IMG/VR virus record: IMGVR_UViG_3300024289_000019
Span: 48,302-112,301 of that record
Origin: a virus
Reading direction: 5' to 3' (one strand)
Length of the DNA: 64,000 bases
The notes beneath the pieces were generated by a model. It saw nothing but the letters and a program-made list of their open reading frames with translations, did not search any database and had not been told where the DNA came from. Of the stretch, positions 1-64,000 are shown piece after piece. Numbering within the stretch: position 1 is the first letter of the stretch; the number at the start of each line of letters is the position of its first letter. Both the position numbers and the translations under genes were made by a program.

Positions 1-1668
1 ACTCGTGAAGATCCAAAAGATAAGGTATCTGGAAGAATTCCAGTGGTTGGTTATGAAATGGAAACCGTTGCAGACATAGGTTTGATTAAGATGGATGCTC
101 TTGGACTCAAGGCATTGTCTATTCTCTCAGACACTTTGTCATCAATTAAAGATAGATACGATAAAGACATTGTTCTTTCTGATTTAGACTTAGAAGATAA
201 AAAGGTTTATGAAAGTTTAAACCAAGGCTACACCAAAGGCATATTTCAGGCTGAAGCAACTCCGTATACAAACCTTCTAATTAAAATGGGCATAGATAAG
301 TTTGAGGATTTGGTAGCTTCAAATGCTTTGGTTAGACCTGGTGCAATGAATACTGTTGGAGCTTCCTATATTAACAGAAAAAACGGTAAAGAAGCAGTTG
401 AATATACGCATCCAATACTAGAGCCTTTTACAAAAAATACCTACGGTGTTATTATATATCAAGAGCAAGTTATGCAGGCTTGCGTACATTTGGGAGGCAT
501 GACTTGGTCTGAGGCTGATAAAGTTCGTAAGATCATTGGTAAGAAAAAAGATGCAAAAGAATTTGACCAATTCAAGGATAAGTTTGTTACTGGGGCTTCA
601 AAACACATTTCTAAGAAACAGGCAGAGGAACTCTGGCATACTTTTGAGGCTCATGCTGGCTATTCCTTTAATCGTTCTCACGCTGTTGCTTATTCCATGG
701 TATCTTATTACACTGCTTGGCTTAAGACTTACTATCCCCTTGAGTTTATGTTTGCGGTTCTTAAAAACGAAACTGATAAAGATGCTAGGACGGAATATTT
801 AATTGAGTCTAAAAGATTAGGCTTAAAGGTATTGTTGCCACATATTAACGAATCGGAAGTTGATTTTTGTTTGCAAAAAGACTCTATGCGATTTGGACTA
901 GCAGACATTAAATATATTTCAAATAATATTGCTAATAAGATTATAAAACATCGTCCATACATGAATTATGCAGATTTTACTCAAAAAGCTGCAATGAAGA
1001 ACAGTGGAATTAATAGTCGTGCAATTTCAGCATTAAATTCAATTGGTGGCGCTGCATTTAAAGATAATGAGCGTAGAGGAAATGAACAAGAAAACTTTTA
1101 TGAATATCTAGGTATTCCTCAGTTTAATCTGCAAGATTTACCTCCAAGAATTAAAGCTCAAGCAAAACCAATAGAGGATTTTGATGACCTAGGTTCTTTT
1201 GTAATGTTTGGTATGGTTAAAAACATTAAGCGTGGCACTGGCTGGGCTAGAGTTGAACTAGTAGATGAAACTGGTTCTATTGGGTTATTTCATAACGAAC
1301 AAACGCAAATAGAGACTGGACAGATGTACTTTGTGCTTGTTGGAGACAATCGCATTGCTAGATACGTAAAGGTTTCAGAAATAAATAAAGAAAATGACGA
1401 CGTATTTGTTGACTATTTGTATAGAAAAGAGTACGAAGATTTAGATGAAGACAAGTATCTGGTATTAAATTTTACTCCATATAAGACAAAGGCTGGGAAA
1501 ATGATGGCCCACATTGTTTTAACAAATAAAAATAAAGAGTTAAAAAGAGCTATTGTTTTCTCTACTATGTATAAAATTGCTTTGGCAAAAATGAGAGAGG
1601 GAATGGTATGCGACGTTGTTATCAATAAACTTGACGATGGAACACTAATGATAAAGGAAATAAAATGA
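1..1668 (+). CDS. dnaE: DNA polymerase III alpha subunit, C-terminal part (5' truncated by window)
   Basis: The frame is open from base 1, so the gene begins outside the window; 555 residues remain. The visible part has the C-family polymerase fingers region: the DALGLK stretch, GIFQ.E, the NALVRPG motif, YGVIIYQEQVMQ and the basic segment EADKVRKIIGKKK. It then has the H-and-Y-rich GYSFNRSHAVAYS motif, and an OB-fold-like segment (about residues 395-470 of the visible part). It synthesises phage DNA in the replisome. A bacterial-type PolIII rather than a T4/T7-type polymerase separates this phage from T4-like myoviruses. The stop overlaps the next start (ATGA), indicating translational coupling with the downstream genes. 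Confidence 0.93.
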   Translation, partial: TREDPKDKVSGRIPVVGYEMETVADIGLIKMDALGLKALSILSDTLSSIKDRYDKDIVLSDLDLEDKKVYESLNQGYTKGIFQAEATPYTNLLIKMGIDKFEDLVASNALVRPGAMNTVGASYINRKNGKEAVEYTHPILEPFTKNTYGVIIYQEQVMQACVHLGGMTWSEADKVRKIIGKKKDAKEFDQFKDKFVTGASKHISKKQAEELWHTFEAHAGYSFNRSHAVAYSMVSYYTAWLKTYYPLEFMFAVLKNETDKDARTEYLIESKRLGLKVLLPHINESEVDFCLQKDSMRFGLADIKYISNNIANKIIKHRPYMNYADFTQKAAMKNSGINSRAISALNSIGGAAFKDNERRGNEQENFYEYLGIPQFNLQDLPPRIKAQAKPIEDFDDLGSFVMFGMVKNIKRGTGWARVELVDETGSIGLFHNEQTQIETGQMYFVLVGDNRIARYVKVSEINKENDDVFVDYLYRKEYEDLDEDKYLVLNFTPYKTKAGKMMAHIVLTNKNKELKRAIVFSTMYKIALAKMREGMVCDVVINKLDDGTLMIKEIK

Positions 1669-1913
1669 TAGAAGTTATATTAACAGAGGATGAGGCAAAA
1701 GATCTAGAAGATACACTGATTCATCACATGGAGCAGTGCTATAACACTCTTTATGATTTAGAAGGAGTAGAAGAAAATTTTGAGCCGTATAATCCCTTTG
1801 ACGGTTGCTCAAATTGTGAAACAAGAGAATTTTTGATGAAAACTGTAGAATGGTTTAGAAATAACAAAGACCTAGCAATTTGGGTCGGAGAAAAGGAAAT
1901 AAAGCATGACTGA
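1665..1913 (+). CDS. Hypothetical acidic protein
   Basis: 82 residues, acidic, with a CSNC pair near residues 48-51 and a WFRNN segment near the C-terminus. ATGA overlap with dnaE and 8-base overlap with the next gene place it in the replication operon. I do not recognise a family; the two cysteines alone are not enough to claim metal binding. Confidence 0.75.
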   Translation: MIEVILTEDEAKDLEDTLIHHMEQCYNTLYDLEGVEENFEPYNPFDGCSNCETREFLMKTVEWFRNNKDLAIWVGEKEIKHD

Positions 1914-2106
1914 AACAACAGAAATGTCGCAAGAGATAAACGTAACTAGCCTTCTCGTGGCTATATTAAAAACACTTAAGTCTGTAGAAGTTTCTTCAGA
2001 ACTGATTTTAAATCCAGCAAATGAAGATACTGGCTTAATGGTTACATACAATGAAGAAAATAGAACTTTTATTATATCGCTAGGAGAGATAAATGGGAGT
2101 AATTAA
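1906..2106 (+). CDS. Hypothetical small protein
   Basis: 66 residues, no motif I recognise; predicted N-terminal amphipathic helix followed by beta-prone sequence. Overlaps both neighbours by 8-14 bases, which supports it being translated as part of the same operon. Confidence 0.7.
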   Translation: MTETTEMSQEINVTSLLVAILKTLKSVEVSSELILNPANEDTGLMVTYNEENRTFIISLGEINGSN

Positions 2107-2497
2107 GACAGATAATTTTAGAACACCACCAAATACAGAAAAAACTACTCAAACTGCATCAAGTGTGCTTTTAGATTATGGTTTAGATGCATTATCTGCA
2201 ATTTTGCATGAATCTGCAGTAGAAAAAGGTTTTTGGGATGGAGAATATGATTATGATAAGTTTGGAAATAAATTAGCATTAATTCATTCAGAAGTAACAG
2301 AAATGCTTGAGGCTATCAGAAAACAAAAGGGTAGCCGTGAAATTACTGAAGAAGCAGCCGATATTCTAATTAGACTTTTAGATCTATATGCGGCTCTAAG
2401 AAATGCTGGATTAATTGAAGATTCACTAGACGATATATTAGACTATAAAGTTGATAAAAATAGAGGTCGTCCAAGACTTCACGGCAATTTATTTTAA
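2093..2497 (+). CDS. MazG-like nucleoside triphosphate pyrophosphohydrolase
   Basis: 134 residues of the all-alpha NTP-PPase type. The metal-binding helices are visible as LIHSEVTEMLEAIR (about residues 62-75, EVxEMLEA pattern) and ITEEAADILIRLLDL (about 82-96, EExxD pattern). MazG-like enzymes hydrolyse (d)NTPs to monophosphates and are common in phages, where they may clean up or retune nucleotide pools. It lies between small hypothetical genes and recA in the replication operon. Substrate cannot be read from the sequence. Confidence 0.85.
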   Translation: MGVIKTDNFRTPPNTEKTTQTASSVLLDYGLDALSAILHESAVEKGFWDGEYDYDKFGNKLALIHSEVTEMLEAIRKQKGSREITEEAADILIRLLDLYAALRNAGLIEDSLDDILDYKVDKNRGRPRLHGNLF

Positions 2498-2530
2498 TGC
2501 TATACTATGTAAACAAAAGAAGGAAAATCA

Positions 2531-3529
2531 ATGGATATAGAAGAAATTTTAGCGGGACTGGATCCCAAAACTCGTAAAAGAGTTCAAATAGCAGTAGAAG
2601 TAGAAAATCATAAACAAAAAACTCCTAGCATAGGCCTATCGCTTGCGCTTAAAGGTGGATTTGGTTATGGCAGACAAGTCCTTGTATGGGGAAATAAATC
2701 TGCAGGAAAGTCTTCATTTTGTTTACAAATGATTGGTATGGCACAAAAAGAAGGAAAAACTTGTGCATGGATTGATTCTGAAGAGTCTTATGACCCACAG
2801 TGGGCAGAAAAACTAGGAGTTGATTCATCAAAGCTTATATATTCTACAGCTAAATCTGTAAACGATATGGTAGATGTTGCTACTCAATTAATGAATGCTA
2901 ATGTGGATGTTATAGTAGTAGACTCAATATCAGCGTTGCTACCAGCCATTTACTTTGAAAAAGATAGCGATGAATTGAAAAAGCTTGAAGATACTAAGCA
3001 AATTGGTGCTGAGGCAAAAGACATGACTCATGCAGTCAAAATGCTTAATTACGCAAATAAAAACACGCTGCTTGTTCTTATATCACAACAGCGTAATCAA
3101 TTTGGAAGTATGCATGCTTCACACATTCCAACTGGTGGAATGGCAGTCAAGTTCTTTTCTTCAACAGTTGTAAAGCTTTGGTCTTCTGAAGCTGAGGCTA
3201 ATGCTATCAAGTCTGGGGTTAAGGTTGGAGATAAAATTATTGAGCAAAGAGTAGGCAGACCAGTTAATTGGATTATTGACTATAATAAACAAGGTCCTCC
3301 AAATCTTTCTGGTCAATACGATTTTTACTTCCAGGGAGACGTACTTGGTATAGATCAAGTTGGAGAAACTTTAGACGTTGCAGAAATGTATGGCATCATA
3401 GAAAAAGGCGGAGCATGGTATACAATTGGAAAAGAACGTTTTCAAGGTAGAGCAAAAGCAGTCGAATATTTAAAGTCTAATCCAGATGTAGTTTCTGAGT
3501 TACAGGAGAAAATATATGCCAGATCTTAA
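2531..3529 (+). CDS. recA: RecA-like recombinase
   Basis: 332 residues, close to RecA/UvsX size. Walker A GNKSAGKS at residues 54-61, the IDSEESYDP strand near 81-89 and Walker B VDVIVVDS with Asp131 are all present, followed by the ISQQRNQFG loop typical of RecA-fold recombinases. It should drive strand exchange for phage recombination-dependent replication, with the downstream Cas4-like nuclease and RuvC. A -10-like TATACT (2501-2506) and an AAGGA ribosome site precede the ATG, so it may have its own promoter as well as operon read-through. Confidence 0.93.
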   Translation: MDIEEILAGLDPKTRKRVQIAVEVENHKQKTPSIGLSLALKGGFGYGRQVLVWGNKSAGKSSFCLQMIGMAQKEGKTCAWIDSEESYDPQWAEKLGVDSSKLIYSTAKSVNDMVDVATQLMNANVDVIVVDSISALLPAIYFEKDSDELKKLEDTKQIGAEAKDMTHAVKMLNYANKNTLLVLISQQRNQFGSMHASHIPTGGMAVKFFSSTVVKLWSSEAEANAIKSGVKVGDKIIEQRVGRPVNWIIDYNKQGPPNLSGQYDFYFQGDVLGIDQVGETLDVAEMYGIIEKGGAWYTIGKERFQGRAKAVEYLKSNPDVVSELQEKIYARS

Positions 3530-3719
3530 TGATTTTTTAAATAATCAAAAAGAAGAAGTTGTTGAAAATTACATTGATTCTGATATTCCAACTATGGGTG
3601 GTTCTTTTATGTGCCAAGAGTGTGGAACTGAGGTTAATAATGCATTCTTTAGACACAAGGAGGAAAGACTTACTTGGACATGTCCAATTGGTCATGTTTC
3701 ATCAGTCCCATTTAAATAA
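3516..3719 (+). CDS. Zinc-ribbon protein
   Basis: 67 residues; CQEC (about residues 33-36) and CPIGH near the C-terminus (Cys, His) form a plausible zinc-binding set. Starts 14 bases inside the end of recA and its stop touches the next ATG. Function unknown; the operon position suggests a replication or recombination accessory role, which is inference. Confidence 0.75.
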   Translation: MPDLNDFLNNQKEEVVENYIDSDIPTMGGSFMCQECGTEVNNAFFRHKEERLTWTCPIGHVSSVPFK

Positions 3720-4027
3720 TGTCGGAAATATCGGAAGCAAAAAGAGACGGCGCAAGACAACATAAAAACAGCGGACGTGGTAATTATCAGAAGGGTGACG
3801 CTACGTGGAAAGATTTCGTGGTGGATTATAAAGAGTACGAAAAATCAATCTCTATTTCGCAAGATATCTGGGCTAAGATTTGTACAGACACTTTTAAAGT
3901 TAGTAGGGATAAATATCCAGTACTTAAACTCATCCTTGGCGGAGCTAGTAGCAAAACAAGGTTGGCGGTAATAGAATGGTCTTTGTTAGAACAATTAGTA
4001 GAAGAATGGGAGAAACGAAATGTCTAG
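3719..4027 (+). CDS. Holliday-junction-resolvase-like / nuclease-like phage protein
   Basis: 102 residues. The N-terminal KRDGARQHKNSGRG, a QKGDATWKDFVVDYKEYEKS segment and a later KLILGG..KTRLAVIE strand resemble small endonuclease-fold proteins of actinophages annotated as resolvase-like, with D, E/K residues in plausible PD-(D/E)XK order. The family link is from memory of similar phage proteins and is only moderately certain. It sits in the recombination operon, but a separate RuvC is encoded at 5781-6347, so a distinct nuclease role is possible. Confidence 0.5.
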   Translation: MSEISEAKRDGARQHKNSGRGNYQKGDATWKDFVVDYKEYEKSISISQDIWAKICTDTFKVSRDKYPVLKLILGGASSKTRLAVIEWSLLEQLVEEWEKRNV

Positions 4028-4160
4028 CGGACAATATAAACCACATTATGGATTTAATAGTGTTCAAATTAAAAATGGAAGAATTGTAAGAATGAGAAAA
4101 GATGGAACAATCAAGGCGGATCTTGGTCCATATCCTAAAGAGAAAAGAGATAAAAAGTGA
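4020..4160 (+). CDS. Small basic hypothetical protein
   Basis: 46 residues, beginning MSSGQYKPHYGF and ending KEKRDKK; strongly basic tail. Overlaps the upstream gene by 8 bases and the downstream GTG start by 4. No recognisable family. Confidence 0.6.
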   Translation: MSSGQYKPHYGFNSVQIKNGRIVRMRKDGTIKADLGPYPKEKRDKK

Positions 4161-4315
4161 GAGATGTTTTGTTGACCACTCTTGTTGGAGCAGTTGTTGG
4201 CGCAGTATTCAGTGCATTTAAATTGCCAATTCCTGCCCCGCCAGTATTTGCAGGACTAATGGGAATTGTTGGTTTGTGGATTGGATACGCTTTAATTACT
4301 AAGGTATTGGCATGA
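4157..4315 (+). CDS. XapX-domain-like small membrane protein
   Basis: 52 residues from a GTG that overlaps the previous stop. Two hydrophobic stretches flank a LPIPAPP motif followed by F/AGLMGI.G, the hallmark of XapX (DUF1427) small membrane proteins. Function of the family is unknown. Embedded in the replication operon in a row of very small overlapping genes. Confidence 0.7.
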   Translation: MRDVLLTTLVGAVVGAVFSAFKLPIPAPPVFAGLMGIVGLWIGYALITKVLA

Positions 4316-4416
4316 TTCAATTTTTGTTTGGCGTAATGCTTGGGTTTATTGTAGGATACCCCATGGGACTTTGGGCAATAGGATATACAAGGAGATTTAA
4401 TGAGCGACAAAAGTAG
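4312..4416 (+). CDS. Single-pass membrane miniprotein
   Basis: 34 residues: one hydrophobic helix (GVMLGFIVGYPMGLWAIGY) followed by a basic tail. Begins with an ATGA overlap to the XapX-like gene and runs 17 bases into the next gene. Probably translated by coupling with the XapX-like protein; function unknown. Confidence 0.55.
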   Translation: MIQFLFGVMLGFIVGYPMGLWAIGYTRRFNERQK

Positions 4417-4735
4417 TCTGGAATTAATTAGTGATATAACAGAGTTTAACGATCTTCATGACTTTATGAAGGACGAACAACTTGATAGGGCCATGGCAGT
4501 AATAATTAATATTATTGCTAAGCCAGATATTCCTGCAGCAAAAGCACATTTATTGATTGTTGAGTTGCAGGGTATCTCTGCAAAATTCGGTGTTCTTGCA
4601 GCATACTACACAACAATAGCTAAAGACAAAGCTGGCACTATCAACAATAATAAAAAAAATATTTATTATTCAGTAAAGGAGTCGATAGACAAACTTGTAG
4701 ACGCTCTCAAGTATGTTGTTCGTTATAATGGCTAG
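4400..4735 (+). CDS. Hypothetical alpha-helical protein
   Basis: 111 residues, almost wholly helix-forming, with heptad-like hydrophobic spacing in residues 30-70. An AGGAG-like site (ACAAGGAG) lies just upstream of the ATG inside the previous gene. No family recognised. It overlaps the nuclease gene downstream. Confidence 0.75.
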   Translation: MSDKSSLELISDITEFNDLHDFMKDEQLDRAMAVIINIIAKPDIPAAKAHLLIVELQGISAKFGVLAAYYTTIAKDKAGTINNNKKNIYYSVKESIDKLVDALKYVVRYNG

Positions 4736-5522
4736 AGAAATAGTTAAAAATCTTAAATTTAAAAAATATGAAGGAAGCTTTGACGTTCAAGAGTTTTCCA
4801 GTCTTTTAGACGAGGCGTACCTTTCTACTAAACGACCAGATGGAGAGATGACAAAAAAATCTTTTAGCCCAAGCTCATTTGGTTATGGTCAAGGGAACTG
4901 TCCTAGGTATTGGTATATGGCTTTTAGTGGGGCTTATTTTATAGACAATAATGATGCTCAAGCCGTTGCAAATATGTCTCAAGGAACTCAAGCACACGAA
5001 AGATTGCAAAAATTAATATCTAGTCAATCTAGCGATTTATTTAAATCTACTAAAATAAACTCAGTTAGTACTGAAATTGAGATTACTAACGAGTATCCAC
5101 CAATTAGAGGTTTTATAGATCTATCAATTGATTGGGATGGCACACCAGTATTGGGAGAAATTAAAACAGCAAAACAAGAAGTCTGGGATACTAGACAGGC
5201 AGAAATGTCAGCATCATCCAATCACATTTTACAACTCCTTACATATATGAAATTAAAAAATGTTAAAGAGGGCTTCTTCTTGTATGAAAATAAAAATACG
5301 CAAGAGATTCTTATAATTCCAATTTATATGACACCAAAAAATGAAAAATTAATTGATGATTTATTTAATTGGCTATGCAAAGTTTATGACAATTTTAAAG
5401 CAGGATTACTCCCAGAAAGACCTTTTCAAAAGACATCCTATGCTTGCAAAAACTGCCCTATTAGAAAAGAATGCTGGAAAGGCAAAGACGGAGATGTTGT
5501 GATAGAGGCATATCAAACATGA
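4728..5522 (+). CDS. Cas4/RecB-like PD-(D/E)XK nuclease with Fe-S cysteine cluster
   Basis: 264 residues using the ATG at 4728 (an upstream in-frame TTG-type start is less likely). Motifs in order: Cys58 in GNCPRYWY; GTQAHERL (His90, Glu91); IRGFIDL with Asp131; GEIKTAK with Glu144/Lys146; then CKNCPIRKEC near the C-terminus. One N-terminal and three C-terminal cysteines with the nuclease core are the pattern of Cas4-like 4Fe-4S nucleases. Probably processes DNA ends for RecA-dependent recombination. Not CRISPR-linked here: no array or other cas gene is visible. Confidence 0.85.
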   Translation: MAREIVKNLKFKKYEGSFDVQEFSSLLDEAYLSTKRPDGEMTKKSFSPSSFGYGQGNCPRYWYMAFSGAYFIDNNDAQAVANMSQGTQAHERLQKLISSQSSDLFKSTKINSVSTEIEITNEYPPIRGFIDLSIDWDGTPVLGEIKTAKQEVWDTRQAEMSASSNHILQLLTYMKLKNVKEGFFLYENKNTQEILIIPIYMTPKNEKLIDDLFNWLCKVYDNFKAGLLPERPFQKTSYACKNCPIRKECWKGKDGDVVIEAYQT

Positions 5523-5794
5523 TATGTTCAAATAAAGATTGCAAAAAAGAGTTCGAGAAGAAAACTCATAATCAAAAATATTGCTCTGATGAATGTTGTA
5601 GGGTTGCTACTAATAAACGAATCATGGAAAAATATTATGAGAAAAAAGCAATCCGAAATGGTGCTGTAAGGCTATGTAAATGTGGCAATAGGCTTAGTAG
5701 ATATACAGAAAAAACAGTATGTGTCATGTGTGTTGCTAAAAGTAAAAAAGAAACCAGGAAAAAATTAAAGGAAATGATTGATGGGATTAGCTGA
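5519..5794 (+). CDS. Zinc-finger protein, two Cys clusters
   Basis: 91 residues from the ATGA overlap with the nuclease gene. The N-terminus holds ICSNKDCKKEF...KYCSDECC, a C-x4-C-x(n)-C-x3-C finger of the kind often found in small phage DNA-binding proteins. A second cluster LCKCGNRL...VCVMC follows, then a lysine-rich tail. Probably nucleic-acid binding; no specific role can be assigned. Confidence 0.75.
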   Translation: MICSNKDCKKEFEKKTHNQKYCSDECCRVATNKRIMEKYYEKKAIRNGAVRLCKCGNRLSRYTEKTVCVMCVAKSKKETRKKLKEMIDGIS

Positions 5795-6347
5795 TCTAGT
5801 AAAAACAAAAGCTCATAGAGTTTTAGGTATAGATGCCTCAACAAACTCTGTGGCTTTCTGTTTAATGGAAAATGATATTCCAATTAAGTGGGGAAAAATT
5901 GAATTTACTGGATCAGATATATATGAAAAAATATATGACGCAAAAATTAAAACCCATGCAATGCTTAATGAATTAAAGGCAGATTATATTGTTGTAGAGG
6001 GGGCAGTGTTTGTCAAATCCCCAGATGCTGTGATAAAATTGTCCTATGTATATGGTGTCATCATTGCTGAGCTTATGTCTACTGGGGCTAGTGTTATTAC
6101 TATATCTCCTACATCTTGGCAGGCTTATATTGGAAATAAAAACCCAACAAAGCTGGAGAAAGACAAACTTAGGTTTGAAAATCCAGGACATGCTGACTCT
6201 TGGTACAAAGCAAAAATGCGGGAGATCAGAAAGCAAAGGACTGTAGATTATTTTAATAAAAAGTATAACTTACAGTTAGACGATTTTGACGTAGCAGATG
6301 CATTCGGCATCGCTCATTATTCGAATACGGTGTTAACACAAAGATGA
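5781..6347 (+). CDS. ruvC: RuvC-like Holliday junction resolvase
   Basis: 188 residues from the ATG at 5781. The RNase H fold acidic residues are visible: LGIDAST (Asp18), YIVVEG (Glu near residue 71) and the C-terminal FDVADAFGIAHY. Between them is the ISPTSWQAYIG segment typical of RuvC-like resolvases. Cleaves four-way junctions or branched DNA before packaging. Overlaps the zinc-finger gene upstream and a small HTH gene downstream. Confidence 0.88.
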   Translation: MGLADLVKTKAHRVLGIDASTNSVAFCLMENDIPIKWGKIEFTGSDIYEKIYDAKIKTHAMLNELKADYIVVEGAVFVKSPDAVIKLSYVYGVIIAELMSTGASVITISPTSWQAYIGNKNPTKLEKDKLRFENPGHADSWYKAKMREIRKQRTVDYFNKKYNLQLDDFDVADAFGIAHYSNTVLTQR

Positions 6348-6490
6348 AATTGTATCAAAGCCAGACATGGTTATATAGAAGATATGTAGTTCAGAAAAAA
6401 ACTGTTACGGAAATTGCTGATGAGTGTAAAGTTTCAGCAATGACTATACAGAGATATTTAGAAAAATTTGGAATGATAAAGAGGAGATAG
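6344..6490 (+). CDS. Small helix-turn-helix DNA-binding protein
   Basis: 48 residues, mostly a single HTH: VTEIADECKVSAMTIQRYLE matches the helix-turn-recognition helix pattern of resolvase/IS-type HTHs. Overlaps the ruvC stop by 4 bases. Possibly a local regulator or a DNA-targeting partner for RuvC (inference). Confidence 0.7.
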   Translation: MKLYQSQTWLYRRYVVQKKTVTEIADECKVSAMTIQRYLEKFGMIKRR

Positions 6491-6491
6491 T

Positions 6492-6815
6492 ATGCTAGAG
6501 CCAGTATTTGCAGACATGAAGGAATTTAAGTGTGACGACCTTTATTTATTAACTGTTGGAACGGAAGCGGGTAGAGAAATTTATAATGCTTGCCACGAAA
6601 TTGCTCACATGCTAATTAAAAAGAACATTGCTTATGGCAACTCCGCCCTTGACCCAGTTAGAGTATTTTCAAAAGCGGGGCCACGAGAGCAGTTATATGT
6701 TCGTATTGATGATAAATTAAATAGGTTAATGAAGGGTACAGAATACCCAGGCGACAACGATATTGATGATTTGATTGGATATCTAATTCTGCTAAAAATA
6801 GCTAAATCGATTTGA
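6492..6815 (+). CDS. DUF1599-like nucleotide-modification-associated protein
   Basis: 107 residues. The segments KKNIAYGNSALDPVRVFSKA and RIDDKLNRLMKG followed by DDLIGYLILLKIA match the small helical domain often called DUF1599 / nucleotide modification associated domain 1. It occurs in phages with base-modification or nucleotide metabolism genes. RBS AGGAG lies at 6482-6486. Last gene of the replication block. Confidence 0.65.
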   Translation: MLEPVFADMKEFKCDDLYLLTVGTEAGREIYNACHEIAHMLIKKNIAYGNSALDPVRVFSKAGPREQLYVRIDDKLNRLMKGTEYPGDNDIDDLIGYLILLKIAKSI

Positions 6816-6834
6816 TTTTTTAGTCGACTAAGAT

Positions 6835-6840
6835 TATAAT
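6835..6840 (+). promoter_or_regulatory. -10 element, leaderless start for terminase
   Basis: TATAAT at 6835-6840 is followed after 6 nt by the ATG of the small terminase gene. There is no Shine-Dalgarno sequence, so the mRNA would start at or next to the start codon. Confidence 0.75.
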
Positions 6841-6846
6841 ATTAAT

Positions 6847-7386
6847 ATGGAAATAGAATTAGCAGACCATTTTGATAAAATGAACAAGGTGGTTTCAGAA
6901 CTACTAAAGGGTAATAACCCAACTCAAATTGCTACAATAACTGGATACAAAAGAGCAGAAGTACTGGACTTAATAGACGAATGGAAGAGCGTTGTCCATA
7001 ACGACTCAAGCGCAAGAGAACGTGCTAAAGAGGCTGTCTCTGGTGCTGATCAACATTATGCAATGCTTATTAAAGAGGCATGGAGCACTGTAGAGGCTGC
7101 CGATGCTCAAGGTCAACTTAATGTTAAGGCTAATACATTAAAGCTAATTGCTGATATTGAAACAAAAAGAATTGGCATGCTTCAGCAGGTAGGGCTATTA
7201 GACAATGCAGAGTTGGCAAATCAAATTGCAGAAACTGAAAAGAAACAAGAAATTCTTGTAGGCATATTAAAAGAAGTTACTGCTGGTTGTCCAAAATGTA
7301 AACTAGATGTTGCAAAAAGATTGTCGCAGATTACTGGAGTGGTAGAACCAGTTGTAATTGATACAGAGGAAGCAAGTGGATCTTAA
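6847..7386 (+). CDS. Terminase small subunit (putative)
   Basis: 179 residues. The N-terminal HTH (SELLKGNNPTQIATITGYKR, then LDLIDEW) and the position directly before and overlapping the large terminase support a DNA-recognition small subunit that selects packaging sites. The centre is alanine-rich and helical (oligomerisation likely); a CPKCKLD pair near residue 150 is unusual. Starts leaderless from TATAAT at 6835. Confidence 0.75.
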   Translation: MEIELADHFDKMNKVVSELLKGNNPTQIATITGYKRAEVLDLIDEWKSVVHNDSSARERAKEAVSGADQHYAMLIKEAWSTVEAADAQGQLNVKANTLKLIADIETKRIGMLQQVGLLDNAELANQIAETEKKQEILVGILKEVTAGCPKCKLDVAKRLSQITGVVEPVVIDTEEASGS

Positions 7387-9172
7387 TTTTAATGATCTTA
7401 TTGATATCCTAGACGGAGAGGAATTTGATGAAAGACCAGTCGATTTACGAACATTCGTTACAAGCCAAGATTTCCTTGGACTCCCTGAACTTTCGGAGTA
7501 CCAGTATACACTCATTGAGAAGAGCAGCCAGATCTACAAAGAATCCACACTTATCAAACTATTTGGACAAGAAGAAGGAACCCGCAGATACAAGCAAACT
7601 TGCAATGAAGTAATTGCACAATTGGGCAAGGGTAGTGGTAAAGATTATTGCTCAACAATATCTGTAGCGTATATAGTTTATTTACTATTATGCTTAAAAG
7701 ATCCAGCAACATATTATGGAAAACCAGCTGGAGACTCAATTGATATTATTAATATTGCTATTAACGCACAGCAAGCAAACAATGTTTTCTTCAAGGGATT
7801 TAGAACTAGAATTACTAGATGCGGGTGGTTTGCTGGGAAATATACAGAAAAAGCTTCCGAAATAAAATTTGATAAAAATGTAAATGTTTATTCTGGCCAT
7901 TCAGAGAGAGAAGCATTTGAAGGATATAACGTTATAGTTGTTGTTCTAGACGAGATAGCAGGCTTTGCGGTAGAAAATACAACTGGACACGATCAGGCTA
8001 AAACAGCAGATGCAATATATGAAATGTATAGAGGATCAGTTGACTCTCGTTTTCCAGATTATGGAAAAGTAATTCTTTTGTCTTTTCCAAGATTTAAGGG
8101 TGATCCAATTCAAAAGTTCTACGATCAAGCAATTGCTGAAAAAACTGTAACAATAAGAAAACATAAGTTTAAAATAGACCAAGACCTTCCAGATGGAATT
8201 ACTGGCAATGAATTTGAAATAGAATGGGAAGAAGACAATATAATTTCTTATAGAGTGCCTAAAGTATATGCTTTAAAAAGACCAACTTGGGAAATTAATC
8301 CAACAAGATCTTTAGAAGATTTTAAAATTCCTTTTTACAAAAATGCTTTAGACGCACTAGGGAGATTTGCATGTATGCCGCCAGAAATGGTTGATGCATT
8401 TTTTAAGTCTAGAGAAAAAGTAGAAAAAGCTTTCAACAAGGCACACCTTGCTGTGGATGGATTTGGAAGGATCGAAGAGTGGTTTATACCAGATCCAGAC
8501 AAAGATTATTTCATACACGTAGACCTTGCACAAAAACATGACCATTGCGCTGTTGCAATGTCTCATGTTAATAAATGGGTTAACGTAAAGGTTACAGATA
8601 ATTATTCTCAGCCAGCACCAGTAATTGAAGTTGATGCAATTAGATATTGGACGCCTACACCAGATAAGTCTGTAGATTTTACTGAGGTAAAAGATTTTAT
8701 ATTGGCTTTAAAAACTCGTGGATTTAAAATTCGTGTGTGCACATTTGATAGATGGAACTCTCATGACATGATGCAACAGTTAAAAACTTATGGCATCAAT
8801 ACAGAAATATTATCTGTTGCCAAAAAACATTATGACGATATGGCTATGGTAGTTTTAGAAGAAAGATTAAATGGTCCGCACATCCCTTTACTCATTGATG
8901 AATTATTACAGTTAAAAATTATGAGAGATAAAGTTGACCATCCAAGAAAAGGTTCTAAGGACTTGGCGGATGCTGTATGTGGATCAATATTTAATTGTAT
9001 AAGCATGAGCAGATTTGACACCAATCAAGAAGTAGAAATTCACACATACGAATCAATGAATTATAAAGCTGACTTTGGAGAAGAAAAAGAGGAATCTATT
9101 AATCTTATTAAGCCTCCAAAAGCAATGCCAAATGACTTACAAGACGCTATAGGAAGAATGATGGTTTTATGA
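7376..9172 (+). CDS. terL: Terminase large subunit
   Basis: 598 residues from the GTG at 7376, preceded by AGAGGAAG; an upstream TTG at 7358 is possible. ATPase domain: Walker A GKGSGKD (residues 84-90) and Walker B VIVVVLDE with Asp192/Glu193. RNase H-like nuclease domain: IHVDLAQKHD (Asp383), CTFDRWNS and DLADAVCG. It translocates DNA into proheads and cuts it. No portal or capsid gene follows; the next genes are a Cys-rich protein and a tRNA, so the packaging and head genes are split in this genome. Confidence 0.93.
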   Translation: MDLNFNDLIDILDGEEFDERPVDLRTFVTSQDFLGLPELSEYQYTLIEKSSQIYKESTLIKLFGQEEGTRRYKQTCNEVIAQLGKGSGKDYCSTISVAYIVYLLLCLKDPATYYGKPAGDSIDIINIAINAQQANNVFFKGFRTRITRCGWFAGKYTEKASEIKFDKNVNVYSGHSEREAFEGYNVIVVVLDEIAGFAVENTTGHDQAKTADAIYEMYRGSVDSRFPDYGKVILLSFPRFKGDPIQKFYDQAIAEKTVTIRKHKFKIDQDLPDGITGNEFEIEWEEDNIISYRVPKVYALKRPTWEINPTRSLEDFKIPFYKNALDALGRFACMPPEMVDAFFKSREKVEKAFNKAHLAVDGFGRIEEWFIPDPDKDYFIHVDLAQKHDHCAVAMSHVNKWVNVKVTDNYSQPAPVIEVDAIRYWTPTPDKSVDFTEVKDFILALKTRGFKIRVCTFDRWNSHDMMQQLKTYGINTEILSVAKKHYDDMAMVVLEERLNGPHIPLLIDELLQLKIMRDKVDHPRKGSKDLADAVCGSIFNCISMSRFDTNQEVEIHTYESMNYKADFGEEKEESINLIKPPKAMPNDLQDAIGRMMVL

Positions 9173-9420
9173 CAAATATATATCAAGAGAGAGCAAAAGA
9201 GTGTAAATGTTGTGGAAAACATGTGCCACTACCAACTGTTTTACGTGAATATAATGGAGTAATGATGTGCCCAACTACCTATGCAAACGTTTTGGAGTAT
9301 ACTAGGATATGGAAGCAAATAGGTTCTAGACCAGCTGGGAGTATTAGAAAACATTTTTCTGAATATGTCCAACAAGTTGTTGAAACAACTATTGACATAT
9401 CTGATCAGACAAAGATATAA
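9169..9420 (+). CDS. Small Cys-containing protein, terL-linked
   Basis: 83 residues with ECKCCGKHVPLP near the N-terminus and a later MCP, giving three to four possible zinc ligands. ATGA overlap with terL. Function unknown. Confidence 0.7.
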   Translation: MTNIYQERAKECKCCGKHVPLPTVLREYNGVMMCPTTYANVLEYTRIWKQIGSRPAGSIRKHFSEYVQQVVETTIDISDQTKI

Positions 9421-9429
9421 TATTCCAAC

Positions 9430-9503
9430 GTGGCAGTAGCTTAGTTGGTTAGAGCCCCGAACTCATAATTCGGTAGTCGTAGGTTCGAGTCCTACCTGCC
9501 GCA
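9430..9503 (+). tRNA. tRNA-Met (CAT)
   Basis: Cloverleaf: acceptor GTGGCAG (9430-9436) pairs with CTGCCGC. The anticodon stem CCGAA/TTCGG encloses a CTCATAA loop (anticodon CAT), and the T arm is GTAGG-TTCGAGT-CCTAC. No CCA is encoded in full. CAT could also be a lysidine-modified Ile tRNA, but elongator Met is the simpler reading. Confidence 0.93.
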
Positions 9504-9516
9504 CAAGGAGAAAGAA

Positions 9517-9825
9517 GTGGAAAACATGAATAACATGGAACACTATATTGAAATAGGCGCTATTGAAATAGAGGGCGTTGATGAAACTGGTGAATTAGTT
9601 CTTTCAATTAGTGAAAGGGCAAAAGATATTGCTCCAGAACTATGGGCTGCTCATGTTCAACATATTGACGAAACTCTTCTTGAGCTGTATAAGTCTGGTT
9701 ACATGGATGTAGAATACGATGAAGATCTTGAACCAAACTTTAAATTAAGTGATGAAGGAATAAAAATTGCAAAAGAAATGGGGTTAATTCCTATGGATAA
9801 ACAAAGGAATATCCCAAATAATTAG
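9517..9825 (+). CDS. Hypothetical acidic protein
   Basis: 102 residues from a GTG placed 6 nt after AAGGAG (9505-9510); ATGs at 9526 and 9535 are alternatives. Strongly acidic, with a winged-helix-like C-terminal segment (FKLSDEGIKIAKEMGLI). No clear family. Confidence 0.7.
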   Translation: MENMNNMEHYIEIGAIEIEGVDETGELVLSISERAKDIAPELWAAHVQHIDETLLELYKSGYMDVEYDEDLEPNFKLSDEGIKIAKEMGLIPMDKQRNIPNN

Positions 9826-9833
9826 GAGGAATT

Positions 9834-10079
9834 ATGCCTTGGAAAGTTGAAAAAGGTGCAGCAGGTTGTAATGGGTATGCAGTAGTAAAAGAAGATACTG
9901 GTGAGCTTGTTGGGTGTCATCCAACAAAAACAGCAGCAACAGCACATCTAAAAGCTTTATATGCAAATGAGGTAGAAAAGGCAAACCCTTGTTGGGACGG
10001 GTATGAAATGATTGGGTGGAAAACCCAAAATGGAAAAAGAGTTCCAAACTGTGTAAAAACAAAAAAAGTTTTTTCATAA
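9834..10079 (+). CDS. Conserved phage protein with two Cys-containing repeats
   Basis: 81 residues with a perfect AGGAGG RBS (9824-9829). N-terminal WKVEKGAAGCNGYAVVKEDT, then a helix with TKTAATAHLKALYANE, then PCWDGYEMIGWKTQNGKRVPNCV. The last motif is seen at the ends or in linkers of phage structural/protease-associated proteins. Role unknown. Confidence 0.7.
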   Translation: MPWKVEKGAAGCNGYAVVKEDTGELVGCHPTKTAATAHLKALYANEVEKANPCWDGYEMIGWKTQNGKRVPNCVKTKKVFS

Positions 10080-10091
10080 TTGATTTAGTAA

Positions 10092-10097
10092 TATAAT
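10092..10097 (+). promoter_or_regulatory. -10 element of a candidate small RNA
   Basis: TATAAT at 10092-10097. Six bases later a hairpin GTAGG...CCTAC (10104-10123) begins, so the transcript would start with a stem. No ORF follows before the terminator at 10161-10188. Confidence 0.6.
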
Positions 10098-10103
10098 TAT
10101 CCT

Positions 10104-10190
10104 GTAGGCGCTAACCCCCCTACGCATTCGGGCTCGCTACCTTGGGATGATTATGGTTACGTAAAGGCTAACTTCGGTTAGCCTTTACTT
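10104..10190 (+). ncRNA. Candidate structured small RNA, about 85 nt
   Basis: Bounded by a -10 element (10092-10097) and a strong 12-bp terminator-type hairpin (10161-10188). It contains a 5' hairpin GTAGG-N10-CCTAC and a GC-rich middle (10119-10145) unlike the AT-rich surroundings. No start codon with RBS. It lies between a protein gene and tRNA-Arg and could also be a tRNA-precursor leader. Only a candidate: no family recognised. Confidence 0.45.
10161..10188 (+). terminator. 12-bp hairpin with cUUCGg loop
   Basis: GTAAAGGCTAAC-TTCG-GTTAGCCTTTAC is a perfect 12-bp inverted repeat closed by the very stable cUUCGg tetraloop. Only a weak T-run follows (TTAT), so it may be a terminator or an RNA 3'-end stabiliser before tRNA-Arg. 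Confidence 0.7.
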
Positions 10191-10192
10191 AT

Positions 10193-10265
10193 GCCCTTGT
10201 AGCTCAGTGGATAGAGCGAGACTCTTCTAAGGTCTGCGTCGGAGGTTCGATTCCTTTCAGGGGCG
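10193..10265 (+). tRNA. tRNA-Arg (TCT)
   Basis: Acceptor GCCCTTG pairs with CAGGGGC. The anticodon arm AGACT-CTTCTAA-GGTCT gives anticodon TCT. The T stem GGAGG/CCTTT contains two G-U pairs, slightly unusual. It reads AGA codons, which are heavily used in this AT-rich phage. Confidence 0.9.
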
Positions 10266-10273
10266 CTTTTTGG

Positions 10274-10305
10274 TATAATAGCTTTGGATCGCCATTAGGG
10301 GTCCA
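10274..10305 (+). promoter_or_regulatory. Promoter with 5'-terminal hairpin for hsp20
   Basis: TATAAT at 10274-10279. The hairpin TGGATC-N9-GGTCCA (10285-10305) starts 5 nt downstream, where transcription should begin. AAAGGAGG precedes the hsp20 ATG at 10340. Confidence 0.6.
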
Positions 10306-10339
10306 TTAATTAACTTATTCGCTTAAAAGGAGGAATAAA

Positions 10340-10765
10340 ATGGTAACACAATTCGCAATGGATTTTTTTAATGATCCATTTTTTATCGGGTTCAATCGTG
10401 ATTTTGACAAATTGTCAAGAATTCACACCCATGCAGCAGGAACAAATTATCCACCATACAATGTAATCACAACAGACAATGAAGATAAATTCTTTATTGA
10501 AATTGCGGTTGCTGGATTTTCAAGAGAAGACCTTGATGTATCTGTAAAAGAACAGGTATTGACCGTAAAGGGAGAAATCAAGGATTCTAAAGAAGAGACA
10601 AAGTATGCTCACCGTGGAATTGCAGCACGTAAGTTTGTTCGTGAATTTGCCCTAGGTGAATTTATTGAAGTAACTGGTGCTACAGCGGAAAACGGAATGC
10701 TAAAAATTTCGTTGGAACGTATTGTTCCTGAAGACAAAAAGCCAAAATCAATTAGAATCAAGTAA
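10340..10765 (+). CDS. hsp20: Small heat-shock protein Hsp20 / alpha-crystallin
   Basis: 141 residues with a full alpha-crystallin domain: YNVITTDNEDKFFIEIAVAGF, EDLDVSVKEQVLTVKGE, then the RKFVREFALGEFIEVTGATAENGMLKI region and a C-terminal basic tail. ATP-independent holdase chaperone; phage Hsp20s are known mainly from T4-like cyanophages and are thought to help assembly or protect proteins during takeover. Strong AAAGGAGG RBS, its own promoter and a terminator right after the stop. Confidence 0.93.
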   Translation: MVTQFAMDFFNDPFFIGFNRDFDKLSRIHTHAAGTNYPPYNVITTDNEDKFFIEIAVAGFSREDLDVSVKEQVLTVKGEIKDSKEETKYAHRGIAARKFVREFALGEFIEVTGATAENGMLKISLERIVPEDKKPKSIRIK

Positions 10766-10790
10766 TAGGTCTAGACAGACCTATTTGTTT
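10764..10790 (+). terminator. Rho-independent terminator after hsp20
   Basis: AATAGGTCT-AGAC-AGACCTATT, a 9-bp perfect stem with 4-nt loop, followed by TGTTT. It begins at the hsp20 stop codon. Confidence 0.75.
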
Positions 10791-10794
10791 GAGG

Positions 10795-10874
10795 TATAAT
10801 TATATTGTGTACCGCCTAAGTTGCGGACATAAGGGCCCTGGGCATGGCCAAGTAAACTGCCCATTTTATAATGG
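10795..10874 (+). promoter_or_regulatory. Promoter and structured 5' leader of the 2OG oxygenase gene
   Basis: TATAAT at 10795-10800. The predicted transcript starts near 10808 with TGT-(A)-CCGC-N7-GCGG-ACA, a 7-bp stem with one bulge. It is followed by a GC-rich stem GGGC-N15-GCCC (about 10840-10862), and CCATT-TTAT-AATGG (10861-10874), whose 3' arm borders the GGAG ribosome site. Three successive stems in a 70-nt leader suggest translational control; the ligand or trigger, if any, is unknown. Confidence 0.5.
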
Positions 10875-10880
10875 AGAGCC

Positions 10881-11615
10881 ATGGAGATTATTGATTTAGA
10901 GCAACCAAATGTATTAATCATTAAAAATTTCTTTTCTAAAGAAGAAGTTGAAAAAGTTTTAATTCCAATGAAAGAAACTTCTGAAGAAATTTGGAATCTT
11001 CAGGGTGAAGCCAAAAAAGAAGATTCTACTAGAATTAAAAGAATGTCAGAAAGACTTATTGAATCTGATAACATGAATTGGTATGGAATGACTATGGATA
11101 TTACAAGTCGTGTTGATGCCTATAGAATGTATTCACATCTCCCACATGCTTTTTTAATAGAAAAAGAGCAACAAATAAAAAAAATAATAACAAATAAATT
11201 TAAACAAAATGTTGTTTTACAGCTCTCTGGTCTTCATAGGTGGAGGCCAGGAAGAGAGCAAAAGCCTCATATAGATTATTATGATTCTAGTGAACAGCAT
11301 GATTTTGATATGTTAGAAAAATATAATCTGACAAAAGATCGTTTAGAAGAATTTGAGCATTCTTTTAATGACAAACATTATTCTTCATTAGTTTATTTTA
11401 ATGAAGATTATATGGGTGGAGAACTATATATGCCTCAATGGGATTGGGAAATAAAACCTGAGACAGGTATGTTAATTGCTTTTGAGGGAAATCAAAATCA
11501 TTTACACGGAGTAAAGATGATGGAAGAAGGAATAAGATATACTTGGTCTATTTTTTGGACAAGATTTGAGTGGGCTATGAAAAACAAAATTAAAGATAGT
11601 AAAGTGAGCATGTAA
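10881..11615 (+). CDS. 2-oxoglutarate/Fe(II)-dependent oxygenase
   Basis: 244 residues. The double-stranded beta-helix metal triad is visible: KPHIDYY (His-x-Asp) near residue 131 and NHLHGVKMMEEGIRYTWSIFW, giving the distal His and the Arg that binds 2OG. GGELYMPQWDWEIKPETG is the typical GGEL.F/ P..G segment of prolyl-4-hydroxylase-like enzymes. Probably hydroxylates a protein or small molecule; target unknown. Related DSBH proteins are encoded at 24444, 52527 and 53615. Confidence 0.85.
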   Translation: MEIIDLEQPNVLIIKNFFSKEEVEKVLIPMKETSEEIWNLQGEAKKEDSTRIKRMSERLIESDNMNWYGMTMDITSRVDAYRMYSHLPHAFLIEKEQQIKKIITNKFKQNVVLQLSGLHRWRPGREQKPHIDYYDSSEQHDFDMLEKYNLTKDRLEEFEHSFNDKHYSSLVYFNEDYMGGELYMPQWDWEIKPETGMLIAFEGNQNHLHGVKMMEEGIRYTWSIFWTRFEWAMKNKIKDSKVSM

Positions 11616-11619
11616 TCTT

Positions 11620-11802
11620 ATGCCTATTTATGAATACAAATGTATTATTTGTGAACATATCAAAGAAATAAACAAATCAATTGATGAAGCAACAATGACA
11701 GAGATTTGTGAAAAATGTGGTGCCGCAATGGTTAAGCAATATGGATCTTTTGGTATTCAGTTCAAAGGTTCTGGTTTCTATAAAACAGATAACGCTAAGT
11801 AG
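11620..11802 (+). CDS. FmdB-family zinc ribbon protein
   Basis: 60 residues. It begins MPIYEYKCIIC and has CEKCGAAM, then the FKGSGFYKTD tail, the complete FmdB (CxxC_CxxC_SSSS) regulatory-domain layout. Small putative regulators of unknown mechanism in bacteria. Lies 4 nt after the oxygenase gene. Confidence 0.85.
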   Translation: MPIYEYKCIICEHIKEINKSIDEATMTEICEKCGAAMVKQYGSFGIQFKGSGFYKTDNAK

Positions 11803-11810
11803 TCCAATGA

Positions 11811-11845
11811 TATAATTAATTAAGCAAACATAGTTTGCTTAGGAG
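11811..11845 (+). promoter_or_regulatory. Promoter, 5'-terminal hairpin and RBS of the PA14 gene
   Basis: TATAAT at 11811-11816. The hairpin AAGCAAAC-ATA-GTTTGCTT (11822-11840) begins at the expected transcription start and is directly followed by AGGAG (11841-11845). Confidence 0.65.
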
Positions 11846-11852
11846 ATTATAG

Positions 11853-13814
11853 TTGACTAGAACTAAGTTATGGAGATTATCTTTAGCCGCCATTTTAGGA
11901 TTTGGTTGGCTATTTCTCACACCCGCTTCTTATAGCGACGATCCACTTGGAACTGCCGCTCAGCAGATAGATCAACTTGAGGTGGATGTTCAAAAACTCA
12001 ATGATAAGGTTTCAACACAGGCTAAGATAGATATAGCCAATTCAAAATATGATTCCGCCGTTGCTGCAAAGTCTGACATGGATTCTAAACAGGCAATTAA
12101 AGCAACGAAACAAACTGAATATGATAACGCAGTTTCTGCATTAGCAACAGCATTATCAGAAAAAAATGCAGCACAATCGGCAGTAGATGGACAAACTGTT
12201 GTAGTTGCTACAGCAAATACTAATAAGCAAAATAAAAAAGATACCTTAGATGCTGCTAACATAAATTTACAAACTCAAGCATCTGGCAATAGCTCACAAA
12301 CAAATACGCTAGATGCTTATTTATACGACTGTTACACTTGGTATAACAAATATAATTCTGCACCAGATCTTGAATGTCCAGATGGAAGAGGTGGCGGAAA
12401 TGCTATAGCAATGGGTCCTTGGTCAGGTATTAATTTTAATTTTGGTAGTGGTGGTCCAGCAGGGTTGTACGATGACTATCAAATTAAATGGGTAGGATAT
12501 ATTAAAACTACACAGCATTGGACTCCACAATTTAGATTATGTTCTGATGATGGAATGATATTAAAAATTAGTGGACTTACTGTTGTTAATAATTGGTATG
12601 ATCGTGGTGGTCAATGTGGAGCGTCAAACGGATACTATATGGCATCAAATGGGTGGGAGCCTATAGAAGTATGGTGGTATGAAAATGGTGGAGGAGCCAA
12701 TGGAAGCCTACAATGGAATATAGGTAATGGATGGACAGTTATTCCTGCTAATGTATTTTCAATTACATTACCACAAAATAGTCCAGAATATGAAGCAGCG
12801 TTAGCTGCACAAATTACTGCACAACAAGAGTATGCCGCTGCTCTTGCTACATATAATACTGAAAATGATAAATTAACTCAATATAATCAAACTCTTTCTA
12901 GTAAAACAACTGCATATAATACTGCTGTTACAGATAAAAATACTGCACAGACTTCTTTGGCTACTGCTACAACAAATTATAATAATTCAGTAACTACATA
13001 TAATACGTCAATTACTGAATTAAATACTGCAATTACTGATGCACAAAATGAATATAATAGTCAATGGAATTTAGAAGAGCAGCAGAGAATTCAAGCAGCT
13101 ATTGCACAGGCTTTAGCAAATCAACCACAGCCTACTCCAGAGCCAACTACTGAATCTACTCCAGAGCCATCGCCTGAGCAAACAACACCAGTCGATCCCA
13201 CTCCAACTCCAGATTCTGAAACCACAGATGAACCGAAGCCAGATATAACTGCTGATCCTGAGCCCACTGTTGAGCCTTCACCAGAACCTTCACCTCTGCC
13301 ATCGGATATAAATCCAGATCCAACTCCTGAACCAGAGCCAACTCCTGCTGAACCTTCTTCAAAACCATCTGCTAATACTATCACAGAAGAGACAGCAAAT
13401 CTAATTGCAGATTTAACAAGTAAAGATACATTAACTAAATTAACTCCAGAACAAAAGCAGGCGGTAGCACAGGGTCTTGGAATTAAAACAGAAGAATTAG
13501 CAAAGGTAGCAGCATTGGCAGCTACTGATAAAAATTTAGCAACAGCCTTACAAGAATTTGGCGATAGAATTAAAGAAAATACTAATGCTCCTATGCCATA
13601 TACATTAGCAGATGCAACAACAGAGGTTGCCACAGAAGCATTTTTATCAGACCCAATTGGAGCCATTACAGATATTGATTTTAAAAAATTACTTAGCCCA
13701 TCAGAATGGGGTAAGGATATGACAGATGACCAAAGAGAAAAAGCGCAGGAAGTAATTGTTCCTGTAGTTATTGCAGCAAATATTGTGGCAGCAGCCATGA
13801 CAAGGAGGATATAA
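11853..13814 (+). CDS. Secreted PA14-domain coiled-coil protein with proline-rich stalk
   Basis: 653 residues from a TTG 7 nt after AGGAG. Layout: signal peptide (residues 1-28, LSLAAILGFGWLFLTPASYS); coiled coil (about 30-140); a PA14-like carbohydrate-binding domain (about 150-310, with FRLCSDDGMILKISG and IEVWWYENGG); a second coiled coil (about 320-425); a PEP/TPEP-rich stalk (about 430-510); and an acidic helical C-terminus ending in a short hydrophobic, MTRRI tail. Export in an infected Gram-positive cell would place it at the envelope. It could be a surface-binding or superinfection factor, or be displayed for lysis; it precedes the membrane/endolysin genes. Function inferred only from layout. 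Confidence 0.75.
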   Translation: MTRTKLWRLSLAAILGFGWLFLTPASYSDDPLGTAAQQIDQLEVDVQKLNDKVSTQAKIDIANSKYDSAVAAKSDMDSKQAIKATKQTEYDNAVSALATALSEKNAAQSAVDGQTVVVATANTNKQNKKDTLDAANINLQTQASGNSSQTNTLDAYLYDCYTWYNKYNSAPDLECPDGRGGGNAIAMGPWSGINFNFGSGGPAGLYDDYQIKWVGYIKTTQHWTPQFRLCSDDGMILKISGLTVVNNWYDRGGQCGASNGYYMASNGWEPIEVWWYENGGGANGSLQWNIGNGWTVIPANVFSITLPQNSPEYEAALAAQITAQQEYAAALATYNTENDKLTQYNQTLSSKTTAYNTAVTDKNTAQTSLATATTNYNNSVTTYNTSITELNTAITDAQNEYNSQWNLEEQQRIQAAIAQALANQPQPTPEPTTESTPEPSPEQTTPVDPTPTPDSETTDEPKPDITADPEPTVEPSPEPSPLPSDINPDPTPEPEPTPAEPSSKPSANTITEETANLIADLTSKDTLTKLTPEQKQAVAQGLGIKTEELAKVAALAATDKNLATALQEFGDRIKENTNAPMPYTLADATTEVATEAFLSDPIGAITDIDFKKLLSPSEWGKDMTDDQREKAQEVIVPVVIAANIVAAAMTRRI

Positions 13815-14011
13815 TGAAAATAATTAAAGGTTTCTTTAATTGGATATGGGAAGCGATCAAGGAAAGTATAGCCCAGCTATGGACCCTCCTCGGATTTTTC
13901 ATAGCCTGGTTGACCCTTACAGGGACAGCACAGGATGTAGTGGGCCTAGCAACAGTGATAGTTACTGTAATTTGGCTAATAACCATCCCTTTAAGAAAAA
14001 ATGAGGAATAA
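13814..14011 (+). CDS. Small membrane protein, holin candidate
   Basis: 65 residues, with an amphipathic N-terminus, one or two hydrophobic helices (LWTLLGFFIAWLTLTG and VVGLATVIVTVIWLITIPL) and a charged RKNEE tail. The strong AAGGAGG RBS is inside the end of the PA14 gene. Size, topology and position a few genes before the CHAP endolysin fit a class II holin, but 14237-14677 and 46075-46260 are rival candidates. Confidence 0.55.
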   Translation: MKIIKGFFNWIWEAIKESIAQLWTLLGFFIAWLTLTGTAQDVVGLATVIVTVIWLITIPLRKNEE

Positions 14012-14013
14012 GG

Positions 14014-14019
14014 TATAAT
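14014..14019 (+). promoter_or_regulatory. -10 element, leaderless start of lipoprotein gene
   Basis: TATAAT at 14014-14019, 6 nt before the ATG at 14026; no RBS between. Confidence 0.7.
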
Positions 14020-14025
14020 AGTGGT

Positions 14026-14244
14026 ATGAAAAGAATAATTGCTATTGCTTTATCAGGTCTATTAATGCTATCATTAAGTAGCTGTGGCTTTCAGGGTTCA
14101 TACAGATACCCATGCCAAGACCCTGCGAATTGGGAGAAGGCGGAATGCAATCCTCCAATTTGTGAAGCAACAGGAACATGCACTAAAGATATAATTGGTA
14201 AAGCATCAACTACTACTACTGAAACAGGTACAACAAATGGCTAG
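14026..14244 (+). CDS. Small lipoprotein
   Basis: 72 residues with a type II signal peptide: MKRIIAIALSGLLMLSLSSC with the lipobox LSSC (Cys20). The mature part is short and Cys-rich (YPCQDP, AECNPPICEATGTC), ending in a Thr-rich tail. Would be anchored on the outer face of the membrane. A spanin-like or superinfection-exclusion role is possible but not shown. Expressed leaderless. Confidence 0.75.
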   Translation: MKRIIAIALSGLLMLSLSSCGFQGSYRYPCQDPANWEKAECNPPICEATGTCTKDIIGKASTTTTETGTTNG

Positions 14245-14677
14245 AGAAAGATTAAGTCCACAGGATTTGGACGCTAGATTAAAATTTATTTTAGGAATTA
14301 CATTAGGGTCTATTCTATTCCTTACAGCAGTAGGAATTTTATACGGACTTTTGTTTGTAACGCAACCAATCGGAGCACAGTCAGAAAATGATAAAATGTT
14401 TTTTAATGTGCTTGGATCTGTAGCAACTTTTATTACAGGAACGTTGGCTGGCCTACTAATTGGTCAATCAGGTGCTAAAGATATTATGAAAGCACAACTT
14501 GATAATAAAGAAATGGATGCTAAAAATACCCAAGCAGATAAAAAGCTTGAATCAGAATTATCAATTAATGAATTAAAGGCTGATGTAGAAGCAGACGCAG
14601 TTCGTGCTCGTCTTGCAGCAAAACCTGATGGTGCAATGCCAGCAGAGCAACCAGTTGATACAGAATGGGATAAATAA
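14237..14677 (+). CDS. Membrane protein with two TM helices and cytoplasmic coiled coil
   Basis: 146 residues from ATG 14237 (overlaps the lipoprotein end). TM1 FILGITLGSILFLTAVGILYG and TM2 VLGSVATFITGTLAGLLIG, then a charged, helical, alanine-rich tail. Located directly before the CHAP endolysin; could be a holin-like or lysis-timing protein, though the long soluble tail is atypical for one. Confidence 0.65.
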   Translation: MARERLSPQDLDARLKFILGITLGSILFLTAVGILYGLLFVTQPIGAQSENDKMFFNVLGSVATFITGTLAGLLIGQSGAKDIMKAQLDNKEMDAKNTQADKKLESELSINELKADVEADAVRARLAAKPDGAMPAEQPVDTEWDK

Positions 14678-14679
14678 TT

Positions 14680-15270
14680 ATGACAGATTTTCCAGTCCCA
14701 GCAGAAACATCTAAAGCGCCAGCAGGTACTGCTGCACGTTTAATCCAAGTTGCTAAATCCCAGGTAGGTTATATCGAGGGACCAAAAGACAACGAGACAA
14801 AATATGGAGCGTACACCAAGGCAAATTTCCAACCTTGGTGTGGAAGTTTTGTAATGTGGTGTGCAAACGAAGCAGGCGTCAAAGTTCCAAATACAGTTTA
14901 TACTCCAGGTGGTGCAGCGGCATTTAAAAAAGCTGGATCTTGGATTGACGGAGACATTGCTGATCCTGAGCCAGGAGATATTGCCTATTTTGATTTTCCC
15001 TCAGATGGCGTTGATCGTATATCTCATGTCGGAATTGTTATTGAAGATAATGAAGACGGGACCGTTTGGTGTGTTGAAGGAAATACTACTGGAGACGGTA
15101 AAAAAGGAAGTCAAAGGAATGGCGGAGAAGCCTGCAAAAAATTACGTGCATATAAGAAAAATAAGAAAAATGTACAAGTTTCAATTGTAGGTTTTGGAAG
15201 GCCAAAATTTAAATCTGGATTATCAACAACTAATGCATCTGGGGCAAAATGCCCTACTTGTGGAAAGTAA
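14680..15270 (+). CDS. CHAP-domain endolysin (putative amidase/endopeptidase)
   Basis: 196 residues. The CHAP catalytic Cys54 lies in PWCGSFVMW, His116 in ISHVGIVIE and an acidic residue in WCVEGNT; QVGYIEGP...KYG is the usual N-terminal CHAP signature. A short C-terminal CPTCGK could bind zinc. Cleaves peptidoglycan cross-links to release progeny. No signal peptide, so it depends on a holin. Confidence 0.85.
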   Translation: MTDFPVPAETSKAPAGTAARLIQVAKSQVGYIEGPKDNETKYGAYTKANFQPWCGSFVMWCANEAGVKVPNTVYTPGGAAAFKKAGSWIDGDIADPEPGDIAYFDFPSDGVDRISHVGIVIEDNEDGTVWCVEGNTTGDGKKGSQRNGGEACKKLRAYKKNKKNVQVSIVGFGRPKFKSGLSTTNASGAKCPTCGK

Positions 15271-15283
15271 TATAAAAATAGTA

Positions 15284-15326
15284 TTGACAATGCCCTGTGG
15301 GAATATGTATAATGTATACCACAGGG
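15284..15326 (+). promoter_or_regulatory. Strong promoter straddled by an inverted repeat (tRNA-Asn/whiB unit)
   Basis: TTGACA (15284-15289), 18-nt spacer, TATAAT (15308-15313). The perfect 8-bp arms CCCTGTGG (15293-15300) and CCACAGGG (15319-15326) flank the -10, one in the spacer and one over the start site. In RNA from this promoter the left arm is absent, so the repeat is best read as a DNA operator. For read-through RNA it could form a hairpin. Confidence 0.75.
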
Positions 15327-15335
15327 TTTCCCCTT

Positions 15336-15408
15336 TGATCCATAGCTCAGTCGGCAGAGCGGGAAGCTGTTAACTTCTAGGTCCCTGGTTCGAGTCCAGG
15401 TGGATCAG
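15336..15408 (+). tRNA. tRNA-Asn (GTT)
   Basis: Acceptor TGATCCA/TGGATCA, D arm GCTC/GAGC, anticodon arm GGAAG-CTGTTAA-CTTCT (anticodon GTT), T arm CCTGG-TTCGAGT-CCAGG. It lies 16-20 nt after the predicted start of a strong promoter and is co-transcribed with the whiB operon. CCA not encoded. Confidence 0.93.
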
Positions 15409-15424
15409 CGAGAGAAAGAAAAAA

Positions 15425-15655
15425 ATGATTGCTCAAGAAAACAAAGTAAACAAGTTAATTAAAAACTTTAAAACAGATTACCAAGAAGCATTTTGGGACG
15501 GGTATACACTTGTAGTGTGGAAACGTGATCCTTCTGGCTTTTCAAATAAACGTGGAATGTTTAGAAATGAAACTTGGGGCTTAACAACTAGATTTAATAT
15601 GACAGACGGCGGAGTTTGGGATTTGCCTGAGCGTTATGTCAAATATATTAAATGA
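15425..15655 (+). CDS. Hypothetical protein upstream of whiB
   Basis: 76 residues, mixed charge, aromatic-rich (FWDGYTLVVWKRD, ETWGLTTRF). GAGAGAAAG RBS follows tRNA-Asn by a few bases. Its end overlaps the whiB start by 20 bases, so the two are probably coupled. No family recognised. Confidence 0.7.
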   Translation: MIAQENKVNKLIKNFKTDYQEAFWDGYTLVVWKRDPSGFSNKRGMFRNETWGLTTRFNMTDGGVWDLPERYVKYIK

Positions 15656-15947
15656 TCTAGGCGTAGACTCAGATGATTTTGAATGGTGGCATCTAGCGGC
15701 TTGTAATGGAATGGAAACAAATTTATTTTATGATAAATATGAGTCTGATTTCAATATAGCCAAAAATATAGATGAGATGTGTTTGAGTTGTCCAGTTATA
15801 CAAGAATGTCTGATTGCTGGATATCAAAACAATGAATATGGTGTATGGGGTGGAATATACTTAAATTCTGGTTCAACAGATAAAGCACGTAATGTGCACA
15901 AAAAACCAGAAATATGGAAAAGATTAAAAGATAAACATGGACATTAA
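15636..15947 (+). CDS. whiB: WhiB-family iron-sulfur transcription factor
   Basis: 103 residues. Four Fe-S cysteines: Cys23 in HLAACNG, then Cys49, Cys52 and Cys58 in MCLSCPVIQEC (C-x2-C-x5-C), and the turn GVWGG at 69-73. WhiB proteins occur only in Actinobacteria and their phages and bind the primary sigma factor near region 4, changing promoter choice. This is the strongest host marker in the window. In this phage it is a good candidate to redirect host RNA polymerase to the ATGTCGGTGG-box promoters (inference). Confidence 0.93.
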   Translation: MSNILNDLGVDSDDFEWWHLAACNGMETNLFYDKYESDFNIAKNIDEMCLSCPVIQECLIAGYQNNEYGVWGGIYLNSGSTDKARNVHKKPEIWKRLKDKHGH

Positions 15948-16221
15948 TCAATGGACAGGTGAACTCAATAAGCCAGTTTTTTATACAAAAGAAATGGCTA
16001 AAAGAGTTAGAGAAATCAAACAACCAGTTTATGGATTGCAGATGGACATAGTGAAGTTCCCAGAGTTTTTAGCTATAAGATTATATGAAAATAATTTTAT
16101 GCAATACGGAGACGCAGAGAGAATTAGAATTATTGACTATATAGAAATGGTCAAAAAAGTTTTAGAATCTTATGGAGTTCGTGTTGAACTGGAGGGAGCT
16201 AAGGGTGAAAGAATACTATGA
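15937..16221 (+). CDS. Hypothetical protein in whiB operon
   Basis: 94 residues, alpha/beta mix with IRIIDYIEMVKKVLESYGV at the C-terminal part. Overlaps whiB by 11 bases and the next gene by 17. No family recognised; translationally coupled to whiB. Confidence 0.7.
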   Translation: MDINQWTGELNKPVFYTKEMAKRVREIKQPVYGLQMDIVKFPEFLAIRLYENNFMQYGDAERIRIIDYIEMVKKVLESYGVRVELEGAKGERIL

Positions 16222-16399
16222 CAAGATACTTATAGTATGGTTGCATGAAGAGCAGGTATACGGAGATATAGAATCTCTTGGAACCTATGCTTCAAAAGTC
16301 AGGTGGTCAAAAAATGGAGTCGATCACGAAGAATTAATGGAAAATTCAGATTTCACAATAATGGATGAGTTTGTCATCTCACACGTAGAGGAAGAATAA
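16205..16399 (+). CDS. Hypothetical protein in whiB operon
   Basis: 64 residues from the GTG at 16205, preceded by GGAGGGAGC. Contains a beta-prone core (YDKILIVWLHEEQVYGDIES) and ends EEE. An upstream in-frame start at 16172 exists but has no RBS. Function unknown. Confidence 0.6.
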   Translation: MKEYYDKILIVWLHEEQVYGDIESLGTYASKVRWSKNGVDHEELMENSDFTIMDEFVISHVEEE

Positions 16400-16635
16400 T
16401 GGAAAAAATATTATGCTATTCTTGCAGTAAAAGTAAGAATAAATTAAATACTAGACGTTCTGGTTTACTAACAATTAATTTGTTGATGTGCGAAACCTGT
16501 ATTGTCTCAAAATATGAACCTAGATGGGTAATTATTTTGGCTGGAAGACAATTTGGGCCAGATCATGTAAAAGATTATATAATTAAAAAAAGATATATTG
16601 GTCAACCAATTTTAGCAGATGAGCTATTAGTTTAA
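16399..16635 (+). CDS. Zinc-finger-like protein
   Basis: 78 residues with LCYSCSKSKNK and LLMCETCI (two CxxC pairs about 24 residues apart), then a basic alpha/beta tail (RQFGPDHVKDYIIKKRYIG). The zinc-ribbon layout is similar to small phage proteins linked to HNH or transcription regulation. RBS GAGGAAG overlaps the preceding gene end. Confidence 0.7.
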   Translation: MEKILCYSCSKSKNKLNTRRSGLLTINLLMCETCIVSKYEPRWVIILAGRQFGPDHVKDYIIKKRYIGQPILADELLV

Positions 16636-16663
16636 TAAACATTTTTGGTATAATTGTTATATT

Positions 16664-16960
16664 ATGATTCATATGACAATGACAGAAATGCTACTAATGC
16701 TGGCTATGGCGGTATTTGGTGGTTCCGCAGCAAGACTTATAGAAGTTTGGGGCAAAAGACAAAATAAAAAAAATTTTGATCTTGAAATTGAGCATGAGCG
16801 TACCAATTTAAGGCTAGAACTTGAAAAAGTAAAAAATGCTTTATTAGTTTCTGAAAATGAATTATTAGTCTGGCAAGCAAAATATTATGAAACGCTAGAA
16901 AAGCTTGCCAAAGTAAATTATGAATTATCCCAAATTATGCATAAACTTGATATAAAATAG
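16664..16960 (+). CDS. Membrane-anchored coiled-coil protein
   Basis: 98 residues: one N-terminal hydrophobic helix (MLLMLAMAVFGGSAARLI), a short basic linker, then a long coiled coil to the C-terminus. A -10 TATAAT lies at 16649-16654, 9 nt before the ATG, so it may be near-leaderless. Could be a spanin-like or envelope scaffold; unassigned. Confidence 0.65.
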   Translation: MIHMTMTEMLLMLAMAVFGGSAARLIEVWGKRQNKKNFDLEIEHERTNLRLELEKVKNALLVSENELLVWQAKYYETLEKLAKVNYELSQIMHKLDIK

Positions 16961-16986
16961 GGCTGGACAGTAAATTTTAATTATTA

Positions 16987-16992
16987 TACAAT
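16987..16992 (+). promoter_or_regulatory. -10 element, leaderless start
   Basis: TACAAT at 16987-16992 with 6 nt to the ATG at 16999; no RBS. Confidence 0.55.
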
Positions 16993-16998
16993 AGGTAT

Positions 16999-17235
16999 AT
17001 GATATCTGAAAAAAGATTAAAGATGTACGCTTTTGGGTTTACTATATTGGTAAATCTTGGAATTGTTTGGTTTATGTATGAAAGATGGAAGTCTGGTCAA
17101 GATCTACTAGTACCAATAATTTTATTTCTAGTTTTAAAAATTAGAATTAACCAATATCTTCAAGAACAAAAAGTTCAGAACCTGATTGAACTACTAAATA
17201 AAACAAGCAACCTAAGAATCAGAAAGAATAGTTAA
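16999..17235 (+). CDS. Small membrane protein with two TM helices
   Basis: 78 residues. TM1 MYAFGFTILVNLGIVWFMY, a short polar turn, TM2 LLVPIILFLVLKI, then a basic C-terminal tail with heptad leucines. Start chosen for the -10 element 6 nt upstream. Function unknown. Confidence 0.65.
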   Translation: MISEKRLKMYAFGFTILVNLGIVWFMYERWKSGQDLLVPIILFLVLKIRINQYLQEQKVQNLIELLNKTSNLRIRKNS

Positions 17236-17238
17236 TTA

Positions 17239-17799
17239 ATGACTTGTGTTGTTGGTCTCATAAAGAGTGGCAAAGTGTTCCTGGGTTCAGACTCTGCAGC
17301 AGTTGATGAAAAGGGCGGACATATATTTGCCCAAAAAAACCCTAAAGTTTTTACTGTTGGGCAGTATGGTATAGCGTTTATAGATAGTTTTAGAATGGGC
17401 CAAATTCTTCAATATGATTGGTCTCCTCCTAGATTTACTGGAAATGCAAAAGCTTTAGACAAATTTATGAGAACAAAGTTTATTGAATCTGTTAAAGATG
17501 CATTCAAAGCAGGTGGCTTTGGTAGCATCGGAGCAAACAATGGTGAGGAAGACACTGGCGGTATATTTTTGGTAGCAGTTAGAGGAACAGGTAGATTGTT
17601 TTACATTGATGAAGATTATCAAGTTGGAGAAAACATTATTCCATACTATGCCGAAGGCGCTGGCCAGGACTATGCTTTAGGGTCTTTATTTACTTCACAG
17701 AATATGCGTGATCCGTATAAAAGAATGGAGTTGGCTTTAAATGCAGCATCCCAATTCTCCACAGCAGTCTGTCCACCATATCATTTTATTGAACTATAA
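17239..17799 (+). CDS. Ntn-hydrolase, proteasome-beta/HslV-like peptidase
   Basis: 186 residues. Removal of Met1 would expose Thr1 (MTCVVGL). Counting from that Thr, Asp17 lies in FLGSDSA, exactly where proteasome-type enzymes have it, and the lysine of the NPKVFTV strand fits the third catalytic residue (Lys33 in proteasomes, with a two-residue insertion). The C-terminal part is shorter than in 20S beta subunits. No regulatory ATPase is encoded in this window. May be a phage scaffold/tail protease, or use the host ATPase; adjacent to a subtilase gene. Confidence 0.75.
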   Translation: MTCVVGLIKSGKVFLGSDSAAVDEKGGHIFAQKNPKVFTVGQYGIAFIDSFRMGQILQYDWSPPRFTGNAKALDKFMRTKFIESVKDAFKAGGFGSIGANNGEEDTGGIFLVAVRGTGRLFYIDEDYQVGENIIPYYAEGAGQDYALGSLFTSQNMRDPYKRMELALNAASQFSTAVCPPYHFIEL

Positions 17800-17802
17800 C
17801 TA

Positions 17803-17831
17803 TTGACAAGATCTATAAAATTTACTAGAAT
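17803..17831 (+). promoter_or_regulatory. Consensus promoter, leaderless start of the subtilase gene
   Basis: TTGACA (17803-17808), exactly 17 nt, TAGAAT (17826-17831), then 7 nt to the ATG at 17839. Transcription would start at the A of the start codon. Confidence 0.85.
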
Positions 17832-17838
17832 AGTACAC

Positions 17839-18765
17839 ATGAAAACTAAAATAGCTTTATCTTTAATTATCATATTGACAACTATAGCAGGATGTTCTGC
17901 TCTAAAAGCTCAGGCTACTGAGCCTATTAAGCCTTCCGTTGTGATTCTAGATACTTCTGTTAACTCGTCCTTGCCAATTTTTAAGGAAAGAATTATACAA
18001 GAGGTATGTACTTTAGAATGGCCAGTATGCTCAAATCAAACAGGATTCCAGGAAGGACCTGGATCAGCATCTAGCCTATCTTTGGACATTATGAAAACTA
18101 ACTCTTTTAAACATGGAACCATTATGGCTTCTATTTCAGCACAAACAAACGCCTATGTTAATATTGTTTTTGTAAGAATTGTAGGATATAAAGATGGTTA
18201 TAGATATAACCCAACTGCAAAATCTGTAATGCAAGCATTGGATTGGGTAATTGCAAATCAATCTAAATACAATATTGTTGCTGTTGCAATGAGTCAAAGC
18301 ACTCATGATAAATTAACTTTGGCAAAGCTTTGCCCAACAAATGAATTGTCTCCATATGTAGATAATTTAATTTCAAAAAATATTGCTTTGTTTTTGCCAG
18401 CAGGAAATGATGCAGATTTAAAAAATGTAGATTATCCCTCATGTATTCCTAATGCTATTACAGTAGGTGCTTTAGACAAAAAGGGTAACATTGCCACTTA
18501 TAGCAATGGAAATCCATCTAACGTAGATTTTTATGCTTTAGGACACATAACAACCGCTATTAACCCTACAGGTCAGGTAGAGGCTGTTGTAGGAACCTCA
18601 GCATCTACACAGATTGCTGCAATGCAGTGGGCCACCGTTAAAATGATGAAGCCTGCGTTAACATATAGTGAATTGTTAAATTTGTTAAATACTACCTCAA
18701 ATACTGTAATTAATGGTACAATTAAGGGTGGAAAATCAATTAACATAGAAAAGGCGATAAAGTAA
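17839..18765 (+). CDS. Subtilisin-like (S8) serine protease, lipoprotein
   Basis: 308 residues from the leaderless ATG. Type II signal peptide with lipobox IAGC (about residue 18). Catalytic triad in family order: Asp in VVILDTSVN, His in FKHGTIMAS, Ser in VVGTSASTQIAA; oxyanion Asn in LPAGND. Short for a subtilase and without an obvious pro-domain. It would act outside the membrane of the infected cell, for example on surface proteins, as a late lysis aid or in superinfection exclusion. A phage-encoded exported subtilase is unusual. Confidence 0.85.
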   Translation: MKTKIALSLIIILTTIAGCSALKAQATEPIKPSVVILDTSVNSSLPIFKERIIQEVCTLEWPVCSNQTGFQEGPGSASSLSLDIMKTNSFKHGTIMASISAQTNAYVNIVFVRIVGYKDGYRYNPTAKSVMQALDWVIANQSKYNIVAVAMSQSTHDKLTLAKLCPTNELSPYVDNLISKNIALFLPAGNDADLKNVDYPSCIPNAITVGALDKKGNIATYSNGNPSNVDFYALGHITTAINPTGQVEAVVGTSASTQIAAMQWATVKMMKPALTYSELLNLLNTTSNTVINGTIKGGKSINIEKAIK

Positions 18766-19019
18766 TGGAAAAAGATCCAGCAATAGAAAAGCAACAGTCA
18801 ATGCTTGAGGGTATTGTAGCCGATATTGTAGGAGAAGTATTTAGAAAGTGGTTTGACCAGTTGCCAGATGAACAAAAAAATAATGAAGAATCTGTGGCAA
18901 CTTTAGGTAAAAACGCTTCAGACGTTACCTATTTTATTGTTCAGCGCTTTATGGAAAAGTTTAATGAGGCAGCAGAACAGATAAAGAAAGAAGAAGAGCA
19001 AATAAATAATAATGCCTAG
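18765..19019 (+). CDS. Hypothetical acidic helical protein
   Basis: 84 residues, acidic and helical with Gln/Glu-rich ends. Overlaps the subtilase stop (TAATGG). No family recognised. Confidence 0.65.
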   Translation: MEKDPAIEKQQSMLEGIVADIVGEVFRKWFDQLPDEQKNNEESVATLGKNASDVTYFIVQRFMEKFNEAAEQIKKEEEQINNNA

Positions 19020-19194
19020 AATTGCTCTTGTAAATTCTGCGATATATGATATCCTAGAGCCTGATAGTTCTTTTGAAACAGAACTTGTTGATATTCCTCA
19101 ACAGATACTTGACAAGTATGATAAAGTTATGGAAGAATTTTGGGAAGTTCAAAACCAATTAGAACAGTACCAAAGGGCTCAGGAAACAGAATGA
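19012..19194 (+). CDS. Hypothetical small protein
   Basis: 60 residues; beta-prone N-terminus (MPRIALVNSAIYDIL) then a helical acidic tail. Overlaps both neighbours by 4-8 bases. Confidence 0.65.
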   Translation: MPRIALVNSAIYDILEPDSSFETELVDIPQQILDKYDKVMEEFWEVQNQLEQYQRAQETE

Positions 19195-19493
19195 TCATAA
19201 CAGATGAAAACTTTGATTCTGTTATAGAATCAAATCAATTAGTATTAGTAGATTTTTGGGCGGAATGGTGCGGTCCATGCCGTAAAGTTTCGCCAATACT
19301 TGATGAAATATCTCAAGAAAAGAATCTACTTGTGGCTAAGCTTAATGTTGATGACAATATAGTTAAGCCAAAAGATTATGGAGTGGTTTCAATACCGACC
19401 ATGATCTTGTTTAAAGATAGAACCCCAGTAATAAAAATTATCGGGGCAAAGCCAAAACATGTTTTGCTAAAAGAATTAGCAGAATATATATAG
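19191..19493 (+). CDS. Thioredoxin
   Basis: 100 residues from the ATGA overlap at 19191. Active site FWAEWCGPCRK (Cys27, Cys30), cis-Pro in VVSIPTMILFKD, and the C-terminal GAKPKHVLLKEL helix: a complete small thioredoxin. Likely electron donor for the NrdJ ribonucleotide reductase (44094-46028) or folding catalyst for virion/exported proteins. Confidence 0.92.
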   Translation: MIITDENFDSVIESNQLVLVDFWAEWCGPCRKVSPILDEISQEKNLLVAKLNVDDNIVKPKDYGVVSIPTMILFKDRTPVIKIIGAKPKHVLLKELAEYI

Positions 19494-19536
19494 TCTCTAC
19501 GCTCAAATTGAGGTAGATTAAGAAGGAGAAAAAAGA

Positions 19537-20589
19537 ATGAAATCATTCAAGAAAATCGCTCTAGCCGTGGTTGCAGCCATGACAATGAGCACTCTTGTTG
19601 CAACATCTGCAAGTGCTGCACCTATGGTAGTAACTTCTGTCAAGAAGGCAGGAACAACCACTACACTGGGAACCGCAGCAACTACACCGATTACTTTGCC
19701 AGTACCAACAGATAACTCTGTTGATACAGCAGACACAGTCGAGTTTGTTGTAACAGTTGATACAGGAACAGTAGTTTCCGTAGTAGCAACAAATGCAGTA
19801 ATTATTGATGCCGTAGCAACAACTGCTGCACCAAAGACAGCGACATCTGGCGCTGCTACATGGTCACAGAATGTTGGAACAGGTACAACAGCAACGTTTT
19901 ATGTATATACTAAAACGACAGCAATTGGTTCAGTAGCCATTACAAATGGTGGAACTACAACAACATATTATGTACAAGGAATTGCAGGCGCTATTGATAA
20001 GCTTACACTCGCAGGTGTAGATGCAGCAGCAGCAGGCACATCCGTAACTGTTACAATTGGCGCAGTTGACGTATTCGGAAACAAGATTTCTGGAAAGTCG
20101 ATTTCAGCAATTGCTAATGGTGCAACTTTAGATACAGCAACAGTAACAACTGGATCTGGTCTAACTAATTTTGGTGTAGCAGACGTTAAGTTTGTTGCTC
20201 CAGCAACTGGTCCTGTAACAGTAGTTGCATATGCTGCTTCAGCAGATATGGCAACAGCAGTTACTGGTTTCAGTACACCTAATTCTTCAGCAGTCAAGGT
20301 AATCTCTGTTCGTGATATCACAGCAGAACTTGCTGCAGTAACCGCACAACTTGCAGCAGAGAAGGCTGCTCGTGCAACAGATAAGGCAGCAGCAGATGCT
20401 GCCCTTGCAGCAGAGAAGGCTGCTTCTGCTAAGGCTCTTGCCGATGCAGCAGCAAAATCTGCAGCAGATCTTGCTAAGGTAAAGGCAGACAATGATGCCG
20501 CTGTTAAGGCTCTAAAGGATGCTTTCAATGCACTCGCTAAGAAGTGGAATGCAAAGAATCCAAAGGCCAAGGTAACTTTGGTCAAGTAA
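19537..20589 (+). CDS. Secreted S-layer-like surface protein, probably host-derived
   Basis: 350 residues. Sec signal peptide (residues 1-28, ending SASAAP), an Ala/Thr/Val-rich beta region with invasin/Ig-like features (TVTIGAVDVFGNKISGKS), then an alanine-rich coiled coil and a basic end FNALAKKWNAKNPKAK. The codon choice is visibly richer in GCC/GCT/CTT/AAG than in neighbouring genes. Layout and composition match surface-layer-type proteins of freshwater actinobacteria, suggesting recent host origin. AAGGAG RBS. May remodel or mimic the host surface during infection (inference). Confidence 0.75.
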   Translation: MKSFKKIALAVVAAMTMSTLVATSASAAPMVVTSVKKAGTTTTLGTAATTPITLPVPTDNSVDTADTVEFVVTVDTGTVVSVVATNAVIIDAVATTAAPKTATSGAATWSQNVGTGTTATFYVYTKTTAIGSVAITNGGTTTTYYVQGIAGAIDKLTLAGVDAAAAGTSVTVTIGAVDVFGNKISGKSISAIANGATLDTATVTTGSGLTNFGVADVKFVAPATGPVTVVAYAASADMATAVTGFSTPNSSAVKVISVRDITAELAAVTAQLAAEKAARATDKAAADAALAAEKAASAKALADAAAKSAADLAKVKADNDAAVKALKDAFNALAKKWNAKNPKAKVTLVK

Positions 20590-20602
20590 TAGGTTTACCC
20601 TA

Positions 20603-20652
20603 TTTACAATCAATTGGGGATATTGTATACTTGTTGTATGATATCCCCAATT
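20603..20652 (+). promoter_or_regulatory. Halogenase promoter within a 12-bp inverted repeat
   Basis: TTTACA (20603-20608), 17 nt, TATACT (20626-20631). The perfect arms AATTGGGGATAT (20612-20623) and ATATCCCCAATT (20641-20652) flank the -10, as at 15284-15326. For read-through RNA from the upstream gene this forms a hairpin followed by TTAG, so it may also end the S-layer-like transcript. Confidence 0.7.
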
Positions 20653-20669
20653 TTAGTTAGAGAGAGAAA

Positions 20670-22256
20670 ATGAAACCAAGTCAAAAAATTGTTATTGTAG
20701 GTGGAGGATCTGCTGGCTGGATGGCAGCCTCATCATTGGTAAGTCAATTAGAATCAGCAGACATTACATTAATTGAAAGCCCTTATGTACCATCAATTGG
20801 AGTAGGGGAAAGCACACTTGCTGGGCTACCAGCCTGGTTAAGAGCAATAGGCGTAGACCATAAAGACTTTATGGAGTTTACTGACGCATCATATAAATTT
20901 AGTATTAGGTTTGTTGATTTCCATAAGCTTGGCGACGGAGGATTTCATTACCCATTTGGACATCCAACACTAGAAAATTGCCAACTTCCAGGCGCAAACG
21001 ATTGGCATGTAATGAAGTTACTTTTGCCAGAAACTACAACAACACAAAGTTATGTAGATTCATTATTTCCTCAATCGGTACTGTTTAACAACAGAAAGTT
21101 AAAAAATCCTAAAGACGGCGAACTTGGACCATTCAGATTAGACAGAGATTACGCATTGCATTTTGATGCAATTAAATTTGCTGAATGGCTTTCTGAAAGA
21201 TTTGCAAAGCCGAGAGGCGTCAAGCACATAGAAGCAAATGTAAATGATATTATTACAAATGAAAATGGAATTGAAAAAATAATTCTTGAAGACGGTACAG
21301 AAGTATTTGCTGACATATTTGTTGACTGTACAGGATTTAAGAGCATGTTGCTTGGAAAAGCAATGAATGAGCCTTTTGTAAGTTGGAGCGATAGACTTCC
21401 TGTAAATCATGCTTGGGCAGTACAATTACCATATGAAAATCCAGATGAAGAAGTAGATCTTTACACAAATTGTACAGCATTGGGGCATGGATGGGTATGG
21501 AACGCCCCTTTATATTCTAGAATCGGAACTGGATACGTATATTCGGATAAGTTTACTACAAAAGAAGAAGCCCTAGAAGAATTTAAAGTATATTTAGCTA
21601 AAGATAAGGGGGCTCATCGTGTCCCAGCAGATTCAGCATTTAGACATATTGATTTTAAAACTGGCACATATGCTAGAACTTGGGTAAAAAATGTTGTTGG
21701 AATTGGACTTTCTGCAGCATTCTTAGAGCCACTAGAGTCTAATGGTTTATTCTTTATTCATGAATCCTCAATGATGCTTGCAAGATTGTTGTCTAGAGGA
21801 TATGTTAATGCTATTGATCGTGATTTTTTTAATGGTATAACTAGAAAACACTTTGAATCATTTGCTACATTTTTAGAGTATCATTATTGTTTAAGTTCAA
21901 GAAGAGATACAAAATTCTGGGAATACATGACAACTATGGAAAGAGCTCCAGAACTTTGGAGTGCTCCACCAAATACTCCGTTCCTTGAAGAACTTATAGA
22001 TAAAACTCAAGGTCAGTCTTGGAGGGCAGCAATAGATAGCGGATTCCACTGTATTGCTGTAGGCCATGAGTACTATCCAATATTTAAAGCATCAATTCCT
22101 TATTGGGAGCATGCTAATCATGGAGCAAATTATGAACAAATTGCTGGAAACTTCTATATTAGAACAGAAAAACTACAAAAAAAGTGGAATGATTTTATTA
22201 AAAATGCACCAACTCATTATCAATTCTTAAAGGAGAATTATCATAATGAAAAATAA
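20670..22256 (+). CDS. Flavin-dependent halogenase (tryptophan-halogenase family)
   Basis: 528 residues, full family length. FAD-binding GGGSAGWMAA (residues 11-20), the halogenase motif PSIGVGEST (41-49), catalytic Lys76 in YKFSIRF (aligning with Lys79 of PrnA) and a WVWNAPL version of the WxWxIP motif near residue 273. Family enzymes use FADH2, O2 and halide to make hypohalous acid that halogenates an aromatic substrate. Cyanophages encode a related enzyme. Neighbours encode membrane and zinc-binding small proteins, not a biosynthetic pathway, so the substrate is unclear. Confidence 0.9.
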   Translation: MKPSQKIVIVGGGSAGWMAASSLVSQLESADITLIESPYVPSIGVGESTLAGLPAWLRAIGVDHKDFMEFTDASYKFSIRFVDFHKLGDGGFHYPFGHPTLENCQLPGANDWHVMKLLLPETTTTQSYVDSLFPQSVLFNNRKLKNPKDGELGPFRLDRDYALHFDAIKFAEWLSERFAKPRGVKHIEANVNDIITNENGIEKIILEDGTEVFADIFVDCTGFKSMLLGKAMNEPFVSWSDRLPVNHAWAVQLPYENPDEEVDLYTNCTALGHGWVWNAPLYSRIGTGYVYSDKFTTKEEALEEFKVYLAKDKGAHRVPADSAFRHIDFKTGTYARTWVKNVVGIGLSAAFLEPLESNGLFFIHESSMMLARLLSRGYVNAIDRDFFNGITRKHFESFATFLEYHYCLSSRRDTKFWEYMTTMERAPELWSAPPNTPFLEELIDKTQGQSWRAAIDSGFHCIAVGHEYYPIFKASIPYWEHANHGANYEQIAGNFYIRTEKLQKKWNDFIKNAPTHYQFLKENYHNEK

Positions 22257-22545
22257 TAAACATATGCAGTGGTTAGAAGCTTTAAAAACTATGAGACATA
22301 GAAAATATTGGACTAAAGCAAATACGGTTGAGTTTTTTGCTTTTGTTACTAAAGGAACTATTATTATTCCTGGACTACTTTTTGATATGTCAATATGGTG
22401 GCTATATATATTTGCTTTAGTTTCAAGTCTTGGCCTTATTTGGTCGTCAACTGTAAAAACAATACCAACTTTAATTTGGTTTAACATACTTTGGTCAGGA
22501 TTAGCAATAGCTTACATTGCTAAGCATTTTGGACTAATTTTGTAA
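22246..22545 (+). CDS. Membrane protein in halogenase cluster
   Basis: 99 residues with about three hydrophobic helices (TIIIPGLLFDMSIWWLYIFAL, then LIWFNILWSGLAIAYIA) after a basic N-terminus. Overlaps the halogenase end by 11 bases, with AAAGGAG upstream. Function unknown; co-transcribed with the halogenase. Confidence 0.7.
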   Translation: MKNNKHMQWLEALKTMRHRKYWTKANTVEFFAFVTKGTIIIPGLLFDMSIWWLYIFALVSSLGLIWSSTVKTIPTLIWFNILWSGLAIAYIAKHFGLIL

Positions 22546-22739
22546 TGAATGATATGCGTGGAGTACCCACAGCCGCTTGCCCAAACTGTGGGTCTACCAT
22601 GCTAAATATAAATGCTGTATTTGATCCAGAAACCTACTTAGTAGGATTTTATATGTTAGACTGTAAGTGTGCAGAATGCAATACTTTATTGACTGCACCT
22701 ACACCAGTAGATTTGGAGGAAAGAAGATTAGATGCTTGA
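22545..22739 (+). CDS. Zinc-ribbon protein in halogenase cluster
   Basis: 64 residues with ACPNCGS and CKCAECN: a two-knuckle zinc ribbon. A second ATG at 22554 is possible. Start touches the stop of the membrane protein. Confidence 0.7.
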   Translation: MNDMRGVPTAACPNCGSTMLNINAVFDPETYLVGFYMLDCKCAECNTLLTAPTPVDLEERRLDA

Positions 22740-22902
22740 ATTAAAATCTCAGATAGAGATCCAGTCCTTTAATTATGATGTTTGTAGAATTAAAGGATGT
22801 TGGGGTCATGCAGAAGTTTTATGGAGCGGAAAAGAAACTCCAATTATAGATGTTTGTGTAGAACATAGAAAAAGACTTATGGAAGGAGATATAAATGTCT
22901 GA
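22732..22902 (+). CDS. Cys/His small protein in halogenase cluster
   Basis: 56 residues: VCRIKGCWGHAEVLW...IDVCVEHRKRL gives C-x4-C-x2-H and C-x2-H, a likely zinc site. The same layout (CxxC...C-x2-H) recurs in other miniproteins of this phage (25807-25986, 30437-30643). Overlaps both neighbours. Confidence 0.65.
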   Translation: MLELKSQIEIQSFNYDVCRIKGCWGHAEVLWSGKETPIIDVCVEHRKRLMEGDINV

Positions 22903-23098
22903 TACTAATAGAAAAACCTTGTTAAAAACAGCAAGTTGGGAAACATTTCACTTAGTTGGTGTTGCTGGAGTAATTTATTTATTTACTGGCGAATGGGAAT
23001 ATGCTAGTCTTGGAGCCTTGATATATATAGGTTGGGAAGCTCTTGGATATTATATTCATGAAAGAGTTTGGGCTAAATTTGGAAAGAAAATTAAATAG
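22895..23098 (+). CDS. DUF2061-like membrane protein
   Basis: 67 residues: LLKTASWETFHLVGVAGVIYLFTG, a second hydrophobic stretch and the ending WEALGYYIHERVWAKFG match the DUF2061 small membrane protein pattern (K..SW...; YY.HER.W). Function of the family unknown. GGAG RBS inside the previous gene. Confidence 0.75.
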   Translation: MSDTNRKTLLKTASWETFHLVGVAGVIYLFTGEWEYASLGALIYIGWEALGYYIHERVWAKFGKKIK

Positions 23099-23817
23099 TG
23101 ATTAAATCAAAAAAGCTTAAAGTCTCAACAGATTTTGATCATATTCCTAATTTAAAACCATCTAAAAATTACGTACCAGAATGGTACGCAAAGACACCCA
23201 TGTTTATAGGTGGCAAAATGGAATTTACTAAATGGGGAATGAATCCAGGATTAAGAGCATGTGTTCCTTTTATGGATGCATTTTTAACTGGATATACAGT
23301 AGAGTTATGGACTGATTTAGTTGTTGAACAAACTCAATATGGATCGATGATTAGATGGCCAGGGCAAACAGCAGAGCAGGGTCCAGATTATTGGGAGCCA
23401 TTGCAAGCAAGGGGTCCAGAAATTACACATCCAATGCCAGCACCAAATGGTTACGAAAATAAACATTATGCATGGCACAATCCACATTTAATTAAAGCTC
23501 CTCCTGGGTATAGCATTTTGATCACTCAACCGTTAAATCAATACGATTTGCCATTTTTTACAATGAGTGCTGTTGTAGATTGTGATGCTGATTTATTAGG
23601 TTCTGGAAGAATACCTTTCTACGTTAAAGAAGGATTTGAAGGACTTGTTCCTAAAGGCACTCCACTTTATCAGATTATTCCAATTAAAAGAGAGCGTTGG
23701 GAAACAGAAGATAGCCCAGAATTAAAAAAGGACAATAAGAGAAGGATATGGCAAGTAGGGTCTGTTTTGACTGGATGGTATAGAAATAACCTCTGGAACA
23801 AAAAAGAATACCACTAA
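23098..23817 (+). CDS. Conserved phage beta-sandwich-like protein (possibly DUF6065)
   Basis: 239 residues from a GTG overlapping the previous stop. Rich in Trp/Pro, with FDHIPNLKPSKNYVPEWY, a PPGYSILITQPLNQ strand, the VVDCDADLLGSGRIPF segment and PKGTPLYQIIPIKRERW. The last resembles the end of DUF6065/cupin-like proteins found with oxygenase and halogenase genes in large phages. Could be a small-molecule binding or amino-acid-modifying partner of the halogenase; not proven. Confidence 0.6.
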   Translation: MIKSKKLKVSTDFDHIPNLKPSKNYVPEWYAKTPMFIGGKMEFTKWGMNPGLRACVPFMDAFLTGYTVELWTDLVVEQTQYGSMIRWPGQTAEQGPDYWEPLQARGPEITHPMPAPNGYENKHYAWHNPHLIKAPPGYSILITQPLNQYDLPFFTMSAVVDCDADLLGSGRIPFYVKEGFEGLVPKGTPLYQIIPIKRERWETEDSPELKKDNKRRIWQVGSVLTGWYRNNLWNKKEYH

Positions 23818-23820
23818 TGC

Positions 23821-23854
23821 TATAATTGTAGTAGACCAAAAGCATGCTGGTCTA
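23821..23854 (+). promoter_or_regulatory. Promoter with 5'-terminal hairpin
   Basis: TATAAT (23821-23826), then 5 nt, then the hairpin TAGACCA-N9-TGGTCTA (23832-23854) starting at the expected +1. The leader ends with TAGGAGAG before the ATG at 23881. Confidence 0.7.
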
Positions 23855-23880
23855 ATTAATAAAACCTATAGGAGAGAAAA

Positions 23881-24081
23881 ATGACAGACGGTATTAACAC
23901 CACAGGGTTTACAGACCCAAAGATTAACCCATCTTCGCCATGGGCAACAGAGTCTTATACAGAAGCACCTGCTTCGGCATTTCCAGCTAAGGATATGTCA
24001 ACTCAAGGTAATGCAGGATTGAACCAAGAAGGTTCTTCTGCTGCAGGAGAATCTGCTGGCGATTATTCGGAGTCACTATAA
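23881..24081 (+). CDS. Disordered low-complexity small protein
   Basis: 66 residues rich in Ser, Ala, Pro, Gly and Glu with no predicted secondary structure. Strong AGGAGAG RBS and its own promoter suggest high expression. Role unknown; could be a structural decoration or inhibitor. Confidence 0.65.
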   Translation: MTDGINTTGFTDPKINPSSPWATESYTEAPASAFPAKDMSTQGNAGLNQEGSSAAGESAGDYSESL

Positions 24082-24233
24082 TGTGCGACATGTGCGGATG
24101 CTCAACTGTATCATCACCAACAGTTTCTGATCAATCAATCCAAAATGAATCTTCAATTTATCTTGGAGCAATAATGGGAATTGATTCAGAGAACGTATTG
24201 GGTGCTGTCGGAGACGCCGCCAACCGTGGATAA
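24081..24233 (+). CDS. Cys-rich N-terminus small protein
   Basis: 50 residues starting MCDMCGCSTV: three cysteines in the first seven residues (CxxCxC), then a polar tail. The start shares its A with the previous stop. A metal or disulfide role is possible. Confidence 0.55.
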   Translation: MCDMCGCSTVSSPTVSDQSIQNESSIYLGAIMGIDSENVLGAVGDAANRG

Positions 24234-24387
24234 CGGAACTGGCGTAACTCCGCCACCAAATAACGAATCTTCTGGAGCAACAACATCCAAAGACACTATT
24301 AATTTAAATGCTGATCAGGGTGGCAAGCGAAAGAAAAATTCGTTACATATTGGTTCAGTTTCAGATTCTATAAAGAATCCTAACTGA
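24226..24387 (+). CDS. Hypothetical small protein, GTG start
   Basis: 53 residues from a GTG overlapping the end of the previous gene. Polar, Pro/Asn/Thr-rich first half and a basic GGKRKKN stretch. Coding status is moderately supported by tight overlap and AT-rich third positions. Confidence 0.45.
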   Translation: MDNGTGVTPPPNNESSGATTSKDTINLNADQGGKRKKNSLHIGSVSDSIKNPN

Positions 24388-24402
24388 TAGTATTAAAATG
24401 CG

Positions 24403-24422
24403 GCCCCATAGAGATATGGGGC
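24403..24422. terminator. 8-bp hairpin, terminator or 5' leader stem
   Basis: GCCCCATA-GAGA-TATGGGGC. No strong T-run follows on the + strand. It lies just after the small gene cluster and 22 bases before the next gene; a TAAAAT at 24394 could make it a 5' leader hairpin. Confidence 0.5.
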
Positions 24423-24443
24423 TGTATTAATTTAGGGAGAAGA

Positions 24444-25037
24444 ATGAAATCTTTTTATAAAGAAAACCCATTTGGAGAAGATCTATTTAGCAGAATACTT
24501 TCTGAGTGTAATGAAATAGATAAAAGCTTTAATATTGGTCAGTACTCTACTAGATTTGGAAGATATGATTCTGTTTTTGAATTTAGCAAAGATATCGAGT
24601 CCAAACTTATTGAGATTGCTAAAAAAGAATTTAATGAACCAGATCTTGAAATTACATATAACCAAGTAACAAGATATCAAATAGTTGATGGGAATGTACC
24701 ACAATTATTTATGCACGTAGATACTCTTCCATCTACACATACAATAGATGTTTGTTTGGACACAACTGTTCCAGAATGGGGACTTGAGGTAAAAGATGGA
24801 GAAAATGTATTATTATTTAAAGATAAAAAAGGATCTGCAGTATTTTTAAAAGGCGATGAAGATGAGCATGGTAGACCACCGTATCCATCTCAAAGCCCAT
24901 CAGATTACTGTAAGATGTTGTTTATAAATCTTGCTCCATCTACACATTGGTCAGCAATAGCACGTAAAAAACTAGGGCCAACAGCGATAAAACAACAATA
25001 TTACCCTTTGAGTGTAACTCTTGACAGCCCTAAATAA
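24444..25037 (+). CDS. DSBH-fold oxygenase-like protein
   Basis: 197 residues. FMHVDTLPSTHTIDVCLD gives His-x-Asp in a beta context; GENVLLFKDKKGSAVFLKGDEDEHG and a final LFINLAPSTHW strand resemble the second half of a double-stranded beta-helix. It is similar in arrangement to the 52527-53072 protein. The distal His/Arg pair is less clear than at 10881, so activity is uncertain. Confidence 0.6.
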   Translation: MKSFYKENPFGEDLFSRILSECNEIDKSFNIGQYSTRFGRYDSVFEFSKDIESKLIEIAKKEFNEPDLEITYNQVTRYQIVDGNVPQLFMHVDTLPSTHTIDVCLDTTVPEWGLEVKDGENVLLFKDKKGSAVFLKGDEDEHGRPPYPSQSPSDYCKMLFINLAPSTHWSAIARKKLGPTAIKQQYYPLSVTLDSPK

Positions 25038-25058
25038 ATAATATAAAATACTATAGTT

Positions 25059-25129
25059 GCGGATGTTGCATATTGGTAGTGCCTCTGCCTTCCAAGCAGA
25101 AGGGGTGAGTTCGATTCTCATCATCCGCT
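25059..25129 (+). tRNA. tRNA-Gly (TCC)
   Basis: Acceptor GCGGATG/CATCCGC, anticodon arm TCTGC-CTTCCAA-GCAGA (anticodon TCC), T arm GTGAG-TTCGATT-CTCAT. A CCA follows the discriminator base directly (25130-25132), so the 3' end is encoded. Confidence 0.93.
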
Positions 25130-25133
25130 CCAG

Positions 25134-25206
25134 GCCTTGTTAGCTCAGTGGCCAGAGCATCCGCCTTGTAAGCGGAGGGTCATCAGTTCGACTCTGATAC
25201 GAGGCT
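25134..25206 (+). tRNA. tRNA-Thr (TGT)
   Basis: Acceptor GCCTTGT/ACGAGGC, anticodon arm TCCGC-CTTGTAA-GCGGA (anticodon TGT), T arm TCAGT-TCGACTC... with the normal TTCGA loop. It lies 1-4 nt after tRNA-Gly; the pair is co-transcribed, probably from ATATAAAAT at about 25041. Confidence 0.92.
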
Positions 25207-25224
25207 CGACCAGATAGGAATATA

Positions 25225-25578
25225 ATGAAAGATCTCAAAATAAATAAGACAAGAATAGTTCCACTTCGTTGGTTTGCGAATATGTGTGGTGATATTGCAG
25301 GTTGGGCAATTCTGCGTATTTCATATCAGGATGAATTAGAAGATTTTGGTTGGCGCTATAAATTTCATGCATTTGTCTGGAAGATTACATGGCCAGTGTA
25401 TTATAAGTTTGGCACATTCTATGAATTTGATTTTGATATGAGTGGAGATGGATGGAATGACTATGACGAGGATGGTGTTCCATACTGGGAAAAGACAGGT
25501 TTTGTAGATCCAGAATACGAAAAGCCATGGGACTTTATTGATGGCGATGGAGATGCATTTAGAATTATACATAAATAA
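25225..25578 (+). CDS. Hypothetical protein with Asp-rich C-terminus
   Basis: 117 residues. Aromatic-rich N-terminal half (MCGDIAGWAILRISYQ, FHAFVWKITWPVYYKFG), then an acidic C-terminus with D-x-D-G-D repeats (DMSGDGWNDYDEDG, DGDGD) that could bind calcium. AGGAATATA before the ATG. Family unknown. Confidence 0.65.
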   Translation: MKDLKINKTRIVPLRWFANMCGDIAGWAILRISYQDELEDFGWRYKFHAFVWKITWPVYYKFGTFYEFDFDMSGDGWNDYDEDGVPYWEKTGFVDPEYEKPWDFIDGDGDAFRIIHK

Positions 25579-25672
25579 TAGTATGTTGATCGAATCTGGT
25601 AAATAGTGAAGCGAAAAGTGCGGCGGCAGAGAAGAAAAAATGCTAAAATATAATGACTACGTCAGGAGAATT

Positions 25673-25810
25673 ATGAGGAAAAAGATGATTGCATCGTTGT
25701 TGCTGATATCCAGCATAATTGCAGGAATCTTCTATTTGTTTAATAGTTTAAAAAATTTGGATGACGCATTTGCTGTAGATTTCAGCGATGACGATGAATC
25801 TGATCTATGA
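25673..25810 (+). CDS. Single-TM miniprotein with acidic tail
   Basis: 45 residues: MRKKMIASLLLISSIIAGIFYLF is a membrane anchor or signal; the end is DDDESDL. AGGAG RBS 5 nt before the ATG. It overlaps the next gene by 4 bases. Confidence 0.55.
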   Translation: MRKKMIASLLLISSIIAGIFYLFNSLKNLDDAFAVDFSDDDESDL

Positions 25811-25986
25811 GCGGATACCCGCTACCTAAAGATCCAGTACAGGCTGCCTATTTAGATTATTTAAGAAAGAAAAATATAGAAAAATCTAAATATTGTCAAT
25901 ACTGTAAAAATGAAACGGTAGGGATAAATTCGGACGGGTACAGAATAATATTTGTTTGTAAGGAGCACATAAATGATATATCATAA
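25807..25986 (+). CDS. Zinc-binding miniprotein (CxxC...CxxH)
   Basis: 59 residues with YCQYCKNE and VCKEHIND: C-x2-C and C-x2-H ligands. ATGA overlap upstream and 14-base overlap with the AdoMet decarboxylase-like gene. Likely zinc ribbon; role unknown. Confidence 0.6.
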   Translation: MSGYPLPKDPVQAAYLDYLRKKNIEKSKYCQYCKNETVGINSDGYRIIFVCKEHINDIS

Positions 25987-26467
25987 GCATCTACTTGTAA
26001 ATGCTAAGGTAAAAGAGCCAATGAATAATGAAATAATGGCTGAGAATTTTTTACGTATTTTAGTTGACCAGATTAATATGAAGATTATAAAAGGACCATT
26101 TGCATCTTATGTAAATGTTGAGGGCAATAGGGGTCTAACCGCAATTGTTATGATCGAAACTAGCCATATTGCATTTCATATTTGGGATGAACCAGATCCA
26201 GGATTACTTCAATTTGATCTATATACTTGCGGATCTTTAGACCTAAATATAGCCCTATCAACCCTAAAGAAGTTCTTTAATGTTGTAGAACTTGATTATG
26301 TAGTCTATGACAGAGAGAATGGATTTGTAGTTGAACAAGAAGGATATGAAAGAGATGGCATATTCTATGCCAATCATCCACAAGGAAAAGGTCCAGGATT
26401 AATGGATCCATCTGTTGGTGGATTTTTAGGCGGGAAGACCGATATAGACGGTACTTACCATGATTAA
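25973..26467 (+). CDS. speD: S-adenosylmethionine decarboxylase-like protein
   Basis: 164 residues. TSHIAFHIWDEP...FDLYTCG matches the SpeD core: the self-cleaving Ser (Ser64), catalytic His69 and Cys86 are all present. The usual Glu before the Ser is Thr here (ETSH instead of SESH). SpeD makes decarboxylated AdoMet for spermidine synthesis and is pyruvoyl-dependent; phage copies are known in cyanophages. No spermidine synthase is in this window. AAGGAG RBS. Confidence 0.8.
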   Translation: MIYHKHLLVNAKVKEPMNNEIMAENFLRILVDQINMKIIKGPFASYVNVEGNRGLTAIVMIETSHIAFHIWDEPDPGLLQFDLYTCGSLDLNIALSTLKKFFNVVELDYVVYDRENGFVVEQEGYERDGIFYANHPQGKGPGLMDPSVGGFLGGKTDIDGTYHD

Positions 26468-26621
26468 ACGTATCTTCAAGTGTAAGGAATGTAAAACTAT
26501 ATTATCTATAGAGACAGAATTACCAGAAGATAAGATCCATAAACATCCACCATGCATATGTGGCAAAGCTAGGATGATATCCTTGAATTCGCCAGAATAT
26601 GCATACAATCTCTGGGATTAG
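26460..26621 (+). CDS. Zinc-ribbon miniprotein
   Basis: 53 residues with KCKECKTI and PCICGKAR (CxxC, CxC). Overlaps the end of speD by 8 bases. Last + strand gene before the non-coding zone. Confidence 0.6.
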   Translation: MIKRIFKCKECKTILSIETELPEDKIHKHPPCICGKARMISLNSPEYAYNLWD

Positions 26622-27040
26622 ATCTCCTATTCCCCCTCCCATTTTCTCCTTTGTATAGGCCTTATAGAGCCTTTTAAAGTGGAGTATTGTGGAGTAAAGT
26701 GGAGAATATGACTACTGTATATATTTATAATACTATTGATTATTTAATTTAACATTATATGAGTATTTGAGCATATCATAAACTCCCCCGTAATGTCAAC
26801 ATGGGGCATTTGGGCCATATCATATTATATTGGGCATGTCAATACATTCCCGTGATATAAAAAATATGCCCGTAAATATGCATATTGGCCCGTATTTGTC
26901 AAGCATTTTCTGGTAAATTCTGACCAATTTATATATATTTATAATAGTTTTATTATACATTTTATATTATTCTGGTCAAAATTCCAGTGATTTTATTAGA
27001 TTTATCGTAAATGGGGAAATTGGCCCGTATTTTTAAAATA
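26622..27040. other. Non-coding AT-rich convergence zone
   Basis: About 420 bases without a supported gene between the end of the rightward block and the end of the leftward block. It contains three 10-bp-spaced GTGGAG repeats (26679-26704), repeated CCCGTA/GCCCGT words (near 26786, 26873, 26886, 27021), the 13-base TTGGCCCGTATTT twice (26884-26896 and 27019-27031) and a long AT-only stretch (26930-26970). Composition and repeats fit a replication or recombination site, or merely an insulator. Confidence 0.6.
26679..26704 (+). repeat. Three tandem GTGGAG repeats at 10-bp spacing
   Basis: GTGGAG at 26679, 26689 and 26699: GTGGAGTATT, GTGGAGTAAA, GTGGAGAATA. One helical turn apart, so a protein could bind the same DNA face three times. 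Confidence 0.7.
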
Positions 27041-27067
27041 AAAAACCCCCTGGATTTCTCCAGGGGG
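27038..27067 (-). terminator. Rho-independent terminator of the leftward early block
   Basis: On the - strand CCCCCTGGA-GAAA-TCCAGGGGG, then a TTTTTTATTTT run (27045 down to 27035). It lies 16 nt past the stop of the last (-) gene. Confidence 0.85.
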
Positions 27068-27082
27068 ATCAATGATTAATTA

Positions 27083-27367
27083 CTAATACATCTCTAATTC
27101 CAATTGGTCATTCTCTGCAAGTAATCTAAACCAATCTCTTGCTTTGATTAGACCATAACTTGTTTCCGCCGAATTGTCCCAATCTTGGTTATATCTCATA
27201 TATTGATATGTGACAATTGCCTCAACGAGTTCCATTATTTTATCTTGTGTATAATGTGGAGAATGATTAATTAAATAATTAGCCACTAATGTAGCATTGA
27301 AGTTAACATCATTCATTGCTTGATACATGGCTTCCGCCAATTTTTGTTCAGGTATTCGTTTTGCCAT
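27083..27367 (-). CDS. Hypothetical helical protein
   Basis: 94 residues, all-helical, Gln/Asn/Tyr-rich (LVEAIVTYQYMRYNQDW). Last gene of the early block, preceded by GAGAATGGAGA. It has no ATGTCGGTGG box; a TACAAT lies upstream at about 27389. Function unknown. Confidence 0.7.
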   Translation of the reverse strand: MAKRIPEQKLAEAMYQAMNDVNFNATLVANYLINHSPHYTQDKIMELVEAIVTYQYMRYNQDWDNSAETSYGLIKARDWFRLLAENDQLELEMY

Positions 27368-27457
27368 TTATCTCCATTCTCTTTCGTGGGGGTAATTGTA
27401 TCATTGGGTGGGGGAAGTTGGCAACGAAAGGGTAAGAACCAACCTCCCCCATGGATC

Positions 27458-27610
27458 CTACTTCTTACGGTTTGAAGTAGGCTTCTCAGCGGTGAACTGA
27501 ATGCCCTTTTGAGTTGCCTCTGCTAGGGCCTGCTTTGCTGCGGATGAAAAACGTCCACGGGCACCAACGGTGATGCCTTGAGCTTTTAGATAGTCACGCT
27601 TTGTTGTCAT
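27458..27610 (-). CDS. Lsr2-like DNA-binding miniprotein
   Basis: 50 residues: RDYLKAQGITVGARGRFSSAAKQALAEA closely follows the C-terminal DNA-binding domain of actinobacterial Lsr2 (helix - G..V..RGR-I/F - helix), including the minor-groove RGR loop. The N-terminal oligomerisation domain is absent, so it might act as a dominant competitor of host Lsr2, which silences AT-rich foreign DNA. Basic tail NRKK. AAAGGAC RBS. A second actinobacterial marker. Confidence 0.7.
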   Translation of the reverse strand: MTTKRDYLKAQGITVGARGRFSSAAKQALAEATQKGIQFTAEKPTSNRKK

Positions 27611-27701
27611 TTACTTGTCCTTTCTAGACAGTTTTATTTTGGTATATTTTACCAGTTTTTGGCGAATTTGTAAATACCCTCGTAAGAAGCTCCGCCTGCC
27701 C

Positions 27702-27836
27702 TTACGAATCCTTATTTTGTTCCATTCCATCATTGATTAATTTAGTAATGATCGACCTAGCCATGTCTTCATGACCATTTTGAATCCAGGCACGAGCCAG
27801 CTCCAGTTTAAACTTAGTTAACTCATCTCTAGTCAT
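27702..27836 (-). CDS. Helical miniprotein
   Basis: 44 residues, charged helices (RDELTKFKLELARAWIQNG). Overlaps the stop of the upstream gene by 8 bases. No family recognised. Confidence 0.5.
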   Translation of the reverse strand: MTRDELTKFKLELARAWIQNGHEDMARSIITKLINDGMEQNKDS

Positions 27837-28173
27837 CTAGCCACCCGTCATCATCCAGAGCAACAATGAAGTCATTCTCCCTCATCCAATCTCTGATTGT
27901 CTCCTCCATGATTTCGCCGCCTGTGTCCATGCTAAGACCAAGGCTGTCGGAATCTTCATAGAACTTATCGAAGATTTGTTTTAATGTAACACCTTCTGTG
28001 ATTGCTTCATCATAGCCAGTATCAGTGTTGTCGTAGATATCTTTGATGATGTCAAAGCACCATGCCCAACATAACGACGGGAATAGGTCCAGATTGCTCA
28101 ACTGCTCATTAATAGATAACAATTGATTAAATGCATCGTCCCTACGTGTTGCTTCTTGTAGATCTAAACTCAT
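27829..28173 (-). CDS. Hypothetical acidic protein
   Basis: 114 residues, acidic, helical, ending DDDGWLDD. Overlaps both neighbours. Early-type gene of unknown function. Confidence 0.7.
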   Translation of the reverse strand: MSLDLQEATRRDDAFNQLLSINEQLSNLDLFPSLCWAWCFDIIKDIYDNTDTGYDEAITEGVTLKQIFDKFYEDSDSLGLSMDTGGEIMEETIRDWMRENDFIVALDDDGWLDD

Positions 28174-28433
28174 TTCTTGTCCCTTTCTGCGATTGCAAAT
28201 GATAATGCATATGTAAGGCTATACACATGCGCTAGAGCGTCTACTTGGCCTTCCCAGTACTTCCGCTCCATAGATTCCATAGCGTCGTCATAGTCGTTTT
28301 CCTCTTCGGTCTCTTGGGCCATACGTAGTTCGTCTTCAGCGTCTACCATGAGCACCTTCAATGCACCGTGCAAGATGTCGAGCCCAGATGAACCGTGGTC
28401 CACTTGTCTCTGCAGGCTATCTGTTAGTTCCAT
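28170..28433 (-). CDS. Hypothetical acidic helical protein
   Basis: 87 residues; contains YWEGQVDALAHVYSLTYALSFA, which resembles the GQ-x2-A-x2-H-x2-S/L segment in the next protein upstream (28433-28648). The two look like diverged tandem copies. Function unknown. Confidence 0.7.
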   Translation of the reverse strand: MELTDSLQRQVDHGSSGLDILHGALKVLMVDAEDELRMAQETEEENDYDDAMESMERKYWEGQVDALAHVYSLTYALSFAIAERDKK

Positions 28434-28648
28434 TATTTCTCCTTTGTTTCTTCCATTATATCAAGAGCCACTGACAAAATGTGGTCACAAGCAGATACCT
28501 GGCCACTCGTCCAATTGTATTCAATATCTAATTCAGCAAAGTCTTTTGAGGCGGGGTCCAAAGCATCCATCTGATTAGATAATTGCTCTAAATCCTGGTT
28601 TAAAGACATTATATGTAGTTTGATATATTCAATTAGTTTATGAGACAT
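28433..28648 (-). CDS. Hypothetical helical protein
   Basis: 71 residues, coiled-coil-like N-terminus (LNQDLEQLSNQMDAL), then YNWTSGQVSACDHILSVALDI. One-base overlap with the next gene. Probable paralogue of 28170-28433. Confidence 0.68.
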   Translation of the reverse strand: MSHKLIEYIKLHIMSLNQDLEQLSNQMDALDPASKDFAELDIEYNWTSGQVSACDHILSVALDIMEETKEK

Positions 28649-28787
28649 GGCCTTCCTCCATTAATCCAATTAAAAAGTCGGCGGCTAACCAAACTTCTTC
28701 CTTATCCCTAGAATCAGGTAAAGATTCATGTACATTCAATAAACCCTCAACCATTTCTTCTACATCTTTTAATTTATAACCCAACAT
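28638..28787 (-). CDS. Helical miniprotein
   Basis: 49 residues, acidic helices (KLKDVEEMVEGLLNV, VWLAADFLIGLMEE). Overlaps both neighbours; an AGGAG-type site is in the upstream gene end. Confidence 0.55.
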   Translation of the reverse strand: MLGYKLKDVEEMVEGLLNVHESLPDSRDKEEVWLAADFLIGLMEEGHVS

Positions 28788-29028
28788 TAAAATACTCCTC
28801 ATCTTCAGGTGTTAATTCATAGAATAGATTAAACTTAGATTGTAAATATGGGTCTGATGACATTAAAGCAATTTGATAATCTGCATAAAATGTCCCTTCA
28901 TCTAAATTAGAACTATTCCATTGTTCAAATAGATGTTCAGATATTTCAGTAATGACAGCGTCAATTACCATTTGATTCTCATCATCTAAAAATGACCCAC
29001 GGTCATTTAGTTCCAGCCTATCAGCCAT
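28774..29028 (-). CDS. Hypothetical acidic protein
   Basis: 84 residues, acidic (ending LTPEDEEYFNVGL). Overlaps the YubB-like gene by 8 bases. No family recognised. Confidence 0.68.
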   Translation of the reverse strand: MADRLELNDRGSFLDDENQMVIDAVITEISEHLFEQWNSSNLDEGTFYADYQIALMSSDPYLQSKFNLFYELTPEDEEYFNVGL

Positions 29029-29773
29029 TTACTTGCTCCATTCTATAATCAGGGACATGCTCGGAATCCAAGTATATCTTATGGGTCTGACATTCTTTGA
29101 CACAATCAAGGTCTGCCTCGCCTAAATAATTACAAGCAGAGCAAATTTGACCACAATCATTATCGCAATAATCTAATGTATCTTCTGCATCACAATCTCT
29201 ACATTTAGATTCATATTCAGAACCTTCTAATTGTTCACCACGAAGGAACTCGCATTCGCCACCCCAACCTGTCTCTTCTTCATAACTAAGAGTAAATAGG
29301 AGTGCTGGATATTGTGCTGATAATTTAGCAATGGCAGGAAACGGTGGAGACCAAGCAGTATTGAAATTATAATAAACTACAAGGTTCTCTCCATTTTCAG
29401 TAGGACCCTCCATATATGTTTCAGGATATTCATCATCTGAAGATACAGCGACATCCCATTTTGTGCCCCATTCACGAACATTGAATGAATACCAGTCATT
29501 TGTTTGGAATTTCATTTGCTCTTCAATAGGCAATTTATGGTCGGGTTGCTGAAGATACTCATACTCAGTAATACCTGCTTGTAAATGATTATAGATATTA
29601 TGAAAAGCAAATACAGGATTAGGATATGTAGTTTGTTTCTTTTGCATTTGTCCAGTTTCCATGTTCCATGAATCATGGACCTGTGCAAATGGCTTATTCA
29701 ATTGTGCTACTAATGTATTGACAAGTTGTGGATTTCCCTCTATGGTCAATCCGTTATATACCCAGTTCGGCAT
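29021..29773 (-). CDS. YubB/DUF1281-like ferredoxin-fold protein with zinc ribbon
   Basis: 250 residues beginning MPNWVYNGLTIEG, the signature of the YubB (DUF1281) family common on plasmids and phages. AWSPPFPAIAKLSAQYPALLFTLSYEEE is the second conserved part. The C-terminal 60 residues add eight cysteines (CRDCD, DYCDNDCGQICSAC), probably a zinc-binding extension. First gene of an eight-gene early operon under a box promoter at 29804-29826. Function of the family unknown. Confidence 0.75.
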   Translation of the reverse strand: MPNWVYNGLTIEGNPQLVNTLVAQLNKPFAQVHDSWNMETGQMQKKQTTYPNPVFAFHNIYNHLQAGITEYEYLQQPDHKLPIEEQMKFQTNDWYSFNVREWGTKWDVAVSSDDEYPETYMEGPTENGENLVVYYNFNTAWSPPFPAIAKLSAQYPALLFTLSYEEETGWGGECEFLRGEQLEGSEYESKCRDCDAEDTLDYCDNDCGQICSACNYLGEADLDCVKECQTHKIYLDSEHVPDYRMEQVNG

Positions 29774-29803
29774 ATATATTCCTTTCGTTCGGTTATTGGC
29801 ATA

Positions 29804-29826
29804 ATTATAATGCCTACCACCGACAT
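29804..29826 (-). promoter_or_regulatory. Early box promoter for 29773
   Basis: Reading the - strand: ATGTCGGTGG, 7 nt, TATAAT. The leader then carries the AACGAAAGGAA ribosome site. Confidence 0.8.
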
Positions 29827-29963
29827 TTGTCTATATGATGTGGATCACATAAAATGACTAATAGGTTTATTTATCTTATATATTGAGAATTTCAGTGAAT
29901 ATAGTTGACAAACGTAAAAAGATCAATCTATCCTCCGCTTTTACGGGCAGCTATAAAAAAAGC

Positions 29964-29999
29964 GGGGGCCCCAACAGTCTCTCCCTCTGTTGGGCCCCC
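29964..29999 (-). terminator. Rho-independent terminator (- strand)
   Basis: A GC-rich stem (GGGGGCCC...CTGTTGGG region, 13 pairs with one bulge, 12-nt loop), followed on the - strand by GCTTTTTTTATAG. It ends the 31.9-30.1 kb operon. The 29827-30087 interval has no supported gene. Confidence 0.8.
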
Positions 30000-30087
30000 T
30001 GTGTTTGGCTGCATCCACACTATGCATATTTAAAGACTGGGGCGAAAGGAACCCTGAAAGCCTCACCAAACGTTATTTATCATTATA

Positions 30088-30453
30088 TCATACTGAGGCA
30101 GGTTCAAGAGGTGGTACAGTTATACCAGCATGATAAGCGATAAACTCTTCCCATGAATGTCCTTCAACGGTTTTGCCAACCATATCAACATCCACGGTAA
30201 AATCCCAAGCAGCAAAATTGCTAGGTTTAGATACTGCGCCAATGCCATAACCAGTTTCGTCCAGGACCTCATGCTGAATCATATGACTAATAATCATACG
30301 AATGCAATATGGTGTGTCATTCCACCTTGGACGAGCATGTGCTAATGCTGTAGCAAGTTTAACTTGCCATTCATCTTCTCCCCAATGTGAATATAACCAA
30401 ACTGCAGGCTCATTTTCGCCTTCGTTAAAAATATAATTAATTCGTGCTCCCAC
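30088..30453 (-). CDS. Hypothetical protein
   Basis: 121 residues. INYIFNEGENEPAVWLYSHWGEDEW and LATALAHARPRWNDTPYCIRMIISHM are well-ordered alpha/beta segments resembling a widespread uncharacterised actinophage protein. Overlaps the next gene by 17 bases. Confidence 0.72.
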   Translation of the reverse strand: MGARINYIFNEGENEPAVWLYSHWGEDEWQVKLATALAHARPRWNDTPYCIRMIISHMIQHEVLDETGYGIGAVSKPSNFAAWDFTVDVDMVGKTVEGHSWEEFIAYHAGITVPPLEPASV

Positions 30454-30643
30454 TGATTTCCGCCTTTTCTCTAGTGTCCTCTTCGATTTTGTCCAATTCT
30501 ACTACTTCATAGGACCATTTGTCAAGGCCCTCTTTGAACTCGTTGTAGTGGTGTCCACAGAAAAATAAATCTCCAGCTAAACCTTTAGCCTGATACATTG
30601 CTTTTGCTGTAACACATTTATCACAATTTAATCTTTCTGTCAT
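30437..30643 (-). CDS. Actinobacterial-type Cys/His zinc protein (DUF7455-like)
   Basis: 68 residues: NCDKCVTAKAMYQ...LFFCGHHYNEF follows the CxxC...L.FCGHH pattern of a small conserved actinobacterial protein. Adds to the host assignment. Acidic C-terminus. Function unknown. Confidence 0.7.
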   Translation of the reverse strand: MTERLNCDKCVTAKAMYQAKGLAGDLFFCGHHYNEFKEGLDKWSYEVVELDKIEEDTREKAEISGSTN

Positions 30644-30786
30644 AGTTTTCCGCCTTCTATCATGTCTGATAATCTATCTAAGATCCAAGAGTCGATATCG
30701 TTGATGTCAATCTCACGTAATTTCTCCATGATTTCATCACGGGCATATTTGTAACCATCATCCCAACCGCTCTTATAATCTGACAT
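30640..30786 (-). CDS. Acidic miniprotein
   Basis: 48 residues, MSDYKSGWDDGYKYARDEIMEK then helical. The G-W-x-D-G-Y-x-x-A-R pattern recurs in many phage miniproteins. Preceded by AAGGAGA and overlaps the next gene by 4 bases. Confidence 0.6.
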   Translation of the reverse strand: MSDYKSGWDDGYKYARDEIMEKLREIDINDIDSWILDRLSDMIEGGKL

Positions 30787-30788
30787 AT

Positions 30789-31001
30789 TTATCTCCTTGT
30801 GTATCCAGTTTCTTCGTATTCTGATACATAAGTTTCTGTTAAATTAAACTTATCACGAATACGACTTACTTTCTCTATGCTACCAGTTCCAATGTTGAAT
30901 GTCAATGGTGGCATGAAATGTGGGTCCAGTCCAATTACTTGTGCCTCCCAATAGGCCATCTCTAAAGACAGCCTATCAGGAGCGGTAAGTTCAAAGTACA
31001 T
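30789..31001 (-). CDS. Hypothetical protein
   Basis: 70 residues: MYFELTAPDRLSLEMAYWEAQVIG and a C-terminal LTETYVSEYEETGYTRR. One-base overlap with the upstream gene stop. Function unknown. Confidence 0.68.
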   Translation of the reverse strand: MYFELTAPDRLSLEMAYWEAQVIGLDPHFMPPLTFNIGTGSIEKVSRIRDKFNLTETYVSEYEETGYTRR

Positions 31002-31651
31002 TACCAGCGCACATCCGCATCTTCAACATCAAATGATTGAACAACAACATCTCCGTTGTATGCATCAAGAGTTAAAGTATCTTGTAAGAAGTAACGTGCA
31101 TCAAAATCTTCTACGTCCTCCATTGGAATATCGTATTCAACCTCAAATGACATGCTTCCAGTAATACGAACTGTTTGCTTTGGTTCATGACCAAGAATTT
31201 CGCAAAGGTCTCTAAGGACATCTTCCTTTTCAACGTTTGGGTTGTACCAGCCATCAGTATCTAGATTATTAATAATACGACGTATTTGGTCGTTACTAAT
31301 AGTTAGTTGTTTTTCAAGGCGGACCAAGGAATCTAATTTACCTTCTAGGTCCACAGTCTTGATACTTGGGTAAGTTATATCATAACCATTAATAGACTTA
31401 TATGTTGTAAGTGCATTAGGGTTATAGGTCTCAGGGACCGTTGATGTTTCTTGCATTTCTTTCCTTTCGTTAATTGGTGTAATTGTAGCAGGCTCCACCG
31501 ACAAAAGGTTGGGCCTACGTCCACATGGACATGTGACATTCATCACACTTCCAGATGGGAATCCGAATTTATCTGATGATGTTACTTCAATTAAAGTATC
31601 ACATTCATCAGGATCGCATGCATATGTATTTTTAGTCCAGGTTTCTGACAT
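31001..31651 (-). CDS. Fused or nested gene: zinc ribbon plus acidic protein, internal promoter
   Basis: 216 residues as one frame. Residues 1-50 form a zinc ribbon (YACDPDECDTLIEV...VTCPCGRR). Residues about 52-65 are the translation of a box promoter and ribosome site (NLLSVEP...INERKEM). From Met66 (start 31456) a second product of 151 residues begins, with its own ATGTCGG-type promoter at 31482-31504 and AACGAAAGGAA RBS. It includes a helix (LDSLVRLEKQL) and a beta C-terminal half. Two proteins, long and short, are likely; functions unknown. Confidence 0.7.
   Translation of the reverse strand: MSETWTKNTYACDPDECDTLIEVTSSDKFGFPSGSVMNVTCPCGRRPNLLSVEPATITPINERKEMQETSTVPETYNPNALTTYKSINGYDITYPSIKTVDLEGKLDSLVRLEKQLTISNDQIRRIINNLDTDGWYNPNVEKEDVLRDLCEILGHEPKQTVRITGSMSFEVEYDIPMEDVEDFDARYFLQDTLTLDAYNGDVVVQSFDVEDADVRW
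31482..31504 (-). promoter_or_regulatory. Early box promoter inside the 31001-31651 frame
   Basis: TTGTCGGTGG, 7 nt, TACAAT on the - strand, followed by the AACGAAAGG site and the internal ATG at 31456. Confidence 0.75.
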
Positions 31652-31872
31652 TAGACATCCGCCATTTGCTTGTGGTATGCTTTGAGGTCCATAACATTAA
31701 TGTTAAGTTCCTCTTCAGGGTACTCATTAATCAAGAAGTTTAATGCTTCTCCTGCTGACTTAAAGTCAGTATAATTAGTTGAATAACCATATCCATATAT
31801 GGTTGCTTCCCAGCAGTCTACCCCTCCAGGAGAGACAGAATATTCCATTTCATATATCTGTGCGTTTATCAT
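31651..31872 (-). CDS. Hypothetical beta-rich protein, leaderless
   Basis: 73 residues from the ATG at 31872, chosen because it lies 7 nt after a -10 TATAAT (an upstream start at 31902 would lie inside the promoter). EYSVSPGGVDCWEATIYGYG is beta-prone; the end is helical. First gene of the 31.9-30.1 kb operon. Confidence 0.68.
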   Translation of the reverse strand: MINAQIYEMEYSVSPGGVDCWEATIYGYGYSTNYTDFKSAGEALNFLINEYPEEELNINVMDLKAYHKQMADV

Positions 31873-31879
31873 GGCCCAA

Positions 31880-31902
31880 ATTATACACGAGACGACTGAC
31901 AT
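31880..31902 (-). promoter_or_regulatory. Early box promoter (variant), leaderless
   Basis: ATGTCAGTCG, 7 nt, TATAAT (- strand), then 7 nt to ATG 31872. Confidence 0.7.
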
Positions 31903-32021
31903 TTACAAGCATTTCCAGGGATTTTTTCTAGATTCCCGTATTATCTACATCACATCCGTAAAAGCTCTGGGCGATCCTTAGTATATTGCGGGCGTCTCAT
32001 TATGTGAAACATTTTATCTTG

Positions 32022-32096
32022 CGATGCGTACGGGATTTGAACCCGTGATCTCCACAGTGACAGTGTGGTGAAATAACCAAGCTATTCTAACGCACC
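32022..32096 (-). tRNA. tRNA-Asp (GTC)
   Basis: On the - strand: acceptor GGTGCGT/ACGCATC with one G-U pair, anticodon arm CCACA-CTGTCAC-TGTGG (anticodon GTC), T arm ACGGG-TTCAAAT-CCCGT. The D arm GAAT/ATTT is weak. Only tRNA on the leftward strand; probably co-transcribed with or processed from neighbouring RNA. Confidence 0.88.
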
Positions 32097-32105
32097 AAAT
32101 AAAAA

Positions 32106-32127
32106 CGGGGGAGATTTATCTCCCCCG
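32106..32127 (-). terminator. Rho-independent terminator after the DUF932-like gene
   Basis: CGGGGGAGAT-(TT)-ATCTCCCCCG, followed on the - strand by TTTTTATTT. Confidence 0.85.
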
Positions 32128-32141
32128 CTAGTTTATCATTC

Positions 32142-33146
32142 TTAGAATGATTTTACTAACTTGAGAAGTTTATTTTTCTCAGCAGTAAGAATTGGGTCAA
32201 AGCCACTCGCACCCGCCATTAGCGTTTCAGAATTGCCACGACCAGAACGGAAATAATCAAGGCGTTCAGTAAGCGCATTGAAAGCACCCCATTTTGTTCC
32301 CTTGATATTAGCGTTAGTTGGTGAGTTATGATAAAGTTCATCAATCAAGATAACTTTATTTTCCCACTTTTTCAAAGCACCCTTAGCGTCTTTTTCAGGC
32401 TTAGGATAAATTGTGCGAATTAGTTTAGAGAATTCGGCATCAGTAATTTCCTGCTTGAAAAGTTCCTGCGCTTCTTTCTCGAATTCATCAAAGTATCCAA
32501 GAGCAAGACCCAAAGTTTCACGAGCAACTTGAATTCTGCCTTCGACAGATTGAGTATGGCGAATTTTGAATGATTGCTTAGCATTACGCATAGCAAGATT
32601 CAAAGTGTTTTGGCATACAACACGAACAGGTGTAATTGCTGCCTGAACAGCAACAGAACCATCATGTGAAGTCCATACGATTAGATAAAGTTTTGTTTGG
32701 TCATTAGCACCTTGTGGGTCTAACACCATAGTTCTAGGAACATCAACAGTTCCGAAAACTACTTTACCATTTTTGAGAGAACCAGCAGATTCCCAGCGAC
32801 ACTCAGGGTTAGCATCATGAATGTTATCTGCGAAAGCAAATAATTCTTCATTCTGAACAGGCTTGTATCGCTTACCAACAGTAGCGAGAACATCAGTTCC
32901 ACCATTGAATGGATTTGTGCGAATAACTAACTGAGCGTTAGATACATCATTCCAAGATTCTGAAATGTGGTCGGTCAATGGAGATAAGCGAACATTCCAA
33001 TTAGAAAGTTTTGCTTCATCGAGCATTGTTTGAGTAGTTACATTTTCATCTTGATTGAAAATGCGATTAGCGAGATTGTGCCATGCGGGTTTTCCACGCA
33101 AAGCAAAGGCAACTTCGTTGCCATTTGTTTCTAGGTTATGAGCCAT
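32142..33146 (-). CDS. DUF932 / phage-plasmid-like protein
   Basis: 334 residues beginning MAHNLETNGNEVAFALRGKPAWHNL, the signature of DUF932 (TIGR03299) proteins found on plasmids and phages. TTQTMLDEAKLSNW and GTKWGAFNALTERLDYF are further conserved segments. Some relatives sit near replication or anti-restriction genes; molecular function is not established. Driven by the box promoter at 33180-33202, ended by a strong terminator: a monocistronic unit. Confidence 0.82.
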   Translation of the reverse strand: MAHNLETNGNEVAFALRGKPAWHNLANRIFNQDENVTTQTMLDEAKLSNWNVRLSPLTDHISESWNDVSNAQLVIRTNPFNGGTDVLATVGKRYKPVQNEELFAFADNIHDANPECRWESAGSLKNGKVVFGTVDVPRTMVLDPQGANDQTKLYLIVWTSHDGSVAVQAAITPVRVVCQNTLNLAMRNAKQSFKIRHTQSVEGRIQVARETLGLALGYFDEFEKEAQELFKQEITDAEFSKLIRTIYPKPEKDAKGALKKWENKVILIDELYHNSPTNANIKGTKWGAFNALTERLDYFRSGRGNSETLMAGASGFDPILTAEKNKLLKLVKSF

Positions 33147-33179
33147 AGATTTTTCCTTTCATTAGTTAGATTGAGCCTA

Positions 33180-33202
33180 AGTATAACAGACCCCACCGAC
33201 AT
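33180..33202 (-). promoter_or_regulatory. Early box promoter for 33146
   Basis: ATGTCGGTGG, 7 nt, TATACT (- strand). A TGTGA-N6-TCATA palindrome lies upstream at 33241-33256. Confidence 0.8.
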
Positions 33203-33261
33203 TGTAAATAGTTAGATAGACATTGTGGGCAAATCGGACATGTGATCAATATCATAAATTC

Positions 33262-33299
33262 CTGTGGTTATCCACAGTTTGCCGTAACGCTGTGGATAA
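33262..33299. other. Inverted pair of DnaA-box-like sequences (candidate origin element)
   Basis: TTATCCACA (33268-33276) and its inverse TGTGGATAA (33291-33299), 14 nt apart, both perfect matches to the bacterial DnaA box TTATNCACA. The first is part of the palindrome CTGTGG-TTAT-CCACAG (33262-33277). A third TTATCCACA lies at 35359-35367, with TGTGGAAAA at 35382-35390. Confidence 0.6.
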
Positions 33300-33300
33300 C

Positions 33301-33318
33301 CCCGCAAGTTGTTGCGGG
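33301..33318 (-). terminator. Hairpin of the CCCGCA/TGCGGG family
   Basis: CCCGCAA-GTTG-TTGCGGG. Related hairpins occur at 35392-35408, 36892-36908 and 38944-38963, each between leftward transcription units. T-runs are short (GTT to GTTTT), so termination is likely but not certain. Confidence 0.55.
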
Positions 33319-33385
33319 CCACAAGATCGGGGAAGCTGGGGCGGGAATCTAGATGATTACACAGTTCAAACCCGCCCCAAGATTA

Positions 33386-33568
33386 TTACTTACCGACTTT
33401 TACCATAGCATAACGCAAACCGCTGCCAGTATCTAATCTTAATTTAGTTAGATTAGGTCTGATAGAAATTATTTCGCTAATAGTGCCAGTAATTCCTGAT
33501 TTACCAGTTGTAAAAACATCGCCTTTGCGATAGAAGCGACCTTTCTTGGTATCTAGAATTGGTGACAT
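33386..33568 (-). CDS. Small beta-barrel (SH3/KOW-like) protein, copy 1
   Basis: 60 residues: YRKGDVFTTGKSGITGTISEI and KLRLDTGSGLRYAMVKVGK, a short all-beta pattern. Clearly related to 34140-34319 (KVGDLFTTLKSKKTGVIKEI), so the two are diverged copies. May bind nucleic acid or protein; function unknown. Confidence 0.68.
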   Translation of the reverse strand: MSPILDTKKGRFYRKGDVFTTGKSGITGTISEIISIRPNLTKLRLDTGSGLRYAMVKVGK

Positions 33569-33633
33569 TTTATTTCCTTTCGTTTGTTGGTTGGTGAGTA
33601 GTTTATAGTCATACTCAGGACTTTGTTCGTTAT

Positions 33634-34056
33634 TTATAGATAACGAGCAATAGCGTTGTAAGTAGAAGTAGAAACTACTTCCTCATCGGTCATCTTGAGA
33701 ATACGAATAGCGTTCTCAATCTCCTCTACCATTTCGTTATACTGCCAATCGTGGAAAGTCTGAAAGTCTTTCTTTGGTTCAGCAGGTAGTTCAATAGCAT
33801 TAGCAGGAAGGTAGAAATCTACATTTATCCTTCCGTCATAACGCTTGTTAGCAGACAAGTTTTCTGCCTTAGAGATAGCAGTTAGAGCAAGTTTAGCGAC
33901 TTCCTTGTTCCACTTCTCTTGGGCTTTCTCAAACTTAGCCTCGTTAGTTGCTTGGTTCTCTCTATCCTTTTGGAGTTGAGCGAGTTTTGTTTCTAAGGCT
34001 TTGATAACCTTAGTTGTAGCGATTTTTACATTTATCGCTTTTCCGTTTCTTGCCAT
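33634..34056 (-). CDS. Hypothetical coiled-coil protein
   Basis: 140 residues. Basic N-terminus, a long coiled coil (ALETKLAQLQKDRENQATNE to about residue 70), a short beta segment (YDGRINVDFYLP) and a helical acidic end. Own box promoter at 34093-34115. Function unknown. Confidence 0.7.
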   Translation of the reverse strand: MARNGKAINVKIATTKVIKALETKLAQLQKDRENQATNEAKFEKAQEKWNKEVAKLALTAISKAENLSANKRYDGRINVDFYLPANAIELPAEPKKDFQTFHDWQYNEMVEEIENAIRILKMTDEEVVSTSTYNAIARYL

Positions 34057-34092
34057 TTATTTATTTTCCTTTCGTTGTTTGTTTGGGAGTTT

Positions 34093-34115
34093 ATTATAGC
34101 AGGGACTACCGACAT
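34093..34115 (-). promoter_or_regulatory. Early box promoter for 34056
   Basis: ATGTCGGTAG, 7 nt, TATAAT (- strand). Confidence 0.8.
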
Positions 34116-34139
34116 TTTCGGTAATCCCTGCTTGTCTAT

Positions 34140-34319
34140 TTAGTTAGATAGACTTTCCGCTGAGATGGTTGTCCAGCGAGTTTCTTTTGTTGGTAGTTCC
34201 AACAAAACACGCACCGAGCCAGATGCGTTAGGCACAATCTCTTTGATTACGCCTGTTTTCTTTGACTTTAGGGTGGTGAATAAATCGCCAACCTTGTAAG
34301 TATAACCATTTATGGTCAT
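34140..34319 (-). CDS. Small beta-barrel (SH3/KOW-like) protein, copy 2
   Basis: 59 residues, MTINGYTYKVGDLFTTLKS then a beta-rich end with TRWTTISAESL. Diverged copy of 33386-33568. Own box promoter and GAAAGGAAG RBS. Confidence 0.65.
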   Translation of the reverse strand: MTINGYTYKVGDLFTTLKSKKTGVIKEIVPNASGSVRVLLELPTKETRWTTISAESLSN

Positions 34320-34350
34320 TTTGCTTCCTTTCTGTTAGTAGTTGGGTTGT

Positions 34351-34373
34351 ATTTTAGCATACCCCACCGACAA
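34351..34373 (-). promoter_or_regulatory. Early box promoter for 34319
   Basis: TTGTCGGTGG, 7 nt, TAAAAT (- strand); palindrome GGTGTGA-N6-TCACACC 15 bp upstream (34389-34408). Confidence 0.75.
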
Positions 34374-34388
34374 TCGGCAAGGTATAGC

Positions 34389-34408
34389 GGTGTGAGATTA
34401 GTCACACC
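34389..34408. promoter_or_regulatory. CRP-like palindrome
   Basis: GGTGTGA-GATTAG-TCACACC. It includes the stop codon of 34398-34664 in its centre, so it may be an operator for the downstream box promoter or a weak 3' hairpin. Confidence 0.6.
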
Positions 34409-34664
34409 AAGCCTCTAGGTGGTGCTGTTCGATAATAGCCCATGCGGGTGCGGTATCTCTGCCTTTATAGGATACGCCTTCGGGCATTGGTATCTCACGA
34501 TCAGTTTCGCCCTCATCATAAGCAAAAATAGCCTCAATACAAGGTTCTACCATGCTAGTAGGAACGGGCGGGTAATGATTAGCAGTTAGATGAATTGAGA
34601 TAGCAGTAGATAAATCTAATCCTAAATCATAGTCAGCTAAATCGTGTGCGAAATTACTTCCCAT
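34398..34664 (-). CDS. Conserved hypothetical phage protein
   Basis: 88 residues: LADYDLGLDLSTAISIHLTANHYPPVP and VEPCIEAIFAYDEGETDREI, then DTAPAWAIIEQHHLEAW. Resembles an uncharacterised actinophage early protein. Overlaps the upstream gene by 11 bases. Confidence 0.68.
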   Translation of the reverse strand: MGSNFAHDLADYDLGLDLSTAISIHLTANHYPPVPTSMVEPCIEAIFAYDEGETDREIPMPEGVSYKGRDTAPAWAIIEQHHLEAWCD

Positions 34665-34935
34665 TATTTTCCTCCAATACTGAGTTTTTCATTTGTTCCA
34701 TTTCGTCAATAGTTTCGATTAGTTCCCTGAATTGTGTTTCAGTTAGTAATACTTTAGTAATTTTATCAGTTGTAGCAGAAGCAATAGCAGTAGCATACAT
34801 AAACATAGCCCTAGCGAATTGTTCTTGGTCTAAGTCATGGCGAGAATGGACAATAAAAGAAGCGAGTTCCATTTGTTCATCGCCAATAATTCCCTCTTGA
34901 GTAGCCTCAAGTAGAGCAGAAGCAGTAGATAACAT
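34654..34935 (-). CDS. Hypothetical helical protein
   Basis: 93 residues, wholly helical and acidic, with a hydrophobic FARAMFMYATAIASATT core. Own box promoter (34966-34988). Function unknown. Confidence 0.68.
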   Translation of the reverse strand: MLSTASALLEATQEGIIGDEQMELASFIVHSRHDLDQEQFARAMFMYATAIASATTDKITKVLLTETQFRELIETIDEMEQMKNSVLEENNGK

Positions 34936-34965
34936 TTATTTCCTTTCGTTGTGGTAGTGGGCTAG

Positions 34966-34988
34966 ATTATACACTAGCCCACCGACAT
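34966..34988 (-). promoter_or_regulatory. Early box promoter for 34935
   Basis: ATGTCGGTGG, 7 nt, TATAAT (- strand). Confidence 0.82.
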
Positions 34989-34990
34989 TA

Positions 34991-35245
34991 TTAGGCTAGG
35001 GCTAAGATAGCCTGAGAAGCACCGTCATTTACACGGGCGAGTTCTGCCTCTAACTCATTACGAGTAAATTTGGCAGGATTACCGATAAGTTCTGATACCA
35101 TGCGAGAATTTTCCTCAACAAAGATACCTGCGGGCAGGCGCTTTACTGCTGAATAGAAAGAGCCTTGTGGGTCAAGCATAGAAACAAATTCTACGCCTGC
35201 AACGGAGAATGGGTACTTTACCCAGTTAGTTGTATCTAAAGACAT
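34991..35245 (-). CDS. Hypothetical protein
   Basis: 84 residues: YPFSVAGVEFVSMLDPQGSF, then helical FTRNELEAELARV. AACGAAAGGAA RBS and own box promoter. Function unknown. Confidence 0.68.
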   Translation of the reverse strand: MSLDTTNWVKYPFSVAGVEFVSMLDPQGSFYSAVKRLPAGIFVEENSRMVSELIGNPAKFTRNELEAELARVNDGASQAILALA

Positions 35246-35277
35246 TTATTTTCCTTTCGTTTGTCGTTAGACTAGGA

Positions 35278-35300
35278 ATTATACACGAAGCCTGCGACAT
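35278..35300 (-). promoter_or_regulatory. Early box promoter (variant) for 35245
   Basis: ATGTCGCAGG, 7 nt, TATAAT (- strand). Upstream in order: CGGCGTGTCG complement (35316-35325) and TGTGA-N6-TCACA (35332-35347). Confidence 0.78.
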
Positions 35301-35315
35301 TTTACATTTGAGTAT

Positions 35316-35408
35316 CGGCGTGTCGGGCATTTGTGAGATTTCTCACAAAATCCCGTGATTATCCACAGGCCCACTTAAACATGTGGAAAACCCCGCACAT
35401 ACTGCGGG
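35316..35408. other. Intergenic regulatory cassette with DnaA box and hairpin
   Basis: In order: CGGCGTGTCG (35316-35325), palindrome TGTGA-GATTTC-TCACA (35332-35347), DnaA-like TTATCCACA (35359-35367), TGTGGAAAA (35382-35390), hairpin CCCGCA-N5-TGCGGG (35392-35408). No ORF. The layout parallels 33241-33318. Confidence 0.65.
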
Positions 35409-35504
35409 CCTTTTATATTTTAAAAAATAAATATAAAAATAAAAGTAACGGAGAAATTAAAAAACCGATAAAGATCAACGTTGTCAGAGCTGCAAAAAAT
35501 TCTA

Positions 35505-36227
35505 TCATTTTTTACTCGCAGAAAATCTAACATCCGCTTTACCGTACACACATAAGCCGCATGATACGCATGCGCTGCCATTGGTGGAGATAAGTGGAAT
35601 TTGTTTATTATTTTCAGGACATTTTGCACCAGGCTTACCAATTAATTCTTTCATAGTATTTTCGGTGACTGCAAAAGTTTTACCTAGATACGCTAATTTA
35701 ATTCCAGAATTATTTTTGCGTAAGTCATGAGCAATTTCTTTATTCTCATCATCGGTAGAAAAATAAAGAGAGAGGTTAGAAATATCCTTAAGGATAAGCG
35801 CTGCAGACTTTACACGAGTATATACCCAAAATTGCACATCGGGATTATTTTGGATAACCGCTTTCCACGCATATGCATAGGTATCATTAAAGAAATCGCC
35901 ATCCCAGTGTATACGGAATAACTTTTCTGCATTACGCTTTTCACAATCTGCAACAAAATCAGCAATCATATCGCTAAGCAATAGAGACATGGTATCCATA
36001 TCTGCATTGCGTAGCAATTCCCAGTTATGCAGAAGAGTATTCTTTACTCCTTTGTATACTCTTTCAAGTTTTCCTGCATAGCAAACGCTTTCACAAACAC
36101 TAGTGGCACCAGGACACGAGAAATCTTTTCCAGCAGGTAATCCAAAAGTGTTAGCGATTGTTGGGGTTTTTCCATTTTTTGAGACAGCATTAGCGACCTT
36201 CCTATCATTAGACCTTTTTAGTTTCAT
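35505..36227 (-). CDS. GP88-like phage protein
   Basis: 240 residues. NTFGLPAGKDFSCPGATSVC and ESVCYAGKLERVY are the conserved start of the phage GP88-type family; FRIHWDGDFFNDTYAYAW and a C-terminal CPENNKQIPL...ACVSCGLC (four cysteines) follow. Cysteines at both ends suggest a metal centre. Function not established. Own box promoter. Confidence 0.78.
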   Translation of the reverse strand: MKLKRSNDRKVANAVSKNGKTPTIANTFGLPAGKDFSCPGATSVCESVCYAGKLERVYKGVKNTLLHNWELLRNADMDTMSLLLSDMIADFVADCEKRNAEKLFRIHWDGDFFNDTYAYAWKAVIQNNPDVQFWVYTRVKSAALILKDISNLSLYFSTDDENKEIAHDLRKNNSGIKLAYLGKTFAVTENTMKELIGKPGAKCPENNKQIPLISTNGSACVSCGLCVYGKADVRFSASKK

Positions 36228-36251
36228 TATACACCTTTCGTTATGGGCCCT

Positions 36252-36274
36252 ATTGTAGCAGGGCCCACCGACAT
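36252..36274 (-). promoter_or_regulatory. Early box promoter for 36227
   Basis: ATGTCGGTGG, 7 nt, TACAAT (- strand). Confidence 0.8.
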
Positions 36275-36275
36275 T

Positions 36276-36773
36276 TTACCAAGAGGACTGATAGTAGTAG
36301 GATAAATCCTTATACTCATCATTTTCTACTAGTGGGGCTATCTGCTTGATAGTGTCCTTGATATCAGACCAATAGTATTCATCGATATCATATGAGCCGA
36401 AAAAGAAACCAGCAGACGGCATTAGTTCGCTAGGGTCTTTCTTGAATAAGGCTTGACGGCAGGTAGTAAGTAATTCTTTTAGTTTATCACGAGATACATA
36501 GTATTCACCGCAATTATCTTCACCGCCTTGTACATTATCGACAAACCATTTGTGTATCTGATTAGCCTTACGCCAATACGCCACATTTACGCTAACATCT
36601 ACGCCATAGATACTTTCAGTATCTACAAGAGTATCAACACCAGCAGCATTTACTACATCATTCCATTGTGGATAAGTTGCAGCAGAGTATTTAGTGTCTA
36701 AATCTCTATCTAATTTAGACCAGTCAATTTTAGCAATATGCTTACGAGCAGAGAGGTACATATCTAAACCCAT
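36276..36773 (-). CDS. Conserved hypothetical phage protein (MGLDMYL family)
   Basis: 165 residues starting MGLDMYLSARKHIAK, a start shared by an uncharacterised family in many phages. VNVAYWRKANQIHKWFVDNVQGGEDNCGEYYV is the conserved middle; the end has an acidic FFFGSYDIDEYYWSDIKDT segment. Function unknown. Box promoter at 36805-36827. Confidence 0.75.
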   Translation of the reverse strand: MGLDMYLSARKHIAKIDWSKLDRDLDTKYSAATYPQWNDVVNAAGVDTLVDTESIYGVDVSVNVAYWRKANQIHKWFVDNVQGGEDNCGEYYVSRDKLKELLTTCRQALFKKDPSELMPSAGFFFGSYDIDEYYWSDIKDTIKQIAPLVENDEYKDLSYYYQSSW

Positions 36774-36804
36774 TATTTTATTCCTTTCGTTAGGTTAGGC
36801 TGCT

Positions 36805-36827
36805 ATTATAGCGGAAGCCACCGACAA
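36805..36827 (-). promoter_or_regulatory. Early box promoter for 36773
   Basis: TTGTCGGTGG, 7 nt, TATAAT (- strand). Upstream: CGACACGCCG (36834-36843), palindrome TGTGA-AAAAAA-TCACA (36854-36869), a second CGACACGCCC (36879-36888), hairpin CCCGCA/TGCGGG (36892-36908). Confidence 0.82.
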
Positions 36828-36924
36828 ATTCCACGACACGCCGAAAAAATTCCTGTGAAAAAAATCACATCTACTTAACGACACGCCCGACCCCGCAAGA
36901 TCTGCGGGCTTGTTGAAATTTCAA

Positions 36925-37071
36925 CTAATCCCAATTAGTTTTCAAACCAGCTGCGGTTTTTTTATGTTTTGTTTTTCTTGAATAAATTTTTTTAGATTTT
37001 ATTGGCGTTGCGGCATTTGACCTCCGCAATTCCAAAATTCTTTTTATTCTTTCTTTATTTGGTAATTTCAT
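36925..37071 (-). CDS. Basic miniprotein
   Basis: 48 residues, very basic (KERIKRILELRRSNAA, KSKKIYSRKTKHKKT): likely nucleic-acid or ribosome binding. Overlaps the start region of the upstream gene's end by 4 bases. No family. Confidence 0.55.
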   Translation of the reverse strand: MKLPNKERIKRILELRRSNAATPIKSKKIYSRKTKHKKTAAGLKTNWD

Positions 37072-37259
37072 TTTGTTCCTAACTTTGGTAATTTGTAATT
37101 TGAAGCGTCATAGAATTTATTTGCGTCAAATCTTGGATTATCTTTCGCAAACATTTCCGCAAAATCTATAACCATTTTTGAAAAAACGGCTGGGTGAGTT
37201 TTATCGCTAACATAGTTTAGAATTTTAGCGGTTTCAACATAGTGTTTTTTAGATGTCAT
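37068..37259 (-). CDS. Conserved small phage protein
   Basis: 63 residues: KKHYVETAKILNYVSDKTHP...FAEMFAKDNPRFDANKFYDAS is a helical pattern seen in small uncharacterised phage proteins. Overlaps both neighbours by 4 bases. Confidence 0.68.
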   Translation of the reverse strand: MTSKKHYVETAKILNYVSDKTHPAVFSKMVIDFAEMFAKDNPRFDANKFYDASNYKLPKLGTK

Positions 37260-37462
37260 TTTTCCACGACCCTTCTGCCTTCACGATAAAAGATTTTGGT
37301 ATAGCATTTTCCGCTAGGTGTGTAGAGATTTACAGTTGAGTAATCCATAGCAAATCCCCAATCCACATAACTAGCAAAACTCTTGTGAGCCTCTAGTTCA
37401 TCAGCGATTTGTTGTGTGAAGTGTGGAGAATTTTCATCATAAGCAACAGTTATTTTATACAT
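37256..37462 (-). CDS. Hypothetical protein
   Basis: 68 residues, alpha/beta; VDWGFAMDYSTVNLYTPSGKCYTKIF is beta-rich. One-base overlap upstream. Function unknown. Confidence 0.68.
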   Translation of the reverse strand: MYKITVAYDENSPHFTQQIADELEAHKSFASYVDWGFAMDYSTVNLYTPSGKCYTKIFYREGRRVVEK

Positions 37463-37683
37463 TAGTTAGCCTCCTGAGTAGCAAAAATTGAAAGTTCATT
37501 TTCGGAAAGCAATCCGTTATCCCAAATCACATCTCCGTCATTATCTAAAATAAGTTCATAGGGATTACACTCGCAAGTTTCATAGTCAAAATAATCCTCG
37601 CCATTTCCCCAATAAATAGCACCCATACCACGACAGGCATCACAATTTTTTATTGCTCTTAGAGCAGTTTCAAGTTTATCCAT
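37462..37683 (-). CDS. CxxCxGxG-type zinc protein, copy 1
   Basis: 73 residues: NCDACRGMGAIYWGNGEDYFDYETCEC gives a DnaJ-like CxxCxGxG knuckle paired with CxC. Clearly related to the 39-residue protein at 39428-39547 (ECDECNGVGLIFWGND...ETCEC). Box promoter 37707-37729 lies inside the upstream coding sequence. Confidence 0.68.
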   Translation of the reverse strand: MDKLETALRAIKNCDACRGMGAIYWGNGEDYFDYETCECNPYELILDNDGDVIWDNGLLSENELSIFATQEAN

Positions 37684-37792
37684 TTTCTTTTTCCTTTCTT
37701 TCTTGAATTGTAGCAGTTAGCACCGACAACGCTTCCGCCTTAGAGGCTTCACGCTGGGCGTTGATAAAGTTTCTGAATTCGATCAAATCCAT
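37676..37792 (-). CDS. Miniprotein whose coding end contains the next gene's promoter
   Basis: 38 residues. The C-terminal part LSVLTATIQERKEKENG is encoded by the TTGTCGGTGC box, TACAAT -10 and GAAAGGAAA ribosome site of gene 37683. It has its own box promoter (37821-37843) and AACGAAAGGAA RBS, so it is probably a real gene. Confidence 0.6.
   Translation of the reverse strand: MDLIEFRNFINAQREASKAEALSVLTATIQERKEKENG
37707..37729 (-). promoter_or_regulatory. Early box promoter for 37683, inside upstream gene
   Basis: TTGTCGGTGC, 7 nt, TACAAT (- strand). Confidence 0.72.
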
Positions 37793-37820
37793 TTTAGTTT
37801 TCCTTTCGTTTATTGGTTAG

Positions 37821-37843
37821 ATTATAGCGGAAGCCACCGACAT
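37821..37843 (-). promoter_or_regulatory. Early box promoter for 37792
   Basis: ATGTCGGTGG, 7 nt, TATAAT (- strand); identical core to the 36805 promoter (CTTCCGC spacer). Confidence 0.82.
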
Positions 37844-38056
37844 TTAGTCGGGAAGCCTAACCGCAACAGTAGCCCACTCATCTTTGAGCGAACCCGTAGG
37901 GCGGTAGCGAATTGAATAGGCTTCGTAGCCCTCAGATAAATAGACATCATCTCGCTTTTCCGCAAAGTTGATAATTCCGCCATTGTATCTCCTACGCATA
38001 GAAGTAGGCGCATAGTATTGGTCAATTAGTAAATCAACAATAGAATATGAACGCAT
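37844..38056 (-). CDS. Hypothetical beta-rich protein, copy 1
   Basis: 70 residues: YSIVDLLIDQYYAPTSMRRR...GYEAYSIRYRP...WATVAVRLP. Aligns with 39709-39903 (YSIENLLVGKTYRSRSVEG...EAYLVEIRK...SVAVSV): duplicated family. Possibly a small beta-barrel. Its stop abuts a box promoter. Confidence 0.68.
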   Translation of the reverse strand: MRSYSIVDLLIDQYYAPTSMRRRYNGGIINFAEKRDDVYLSEGYEAYSIRYRPTGSLKDEWATVAVRLPD

Positions 38057-38190
38057 TATCCTAGTATCCTTTCTCCATAGTAATTCTCAAAATCAGCAAT
38101 AGTCATCAGACCTTTATACTCATTACAAAATCCGCAGAATTTAGTATCCGCAGAGTATTCAGTTTCGCAGAAGCAACAAATTAGTTTCAT
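38056..38190 (-). CDS. Zinc-ribbon miniprotein
   Basis: 44 residues: ICCFCETEYSADTKFCGFCNEYKG is a compact two-knuckle zinc ribbon; a helical tail follows. Box promoter 38221-38243; one-base overlap with the next gene. Confidence 0.65.
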   Translation of the reverse strand: MKLICCFCETEYSADTKFCGFCNEYKGLMTIADFENYYGERILG

Positions 38191-38220
38191 TTAGTTATCC
38201 TTTCTAACTTTCTTGGCGAA

Positions 38221-38243
38221 AGTTTATCAGAAAGCACCGACAT
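38221..38243 (-). promoter_or_regulatory. Early box promoter for 38190
   Basis: ATGTCGGTGC, 7 nt, TAAACT (- strand). Upstream: CGGCGTGTCG (38280-38289) and two palindromes (38290-38305, 38315-38330). Confidence 0.72.
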
Positions 38244-38279
38244 TTTCAAATCCAAATCGTAATTTCTCAAATAGTAAGA

Positions 38280-38330
38280 CGGCGTGTCGTGTGATAAAAA
38301 TCACAAATTTTTTTTGTGATAAATCTCACA
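38280..38330. promoter_or_regulatory. Tandem CRP-like palindromes with CGGCGTGTCG box
   Basis: CGGCGTGTCG (38280-38289), TGTGA-TAAAAA-TCACA (38290-38305) and TGTGA-TAAATC-TCACA (38315-38330). The two palindromes are 25 bp apart centre to centre. No ORF in 38191-38423. Confidence 0.68.
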
Positions 38331-38423
38331 AAATTCCCGTGATTTTTAAAATTGGACATAAAAGACAAATCGCCCCCACACTACGTACGGGCGTGATCGA
38401 GCTTTGTCAAGACGACACGCCGC

Positions 38424-38591
38424 TTAGGCGGTGTGAGTTGCCTCACATTCCGCAGAGCATTCGGCGGGAAGGCTAAAGAGATACTTTAGCAGAGCCTTAC
38501 GCTCAGACATAGATATTTCAGGGTGATATTGTTTTACACCACCATGTTGATATTCAAAGATGATTTTATCTAAAGTTTTTTTAGTTAGCAT
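38424..38591 (-). CDS. Hypothetical small protein
   Basis: 55 residues: LTKKTLDKIIFEYQHGGVKQYHPEISMSERKAL, ending with ECSAECEATHTA (Cys, His cluster). The last codons run through a TGTGA-N6-TCACA palindrome (38432-38447), with CGACACGCCG (38413-38422) just past the stop. Confidence 0.62.
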   Translation of the reverse strand: MLTKKTLDKIIFEYQHGGVKQYHPEISMSERKALLKYLFSLPAECSAECEATHTA

Positions 38592-38787
38592 TTACTTTAT
38601 TCCTTTCTAAATCTTTATGTGCGTAGTAGCAACGCATTTCGTGAAGTCTAATCCACTTTGAGATTTGAAATCTTGAACAGATGTAGCATTTATGCCACTT
38701 TTGTTTTAGCCAAATTTTATTGTTATCTGAATTGTATAAATCCAACATTGTGTGTTGTTTTTCGCATTTACATTTTTTGTTAGTCAT
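38581..38787 (-). CDS. Cys-rich zinc-binding protein
   Basis: 68 residues: KKCKCEKQH, HKCYICSRFQ and MRCYYAH give several Cys/His ligands, in a basic protein. Overlaps the next gene by 11 bases. Box promoter at 38824-38846. Confidence 0.68.
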   Translation of the reverse strand: MTNKKCKCEKQHTMLDLYNSDNNKIWLKQKWHKCYICSRFQISKWIRLHEMRCYYAHKDLERNKVNAN

Positions 38788-38823
38788 TTTCTAAACCAAC
38801 CTTTCTAACTTTCTAATAACTGA

Positions 38824-38846
38824 AGTCTAGCAGGGGGGTCTGACAT
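38824..38846 (-). promoter_or_regulatory. Early box promoter (variant) for 38787
   Basis: ATGTCAGACC, 7 nt, TAGACT (- strand). Palindrome TGTGA-TTTACA-CCACA (38886-38901) and hairpin 38944-38963 upstream; CGACACGCCG at 38984-38993. Confidence 0.62.
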
Positions 38847-39001
38847 TCTACTGACCAGTATGCGTACAAATCGGACATTTCGTTTTGTGATTTACACCAC
38901 ATTTTCCAGGCATTTAGACAAAACGGACATAAGGGTACAAAACGCCCGCAAAAGACTGCGGGCAGCTGCCGATTTTGTCAAATCGACACGCCGCTTTTAT
39001 T

Positions 39002-39094
39002 TTATTTTTTTATTTCTTTTGTTGCCAATCTGATCGTGTAAATTACGCTAAGAATTAGCGCAATTTGAACAGCGGAAGTTAGAAGTCTATTCAT
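39002..39094 (-). CDS. Single-TM miniprotein
   Basis: 30 residues: MNRLLTSAVQIALILSVIYTIRLATKEIKK, one helix with a basic tail. One-base overlap with the gene upstream. Small but in a tight operon. Confidence 0.5.
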   Translation of the reverse strand: MNRLLTSAVQIALILSVIYTIRLATKEIKK

Positions 39095-39273
39095 TAGAAC
39101 ATTTCACCGCTTTCTAGTAGAGCATCAAACTCAGCATCAATTTCTTTTTCTAGCAGAACATCAAGAGAGATTTCATCTGCCTCATCATCAAAGTATTCAT
39201 TTACTACATAACTATCTTGAATACTTTCATATTTATATTCACTAGGGTTTCTTTCCCAACTCATAGCATACAT
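39094..39273 (-). CDS. Acidic hypothetical protein
   Basis: 59 residues, very acidic (EYFDDEADEISLDVLLEKEID), a DNA-mimic-like charge pattern. Promoter (39302-39324) lies inside the upstream gene. RBS GAAAGGAAA. Confidence 0.62.
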   Translation of the reverse strand: MYAMSWERNPSEYKYESIQDSYVVNEYFDDEADEISLDVLLEKEIDAEFDALLESGEMF

Positions 39274-39276
39274 TAT

Positions 39277-39426
39277 TTATTTTCCTTTCTTATTGCGGTA
39301 AATCTTATACGCTACCACCGACAAAATAACTAGACCTAGACCTAGCCAAGAAGCGTAGAAATCAAATTGAGCGGTCTCAAAGGCAATTCCATCTGACCCT
39401 AATTCTATTAGTAAGTATCTATCCAT
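39277..39426 (-). CDS. Single-TM protein; coding end carries the next promoter
   Basis: 49 residues: LGLGLVILSVVAYKIY is a TM helix; its codons LSVVAYK overlay the TTGTCGGTGG box and TAAGAT -10 of gene 39273, and NKKGK overlays the GAAAGGAAA site. An AAAGGAG-type site precedes its start. Confidence 0.55.
   Translation of the reverse strand: MDRYLLIELGSDGIAFETAQFDFYASWLGLGLVILSVVAYKIYRNKKGK
39302..39324 (-). promoter_or_regulatory. Early box promoter for 39273, inside upstream gene
   Basis: TTGTCGGTGG, 7 nt, TAAGAT (- strand). Confidence 0.72.
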
Positions 39427-39427
39427 T

Positions 39428-39547
39428 TTAGTTATTCTCCTTTATACATTCGCAAGTTTCTACATCATAGTCTAAGTCATTACCCCAAAAGATAAGACCT
39501 ACGCCATTACATTCATCACATTCAATTCTAGTTAGAGAGTTTATCAT
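39428..39547 (-). CDS. CxxCxGxG-type zinc miniprotein, copy 2
   Basis: 39 residues: IECDECNGVGLIFWGNDLDY then ETCECIKENN. Shortened copy of 37462-37683. AACGAAAGGAA RBS; expressed from the 39653-39675 promoter through an unusual repeat-bearing leader. Confidence 0.62.
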   Translation of the reverse strand: MINSLTRIECDECNGVGLIFWGNDLDYDVETCECIKENN

Positions 39548-39572
39548 TTATTTATTTCCTTTCGTTAGTGTG

Positions 39573-39633
39573 ATAGTAGGTCTTATTTGCTAGGCTCACC
39601 TTTCGGATTATTTGCTAGGCTCATACCTACTAT
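39573..39633 (-). repeat. Leader stem-loop enclosing a 16-bp direct repeat
   Basis: Inverted arms ATAGTAGGT (39573-39581) and ACCTACTAT (39625-39633) enclose two copies of TTATTTGCTAGGCTCA (39583-39598, 39608-39623), 25 bp apart. In the leader mRNA the first copy can be read as a 13-codon peptide starting ATGAGCCTAGCAAAT; the second begins GTGAGCCTAGCAAAT. Confidence 0.7.
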
Positions 39634-39652
39634 TCAATTTTGTTATGTCGTT

Positions 39653-39675
39653 AGACTATCAGACCTGACCGACAT
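39653..39675 (-). promoter_or_regulatory. Early box promoter for 39547
   Basis: ATGTCGGTCA, 7 nt, TAGTCT (- strand); CGACACGCCG (39684-39693) and palindrome TGTGA-CTTATG-CCACA (39703-39718) upstream. Confidence 0.65.
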
Positions 39676-39708
39676 TTTCAAGCCGACACGCCGAAGCGTG
39701 GGTGTGAC

Positions 39709-39903
39709 TTATGCCACACTTACCGCTACTGAGCGGTAGGTATAACCTCCGCCATTCTTACGGATTTCTACAAGATACGCCTCAGCGTTTTCATACCATA
39801 CACAAGACGGATGTTTTTCAGCCGATACGATTTCGCCCTCAACGGAGCGGGAACGATAAGTTTTACCTACTAGGAGGTTTTCGATAGAGTATAGATTAGC
39901 CAT
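39709..39903 (-). CDS. Hypothetical beta-rich protein, copy 2
   Basis: 64 residues, related to 37844-38056 (see there). AAGGAGA RBS. A TTGAAA-17-AATAAT promoter without the box lies upstream at about 39929-39957. Its stop codon sits inside the 39703-39718 palindrome. Confidence 0.66.
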   Translation of the reverse strand: MANLYSIENLLVGKTYRSRSVEGEIVSAEKHPSCVWYENAEAYLVEIRKNGGGYTYRSVAVSVA

Positions 39904-39996
39904 TATGGTAATCTCCTTTCATTAAGTTAATCGGTATTATTTCAGATTTATTAAGTTTTTTCAAGTCGACACGCCGTTAAGAGAGTGTGATTTGTA

Positions 39997-40089
39997 TCAC
40001 TTGTGGATACAATCACTTTCAATCTCATGACCGAATTCATCTACTAATTCTTCATAGATTTCATCTAGATAATCAAGATAATCAGACAT
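39997..40089 (-). CDS. Acidic miniprotein
   Basis: 30 residues, MSDYLDYLDEIYEELVDEFGHE..., helical and very acidic. Box promoter at 40115-40137 and AAAGGAGA RBS support translation. Its stop codon lies in the palindrome 39986-40001. Confidence 0.52.
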   Translation of the reverse strand: MSDYLDYLDEIYEELVDEFGHEIESDCIHK

Positions 40090-40114
40090 TATTTCTCCTT
40101 TCATTATGTATAGA

Positions 40115-40137
40115 ATACTAACATAGACCACCGACAT
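40115..40137 (-). promoter_or_regulatory. Early box promoter for 40089
   Basis: ATGTCGGTGG, 7 nt, TAGTAT (- strand). Upstream GGGCGTGTCG (40153-40162) and TGTGA-GATACC-TCACA (40175-40190). Confidence 0.78.
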
Positions 40138-40285
40138 TTTGACCCGTTTTTCGGGCGTGTCGCAAAACTATTTTTGTGAGATACCTCACATTATGGGCGC
40201 ACTATCTATTTTTAAAAAATTTTAAAATAACGTGTATCATACAAATTAAAAATATATTAACATTTTAGAAAAATGAAATTACTAG
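40138..40285. other. Intergenic divergence region
   Basis: Holds the CGGCGTGTC-type box, the palindrome 40175-40190 and an AT-only tract (40201-40262). The leftward early block starts here; a rightward small gene starts at 40323. No supported ORF. Confidence 0.6.
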
Positions 40286-40315
40286 TTGACTAAAATAATA
40301 TTAGCATGATAAGAT
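40286..40315 (+). promoter_or_regulatory. Promoter, leaderless start of 40323
   Basis: TTGACT (40286-40291), 18 nt, TAAGAT (40310-40315), then 7 nt to ATG 40323. The sequence TAGTTGACT recurs as a -35 in this region (40543-40551 inverted, about 40924). Confidence 0.65.
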
Positions 40316-40322
40316 TTATCCA

Positions 40323-40436
40323 ATGTCAGCTAATAGAGTATATATCTGCGATAAATGCGGAGCGGAAATCCAAGTAAGATCTAATTTTGTGTTAAAAACA
40401 CACTACAATCACATCAGGGAATGTAAAGCTCAATAA
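40323..40436 (+). CDS. Zinc-finger miniprotein
   Basis: 37 residues: YICDKCGAEIQ...THYNHIRECK gives C-x2-C and H-x3-H/C ligands, a single classical-looking zinc finger. Only rightward gene between 27 and 43 kb. Leaderless promoter directly upstream. Confidence 0.6.
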   Translation: MSANRVYICDKCGAEIQVRSNFVLKTHYNHIRECKAQ

Positions 40437-40513
40437 AAGCGAAAATCCCTTCGGAGGCGGATCCTAGGGGATTTTCTAATGTAAGGGAGAATGGTGGTTC
40501 TCAACCAAACACT
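40431..40513 (-). ncRNA. Candidate small RNA with own promoter and terminator
   Basis: TTGACT-17-TATTAT (40548 down to 40520) gives a start near 40513. The 80-nt RNA has a GGTT-GAG-AACC stem near its 5' end (40506-40496) and a 3' stem GAAAATCCC/GGGATTTTC (40476-40441), then GCTTTTATT. No RBS or ORF. It could also simply be the leader/terminator of the upstream operon. Confidence 0.5.
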
Positions 40514-40519
40514 TCTATA

Positions 40520-40548
40520 ATAATAACATATGTGTAATTTGTAGTCAA
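40520..40548 (-). promoter_or_regulatory. Promoter of candidate small RNA
   Basis: TTGACT (40548-40543), 17 nt, TATTAT (40525-40520) on the - strand. The -35 overlaps the stop codon of 40545-40631. Confidence 0.6.
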
Positions 40549-40631
40549 CTAGGAAGAGTATCTGCTATATCAACTGCATCATCTATAGTACGTGGATGCT
40601 CTGATGTGCAATCTCCACAATTACGACACAT
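40545..40631 (-). CDS. Cys-rich miniprotein
   Basis: 28 residues: MCRNCGDCTSEH then an acidic helix. AGAGGAG lies 8-12 nt upstream within the previous gene's end. Three Cys and one His in 12 residues suggest zinc binding. Confidence 0.5.
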   Translation of the reverse strand: MCRNCGDCTSEHPRTIDDAVDIADTLPS

Positions 40632-40842
40632 GCATCTCCTCTGGCCATTTATTTAATGGACAACTAGCATTTAATAGTTGTGTCTTTAATGGCATAATGC
40701 ACAAACATTCTTTACATTGTTTTGTTGGTTTAAAAAATTCGGGGCAGGAAGAACAAGTCTCCATTCTTCTCTCTTGCACATGTTTAGGAGCTCTAGGAGA
40801 ATTTGGATCTAATAAATCCCATGGTCTAACTTCTCTTGCCAT
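40621..40842 (-). CDS. Cys-rich protein (DUF6171-like)
   Basis: 73 residues: MAREVRPWDLLDPNSPRA, then METCSSCPEF, QCKECLCIM and ASCPLNKW: six to seven cysteines as zinc ligands, a pattern shared with a small family in large phages. Overlaps or abuts both neighbours. Confidence 0.65.
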   Translation of the reverse strand: MAREVRPWDLLDPNSPRAPKHVQERRMETCSSCPEFFKPTKQCKECLCIMPLKTQLLNASCPLNKWPEEMHVS

Positions 40843-41016
40843 TTAGAATTCCCCAATTGGACAAGAGAAATCTATATCTGAATAATACTCCGAACTGTGC
40901 TTGTCTACCATAGTACATTTTAATTCTAGTTGACTAAATTCTAGACAAGATTGACAAGTTTTAGAACGAAATTCAGCTAGTAAGGTTTTCTGTAATTGTG
41001 GGTTCAGATTGTCCAT
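40843..41016 (-). CDS. Zinc-binding small protein
   Basis: 57 residues: KTCQSCLEFSQLELKCTMV and FSCPIGEF supply four cysteines. Starts inside 40973-41245 with GAAGGAAG upstream. Related in layout (two Cys pairs, C-terminal SCP) to 40621-40842, perhaps by duplication. Confidence 0.62.
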   Translation of the reverse strand: MDNLNPQLQKTLLAEFRSKTCQSCLEFSQLELKCTMVDKHSSEYYSDIDFSCPIGEF

Positions 41017-41245
41017 TGTCTTCCTTCGGTTTAAATGCTGGCATTGGGCCTAGGATATGACCTTGTTCGTGCAAGTTGACTACATTCTGAATTAGTTCAG
41101 GCTTCTCTGTCATATGTGATGTCAAAATTGACAATAGGTCATAAATTCTGGCCAACATGATATATTGTGCCATTTGTAAATTATCTTCTAAATTGACGTT
41201 TTCTTCGCTCATTTTCGTAATACTTTCTAAGATGTCCTCTAGCAT
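40973..41245 (-). CDS. Hypothetical helical protein
   Basis: 90 residues, helical (LQMAQYIMLARIYDLLSILTSHM) with a polar C-terminal tail. The start may instead be the ATG at 41212. TATACT at about 41279-41284 may serve as -10. Function unknown. Confidence 0.65.
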   Translation of the reverse strand: MLEDILESITKMSEENVNLEDNLQMAQYIMLARIYDLLSILTSHMTEKPELIQNVVNLHEQGHILGPMPAFKPKEDNGQSEPTITENLTS

Positions 41246-41354
41246 ATTTTCTAGAGTTTAAATGTTTTCGTATTTTAGTATAGCATATAAAGTTGACTCT
41301 TTCTAGTCCGCCGAGCACTTTTTTACTCACTATGCGGCTAAAAAAATTTTCATA

Positions 41355-41621
41355 TTATTTTTCAAGTATAAATATGGCTAATGTACAACCAGTATCGCCA
41401 AATGCATAAATTTTATCTTCTGGCCCAAGATCAACTTTAAAAAATTCTAAAGGTTCAAGTTTAACTCCATAGTTAGTTGGAGAAACATTTCCGTTTCCAA
41501 GATAAGCATGCTTTGAGTTGTCTACATTTTGGATGGATATAAAATTTGGACCATCTATAGCATCGTCAATAGTAAGTTCTACTGGTGTTGCAGACATGGA
41601 TACAAGTTTTGTTCTTAACAT
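41355..41621 (-). CDS. Small beta-rich protein, leaderless
   Basis: 88 residues, beta-strand pattern throughout (PNFISIQNVDNSKHAYLG, LGPEDKIYAFGD), resembling small phage head or tail decoration proteins. ATG lies 6 nt after TATAAT with no RBS. Assignment to structure is tentative. Confidence 0.66.
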   Translation of the reverse strand: MLRTKLVSMSATPVELTIDDAIDGPNFISIQNVDNSKHAYLGNGNVSPTNYGVKLEPLEFFKVDLGPEDKIYAFGDTGCTLAIFILEK

Positions 41622-41627
41622 ATGTCT

Positions 41628-41633
41628 ATTATA
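41628..41633 (-). promoter_or_regulatory. -10 element, leaderless start of 41621
   Basis: TATAAT on the - strand at 41633-41628, 6 nt before the ATG at 41621. Confidence 0.72.
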
Positions 41634-41898
41634 TCACTTTTTCTTCTGGCGCCGAAGCACTTTCAATTATTTCGTGTAGCAAAATAGCTGTATTACTGGC
41701 AATTACAGAATTATCTACATTCAGTCTTATCCAAGGACCGTAGGAATCCATTCTGGTAGATCCCTGGTATACCTGACCAGTTTCTTGGTCAATCAATATC
41801 CATTTTTCTGGAACTCTAGTTCTCACTAAAAGATTAATTGGAGTTTGTAAAGGGGTAAGACTTGTCCCGTCCTTCAATTTTCTTTTTGATGTTTTCAT
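41629..41898 (-). CDS. KWILID/ETGQ repeat-family protein, copy 1
   Basis: 89 residues: EKWILIDQETGQVYQGSTRM followed by IRLNVDN...TAILLHEI. The same motif occurs in 41834-42148. The two genes overlap and are adjacent diverged duplicates. The ILID-ETGQ-Y-G motif suggests a small beta-hairpin domain; function unknown. Confidence 0.68.
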   Translation of the reverse strand: MKTSKRKLKDGTSLTPLQTPINLLVRTRVPEKWILIDQETGQVYQGSTRMDSYGPWIRLNVDNSVIASNTAILLHEIIESASAPEEKVI

Positions 41899-42148
41899 CT
41901 TTAGTAACTTCTTTCAATATCTCAACAATATCTTGTGGTACATCAAAGTAAACGTTTTGAAGTTTCCATTCATGACATCTACGTACATTTAATCCTCTTG
42001 GACGAATTTCATCACAGCCACGATAAATTTGTCCTGTTTCAGAATCTATTAAAATCCACTTAGTAGGAGATTTTGTCTCTACCATCAATTGTACTTTATC
42101 AGATAGTTCTTCTGATGTTTTACCATTAACTAATTTTCTGTCCGCCAT
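41834..42148 (-). CDS. KWILID/ETGQ repeat-family protein, copy 2
   Basis: 104 residues: TKWILIDSETGQIYRGCDEI, then a basic turn (RGLNVRRCHEWKLQN) and a helical, charged C-terminus. Tandem duplicate of 41629-41898, overlapping it by 65 bases in another frame. Confidence 0.68.
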   Translation of the reverse strand: MADRKLVNGKTSEELSDKVQLMVETKSPTKWILIDSETGQIYRGCDEIRPRGLNVRRCHEWKLQNVYFDVPQDIVEILKEVTKDENIKKKIEGRDKSYPFTNSN

Positions 42149-42332
42149 GTTTTTCTATGTATTTTCCTATCTTTTCGTAAAGATCTAATCCAACATAATT
42201 TTTATATGAGCACGACAAACAATATAAAAATAGTTTGTCGTCATCTGTTAAATTTGGATACAGTTGCAGCTGATCCATTGGGCAAATCAGCGGAGGAACT
42301 TTTTGCTCCTCCGCTAACTTTTGATATGCCAC
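42126..42332 (-). CDS. Zinc-ribbon-like small protein
   Basis: 68 residues: LICPMDQLQLYPN and LYCLSCSYKNYVGLDLYEKIGKY. Three cysteines plus nearby Asp/His may form a zinc site. Overlaps 42148 by 23 bases. Confidence 0.65.
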   Translation of the reverse strand: MAYQKLAEEQKVPPLICPMDQLQLYPNLTDDDKLFLYCLSCSYKNYVGLDLYEKIGKYIEKHGGQKIS

Positions 42333-42345
42333 GACTAATTGTGTT

Positions 42346-42924
42346 TTAATTTACTGCCTCTATCTTGTTTTGTTTTGTTATTTTTAAACACGATTCAGGA
42401 AATTCATTTAAGAACTTCTTATATCTAACAGTTTGGTAGCTAGGCCAAGAACTCCAGTCTTTGCCACCTTTTGTCATTCTATATGCTATTTCAGCGTTTA
42501 AAATAGGGTTTAATAGGTTCGAATTGGAAGTGAGCCCATATTGGTCTCTTCTTTCAACTCCAAGGTTGCCAAGCATGTTAACTTGAAAAATCCCATATGA
42601 GTTGTCCCCTGTTTTTCTGTTTCCGTTATAAGCAAGCGGTCTTCCGTTGGACTCTGTTTTTGACACAGCCCACGCTTTTTTTAGAGCTTGACCTTCAAAG
42701 CCAGCAATGCTTAAAACATCTACTAGTTCGCAGTCACTTAAATCTGTTGCTACAGAATAAGCTTCTACTTTTTGCGCCAATAGTTCAGCAGATTTTTTCT
42801 GTTCAACCATTAAAGCGTACGCAGGTCCGTCTGTATTTGCTATTAAATATACCGCTACCATAAGTAGAACGAATATGGTAGAATTACTAAATAACTCGTA
42901 CAAACGTTTTATATTTTTCTCCAT
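42346..42924 (-). CDS. Membrane-anchored lysozyme/transglycosylase-like protein
   Basis: 192 residues. N-terminal TM helix (TIFVLLMVAVYLIANTDG), then a lysozyme-like fold: AWAVSKTESNGRPLAYNG with the catalytic Glu in KTESNG, NSYGIFQVN and a C-terminal YKKFLNEFPESC. Probably cuts the glycan strand; the anchor suggests an envelope role (host wall remodelling, or an injection/virion lysozyme) rather than bulk lysis. TTGACA-18-TAAAAT promoter and AGGAGGT RBS. Confidence 0.78.
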   Translation of the reverse strand: MEKNIKRLYELFSNSTIFVLLMVAVYLIANTDGPAYALMVEQKKSAELLAQKVEAYSVATDLSDCELVDVLSIAGFEGQALKKAWAVSKTESNGRPLAYNGNRKTGDNSYGIFQVNMLGNLGVERRDQYGLTSNSNLLNPILNAEIAYRMTKGGKDWSSWPSYQTVRYKKFLNEFPESCLKITKQNKIEAVN

Positions 42925-42955
42925 AGGTGTTACCTCCTAAGAGACAGTAAATATA

Positions 42956-42985
42956 ATTTTACTAAACAATGTAAGGTGTTGTCAA
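42956..42985 (-). promoter_or_regulatory. Promoter of the lysozyme-like gene
   Basis: TTGACA (42985-42980), 18 nt, TAAAAT (42961-42956) on the - strand; RBS AGGAGGT at 42938-42932. Confidence 0.7.
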
Positions 42986-43007
42986 GCTAGTCAACCAGAA
43001 AGTTTTT

Positions 43008-44006
43008 ATGAATATTTCTTATTACACAGTAAAAGCAGGATTAAATCCTGCTGTTGGCTTTGGCTATGCTGGACAAAATATTGTAAAATCATTGCAAAGT
43101 TTAGGACACAAAGTAACTTTTGCGGATCCAAGAGCTCATGTACAATTAATGTTTACACAGCCAGATAATTTTAAATTTCATAGAAATCAATACCAAATTG
43201 GTTATACACCATGGGAATCAACATCTATGGATCCCGCCTGGGCAGATAAATTTAATCTATGTGATGAAGTTTGGGCTACATCACAATGGACTGCAGATGT
43301 TTTTAAACAAAACGGTGTAGAAAAAGATATCAAAGTATATCGTCATGGAATTGAAAGTTTATGGAAACCAAAGAAAAGAATTTTAAAAGATGATGGAGTT
43401 TTTAAATTTCTTCATATTGGTGAACCTTCTCCAAGAAAAGATGGTCAATTAGTTGTTGACACATTTATTAAATTGTTTGGTAATAACCCAAAATATCACT
43501 TAACAATCAAGGCGCATCTATTTAATACTATTAGAGTATATAATAATTATAATATATTATCTTTACCTAATATATATAATAATATATCTATTATAACAGA
43601 TGAATATGACACTAGTCAACTATTATTTTTATATCACTCTCATCATGCACTTGTTTATCCAACTTGGGGAGAAGGATTTGGATTTATTCCATTACAAGGT
43701 TTAGCAACTGGAATGCCAGTTATTTCAACTTATGATTGGGCAGATTACAAAGAATTTCTTGGACCTCTAAAGCTAAAGTCAACATTGACAGATGATTCAC
43801 TTCCAAAATCAGTAGGACATACTTATGTTGGGAAAATGTATCGTCCAGATAAACAACATCTTGAAGAATTAATGTTAGAGTGTGTTATAAATTATAAAGC
43901 TTATTCTGGTTATTATTTTGCTCAATCAGAAAAAGTACATGAAAAATATAATTGGATCCAGTTGACTAAGAATGCTTTTGAAGATTTAAATAAAAAATTT
44001 TCTTAA
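43008..44006 (+). CDS. Glycosyltransferase (GT4-like)
   Basis: 332 residues, GT-B fold. The N-terminal half has GLNPAVGFGYAGQNIVKSL; the C-terminal half has FKFLHIGEPSPRKDGQLVVD and GEGFGFIPLQGLATGMPVIS, with the E-x7-E-like donor-binding motif. Uses nucleotide sugars, perhaps to glycosylate phage DNA, virion proteins or the host surface; the target is unknown. It stands alone between the lysozyme gene and nrdJ. Confidence 0.85.
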   Translation: MNISYYTVKAGLNPAVGFGYAGQNIVKSLQSLGHKVTFADPRAHVQLMFTQPDNFKFHRNQYQIGYTPWESTSMDPAWADKFNLCDEVWATSQWTADVFKQNGVEKDIKVYRHGIESLWKPKKRILKDDGVFKFLHIGEPSPRKDGQLVVDTFIKLFGNNPKYHLTIKAHLFNTIRVYNNYNILSLPNIYNNISIITDEYDTSQLLFLYHSHHALVYPTWGEGFGFIPLQGLATGMPVISTYDWADYKEFLGPLKLKSTLTDDSLPKSVGHTYVGKMYRPDKQHLEELMLECVINYKAYSGYYFAQSEKVHEKYNWIQLTKNAFEDLNKKFS

Positions 44007-44009
44007 CTC

Positions 44010-44038
44010 TTGCCCTCTAAAAAATTTTTAGGTATACT
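44010..44038 (+). promoter_or_regulatory. Promoter of nrdJ with palindromic spacer
   Basis: TTGCCC (44010-44015), 17 nt, TATACT (44033-44038). The spacer contains CTAAAAAATTTTTAG (44017-44031). Confidence 0.65.
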
Positions 44039-44093
44039 TAGACTTACCCAAAAAACATAACAGTCGAAAATCGGCGGAAAGAGTATTTTAAAA

Positions 44094-46028
44094 ATGTCTA
44101 GAACTATTGATAACCCTTATGAAAACTTCATAGCCTTGTCTCGATATGCGAGATGGATTGAAGATGAAAATCGTCGTGAGACTTGGGGTGAAACCGTAGA
44201 TAGATATTTTTCTTTTATGCTTGATCATTTAAAGAATAACTACAACTATTCTCCTGAATCAAAATTTGTTGAAGAATTAAAAGAAGCAGTTTATAGCAGA
44301 AATGTTATGCCATCAATGAGGGCTGTAATGACTGCAGGAACAGCTCTTGCAAGAGACAATGTTGCAGGATATAACTGTTCATTTGTTCCAGTAGATTCTC
44401 CAAGATCTTTTGACGAAACAATGTATATACTAATGTGTGGAACAGGTGTAGGTTTTTCTGTTGAATACAAGTATGTTAATAAACTTCCTGCCGTCCCAGA
44501 ATCATTTGAAAAATCAACCACTACTATCGTTGTAGAAGATTCAAAGAATGGTTGGGCAAAATCTTATCGTGAACTTCTAGCAATGCTTTGGGCAGGACAA
44601 ATTCCTTCTATTGATGTTTCTAAACTTCGTCCAGCAGGTGCACGTCTTAAGACTATGGGTGGTAGATCATCTGGTCCACAGCCACTAATCAACCTTTTTG
44701 ATTTTACTATTGCTAAATTTAAGCAAGCAGCAGGACGTCAATTAAAGCCCATTGAAGCACATGACATAATGTGTAAGATTGGTGAAGTAGTAGTTGTTGG
44801 TGGAGTTCGTCGTTCTGCAATGATTTCTCTATCTAATATTAATGATATTGAAATGGCTGCAGCAAAATCTGGTAATTGGTGGGAACAAAATTCTCAACGT
44901 GCCTTGTCCAACAATTCAGTAGCATACTCTCGTAAACCAGCAATGGAACAATTTATTGCGGAATGGAAAAATTTATATGACTCAAAATCTGGTGAGCGTG
45001 GCATATACAATGTTGCCGCTGCTCAAAAACAAGCAGCAAGATGGGGACGTAGAGACCCTGAAATTCACTACGGAACTAACCCCTGTTCAGAGATTATTCT
45101 CAGACCTTACCAGTTTTGCAACTTATCTGAAGTTGTAATTCGTGAAAAAGATACAAAAAAGGATATTGAGCGAAAAGTTGTTTTAGCTACAATTCTTGGA
45201 ACATGGCAATCAACTTTAACTGACTTTAAATATCTTCGTAAAGTATGGAAAGATAATACAGAAGAAGAGCGCCTATTAGGTGTTTCTATTACTGGACAAT
45301 TTGGACATAAGTTTATGTCTGGTCAAGAAGGGCTTGATAAACTTGGAAAGTTCTTAAATGAACTCAGAGATCTTGCTAGAGCTTGGAATAAAGAAGAAGC
45401 AGAGTCTTTAGGCATTAATCCATCTGCTGCAATTACTTGTGTAAAACCATCAGGAACCGTTTCACAATTAACTGGAGTTTCTTCAGGAATGCATCCCTGG
45501 CATTCTCCATATTACATTCGCACAGTTCGTGGAGATAAAAAAGATCCACTTTCAACTTTCTTAAAAGAAGTTGGAATTCCATATGAAGATGATTTCATGA
45601 AGCCAAATGACACTTATGTATTTTCATTTCCAGTAAAAGCACCAGAAGGTGCAATTGTTCGTGATGATTTAACAGCCTTGGATCATTTGAATACTTGGCT
45701 TGTGTATCAACGTGAATGGTGTGAACATAAACCTTCTATTACCGTATCAGTAAAAGAAGATGAGTGGATGGAGGTAGGCGCTTGGGTTTATCATTATTTT
45801 GATGAAGTATCTGGTATTTCATTTTTGCCCCATTCCGATCATTCATATAAGCAGGCTCCATATCAAGAAATTACAGAAACAGAATACTTAGAGTTACTTG
45901 CTAAAATGCCTTCTAATATTCGCTGGGAAGATTTGTCTTTTTACGAGACAGAGGACGGGACAAGTGGCACACAGACGCTTGCCTGTACATCAGACGGTAA
46001 CTGTGAAATTGTAGATATTACCGCCTAG
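44094..46028 (+). CDS. nrdJ: Ribonucleotide reductase class II, B12-dependent, monomeric
   Basis: 644 residues. Redox and radical residues in the Lactobacillus-type order: Cys95 (AGYNCSF), Cys331-Ser-Glu333 (TNPCSEI) and Cys342 (QFCNLSE, 11 residues after Cys331). C-terminal CTSDGNCE is the shuttle Cys pair. Converts NTPs to dNTPs using adenosylcobalamin, so the phage depends on host B12. Thioredoxin (19191-19493) may reduce it. No B12 riboswitch is visible in the 87-base leader. GGCGGAAAGAG precedes the ATG by about 11 nt. Confidence 0.93.
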   Translation: MSRTIDNPYENFIALSRYARWIEDENRRETWGETVDRYFSFMLDHLKNNYNYSPESKFVEELKEAVYSRNVMPSMRAVMTAGTALARDNVAGYNCSFVPVDSPRSFDETMYILMCGTGVGFSVEYKYVNKLPAVPESFEKSTTTIVVEDSKNGWAKSYRELLAMLWAGQIPSIDVSKLRPAGARLKTMGGRSSGPQPLINLFDFTIAKFKQAAGRQLKPIEAHDIMCKIGEVVVVGGVRRSAMISLSNINDIEMAAAKSGNWWEQNSQRALSNNSVAYSRKPAMEQFIAEWKNLYDSKSGERGIYNVAAAQKQAARWGRRDPEIHYGTNPCSEIILRPYQFCNLSEVVIREKDTKKDIERKVVLATILGTWQSTLTDFKYLRKVWKDNTEEERLLGVSITGQFGHKFMSGQEGLDKLGKFLNELRDLARAWNKEEAESLGINPSAAITCVKPSGTVSQLTGVSSGMHPWHSPYYIRTVRGDKKDPLSTFLKEVGIPYEDDFMKPNDTYVFSFPVKAPEGAIVRDDLTALDHLNTWLVYQREWCEHKPSITVSVKEDEWMEVGAWVYHYFDEVSGISFLPHSDHSYKQAPYQEITETEYLELLAKMPSNIRWEDLSFYETEDGTSGTQTLACTSDGNCEIVDITA

Positions 46029-46031
46029 TGG

Positions 46032-46067
46032 TAGAATATATCTATGGGCCAAAAACCCATTAAGGAG
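46032..46067 (+). promoter_or_regulatory. Promoter with 5'-terminal hairpin
   Basis: TAGAAT (46032-46037); hairpin ATGGG-N7-CCCAT (46044-46060) begins 6 nt later, at the expected +1; AAGGAG at 46062-46067. Confidence 0.65.
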
Positions 46068-46074
46068 AAAATAT

Positions 46075-46260
46075 ATGAATGAAAAACTAAAAGCAGTACT
46101 AGCATCATATGCACGTACAGCAGTATCAGCAGCATTAGCTGTTTACATGACTGGAAATACAGACGCTAAGGCAATGGCAACAGCTGCCCTTGCAGCAATT
46201 GTAGGACCTCTAGCAAGAGCATTGAATCCAAAAGACGGAGCTTTTGGCATTGTAAAGTAA
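46075..46260 (+). CDS. Small membrane protein, holin-like
   Basis: 61 residues: MNEKLKAVLASYARTAVSAALAVYMTG, then a second helix (AMATAALAAIVGPLARAL) and NPKDGAFG. This two-helix plan with the NPKD end is common for uncharacterised actinophage membrane proteins sometimes annotated as holins. It is far from the CHAP lysin. Own promoter and strong terminator: a monocistronic, probably highly expressed gene. Confidence 0.65.
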   Translation: MNEKLKAVLASYARTAVSAALAVYMTGNTDAKAMATAALAAIVGPLARALNPKDGAFGIVK

Positions 46261-46272
46261 ATTACTTTAGAG

Positions 46273-46311
46273 TGGTCCCTGTGCTAAAATTGGCATAGGG
46301 ACCATTTTTTT
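46273..46311 (+). terminator. Rho-independent terminator
   Basis: TGGTCCCTGTGC-N8-GCATAGGGACCA (12 pairs, one G-U), followed by TTTTTTT (46305-46311). Confidence 0.92.
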
Positions 46312-46333
46312 AAATAAAATAAGGCAGGTTATT

Positions 46334-46678
46334 GTGGCATCAATAAAAAATTTTGACGTTGACCAAGGCGCAACTTTTACATTTCAAGTTGAGTATTTAG
46401 ACTCAACAAATGCCCCTATTGATTTAACTGGAAGTACGGCTAAAATGCAGATCCGTGATACAAAAGGCGGAAAACAATTGATTGCTACATTAACAACCCC
46501 ATCAACAAATGGAATATCTATAGTTGGAAATAAAGTAAATGTTACAGTCCCCGCATCTGCAACAAACAAGTTAATATTTCCAAAGTCTGCTTACGACATT
46601 CTTGTAACAGATACAAATGGAAATAAAATTCGTTTATTAGAAGGATTTTTAACTCTAGATAGGTCGGTAACGGTTTGA
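46334..46678 (+). CDS. Tail/baseplate Ig-like protein
   Basis: 114 residues from a GTG with AAGGCAGG upstream. NFDVDQGATFTFQVEYLDS, PIDLTGSTAKMQIRD and a final LLEGFLTLDRSVTV match the small beta-sandwich protein that opens many phage tail-adhesin modules (BppU-like N-terminal domain). Likely part of the baseplate or fibre base. Confidence 0.75.
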   Translation: MASIKNFDVDQGATFTFQVEYLDSTNAPIDLTGSTAKMQIRDTKGGKQLIATLTTPSTNGISIVGNKVNVTVPASATNKLIFPKSAYDILVTDTNGNKIRLLEGFLTLDRSVTV

Positions 46679-47133
46679 TGGCCAACGAAAAAGTAATAGT
46701 TAATGAAACAGTAAATAAAGTTGTTATTTCTGGAACGGGTGCCCAGGGACCAAGAGGAAAAGGAATCCTAAATGGAAATGGGACTCCATCAAACAGCTTG
46801 GGTCTTCAAGGCGATTTTTATTATGATAAAGACACGACAAGATTTTATGGCCCAAAGCCAAACGATTTAAGTTGGCAAGGTGCTCCAAATTATCTATTGA
46901 ATACAGAGGTAGCCCTTGTATTTCCTTGGGAATTAGCTCAGGTTCATCCACCAGATGCACAACATCCAGGCGTTTATTGGGTTCCTATAGAACATAATTT
47001 ACAATTTCATCCAAATGTAACTGTAAAAGCTAGTAGCGGGGACGTATTGGAAACAGGAATAGACTATAATAGTATTAATATGCTGACATTAACCATGACG
47101 CAACAATTTTCTGGGACAGCCTACCTGTCCTAA
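46678..47133 (+). CDS. Short tail fibre with collagen-like stub
   Basis: 151 residues from the ATG at 46678 that overlaps the previous stop. VVISGTGAQGPRGKG is a short Gly-x-y segment, then WQGAP and a beta-rich C-terminus (IEHNLQFHPNVTVKASSGD) typical of fibre tips. Adhesin module. Confidence 0.75.
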   Translation: MANEKVIVNETVNKVVISGTGAQGPRGKGILNGNGTPSNSLGLQGDFYYDKDTTRFYGPKPNDLSWQGAPNYLLNTEVALVFPWELAQVHPPDAQHPGVYWVPIEHNLQFHPNVTVKASSGDVLETGIDYNSINMLTLTMTQQFSGTAYLS

Positions 47134-47150
47134 AAGAGGAGTAACAAAAT

Positions 47151-48653
47151 ATGGCAAGAAAATTTTTAGTTAGTTTAGATCTCTCAAAGAATGAGCTTTT
47201 GAATGCTCGTATTCAAAACCTTCCTTCTGCATCTAAACCACAAAATCCAGTCACTGGTCAAATTTATTATGATACCACTGACAACTTCCTCTATTTCTGG
47301 AATGGCACAACATGGCTAAGAGCATCAGGTGATTTTGGAAACGGTGGACTCACATCCTCTCTATTCTTTGGTAATACAAATTCCGACGGCGTAGCAACAT
47401 CGGTTGCTCGTGCAGATCATACACACGATATTCCAGACGTACTAGGTACAGCTGGTCAAATTGATGTTTCTAAAAATGAAATTACTGGAGATGCAACATT
47501 CTCTCTTATTAATACTGGCGTAACAGCTGGTACTTATGGTGCAGTAGATACATCAGTAACATTTACAGTTGATGCTAAAGGTAGAATTACTTCTGCATCA
47601 CAAGCAGCAATTTCAATTTCAACAGATCAAGTAAATGGACTTCAAGAATATATTGAAGACAAGGTTGGAAATCTTGTTGTTGCTGGAGAAGGCATTGATG
47701 TAACTTATGATGATGCCGCAGGACATTTTACAATTGATGCAGAGCTTGCAACAGATACCAATAGAGGTGTAGCTAGCTTTGATGCAACAGATTTTACAGT
47801 AACATCTGGCAATGTAACTCTTAATTCAGAAAGAGTGCAAGACATTGTTGGCGGAATGGTTACTGCTCCAAATACCGAATCAGGTATTACAGTCACATAT
47901 GACGATGCAAATGGAAAACTAGATTTTAATGTAAACGATCCTACAATTACAATAAGCGGTGACGTATCTGGTTCCGCAGTAATGACAAACCTTGGAAATG
48001 TAGAAATTACTACAACAATCCAGCCAAACTCCGTAGCTCTTGGAACAGACACTACAGGAGATTATGTAGCTGGTATTCAAGGAACTGCAAATGAAATTGA
48101 AGTAACAAATTCAGGCGGAGAAGGATCAGTAGTTACAATTGGTCTTCCAAACGATGTATCAATTGCTGGAACTCTTAATGTTGGTGGCAGCCTAAACGTA
48201 CAGGGCTCAATTAACTCTGTAAATACAACTCAAGTAAATATCTCTGATAATAAGATTAATCTTAACAGCGATATGCCACACAACCAGGCCCCAAGCGTTG
48301 ATGCTGGAATTATTGTTCATCGTGGACAAGAAGCTGATGCACTTTTAACATGGGATGAAACACAAGATGCTTGGACCACTGGTCTTGATGGCGGTAGACA
48401 ATATGCTGTAGCACGTAAATTTGCTGCAGATCTTTCAGACTCAGCACAATATGTAACAGTAAGTAATGCTGGAGCAGTCTTTGTTGTTAATCATGGATTA
48501 AATAGTAGAGATATTGCAATTCAAGTTTATGAAACTGCAGCTGAATGGAATAACGTTGAAGTTGATACAGAAAGAACCACTGCTAACACAGTAACAATAA
48601 GATTTGCAACTGCGCCAGCAAACGGAGCATACAGAGTAGTTATAACAGGATAA
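47151..48653 (+). CDS. Tail fibre protein
   Basis: 500 residues. The N-terminal FLVSLDLSKNELLNARIQNLPSAS...GQIYYDT..NFLYFWNGTTW is a common tail-fibre attachment motif, shared in short form with 48658-48957. The middle has repeated beta blocks (ITVTYDDANGKLDFNV, IDVTYDDAAGHFTID; two copies) also found in 48957-50444 and 54673-56409. C-terminal domain FVVNHGLNSRDIAIQVYE. Confidence 0.85.
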   Translation: MARKFLVSLDLSKNELLNARIQNLPSASKPQNPVTGQIYYDTTDNFLYFWNGTTWLRASGDFGNGGLTSSLFFGNTNSDGVATSVARADHTHDIPDVLGTAGQIDVSKNEITGDATFSLINTGVTAGTYGAVDTSVTFTVDAKGRITSASQAAISISTDQVNGLQEYIEDKVGNLVVAGEGIDVTYDDAAGHFTIDAELATDTNRGVASFDATDFTVTSGNVTLNSERVQDIVGGMVTAPNTESGITVTYDDANGKLDFNVNDPTITISGDVSGSAVMTNLGNVEITTTIQPNSVALGTDTTGDYVAGIQGTANEIEVTNSGGEGSVVTIGLPNDVSIAGTLNVGGSLNVQGSINSVNTTQVNISDNKINLNSDMPHNQAPSVDAGIIVHRGQEADALLTWDETQDAWTTGLDGGRQYAVARKFAADLSDSAQYVTVSNAGAVFVVNHGLNSRDIAIQVYETAAEWNNVEVDTERTTANTVTIRFATAPANGAYRVVITG

Positions 48654-48657
48654 CAAC

Positions 48658-48957
48658 ATGGCAAGACAATTTCTAGCAACTCTGTCACTGCCAACACTTC
48701 CAAGTCATCCGACTGACGGACATGCTGGATCTTTATATTACAATACATCAATGAGTGCATTGATGATGCATACTGGTTCAACTTGGATGCCAGTAAATTC
48801 TAATCAATATGTTTTAGAAGACCATATTCATACATATGATGGACCAATACATACTGTCATTGCTGGATCTTATAACCCTAATTTAACAATATTTGATGGT
48901 GGCGATGGCGGAACACAATATTCTTCAGATACAAATCTTGATGGAGGACTTTCATAA
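48658..48957 (+). CDS. Small tail-associated protein
   Basis: 99 residues: ARQFLATLSLPTLPSHPTDGHAGSLYYNT..MMHTGSTWMPV is a shortened version of the N-terminal motif of 47151-48653; the rest is Gly/Asp-rich. Perhaps a partner or adaptor of the fibre. One-base overlap with the next gene. Confidence 0.72.
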   Translation: MARQFLATLSLPTLPSHPTDGHAGSLYYNTSMSALMMHTGSTWMPVNSNQYVLEDHIHTYDGPIHTVIAGSYNPNLTIFDGGDGGTQYSSDTNLDGGLS

Positions 48958-50444
48958 TGGCAATTAGAATTCAACTACGTAGAGATACTGAAGCAAACTG
49001 GATTTTAAAAGACCCAATTCTAAAACCAGGAGAACTTGCATTATCACTTGATAAAGGAAGATTTAAATGTGGATTTTCTGAAACATCAAAATGGTCTGAT
49101 TGTTATTATTTGAATGTATTGCCTTCAGAATTAGCTGAAGCAGCTCAGGATGCAATAGGGCTTGCAGTAAATCATAATGATCATTCTCATATTACAGTAA
49201 CATATAATGACTCTACCAATAAATTTGTATTTGCCACAGCCCCAGAAGTAGTTTTAAGTGGTGGACTAAATGATACTTTAGAAGATTATGTAACTTTAGC
49301 ATATTTTACTGGATTAATTGATGAAGCAAATGGAATTCCATCTTTAGATAATAATTCTTTAATTGATCCAGCACAAATACCACCATCCATTGCTAGATTA
49401 GCGTCTCCAACTTTTACTGGAACAGTTTCTGGGATTACAAAATCTATGGTAGGACTTTCAGATGTAGATAACACATCTGATGCAAATAAACCAATATCTA
49501 CAGCAACGCAAACCGCCCTTAACTTGAAAGCTCCATTAGCATCTCCAACATTTACAGGAACTACAACAACAGGAAACTTATCTGTATCTGGAAACCTTAC
49601 AGTTACTGGTGCAACAACAACTCAATCAACACAAAATCTTTCTGTTGCTAATCCACTTATCTACGTTGGAGAAAATAATCAATCAAACATTATTGACGTA
49701 GGAATAGTTGGAAGTTTTAATGATGGAACTTATCAACATACAGGCCTTGCAAGAGATCATACTCAAAATAAATGGAGACTTTTTAAAGGGGTTTCTACCG
49801 AACCAACAACAGTTATTAATTGGACTCAGGCAGTAGCAGATGATTTAATTGTTGGTGGCTTAAATGCATCTACAGTATCCGCAACTACATCAATTACTAC
49901 ACCCTCGTTGACAGCATCCACACTTATAACAACTGCAGGACTTACAGTAACAGGAACATTGACAATTCCAACAGAATCAATTAAAAGTTCTGATTTAGAA
50001 TGGGAACACTATGCAAATGAATCAGACCTTCCTTCCGCAGCAACAAAGCATGGAATGTTTGCACATGTTCATGGCACTGGAGCGGCATACTATGCTCATT
50101 CTGGATCCTGGTACAAGCTTGCTAAGGTTACAGATATATCAGACAATAACTTAACTACAATATCTCAACAAACAGCATCATATACCCCAGGCTTAATGGA
50201 TGCTTTTAAATTAATTGAAATGACAACAGGAACACTCACCTTGCCAAATGATGCAACAGTAAATTTCCCAGTTGGAACATATATAGAGGTTTTACAAACC
50301 ACAACAAATCAAATAACAATCAACGGAACAGGCTTTACCCCAAATGCAACACCTGGATTAAAGTTAAGAACTCAATGGAGTAGCGCAACCTGTTTAAAAC
50401 GTGGCGCTAATTCGTGGGTGGTATTTGGAGACTTGGTTGCATAA
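48957..50444 (+). CDS. Tail fibre protein
   Basis: 495 residues. N-terminal MAIRIQLRRDTEANWILKDP..KPGELALSLD is the hyaluronidase-like / tropism-determinant N-domain. A helix-rich stalk with SPTFTGT repeats (twice) follows, and a C-terminal beta tip (SGSWYKLAKVTD, LPNDATVNFPVGTYIEV). Likely receptor-binding fibre. Confidence 0.85.
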   Translation: MAIRIQLRRDTEANWILKDPILKPGELALSLDKGRFKCGFSETSKWSDCYYLNVLPSELAEAAQDAIGLAVNHNDHSHITVTYNDSTNKFVFATAPEVVLSGGLNDTLEDYVTLAYFTGLIDEANGIPSLDNNSLIDPAQIPPSIARLASPTFTGTVSGITKSMVGLSDVDNTSDANKPISTATQTALNLKAPLASPTFTGTTTTGNLSVSGNLTVTGATTTQSTQNLSVANPLIYVGENNQSNIIDVGIVGSFNDGTYQHTGLARDHTQNKWRLFKGVSTEPTTVINWTQAVADDLIVGGLNASTVSATTSITTPSLTASTLITTAGLTVTGTLTIPTESIKSSDLEWEHYANESDLPSAATKHGMFAHVHGTGAAYYAHSGSWYKLAKVTDISDNNLTTISQQTASYTPGLMDAFKLIEMTTGTLTLPNDATVNFPVGTYIEVLQTTTNQITINGTGFTPNATPGLKLRTQWSSATCLKRGANSWVVFGDLVA

Positions 50445-51529
50445 TGAAAAAATCAAGTAAAAGATCTAAATTAACATCCAGAACATACGTACCAGATTTA
50501 ACTGGTTTAACAAGAGCTCAAGCTGAAGCTGCATTAACTGCAGCAGGACTTAAATTTACTTCCTCAAGTATTGTTACAAATTATTCAAACGAAGATCAAA
50601 AATTTACTTCTTTGCCAACATATACAACTAATCAAGTTGTTCCACGTGAAACAACAATTGATTTTGTTTATAAAGCTTATCAAGGAATAGCCGTTCCAAA
50701 CGTTAATGGCCTTTCTCAAACTGCTGCCACAACAGCAATTACTGGCGCTGGATTAGTTGTTGGTACAGTTTCTGGAACAACAGGCTCAGACTCCAGTCTT
50801 GATCAAAAAATTACAGGTCAAAGCGTTTCGGCAGGAAGTTTAGTTGATAGAGGAACAACTATTAATTTAACTTTATATACATATGTGGCGCCATACAATA
50901 ACCCATATAGTAATCCGCCGCCATATGGAAACTACAGCAATTATAGTAATTATGATAATTATAGTAATTATGGTAATTATAATAATTATAGTAATGTGCC
51001 AGCAGATCCACCTTCAACTCCACCTGCAGATCCACCAATTAGCGTCACATGGAAAAGCTTAGGAGTACACACACTTGTCAGAACGCCAGAAGGTTTGGTT
51101 GCTGCTGGAAGTTTAAAAGTAGGAGATGTTTTAATTTCTGCAAATATTGAAGGCGTTCCATATATGTCTACACCAGAATCTTTTCAGAGTATTTATAATT
51201 GGACTGACTCAAATCCAAATATTGAATATACAACAACAACTGTTGTAATGGTTCACAAAAAAATTGGAGATACGGTTGTAGCAATTAATGGAGATATATT
51301 TTCTCAATACCATTATGTTTTAGTAAAAAGAGACGGACTTGCAAGATTTATAGCAACAGGAGATATTGTTGAGTCTGATCAAATATATAGTTATGCATCG
51401 AATTCGTTTGTGCCAATAACAATGCTTCAATCCGTTCCAGTTTCTCATGAAATTATTTCTATAGACTGTGAACCATATGACATATTTTTTACTTCAGAAA
51501 TGTTGGTACACGACTCGGTTTCGATTTAA
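50444..51529 (+). CDS. PASTA-PASTA-linker-Hint fusion, tail-module protein
   Basis: 361 residues from ATG 50444 (shares its A with the previous stop). Two PASTA domains (about residues 11-85: YVPDLTGLTRAQAEAALTAAGL; about 86-150: VPNVNGLSQTAATTAI), a Tyr/Asn repeat linker (YSNYxNY repeated about eight times, 153-185), a Pro-rich hinge, then a Hint-like domain from LGVHTLVRTPEGLVAAGSLKVGDVL to YDIFFTSEMLVHD. The first Hint residue is not Cys and the end is HDS rather than HNC/S, so self-splicing is doubtful. PASTA domains bind peptidoglycan in host kinases and PBPs. Confidence 0.75.
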   Translation: MKKSSKRSKLTSRTYVPDLTGLTRAQAEAALTAAGLKFTSSSIVTNYSNEDQKFTSLPTYTTNQVVPRETTIDFVYKAYQGIAVPNVNGLSQTAATTAITGAGLVVGTVSGTTGSDSSLDQKITGQSVSAGSLVDRGTTINLTLYTYVAPYNNPYSNPPPYGNYSNYSNYDNYSNYGNYNNYSNVPADPPSTPPADPPISVTWKSLGVHTLVRTPEGLVAAGSLKVGDVLISANIEGVPYMSTPESFQSIYNWTDSNPNIEYTTTTVVMVHKKIGDTVVAINGDIFSQYHYVLVKRDGLARFIATGDIVESDQIYSYASNSFVPITMLQSVPVSHEIISIDCEPYDIFFTSEMLVHDSVSI

Positions 51530-51530
51530 A

Positions 51531-52022
51531 ATGTTATTGAAATGGCCAGATGTACTAAACGGATATTGGATGCAAGTCACTAAGTTTGATAATCATCCTA
51601 CTTTAAATTACTGTGGATCACTTTATAAAAATAATAAACATAAAAGTGGAACAATAATTTTATCAAATTATATATTAAATGATTATCCAGACATCTATGC
51701 AACTTTAGATAAAAATAATGAGTTAAACAGGGTATATACAAATCCCTCTTTAAGACCTTCACATGTTTGGGAATGGTTGGGAGTTGTTAGTAAACTTTTT
51801 TTTATTAATAATTTGAAAGATGATTTTCAGGCACCAAAAATAAGAAATAAAACAGCTCAAAATGGATATTTTAGATCTCAAAAAATAATGAATCAGTTAG
51901 ACAAGTATAGTCTTGATGAATTGACCTTTACAGACCATATTGAAGAACCACCAAGAGATTTTATGTATCCTACCATATGGTACAATAAAAGAATAAAAGA
52001 GGTAATTAATGAAAAGAATTGA
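51531..52022 (+). CDS. Hypothetical protein of the oxygenase/tail cluster
   Basis: 163 residues from ATG 51531. No motif recognised; aromatic-rich (HVWEWLGVVSKLFFINN). Overlaps the next gene by 14 bases. First of five linked genes leading to a clear 2OG oxygenase. Confidence 0.68.
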   Translation: MLLKWPDVLNGYWMQVTKFDNHPTLNYCGSLYKNNKHKSGTIILSNYILNDYPDIYATLDKNNELNRVYTNPSLRPSHVWEWLGVVSKLFFINNLKDDFQAPKIRNKTAQNGYFRSQKIMNQLDKYSLDELTFTDHIEEPPRDFMYPTIWYNKRIKEVINEKN

Positions 52023-52530
52023 TTATTTAAATGGTATAGCATGTTTTGAAGAAGTCTCTAATGGAATAGATTTTTCTTTGGTTACTTATGAAAAAACAAA
52101 TAATTTTTTTGGAAATGAAATATATGAAGCAAGTTTTAATTTTGGCAAAAACGATAATAATTTAAAAATAAAAACATTTTTTTATAAAAGCATTTTTACA
52201 GCAGTAAATGATTATTGTAAAAATAATTTAATTGAAATAAAAAAAGATATGTGGATCAAATTTGAAAATCATTTAATACAATTTCCAGGAAATGAAGATC
52301 CGCAATTAAACAAAAGGTGTGCTGACTTAAATGAAGGAAAATATGTCATGTTATATTGTTTAGATACAATAAATGATGGAGGATTTATTACAATACCAAA
52401 TCAAAACTTTTCTATTCATTTGCAACAAAATTCAATGTTAGTTTTTCCAACTGGTAAAGATTATGAATATAATATTCATAAAATTGGTGGCAATAAAGAA
52501 AGAAAATTTATAGAAATGGTTATTGGATGA
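52009..52530 (+). CDS. DSBH-fold protein, metal site apparently lost
   Basis: 173 residues. YVMLYCLDTINDGGFITIPNQNFSIHLQQNSMLVFPTG follows the second half of a 2OG-oxygenase fold (GGF.. P..N.ML.FP), but no HxD motif is seen where expected. It may be a non-catalytic partner of 53615-54250. Confidence 0.6.
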   Translation: MKRIDYLNGIACFEEVSNGIDFSLVTYEKTNNFFGNEIYEASFNFGKNDNNLKIKTFFYKSIFTAVNDYCKNNLIEIKKDMWIKFENHLIQFPGNEDPQLNKRCADLNEGKYVMLYCLDTINDGGFITIPNQNFSIHLQQNSMLVFPTGKDYEYNIHKIGGNKERKFIEMVIG

Positions 52531-53072
52531 ATGTATTTAAAGTTGAAAAAGTTTTTGAACAATCCTATTTTGAATATGTTCAAGACTATTTTAAAAATCA
52601 TCATTTTTTAAACAATGCAGAATATGATTTTTATAACAGCAAAAGAATAGATTCTTTTGATGATTCAGTTTTAAAAAGTATATTACACACATTACATGAA
52701 CCAGCAAAAAAATGGTTTAATAATGAATCAATTGTTCCAACATATGCAATATTTTCAGAATACTCTGGACAACAAGCGCATCTAAATCCGCATAAAGATT
52801 CTGGTCCATGCACATATACTTTAGATATAGGTCTTTATCATGATACCCCATGGCCTTTGATAATTGAAGGAAAAGAATATTTATTTTTAGAAAACGAAGC
52901 TATTGGATTTTATGCCAACGATCAAGATCATTGGAAAAAAGAATTCCCAGACCCTGAAAAAAATAAAGTTGGAATATTATTAGTTCATTATGTTGACCCA
53001 GACCACATTTGGCTTACATTAAAGCCAGAAGTTCAAAAAATTGTAAGACAAAGAATTAAAACATTATCATGA
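52527..53072 (+). CDS. DSBH-fold oxygenase-like protein
   Basis: 181 residues. AHLNPHKDSGPCTYTLDIGLYHDTPWPL includes His-x-Asp (HKDS); EYLFLENEAIGFYANDQDHWKKEF gives a possible distal His. Similar to 24444-25037. ATGA overlap upstream and downstream. Confidence 0.65.
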   Translation: MNVFKVEKVFEQSYFEYVQDYFKNHHFLNNAEYDFYNSKRIDSFDDSVLKSILHTLHEPAKKWFNNESIVPTYAIFSEYSGQQAHLNPHKDSGPCTYTLDIGLYHDTPWPLIIEGKEYLFLENEAIGFYANDQDHWKKEFPDPEKNKVGILLVHYVDPDHIWLTLKPEVQKIVRQRIKTLS

Positions 53073-53614
53073 TAACAAAAAACATTAATGTAGAAGGAAT
53101 TTCAAAAGCAATTGATGTTGTTAAAAATAATTTTGACAGTATTTATTTATTTGAGTCTGGAGATAGGGCAAAGTTACTAGATCAGATTGTCACATATGAT
53201 CCAAGACAATTTAATGTTTTTGGCATATATGATCAAGCAATATACCTAGCTTACAAGGACATAGTCGACTGCTTGATAGAAGAATGCAGTAATAAAAATG
53301 TTAATATTAAAAAATGTGAATATTATATTTCTTCTGAATATTTTAATTCAAAGGTTGATCCCAAATTTCTTTATGATTTTGGTGGGGTGTCAATTCCATG
53401 TTTTAATGGGCTAATTTCTTTACAAAATAAAGAAATTGTTGTATACTTAAATGGAAAAGAGCAGGCCTTATCGCAAGGTACCATGCTATTTTTTGAGTCT
53501 GGGAAAAGTATTAAATATGATGCTACAGAATTAGAATGTATATATTTTAATATTGCACCAAGATTCATGATTCAAGATCAATATCCATTCAAATGGATAC
53601 CTATAGGAGTATAA
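53069..53614 (+). CDS. DSBH-like protein, probably non-catalytic
   Basis: 181 residues. VSIPCFNGLISLQNKEIVVYLNGKEQALSQGTMLFFESGKS resembles the core strands of the same fold with no clear HxD triad. Coupled by an ATGA overlap. Possibly a duplicated and degenerated oxygenase. Confidence 0.55.
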   Translation: MITKNINVEGISKAIDVVKNNFDSIYLFESGDRAKLLDQIVTYDPRQFNVFGIYDQAIYLAYKDIVDCLIEECSNKNVNIKKCEYYISSEYFNSKVDPKFLYDFGGVSIPCFNGLISLQNKEIVVYLNGKEQALSQGTMLFFESGKSIKYDATELECIYFNIAPRFMIQDQYPFKWIPIGV

Positions 53615-54250
53615 ATGGCAATTCAAGATATCACTGTTATATACAACTTTATATCTGAAGAGGAAAGAGTTATGCTTTTAGATTATGAAAAAAGCTTAAC
53701 CGAAAGGGATCTTTGGGAAAAAAGAAATTATGCTGATCCAGATAATCAGTGGACAAATAGGCATCTTTCTATAATTCATTTAACAATGCCAGAACATGGC
53801 TTTGGAACAGAGTACGATATTTCAATTGCTAAAAAAATGTGGGAAATAGAAAGCAGAATTAGAGAGCAGATAAAGAAGTCTTGGAATTTAAATAAAGAAA
53901 TTTGGCCAGACTGTTTTAATTTAATTCGTTGGCCACATGGTCAAGCGCAGCCACCTCATTCAGATTATGAAAACTTTGGAAGACTGCCTCATATATGGAA
54001 TTGGAGAGACATAGGTTGCGTATTGTATTTAAATGATGATTTTGAAGAAGGACATATTTACTTTCCACAACATAACCGTGAAATAAAAATTGTAGGTGGA
54101 ATGTTAGCATTTTTCCCAGGAGATATTCATCATGCTCATGGCGTGAAAGAGGTAAAAAATGGAACAAGGTATACGTTAAACACATTTTATACTTTTACAG
54201 AAGAACACAAATTTGAAGTAGATTTTAATAGAAAGTATCTTCCCTGGTAA
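53615..54250 (+). CDS. 2OG-Fe(II) oxygenase, prolyl-4-hydroxylase-like
   Basis: 211 residues with all key residues: PPHSDYEN (His-x-Asp), GHIYFPQHNREIKIVGGMLAFFPG, then HHAHGVKEVKNGTRYTLNTF (distal His and the 2OG-binding Arg). AGGAG-type RBS (ATAGGAGT). Encoded just before fibres with collagen-like Gly-x-Pro repeats, which would be natural substrates (inference). Confidence 0.85.
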   Translation: MAIQDITVIYNFISEEERVMLLDYEKSLTERDLWEKRNYADPDNQWTNRHLSIIHLTMPEHGFGTEYDISIAKKMWEIESRIREQIKKSWNLNKEIWPDCFNLIRWPHGQAQPPHSDYENFGRLPHIWNWRDIGCVLYLNDDFEEGHIYFPQHNREIKIVGGMLAFFPGDIHHAHGVKEVKNGTRYTLNTFYTFTEEHKFEVDFNRKYLPW

Positions 54251-54642
54251 TGGCACACGATATAAAAGTTGAAACAAAAAGGTGGCAGATTAGAAAAATT
54301 GTTGACCTTGGCATAATGTGCATAAGAGTAAATACAATTATAAATGCTGCTCAAAGATATGAGACTGCAGTCTTTCAAACAGACATAGAGGGTAGAATGA
54401 GAGACATTGGAATTAAATATTATAAGCTTCATGGGTCTATGCAAGAAGCAATAGATTTTAATGAATTTTTTGTTAAAACCTTAAAATCTCAAGATTTTTC
54501 TGGTTTAGACGAAATACAGGTGTTTCAGAAATTAGATACCATATTTGCCGATTTTAAATATAATGATGGGCCATATCGTTGGTTTATGCCTGCTAAAAAT
54601 CCTCCAAATGTTGCTATTGGCCAAAAGCAAGAGGACATGTAG
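54250..54642 (+). CDS. Hypothetical helical protein
   Basis: 130 residues, helical and charged; FADFKYNDGPYRWFMPAKNPPNV is the only distinctive segment. One-base overlap with the oxygenase. Unknown role in the tail module. Confidence 0.68.
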   Translation: MAHDIKVETKRWQIRKIVDLGIMCIRVNTIINAAQRYETAVFQTDIEGRMRDIGIKYYKLHGSMQEAIDFNEFFVKTLKSQDFSGLDEIQVFQKLDTIFADFKYNDGPYRWFMPAKNPPNVAIGQKQEDM

Positions 54643-54660
54643 CGCTAACCAACAGCTTGG

Positions 54661-54666
54661 TATAAT
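54661..54666 (+). promoter_or_regulatory. -10 element, leaderless start of tail fibre gene
   Basis: TATAAT at 54661-54666, 6 nt before ATG 54673; no RBS. Confidence 0.75.
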
Positions 54667-54672
54667 TGTAAT

Positions 54673-56409
54673 ATGGAAACGCTTTATCCAAGTCAAATTG
54701 ATACCTACGTCCAACCGAATGCAACCGATTCGGTTCAAACCGTTTCCCACTCAGCACAACATAGACGTTTAAATGATGCAATTTATAAACTACAGCTAAA
54801 AGTTGGAATCAATAACTCTCAAGACGTTAGTTCTATTGAAAATAGATTAACAACTTTAAAAAACTTTGTTGATGCAAGAGCTGTAGATTTAGGACAGCTA
54901 GAAGACAGCCTTGACGAGTATGTTACTTTAATTCAATACGAAAACGATAAAGGTGTTGCAATAGCAACCCTAGGCGTTGATGGAAAGCTTGATCCAGATC
55001 AAATACCTTCATCAATTGCAACAGATGCACAATCTAGAGCAGATGCAGCATTGTCTGCAGCAGGATTGTATACTGATCAAAAAATTGCCAATCTTGTAGA
55101 TTCAGCACCTGGAGCATTAAATACTCTTAATGAATTAGCTCAAGCATTAAATGATGATGCTAATTTTGCCTCAACAATGACAACTGCGCTGGCAGGAAAA
55201 TCTGCAGTAGGGCACACACATACTTCTTCTAATATAACAGATTTTGTTGAGGCTGCTCAAGATGCGGCTGGACTGTTATTTGGCCATTCTAATCATAATA
55301 ATGTTACTGCAACATATGATGATGAAAATAATAAAATAATTTTAAGCGTAACTCCACAATTAACACAAGAACAGGTTCAGGATTTTATTGTTCCGCTTTT
55401 CCAGAGCGCTAATAATAAAAATATGAATATCCTTTATGATGATGATAACAATACATTAATTTTAGAAGCAATTACAGAACCTTCTAAAGCGGTAATGTCT
55501 CCAACAGCTCCAGCAAATCCAGCAAACGGAGCATTTTGGCTTGATACAGATGAATTAAGATCTGGAGACGTACTTGCTCTTAAGATTTGGAATGCTACAG
55601 CAAATAAATGGGAGTATGCAGCATCAGAACTCAGCCTTGCAACAACAAATGTTTGGACATCTAAAAATACATTTACTCAAGGCGTTATTATTGGAACAAA
55701 CACCGCTCCATCAAATCCAGTAGAGGGTCAAATATATTATAACTTATTAGCAGAAAAATTAAGAGTGTTTGATGGTCTAGTTTGGAAAGATGTTTCTGGT
55801 GGCGCAGGTGGAGGCGGAGGACTTCCAAGCATTTCAACAGATGGAACAGCAACTCCAGCAACTTTATTTTTTGGAATGATAGCTCCACCATCAGCGGCAG
55901 CTTTAGAGGGAGACATTTGGTTTGATGTTGACGATCTTGGAACTCCATTTAATCAATTTTTTACTGGAACCACTGCTCCAGATCCAACTCAATATGAATT
56001 TTGGGTAGACCCAAATCCAGCTCCTGGAGAATTAATATATTCAGCAAATGAACCAACAACACCACAATATGAGGGTGAACTTTGGATAGACACAGATGAT
56101 TATGAAGGCCAATTGGTTGAAGTTGGGGCAACCGCTCCAAATCCAGACAACGTCCAGCTTTGGGTAGATGTAAATGATTTAGACACTCCATCTTATTATT
56201 CAAATTTAGTTTTTACAACATACGTAAATTATGCAGCTTTTCCAGTGGCTGGCTCAAAACCAGGAATGTTGGCAGTAGATAGTTCTACTGGCATAGTTTA
56301 TATATCAATCAATAATTTATGGGTTGCCCAGCCTCTTAAATTAGATCAAGACAAAATTAATAGACAATCTCAAAGTAATCAAGCCCTTATATGGATGGGC
56401 TTTTTATAA
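54673..56409 (+). CDS. Tail fibre protein with repeated PNP/VDVNDL modules
   Basis: 578 residues. N-terminal QHRRLNDAIYKLQLKVGIN coil, a stalk (SIENRLTTLKNFVDA), the VTATYDDENNKI / MNILYDDDNNTL blocks shared with other fibres, a poly-Gly hinge (GGAGGGGG), then four to five short modules with the pattern xAPxxPxxxxxWxDxxD (for example GDIWFDVDDLGTP, GELWIDTDDYEG, VQLWVDVNDLDTP). Likely repeated beta-blades of a receptor-binding fibre. Leaderless. Confidence 0.85.
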   Translation: METLYPSQIDTYVQPNATDSVQTVSHSAQHRRLNDAIYKLQLKVGINNSQDVSSIENRLTTLKNFVDARAVDLGQLEDSLDEYVTLIQYENDKGVAIATLGVDGKLDPDQIPSSIATDAQSRADAALSAAGLYTDQKIANLVDSAPGALNTLNELAQALNDDANFASTMTTALAGKSAVGHTHTSSNITDFVEAAQDAAGLLFGHSNHNNVTATYDDENNKIILSVTPQLTQEQVQDFIVPLFQSANNKNMNILYDDDNNTLILEAITEPSKAVMSPTAPANPANGAFWLDTDELRSGDVLALKIWNATANKWEYAASELSLATTNVWTSKNTFTQGVIIGTNTAPSNPVEGQIYYNLLAEKLRVFDGLVWKDVSGGAGGGGGLPSISTDGTATPATLFFGMIAPPSAAALEGDIWFDVDDLGTPFNQFFTGTTAPDPTQYEFWVDPNPAPGELIYSANEPTTPQYEGELWIDTDDYEGQLVEVGATAPNPDNVQLWVDVNDLDTPSYYSNLVFTTYVNYAAFPVAGSKPGMLAVDSSTGIVYISINNLWVAQPLKLDQDKINRQSQSNQALIWMGFL

Positions 56410-56442
56410 AAACTTTGGTATACTTTGTAAAGGAGTAGATAC

Positions 56443-57072
56443 ATGTCACTAAAAAGATGGGATGGCTCGTCTTGGGTCGTCGTTGCAGGTTCTAGACCAG
56501 GTCCACAGGGTCCACAAGGTGCTCAAGGTGTACCTGGAGTTAATGCAACAATTTCCGTTGGCACTGTAAATACTACAGACGCAGGAACAAATGCAACTGT
56601 AACAAATAGTGGAACTTCTTCTGCTGCAATTCTTAATTTTAATATTCCAAGAGGAGCAACAGGACAGCAAGGTAACATTGGTCCACAAGGTGTACCAGGA
56701 TCTAGAGGAAGTAAAATTTTTACTGGGATTAATGCTCCGACATCTTCTAATCCTTCTCCAACAGGTTTGCTAGGTAACGATCAATATCTAGCAACTTCAA
56801 ATGGTAATTGGTATATTTATGATGCTTCTGGTTCTGGCGCTTGGTCATTACAAGGAAACATCAAAGGTCTGCAGGGTGAAAAAGGAGATAAGGGCGACAC
56901 TGGCCCAACTGGTCCTTCTGGAAACGTAACTGCAAATGAATTATATGCAAAGACAGATGCTCTACAAGTAGATGCACTTCTTAATCTTGGAATATATTAT
57001 CCAAAATATACTTCAACGTTAACACAAACTCAGTTAAACAGTAGATTTGCAGCAAGCAGCTTTTTATTTTAG
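56443..57072 (+). CDS. Collagen-like tail fibre protein
   Basis: 209 residues. Three Gly-x-y blocks: GPQGPQGAQGVPG, GQQGNIGPQGVPGSRG and GLQGEKGDKGDTGPTGPSG, separated by beta segments. Trimeric collagen-like stalks are common in phage fibres. GGAG RBS and a TATACT -10 (56416-56425 region) upstream. Candidate substrate for the prolyl hydroxylase at 53615-54250. Confidence 0.85.
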   Translation: MSLKRWDGSSWVVVAGSRPGPQGPQGAQGVPGVNATISVGTVNTTDAGTNATVTNSGTSSAAILNFNIPRGATGQQGNIGPQGVPGSRGSKIFTGINAPTSSNPSPTGLLGNDQYLATSNGNWYIYDASGSGAWSLQGNIKGLQGEKGDKGDTGPTGPSGNVTANELYAKTDALQVDALLNLGIYYPKYTSTLTQTQLNSRFAASSFLF

Positions 57073-57083
57073 GAGAATAACAT

Positions 57084-60000
57084 ATGGCAAGACGACAAAT
57101 AGAGGAAACATACTACACGTTTGACCCTACTACAAATACGGTAACTATTCCTAGAGTAATTAAGGCTGAACGCCTAATGCTTATTACAAACGTTACCAAA
57201 AATATTGTTATCTATAATTTTTCCGACCCAAATCTTGGATATGTAACTCTTACGCAAAACAATACTTCTGTAAATAAGCCAACAACCACAATAGTATTAG
57301 AATATAATTGCTCATCAATGCTTTCTTCAGATAAGCTTGCAATTGTTTATGATGAAATAAATGAAACAACATCATTTGAACCAGCACTTCTCGATGCTGT
57401 ACAAAAATTAAGAACAGCCCCACCACAATCATTGATGGATACCGACTTTGAGTACGGAGTTCAGCCATCAAAATGGGAAGCTTTAGTAGTATGCGGTAAT
57501 TATCCAACATTTTTTTCGAGAACAACTGGCGGAAACTCATATGACATTATTACAATTTCAGCAGACGGAGCATCTCCAAGATCTACAGTATCTGTAACAA
57601 CTGCATCTAATCACGGACTTGCAAATGGAGATGTTGTTTCGGTTCAGGAAACATCTTCTGGAGGAGTTGCTGATGGAACTTTCCCAATAACAGTTGTAGA
57701 TGCAACAACATTTTCTTATGTTGCAAAAGGTGTTGTTTCTGGAACATTAAAAGATGGAAACATGACTGGTGTTTATGGCGGAGGAATTTATGACAATGCT
57801 CATATTCCAGGCGGAGTCCCAGGTTCATTTGGCGCTTGGTCAGCAATTTCAGATCAAGCTTCTTATTCAACTATTACAGTAACAACTCCAAGACCACACG
57901 GACTGTTGCCAGGAACACCAATTTTGATTAACGATTTAAGTTCACCAATTGGTGGAATTCAATTTATTAATAACGTTTCAACTCCAAATCAATTTAAATT
58001 TACATTAACTTCACAAACCGCAGTTAATAATCCAATCAATACTGTAAATATTGGATTGTACACTAGACCAGAAGGTTATGTAGACCACAGACCTTTTGAT
58101 GGCGGAGTTATTTTAACAACAGCAAATAACGTTTGCGGAGTTCAAACAATTCGTCAAACACGTCGTTATTTCCGCTATCAATCAGGAAAATCAATTCAGT
58201 TTTCTACAGGCGCTAAATTAACTCCTACATATGATATTGATACAATATTTGCAGATAACAATGCTGTAGGTATTGCATTGGTAACAGTTACAACAAGACA
58301 GGATCATGGATTGCAGCCAGGAGCTGTCGTTAGAATTGAAGGCGCTACAGTCACTGGAACTTATAACCCATGGAATGGAGATTTTCCAGTTACAGAAATT
58401 TTAGGAACAAACTCATTTAAGTATCAAATGAGCTTAAATCAAGTTATGCCTTCAACAGATCAATTCCCAGGTGGAACAGACGTAAAAGCAACAGTAGTTC
58501 GTTGGAAAGGTGCAGCAACTCGTTGCGGAATGTTTGATGATCAGAACGGCTTCTTTTTTGAGTATGACGGAAAATCATTCCACTGTGTTCGCAGATATAC
58601 AAAGAAAGAACTGTTTGGTCGTTTAAATCTTACACAATATTCAAACTACGTATTTGGTACAAATACAAGATTTAGAAAGCAGCTAGTTGTTGGAGATCAA
58701 ATAACAATTAGAGGTGCACATTATAAAGTTATTCAAATAAATAATGATACCGAAATGTTTATTTCTCCAGCTTATAAAGCTTCAACAACAACTTCTGCAA
58801 GATATTTGAAGATGGAAACAATTAAGGTTCCACAGGATCAATGGAATATTGATAAAATGGATGGAACTGGTCCATCTGGATATGTATTAGATCCAGGCCG
58901 TATGCAAATGGTTTATATTGACTATACATGGTATGGTGCTGGATTCATTAGATTTGGATTTAGAGCAACTGATGGAAATATTTATTATTGCCACAAGATG
59001 CCTAACAATAACGCAAATACTGAAGCGTATATGCGTTCAGGTAACTTGCCAGCACGTTATGAAGCGGTAAATGAACCAACTAAGTTTGCTCGTTTAGTTG
59101 CTGGTGGAACTGCAATAAGTGGAGCATCTTTAGCACCAACAGAAATTGCAATGTATGTAGATAATGTTGATTTTTGGCCAGATTCTGGATACTTAATGAT
59201 TAAAGATGATCAAAATTGCGAAATAGTTTCTTATTCATCAATTGGCGCATATAATTCTGTAGCTAGAGGTTACTTAGTAAATATTGCAAGACGTCAACCA
59301 ATGCCAATTAATTATACTGGCTCAATGGTTAATTTAACTGGAACAAGTGCATCAGTTGTATTTACTCCAGATGCTACGGTTCCTGGTGGTGCTGGTACTG
59401 CACAAGTTTCAGTTCAACCAATTTCTCAACAATGTGCTCCAGTAATTTGTCACTGGGGATCTTCAGTTATTATGGACGGAAGATTTGACGATGATAAAGC
59501 CTACATCTTTACGGCTGGTATGCAGAGATTTATGCAAATTACTGGTTCTGGTACATTTACAGCTAAAATTTCATCACGTTCGGCATCAGGCGGTGTTGTA
59601 ACTCTTACAACACAGTCTTCACATAGCATTCAGCCTGGATATAATGTTTCTATATCTGGTGTTAATACAGTAGCATCAATTACAAATGCTTCTATTACTT
59701 CCAGCGTAGCAACAATTACAACAAGCGGTGCACATAATTTACAGCAGGGACAAACAGTTACAATTACAAACGTAATAACTTCTGCAAACACAATATTTAA
59801 TGGAACATATACAATTACATCTGTTCCTACATCAAATACATTTACATATGTAAGACCATATCCATCAAACGTAACTTATGCTAATCTGTCTGGTACAGCA
59901 ACAGAATCTTCAACATTTAATGGAACATTTTCTGTATCTTCTGTAACATCAAATACAATAGTTTACTCAATTCCAAATACTGCAACATTTAGCTCAGCAG

Positions 60001-60584
60001 TTGTTGCAGCAGGAAATGCAACGCAATCATTTGGTTCATCTTCAACACCAAGACCACTAGTTTCAATTAGAATTGCTCCTTCCGTAGATAACGGACTTGG
60101 AAGAAACTATGGAATTCGTGAAGTTGTCAACCATATGCAGCTAAACTTATCATCAATTGGTATTCTTTCTTCTGGACAGTTCTTGATTCAAGGATTCCTA
60201 AATCCAGCATCACTAATTGGACCATCAATTCCTGGAGATTGGGAAACAGTTAGAGTTCCAGGTGGATCTTTAGCACAGGTTATTTATCATGATGGCTCTG
60301 GTGTTCCAGGTTCAACAATCACTAACCCAACAAATACCATTTCAGGCGGAGACCAGGTGTTTGCGTTCTATACAGAAAACTCTGGTGGTGAAAACTTGTC
60401 TGTTACAAACTTGGATCTTTCAAAAGTAAGAGATCTTGGAACATCAATTCTTTCTGGAAATGGAAATACTTCATCTCCAGGGTATCCTAATGGACCAGAT
60501 ATTCTTACAATTGTTGCAACAAACCTTGGTGCAACTACAGGTAATATTTCTTGCCGCTTGTCTTGGACAGAGGCTCAGGCTTAA
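57084..60584 (+). CDS. Large structural protein with HGL-x2-G repeat domains
   Basis: 1,166 residues, the largest gene here. The N-terminal region (EPALLDAVQKLRTAPPQSLMD, FEYGVQPSKWE) resembles baseplate/neck proteins of large cyanophage-type myoviruses. At least five repeats follow the pattern S/T-x-HGL-x2-G-x-x-V-x-I...F-x-V-x-x-V...TF-x-Y (near residues 172, 263, 400, 840, 880). Probable baseplate wedge or fibre-network protein. AGGAG RBS. Confidence 0.75.
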   Translation: MARRQIEETYYTFDPTTNTVTIPRVIKAERLMLITNVTKNIVIYNFSDPNLGYVTLTQNNTSVNKPTTTIVLEYNCSSMLSSDKLAIVYDEINETTSFEPALLDAVQKLRTAPPQSLMDTDFEYGVQPSKWEALVVCGNYPTFFSRTTGGNSYDIITISADGASPRSTVSVTTASNHGLANGDVVSVQETSSGGVADGTFPITVVDATTFSYVAKGVVSGTLKDGNMTGVYGGGIYDNAHIPGGVPGSFGAWSAISDQASYSTITVTTPRPHGLLPGTPILINDLSSPIGGIQFINNVSTPNQFKFTLTSQTAVNNPINTVNIGLYTRPEGYVDHRPFDGGVILTTANNVCGVQTIRQTRRYFRYQSGKSIQFSTGAKLTPTYDIDTIFADNNAVGIALVTVTTRQDHGLQPGAVVRIEGATVTGTYNPWNGDFPVTEILGTNSFKYQMSLNQVMPSTDQFPGGTDVKATVVRWKGAATRCGMFDDQNGFFFEYDGKSFHCVRRYTKKELFGRLNLTQYSNYVFGTNTRFRKQLVVGDQITIRGAHYKVIQINNDTEMFISPAYKASTTTSARYLKMETIKVPQDQWNIDKMDGTGPSGYVLDPGRMQMVYIDYTWYGAGFIRFGFRATDGNIYYCHKMPNNNANTEAYMRSGNLPARYEAVNEPTKFARLVAGGTAISGASLAPTEIAMYVDNVDFWPDSGYLMIKDDQNCEIVSYSSIGAYNSVARGYLVNIARRQPMPINYTGSMVNLTGTSASVVFTPDATVPGGAGTAQVSVQPISQQCAPVICHWGSSVIMDGRFDDDKAYIFTAGMQRFMQITGSGTFTAKISSRSASGGVVTLTTQSSHSIQPGYNVSISGVNTVASITNASITSSVATITTSGAHNLQQGQTVTITNVITSANTIFNGTYTITSVPTSNTFTYVRPYPSNVTYANLSGTATESSTFNGTFSVSSVTSNTIVYSIPNTATFSSAVVAAGNATQSFGSSSTPRPLVSIRIAPSVDNGLGRNYGIREVVNHMQLNLSSIGILSSGQFLIQGFLNPASLIGPSIPGDWETVRVPGGSLAQVIYHDGSGVPGSTITNPTNTISGGDQVFAFYTENSGGENLSVTNLDLSKVRDLGTSILSGNGNTSSPGYPNGPDILTIVATNLGATTGNISCRLSWTEAQA

Positions 60585-60598
60585 AAGGAGGGGCATAA

Positions 60599-61270
60599 AT
60601 GCCTAATTACGCTACACTATCTAATCAGATTGATGTATTTAAAACTAAAGTAGATGCTTTATATGCTACAGGTAATTTAGATGCCAATTCATTGCTACTT
60701 CTTGCCGAAGCGCTAGAGACTTTATCCAATGCACTTGGCGTCAATGATATTGTTGGCGCAACCGCAGCAGCAATAACACAATTAAACACTGCAAGAGATG
60801 CAGCAATTACTGTTGTAAATGGAACTGCAAATGGAACTGCCGTTACTAATCTTCAAAACTCTTACAACACCTTAAATACCGCTTATCAAAATTATGGCTC
60901 TAGAATCACTTCTCTTGAATCAACAAGCACATCTCAGCAATCAGCAATTGCTACAGCTTCTGCTCTAGCAGCGCTTGGCGGGTGGAATACATGGGTTATT
61001 CATAGTAGTGGAAATAGATCTTTATCTGGAAACGATAGAATTTTTGTTATTCCAGCAGCAAATATGACATTGACTTTACCAACAACGCCATCTCTAGGAA
61101 CTGCTGTAAGAATTGTAGATGCGGCTGGAACAGCAGCAACAACAAACTTTACAGTTGCAAGAAATGGTTCAAATATTATGGGGCAGGCCCAAGATTTGAT
61201 TGTTAACACAAATAGTGCAAGATTGCATCTGGTATATGTAGATGCAACTCGTGGATGGAGACTTGTATAA
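60599..61270 (+). CDS. Tail fibre protein
   Basis: 223 residues. Coiled-coil N-terminal half (QIDVFKTKVDALYATG...LQNSYNTLNTAYQNYGS), then a C-terminal fibre tip beta domain (MTLTLPTTPSLGTAVRIVD...LHLVYVDATRGWRLV). AGGAGGGGC RBS. Confidence 0.82.
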   Translation: MPNYATLSNQIDVFKTKVDALYATGNLDANSLLLLAEALETLSNALGVNDIVGATAAAITQLNTARDAAITVVNGTANGTAVTNLQNSYNTLNTAYQNYGSRITSLESTSTSQQSAIATASALAALGGWNTWVIHSSGNRSLSGNDRIFVIPAANMTLTLPTTPSLGTAVRIVDAAGTAATTNFTVARNGSNIMGQAQDLIVNTNSARLHLVYVDATRGWRLV

Positions 61271-61665
61271 TGCCAATTTATTATGATGATGTTGTAAATT
61301 CTACAATTAATTTTAGAAATATTTCAACAACAGGACAAACTCTTTCTGGCTATAGAACTGGAAGACTAGATCTTGGCACAACAAGCGGCACAGTAAATCT
61401 AGATCTATCTTTATCAAATGATTTTACATGTACATTAAACGGAAATACAACATTTAATATTACTAATACTCCAGCAACTGGGGTTGTTTCTTTTTCTTTA
61501 CAATTAACTGGCGGAGGATCTTATACAGTTAGTTTTACAAATGCAAAATATCCAGGAGCTACTGCTCCTTCTTTAACCTCTGGAGGAATTGACGTTATTA
61601 CGTTTGTTACATACGATAACGGAACTTCTTGGAGAGGCCAAGTCGCAATGAAGGACTCAAGATAA
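61270..61665 (+). CDS. Small beta-rich tail protein
   Basis: 131 residues from ATG 61270. All beta: VNLDLSLSNDFTCTLNGNTTFNI, GVVSFSLQLTGGGSYTVSF and a TSWRGQV end, like a C-terminal fibre-tip domain standing alone. May be an adhesin cap. Confidence 0.75.
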   Translation: MPIYYDDVVNSTINFRNISTTGQTLSGYRTGRLDLGTTSGTVNLDLSLSNDFTCTLNGNTTFNITNTPATGVVSFSLQLTGGGSYTVSFTNAKYPGATAPSLTSGGIDVITFVTYDNGTSWRGQVAMKDSR

Positions 61666-62165
61666 TGTACGCACAAGTTATAGATGAAGAAATTGTACAA
61701 ATTGTTGATGAACAATCTTTAAGAGAGCTTTATCCATCAACACATTTTCCATCACCAATTGAACAACGCCATTTAGAAGGTTTTGACAATTGGTATGTTG
61801 TACAAGACGATCCAACCACACCAGAATATGATTTTAAAACTAAAAAAATTGAATTTGTTAGAGAGTGGAATGCTGGAGCTGTTGTTGGTTACTATAAAAT
61901 ATTAAATTTAACAAATGCAGAAAAAGATGCTTTAATTGAATCAAGATGGGCTCAAATTAGATATCACAGAGACAATACAATTATTTCTACTGACTATCTT
62001 ATGATGCCAGATGTATTTAGTTCTTTTTCAGATTCAGATAAGGCTAAGGTAATATCTTATCGTCAAGCTCTTAGAGACATTACAAATCAAGAAGACCCAT
62101 TTAATATTGCATGGCCTTCTCTGGGAATTGAGTCTATTACATTAAGATATAATGTGGAGATTTAA
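61665..62165 (+). CDS. Tail fibre assembly-like protein
   Basis: 166 residues from ATG 61665. The C-terminal ESRWAQIRYHRDNTIISTDY...YRQALRDITNQEDPFNIAWP pattern is that of phage tail-assembly/chaperone proteins (W..IR..RD..L...D....R..LRD...PW P). Probably helps fold or attach the nearby fibres. Confidence 0.75.
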   Translation: MYAQVIDEEIVQIVDEQSLRELYPSTHFPSPIEQRHLEGFDNWYVVQDDPTTPEYDFKTKKIEFVREWNAGAVVGYYKILNLTNAEKDALIESRWAQIRYHRDNTIISTDYLMMPDVFSSFSDSDKAKVISYRQALRDITNQEDPFNIAWPSLGIESITLRYNVEI

Positions 62166-63098
62166 ATGCCTTTTCCACAAAATAGATATCTGTCTGCTCC
62201 AGGTGGTACAAAACCATTTTTGTTAAGACAAATTATCACAACTGGATATGTTTTAGCTGGATATCAAAATAGCAGCCCTTGGACAAACGTTAATCAAGTT
62301 GCTCATTCTACAGATACAACTACAGATTTAGGAAATTTATTAAATAACTCTTCTGGATATCCAGGAGGAATGTGTGACGACACATTTGCTTATTTGTTAA
62401 AGGCAAATAATGGCGTTGGAGGAACATCTACTCAAACAAATAAATTTAGTATGAGAACAAACTCTTCTGTTGTCGGACCATCCTCTCCATACAATTGTGG
62501 AAATAATGGAACAATAATGCACAAGGAGCAATCCTACGCATATGGTAAACCTTTTGATGGCTCTGCGGCTATTATGAGATTTAATTTTGCAACACAATCT
62601 TGGATGTCTAGCCTTAGCTCTTCATATGGAACAAACGGCGGTTCAGGCGGTTCTGCTTTTTATCATGAGTTTGCTGGATGGCATTATGGAGATGGAAACG
62701 GAACTGGAGCTGGTGTAAAATTAACCTTTTCAACAGAAACACAGTCTACTGGAACAATGTATGGCGCACATGGTCAGCAAAAAGCAATCTCTTCAAAACG
62801 AACTTATCTTTATGCTGGCAATGAAGGAGATTACGCTGGAGGATATAATTTAAGGCGGTGGAATGTTTCTACAGAAACAAACGTTGGAACCGTTTCAAAA
62901 CCAATTGGAAATTGTGGAGAAGAAAATTTTGATATGGGCCAAGATTGGCAATTCATGCTAGGGAATTATAATGGTTCTCAAAATAACAGATCTTGGAGAT
63001 TTAATTACACAACAGATAGTGGATATGAAGGCGGCGGCTCAATGCAGTCAAAAGGCCCTGGAGGCAGAAGCTCGGCATATTCAGCTTATCGTTCTTAA
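62166..63098 (+). CDS. Kelch/propeller-like tail protein
   Basis: 310 residues, Gly/Ser/Asn/Tyr-rich with recurring strand-turn units (QSYAYGKPFDGSAAIMRFNF, RTYLYAGNEGDYAGGYNLRRW, RSWRFNYTTDSGYEGGG), suggesting a beta-propeller. Similar Gly-rich proteins occur in the fibre regions of large marine phages. Likely receptor-binding. Confidence 0.7.
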   Translation: MPFPQNRYLSAPGGTKPFLLRQIITTGYVLAGYQNSSPWTNVNQVAHSTDTTTDLGNLLNNSSGYPGGMCDDTFAYLLKANNGVGGTSTQTNKFSMRTNSSVVGPSSPYNCGNNGTIMHKEQSYAYGKPFDGSAAIMRFNFATQSWMSSLSSSYGTNGGSGGSAFYHEFAGWHYGDGNGTGAGVKLTFSTETQSTGTMYGAHGQQKAISSKRTYLYAGNEGDYAGGYNLRRWNVSTETNVGTVSKPIGNCGEENFDMGQDWQFMLGNYNGSQNNRSWRFNYTTDSGYEGGGSMQSKGPGGRSSAYSAYRS

Positions 63099-63113
63099 TA
63101 GATAGGTAAATTA

Positions 63114-63842
63114 ATGAGATATATAAACGATTTAACGTCGGACGTTTCTGGCTACACAAAAGAGCAAAAAGACATTCTTCTTTATGCTGCAAATAGGCAA
63201 TGGGGCACCCCAGTATTTAAAATAGATAATTTTGTTGGCGGCGCACAATTTACACCATTTGGAAAATTAAGACAATTACTTCTAGAGTTAGGTTCACGAG
63301 AAAATCTTATTTCAGAACAAGAGCTAAAAATTGAAAGAACTAAACTTGAAATTGAATTAGAGAAAGAACTTATTTTACAAACAAATTTGATTGCACAAAG
63401 AAAAATTCACGAATTAAATATTAAAGAAAAAGAACGTGTTCTTCAAAATCAAAAAATTATGATTAGTTTAACATATGAAGAACGAGACAAGTTTATGATG
63501 CTTATAGACAGATTCAATAATTCTGAAGAGGGTAAATTGCCAGATGGAAGAAAAATAATGGACATTATTGGCAATCATGAAGAAGAAGAAAGGCTAGAGG
63601 CAGAACTTTGGGCTGTGAGACTTGGAGCTCAAGCTGGATACGATTTGTTATTTTACGGCAGGGTTAATAATGGTAATATGGAAGCAATTGATCAGTTGCC
63701 AAAAGATATTCGGGAACTTGCCCTAGACAATGCTATGTCAAAGGCTTTGCAAACAAATGAAAAATTGGAGGCTTTACAAAATATTGTTAAAACTCGTTTA
63801 GAATTAGATAAACCAACTGGAGTTTGGGAGTCTCTTGAATGA
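63114..63842 (+). CDS. Hypothetical coiled-coil protein in tail module
   Basis: 242 residues. A long coiled coil (ELKIERTKLEIELEKELIL to about residue 130) and an acidic helical C-terminus. Overlaps the next start (ATGA). No family recognised; perhaps a tail assembly or regulatory factor. Confidence 0.68.
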   Translation: MRYINDLTSDVSGYTKEQKDILLYAANRQWGTPVFKIDNFVGGAQFTPFGKLRQLLLELGSRENLISEQELKIERTKLEIELEKELILQTNLIAQRKIHELNIKEKERVLQNQKIMISLTYEERDKFMMLIDRFNNSEEGKLPDGRKIMDIIGNHEEEERLEAELWAVRLGAQAGYDLLFYGRVNNGNMEAIDQLPKDIRELALDNAMSKALQTNEKLEALQNIVKTRLELDKPTGVWESLE

Positions 63843-64000
63843 TATATTTTTTATATGATGTTGAAGATAGGAATCCTTATATTAATGAGGTTGGAGAATA
63901 TTCTAGTTGTTTAATTGGAGCTATTGATGAGGCTAACCTGCTATATATAAGATTACCAAAAGTTCTTATTGTTCCTAAAAACGTAGCCATGGCATGGAAA
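63839..64000 (+). CDS. Unknown protein, 3' truncated by window
   Basis: 54 residues visible (MIYFLYDVEDRNPYINEVGEY...). ATGA overlap with the upstream gene. Continues beyond the window; cannot be assigned. Confidence 0.6.
   Translation, partial: MIYFLYDVEDRNPYINEVGEYSSCLIGAIDEANLLYIRLPKVLIVPKNVAMAWK

Follow-up and report, generated by a model that had tools for sequence, protein, structure and literature searches.

The closest described relatives of the elements reported here are LexA-independent DNA-damage promoters of actinobacteria, known as RecA-NDp, which have the published consensus tTGTCRgtg-8 nt-TannnT (PMC5656591). The PafBC box of such promoters is termed the '-26 motif', PafC binds domain 4 of sigma-A, and PafBC is activated by single-stranded DNA (PMC11804915). 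A further actinobacterial element, the GlxR/CRP palindrome, reads TGTGA-N6-TCACA (PMC7999487).

The window analysed here is a stretch of 64,000 nucleotides within the 112-kb record of a lake-water phage (IMG/VR record IMGVR_UViG_3300024289_000019). The initial annotation had described 17 minus-strand sites at 29804–40137, each consisting of a 10-base box, 7 nt and a hexamer, and all 17 were present in this constant layout, with TGTC invariant throughout. A weight-matrix scan of the record detected 19 sites, all on the minus strand at 28455–40136, comprising the listed 17 and two more (Table 1). These scored 18.3–34.0 bits, with the next best real site of the record at 8.1 bits and the best from four shuffles at 14.2 bits. 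The matrix drew on 608 non-redundant sites, taken almost entirely from related phages, and the window's own near-identical records were kept in. An 8-nt gap between the box core and a TAnnnT -10 hexamer was found at 19 of 19 sites, and the hexamer was often preceded by an extended -10 TGn. Almost all genes in a single compact block, many of which match no known family, have a box in front of them, and a start codon follows shortly after each of the 17 listed sites, usually by way of GAAAGGA. Some boxes overlap the 3' end of the preceding open reading frame, hence 'intergenic' is not a strictly correct description.

Table 1. Predicted promoters, palindromes and named genes in the window (window positions; box-spacer-hexamer for promoters).
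Feature	Position	Strand	Detail
PafBC-type promoter, predicted	40115..40136	-	TGTCGGTGG-tctatgt-TAGTAT; 26.5 bits
PafBC-type promoter, predicted	39653..39674	-	TGTCGGTCA-ggtctga-TAGTCT; -35-like TTGAAA
PafBC-type promoter, predicted	39302..39323	-	TGTCGGTGG-tagcgta-TAAGAT
PafBC-type promoter, predicted, variant box	38824..38845	-	TGTCAGACC-cccctgc-TAGACT; variant shared with Lentzea recA promoter (L295)
PafBC-type promoter, predicted	38221..38242	-	TGTCGGTGC-tttctga-TAAACT; -35-like TTGAAA
PafBC-type promoter, predicted	37821..37842	-	TGTCGGTGG-cttccgc-TATAAT; 34.0 bits
PafBC-type promoter, predicted	37707..37728	-	TGTCGGTGC-taactgc-TACAAT
PafBC-type promoter, predicted	36805..36826	-	TGTCGGTGG-cttccgc-TATAAT
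PafBC-type promoter, predicted, for Gp88-family gene	36252..36273	-	TGTCGGTGG-gccctgc-TACAAT
PafBC-type promoter, predicted	35278..35299	-	TGTCGCAGG-cttcgtg-TATAAT
PafBC-type promoter, predicted	34966..34987	-	TGTCGGTGG-gctagtg-TATAAT
PafBC-type promoter, predicted	34351..34372	-	TGTCGGTGG-ggtatgc-TAAAAT
PafBC-type promoter, predicted	34093..34114	-	TGTCGGTAG-tccctgc-TATAAT
PafBC-type promoter, predicted, for DUF932 gene	33180..33201	-	TGTCGGTGG-ggtctgt-TATACT; -35-like TTTACA
PafBC-type promoter, predicted	31880..31901	-	TGTCAGTCG-tctcgtg-TATAAT; hexamer to ATG 7 nt, probably leaderless
PafBC-type promoter, predicted	31482..31503	-	TGTCGGTGG-agcctgc-TACAAT
PafBC-type promoter, predicted	29804..29825	-	TGTCGGTGG-taggcat-TATAAT; -35-like hexamer present
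PafBC-type promoter, predicted, extra site	29071..29092	-	TGTCAGACC-cataaga-TATACT; 19.3 bits; outside first list
PafBC-type promoter, predicted, extra site	28455..28476	-	TGTCAGTGG-ctcttga-TATAAT; outside first list
DUF932 gene	32142..33146	-	site at 33180 upstream; homologue in Jay2Jay terminal repeat
Gp88-family gene	35505..36227	-	site at 36252 upstream
CRP/GlxR-type palindrome	29834..29849	.	1 mismatch
CRP/GlxR-type palindrome	31532..31547	.	perfect
CRP/GlxR-type palindrome	33241..33256	.	1 mismatch
CRP/GlxR-type palindrome	34391..34406	.	perfect
CRP/GlxR-type palindrome	35332..35347	.	perfect
CRP/GlxR-type palindrome	36854..36869	.	perfect
Two CRP/GlxR-type palindromes	38290..38330	.	both perfect
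CRP/GlxR-type palindrome	38432..38447	.	perfect
CRP/GlxR-type palindrome	38886..38901	.	1 mismatch
CRP/GlxR-type palindrome	39703..39718	.	1 mismatch
CRP/GlxR-type palindrome	39986..40001	.	1 mismatch
CRP/GlxR-type palindrome	40175..40190	.	perfect

Across 80 related viral loci, TGTCRGTG occurred in the gene sense 623 times vs 27 times in the opposite sense (650 in total), and TA..[AC]T was found exactly 8 nt after the box in 608 of the 623 sense boxes, a sharp peak which supports the proposed promoter class of constant geometry. Seeming spacings of 3, 10, 11, 13 and 14 nt in these relatives arose where a second match to TA..[AC]T overlapped the first, and do not represent other geometries. 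Orthologous DUF932 promoters kept the box in 114 of 119 cases, and an initiator signature was visible at the expected +1, 7 nt after the hexamer: 61% of sites have A there, and in 78% the base at -1 is a pyrimidine. A -35-like hexamer stood beside ~17% of boxes in relatives, leaving more than 80% without. In the record, four of the 19 sites (39674, 38242, 33201 and 29825) have a sequence that agrees with TTGACA in 5/6 positions and lies 17 or 18 bp from the -10, and 15 sites lack one; the earlier remark on the missing normal -35 thus applies to most sites but not to all. Box arrays were absent from the nine cultured actinophages sampled: Jay2Jay, MindFlayer, Ankus, Trixie, AnarQue, Madraxi, A3Wally and Brent had no box, and Mandalore had one plausible copy.

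Judged by its sequence, the phage box is the known RecA-NDp/PafBC motif, and not a new sequence. The phage consensus matches the published one, including the 8-nt gap, with position 5 being A in 55% and G in 44% of the 608 non-redundant sites. The box at recA of Mycolicibacterium neoaurum (TTGTCGGTGG-tgcgttc-TAGTCT) is identical to that of the phage, the motif is also present at recA in the three further actinobacteria examined, and the variant TGTCAGACC occurs at a host-type recA promoter (Lentzea) as well as at phage sites. In 395 Actinomycetes genomes, TGTCRGTG-N8-TAnAAT gave more than 90 matches vs one for the reversed-pattern control. The box had been described as different from any sequence known to the annotator and as phage-specific; the first description gives way to the published motif (PMC5656591) and the second to its presence at actinobacterial recA. 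The phage sites share with the RecA-NDp/PafBC promoters of Mycobacterium tuberculosis, M. smegmatis and Streptomyces (recA P1 type) the TGTCRGTG core, the 8-nt gap, TAnnnT, the usual lack of a -35-like hexamer and a non-palindromic box. They differ, however, in occurring as 19 copies in 12 kb, in better -10 hexamers with an extended -10, in upstream CRP-type palindromes, in lacking a LexA box and in preceding function-unknown genes instead of repair genes.

It is very probable that the 19 sites are promoters of the host housekeeping RNA polymerase and depend on PafBC, the DNA-damage activator of the host. The TGTC[A/G]GTGG box, centred near -26, would be bound by PafB, and PafC would hold sigma-A region 4, standing in for the -35 element. 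Melting of the TATAAT-like hexamer, in many sites extended by TGn, would fall to sigma-A region 2. Since single-stranded DNA activates PafBC, the small-gene block would come on upon phage DNA entry and end resection, or upon other exposure of single-stranded DNA through replication, recombination or host-DNA breakdown. The phage thereby probably lets the host DNA-damage sensor switch on its early genes. The phage -10 hexamers are better than those of many host PafBC promoters, hence basal activity is possible, and the -35-like hexamers noted above might let some promoters work independently of PafBC; alternatively, the box could modulate them instead of activating.

This arrangement resembles T4 middle promoters (MotA/AsiA sigma appropriation), where a short box near the -10 and a protein that links it to sigma region 4 replace the -35 element and drive a phage regulon. 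The two systems differ in box position, in activator, which here is apparently a host protein, and in box sequence, the phage box being one that we take to be distinct from the MotA box; no MotA-like family was found among the phage proteins scanned (part of the proteome). The comparison with a MotA-type activator made initially is mechanistically apt because PafBC works by 'sigma adaptation' (PMC11804915).

The block has a counterpart in Jay2Jay, a Streptomyces phage (Stanwilliamsviridae, Boydwoodruffvirinae). Both phages possess the same minus-strand small-gene block, after which come genes for transglycosylase, glycosyltransferase and ribonucleotide reductase, and the homologous block of Jay2Jay sits in its 11,438-bp terminal repeat. 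That location fits the initial suggestion that the block may be an early takeover regulon. Jay2Jay lacks both the box array and the CRP-type palindromes, however, and its promoters are ordinary-looking (TTGnnn-17/18 nt-TAGACT).

A less probable alternative is that the PafBC sites serve not the start of infection but a phage response to DNA damage in a host already infected or stalled (e.g. under UV in surface water). In its favour, PafBC is a DNA-damage activator and the phage has RecA-like, RuvC-like and Cas4-exonuclease-like genes of its own. Such a role would liken the sites to the LexA-controlled genes of other phages, whose expression is wired to the host DNA-damage response, as proposed here. 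LexA is a repressor and the typical cases are prophage induction, whereas this phage would use a LexA-independent activator for a whole block and is apparently lytic. LexA control was rejected, as the CGAACN4GTTCG box is absent from the record. Against a damage-response role stands the block itself, a dense array of small genes whose homologue lies in a terminal repeat, where immediate-early genes are usually found; nor was an integrase seen among those phage proteins that were scanned.

A reader encoded by the phage itself, either its WhiB (15636–15947) or an unannotated small protein, would owe its PafBC-like motif to docking at the same place on sigma-A. The phage does possess a WhiB gene, which has no close bacterial relative that we could find, many block genes are without a known family, and the phage box is cleaner, and repeated more often, than its host counterparts. 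However, convergence is unlikely to have reproduced exactly the 8-base core, the A/G wobble and the 8-nt gap of a host activator motif, and the variant TGTCAGACC is shared with a host recA promoter. WhiB proteins work through sigma region 4 together with AT-rich DNA upstream and are not known to use a GC-rich -26 box. With neither a WYL domain nor a CRP-type HTH found in the 112-kb record, a phage-encoded reader was set aside as improbable; as no WYL protein was found there, host PafBC is the most likely reader of the box, in preference to the phage WhiB.

Still less probable is that the box is a repressor operator lying between the -35 and -10 elements of ordinary sigma-A promoters. This would suit the sites that combine the box with a TTGACA-like -35 at 17–18 bp, and also a distant relative (L159) in which the orthologous place lacks the box and shows a canonical TTGACA/GATAAT promoter. 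Yet most boxes in relatives have no -35-like hexamer, an operator would not require a constant spacing from the -10 or one particular orientation, and the sequence is that of a known activator motif. Chance or base composition can be dismissed entirely, being refuted by 13 matches to the strict TGTCRGTG-N8-TAnnnT in the window vs 0.07 expected, together with the 608 non-redundant sites in relatives; a looser pattern allowing one mismatch gave 14 matches in the window, all on the same strand, with none on the other strand or for the reversed control.

A layer of CRP/GlxR-type palindromes forms a second feature of the region, missed by the initial annotation. At 26–41 kb, 13 palindromes with at most one mismatch were detected vs 0.47 expected. 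About 40% of boxes have a palindrome of this type upstream, with a phasing of ~10 bp and centres peaking at -54, -64, -74, -85 and -94 relative to the start (267 upstream matches vs 4 with a scrambled control). GlxR/CRP class I promoters have the identical palindrome, likewise placed whole helical turns upstream, but in the phage it is paired with a PafBC box. Class I CRP sites of the E. coli type lie ~3 bp nearer the start than the phage palindromes do. A second input would come, at ~40% of sites, from a host protein of the CRP/GlxR family bound whole helical turns upstream. We tentatively suggest that a whole clade of freshwater actinophages may gate the block matching the terminal repeat by two host inputs: PafBC, which would sense single-stranded DNA arising from replication or at the ends of the phage DNA, and a cAMP/CRP-type regulator, which would report metabolism. 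If so, the host's broken-DNA alarm would be the phage's start signal.

The use of a host switch that senses single-stranded DNA and DNA damage as a phage early regulon appears to be unreported in the literature searched. If correct, it would turn a host repair alarm into a trigger of phage transcription, and loss of PafBC would offer the host a route to phage resistance; the abundant freshwater actinobacteria would also gain a phage early-gene signature searchable in any metagenome. The more than 600 distinct predicted promoters would form a large natural library for PafBC specificity and its interplay with CRP.

The Stanwilliamsviridae-like gene block and the phage WhiB point to an actinobacterial host, and we infer the host, as we do PafBC and CRP binding, the single-stranded-DNA trigger during infection and the early timing. 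Phage tRNAs gave best matches of 81–88% spread over several orders, which did not decide between them. Rhodopsin-bearing small genomes were dropped as hosts as they lack the motif. Small Nanopelagicales-like genomes are the likely host type. In 61 small genomes (1.2–2.2 Mb) of one order the motif matched ~181 times vs ~52 for the control. Among 16 genomes of candidate hosts, all 16 carried tandem pafB-pafC and one strong match each to a CRP-family gene (PF13545). The small Nanopelagicales-like genomes possess the motif together with a LexA box upstream of recA.

The initial annotation described 17 minus-strand promoters in which a 10-base box with invariant TGTC precedes the -10 hexamer by 7 nt, and all 17 were found, with the layout exactly as described. 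The window derives from a 112,301-base IMG/VR virus record, and scanning it with a weight matrix built on 608 non-redundant sites, of which related phages supplied nearly all, gave 19 sites that all fall within 28455–40136 and stand 10 bits clear of the next candidate. A strict pattern matched 13 times against 0.07 expected. The rest of the contig, outside this block, has 1 stray match. The box array in this phage is a real and strong observation.

The box had been regarded as an unknown, phage-specific sequence, which proved wrong, as it matches the consensus of host DNA-damage promoters. The LexA-independent DNA-damage promoter of mycobacteria has the consensus tTGTCRgtg - 8 nt - TannnT (PMC5656591) and the phage sites (n = 608) give aaaTGTCRGTGG-N4-TGn-TATAAT, with the core, the A/G position and the 8-nt gap all identical. 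The regulator of the mycobacterial-type box is PafBC, a WYL-domain heterodimer activated by ssDNA of 6–12 nt, in which PafB engages the “-26 motif” and PafC sigma-A domain 4 (PMC11804915); the earlier estimate of -29 to -20 places the box at this -26 position. Judged from sequence, the correct reading is a putative phage regulon made of host DNA-damage promoters plus phased CRP sites, which is more interesting than the claimed novelty and directly testable. No report of phage use of PafBC promoters was found among open-licence papers. The seventh base past the hexamer is A in 61% of the 608 sites and a pyrimidine precedes it in 78%, and the ATG of the gene at 31880 lies 7 nt past the hexamer, as expected of a leaderless transcript.

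As positive controls, the motif was found upstream of recA in four actinobacterial genomes. The M. neoaurum recA site (TTGTCGGTGG-tgcgttc-TAGTCT) has the same box as the phage, and that of Lentzea, TGTCAGACC, is the variant found at phage position 38845. Across 395 Actinomycetes genomes, TGTCRGTG-N8-TAnAAT gave >90 matches versus 1 for the reversed control.

The phage host is likely an actinobacterium, because the phage has a WhiB gene and shares a syntenic gene block with Streptomyces phage Jay2Jay. Among small genomes of one order (1.2–2.2 Mb, local stretches of 41–50% GC), taken from size and GC to be ‘Ca. Nanopelagicales’, 59 of 61 carry the motif. Their recA carries TTGTCAGTGG-cgcctgc-TACCTT and then a LexA box, CGAACAgaTGTTCG, resembling recA of M. 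tuberculosis, where dual control by motif and LexA box is known. Ahead of carD (genomes L351–L355), TGTCRGTGA-tggctgg-TAGAAT lies 24 nt from the start codon, which suggests PafBC control of this gene. All 16 candidate-host genomes tested have pafB and pafC in tandem. WhiB-bearing freshwater actinophages have been predicted, with promoters not mentioned (PMC6802176), and isolates of such hosts are published (PMC10202952).

Palindromes matching the GlxR consensus TGTGA-N6-TCACA (PMC7999487) with ≤1 mismatch occur 13 times at 26–41 kb of the window against 0.47 expected. In relatives, they lie ≤200 nt upstream of 242 of 604 boxes (267 hits, whereas a scrambled pattern used as control gave 4). Measured from the predicted start, their centres fall at -54, -64, -74, -85 and -94, forming a ladder of 10-bp steps. 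All 16 candidate hosts have a strong CRP-family gene and none was found in the phage, hence both the PafBC-type and CRP-type inputs would be host proteins.

Across 1.3 Mb from 80 related viral loci, TGTCRGTG occurs 623 times in gene sense versus 27 in the opposite orientation, and 608 of the 623 have a hexamer exactly 8 nt after the core. At the orthologous DUF932 promoter the box is kept in 114/119 relatives, with protein identity down to 51%. Of the five classed as box-less, L159 has a clean TTGACA-17-GATAAT, L096 and L171 have the box with a GATAAT hexamer, outside the accepted search pattern, and the boxes of L190 and L205 are degenerate. A near-consensus -35 stands at 17 or 18 bp beside ~17% of boxes, versus ≤0.2% at control offsets; together with the TTGnnn-TAGACT promoters of Jay2Jay, this points to ordinary sigma-A promoters having gained the box and later mostly shed the -35. 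In the viral loci L159, L096, L168 and L171 the orthologous promoters range from canonical through hybrid (TTGACA plus box) to box-only and make up a natural promoter-conversion series. Box arrays also occur on contigs with one or few detectable genes in common, L145 (9) and L152 (11), so use of the box may extend beyond a single phage lineage; no arrays were found in nine cultured actinophages sampled.

The homologous block of Jay2Jay sits inside a direct terminal repeat of 11,438 bp, whose two end copies are 100% identical; the box-bearing stretch of the window measures 11.7 kb. Resection of linear phage DNA ends in the cell would provide ssDNA for PafBC right beside the box-bearing genes; the presumed “early” timing of the block is drawn only from synteny. 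Most genes of the Jay2Jay block (NC_029098, 1–11000) are preceded by a different promoter module, in which CCGGACA and a TTGnnn-TAGACT promoter come after an intergenic CCCTTCGGGG hairpin.

Inverted pairs of the DnaA-box-like TTATCCACAG occur near promoters on the minus strand (33250–33310 and 35360–35400), and sequences upstream of boxes in relatives show a strong excess of GTTATCCACA; these are possible replication origin or terminator hairpins. GGCGTGTCG / CGACACGCC recur upstream of boxes (39970, 39685, 39000, 38425, 36890, 35320, 40160), and in relatives they favour positions around -41, -50 and -83 relative to the start. The RecA-like, Cas4-type exonuclease, RuvC-like and DNA polymerase III alpha genes of the phage form a recombination-rich replication set.

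Table. Additional box sites and other phage genes, in window numbering
Feature	Position	Strand	Basis
Box site beyond the 17 of the initial annotation	28455-28476		weight matrix
Box site beyond the 17 of the initial annotation	29071-29092		weight matrix
Large DNA polymerase III alpha gene	-1604 to 1668		
RecA-like gene	2531-3529		
Cas4-type exonuclease gene	4713-5522		
RuvC-like gene	5781-6347		
Hsp20 gene	10340-10765		
Subtilase gene	17803-18765		
Tryptophan halogenase gene	20670-22256		
S-adenosylmethionine decarboxylase gene	25973-26467		
tRNA-Asp gene, within small-gene block	32021-32096	minus
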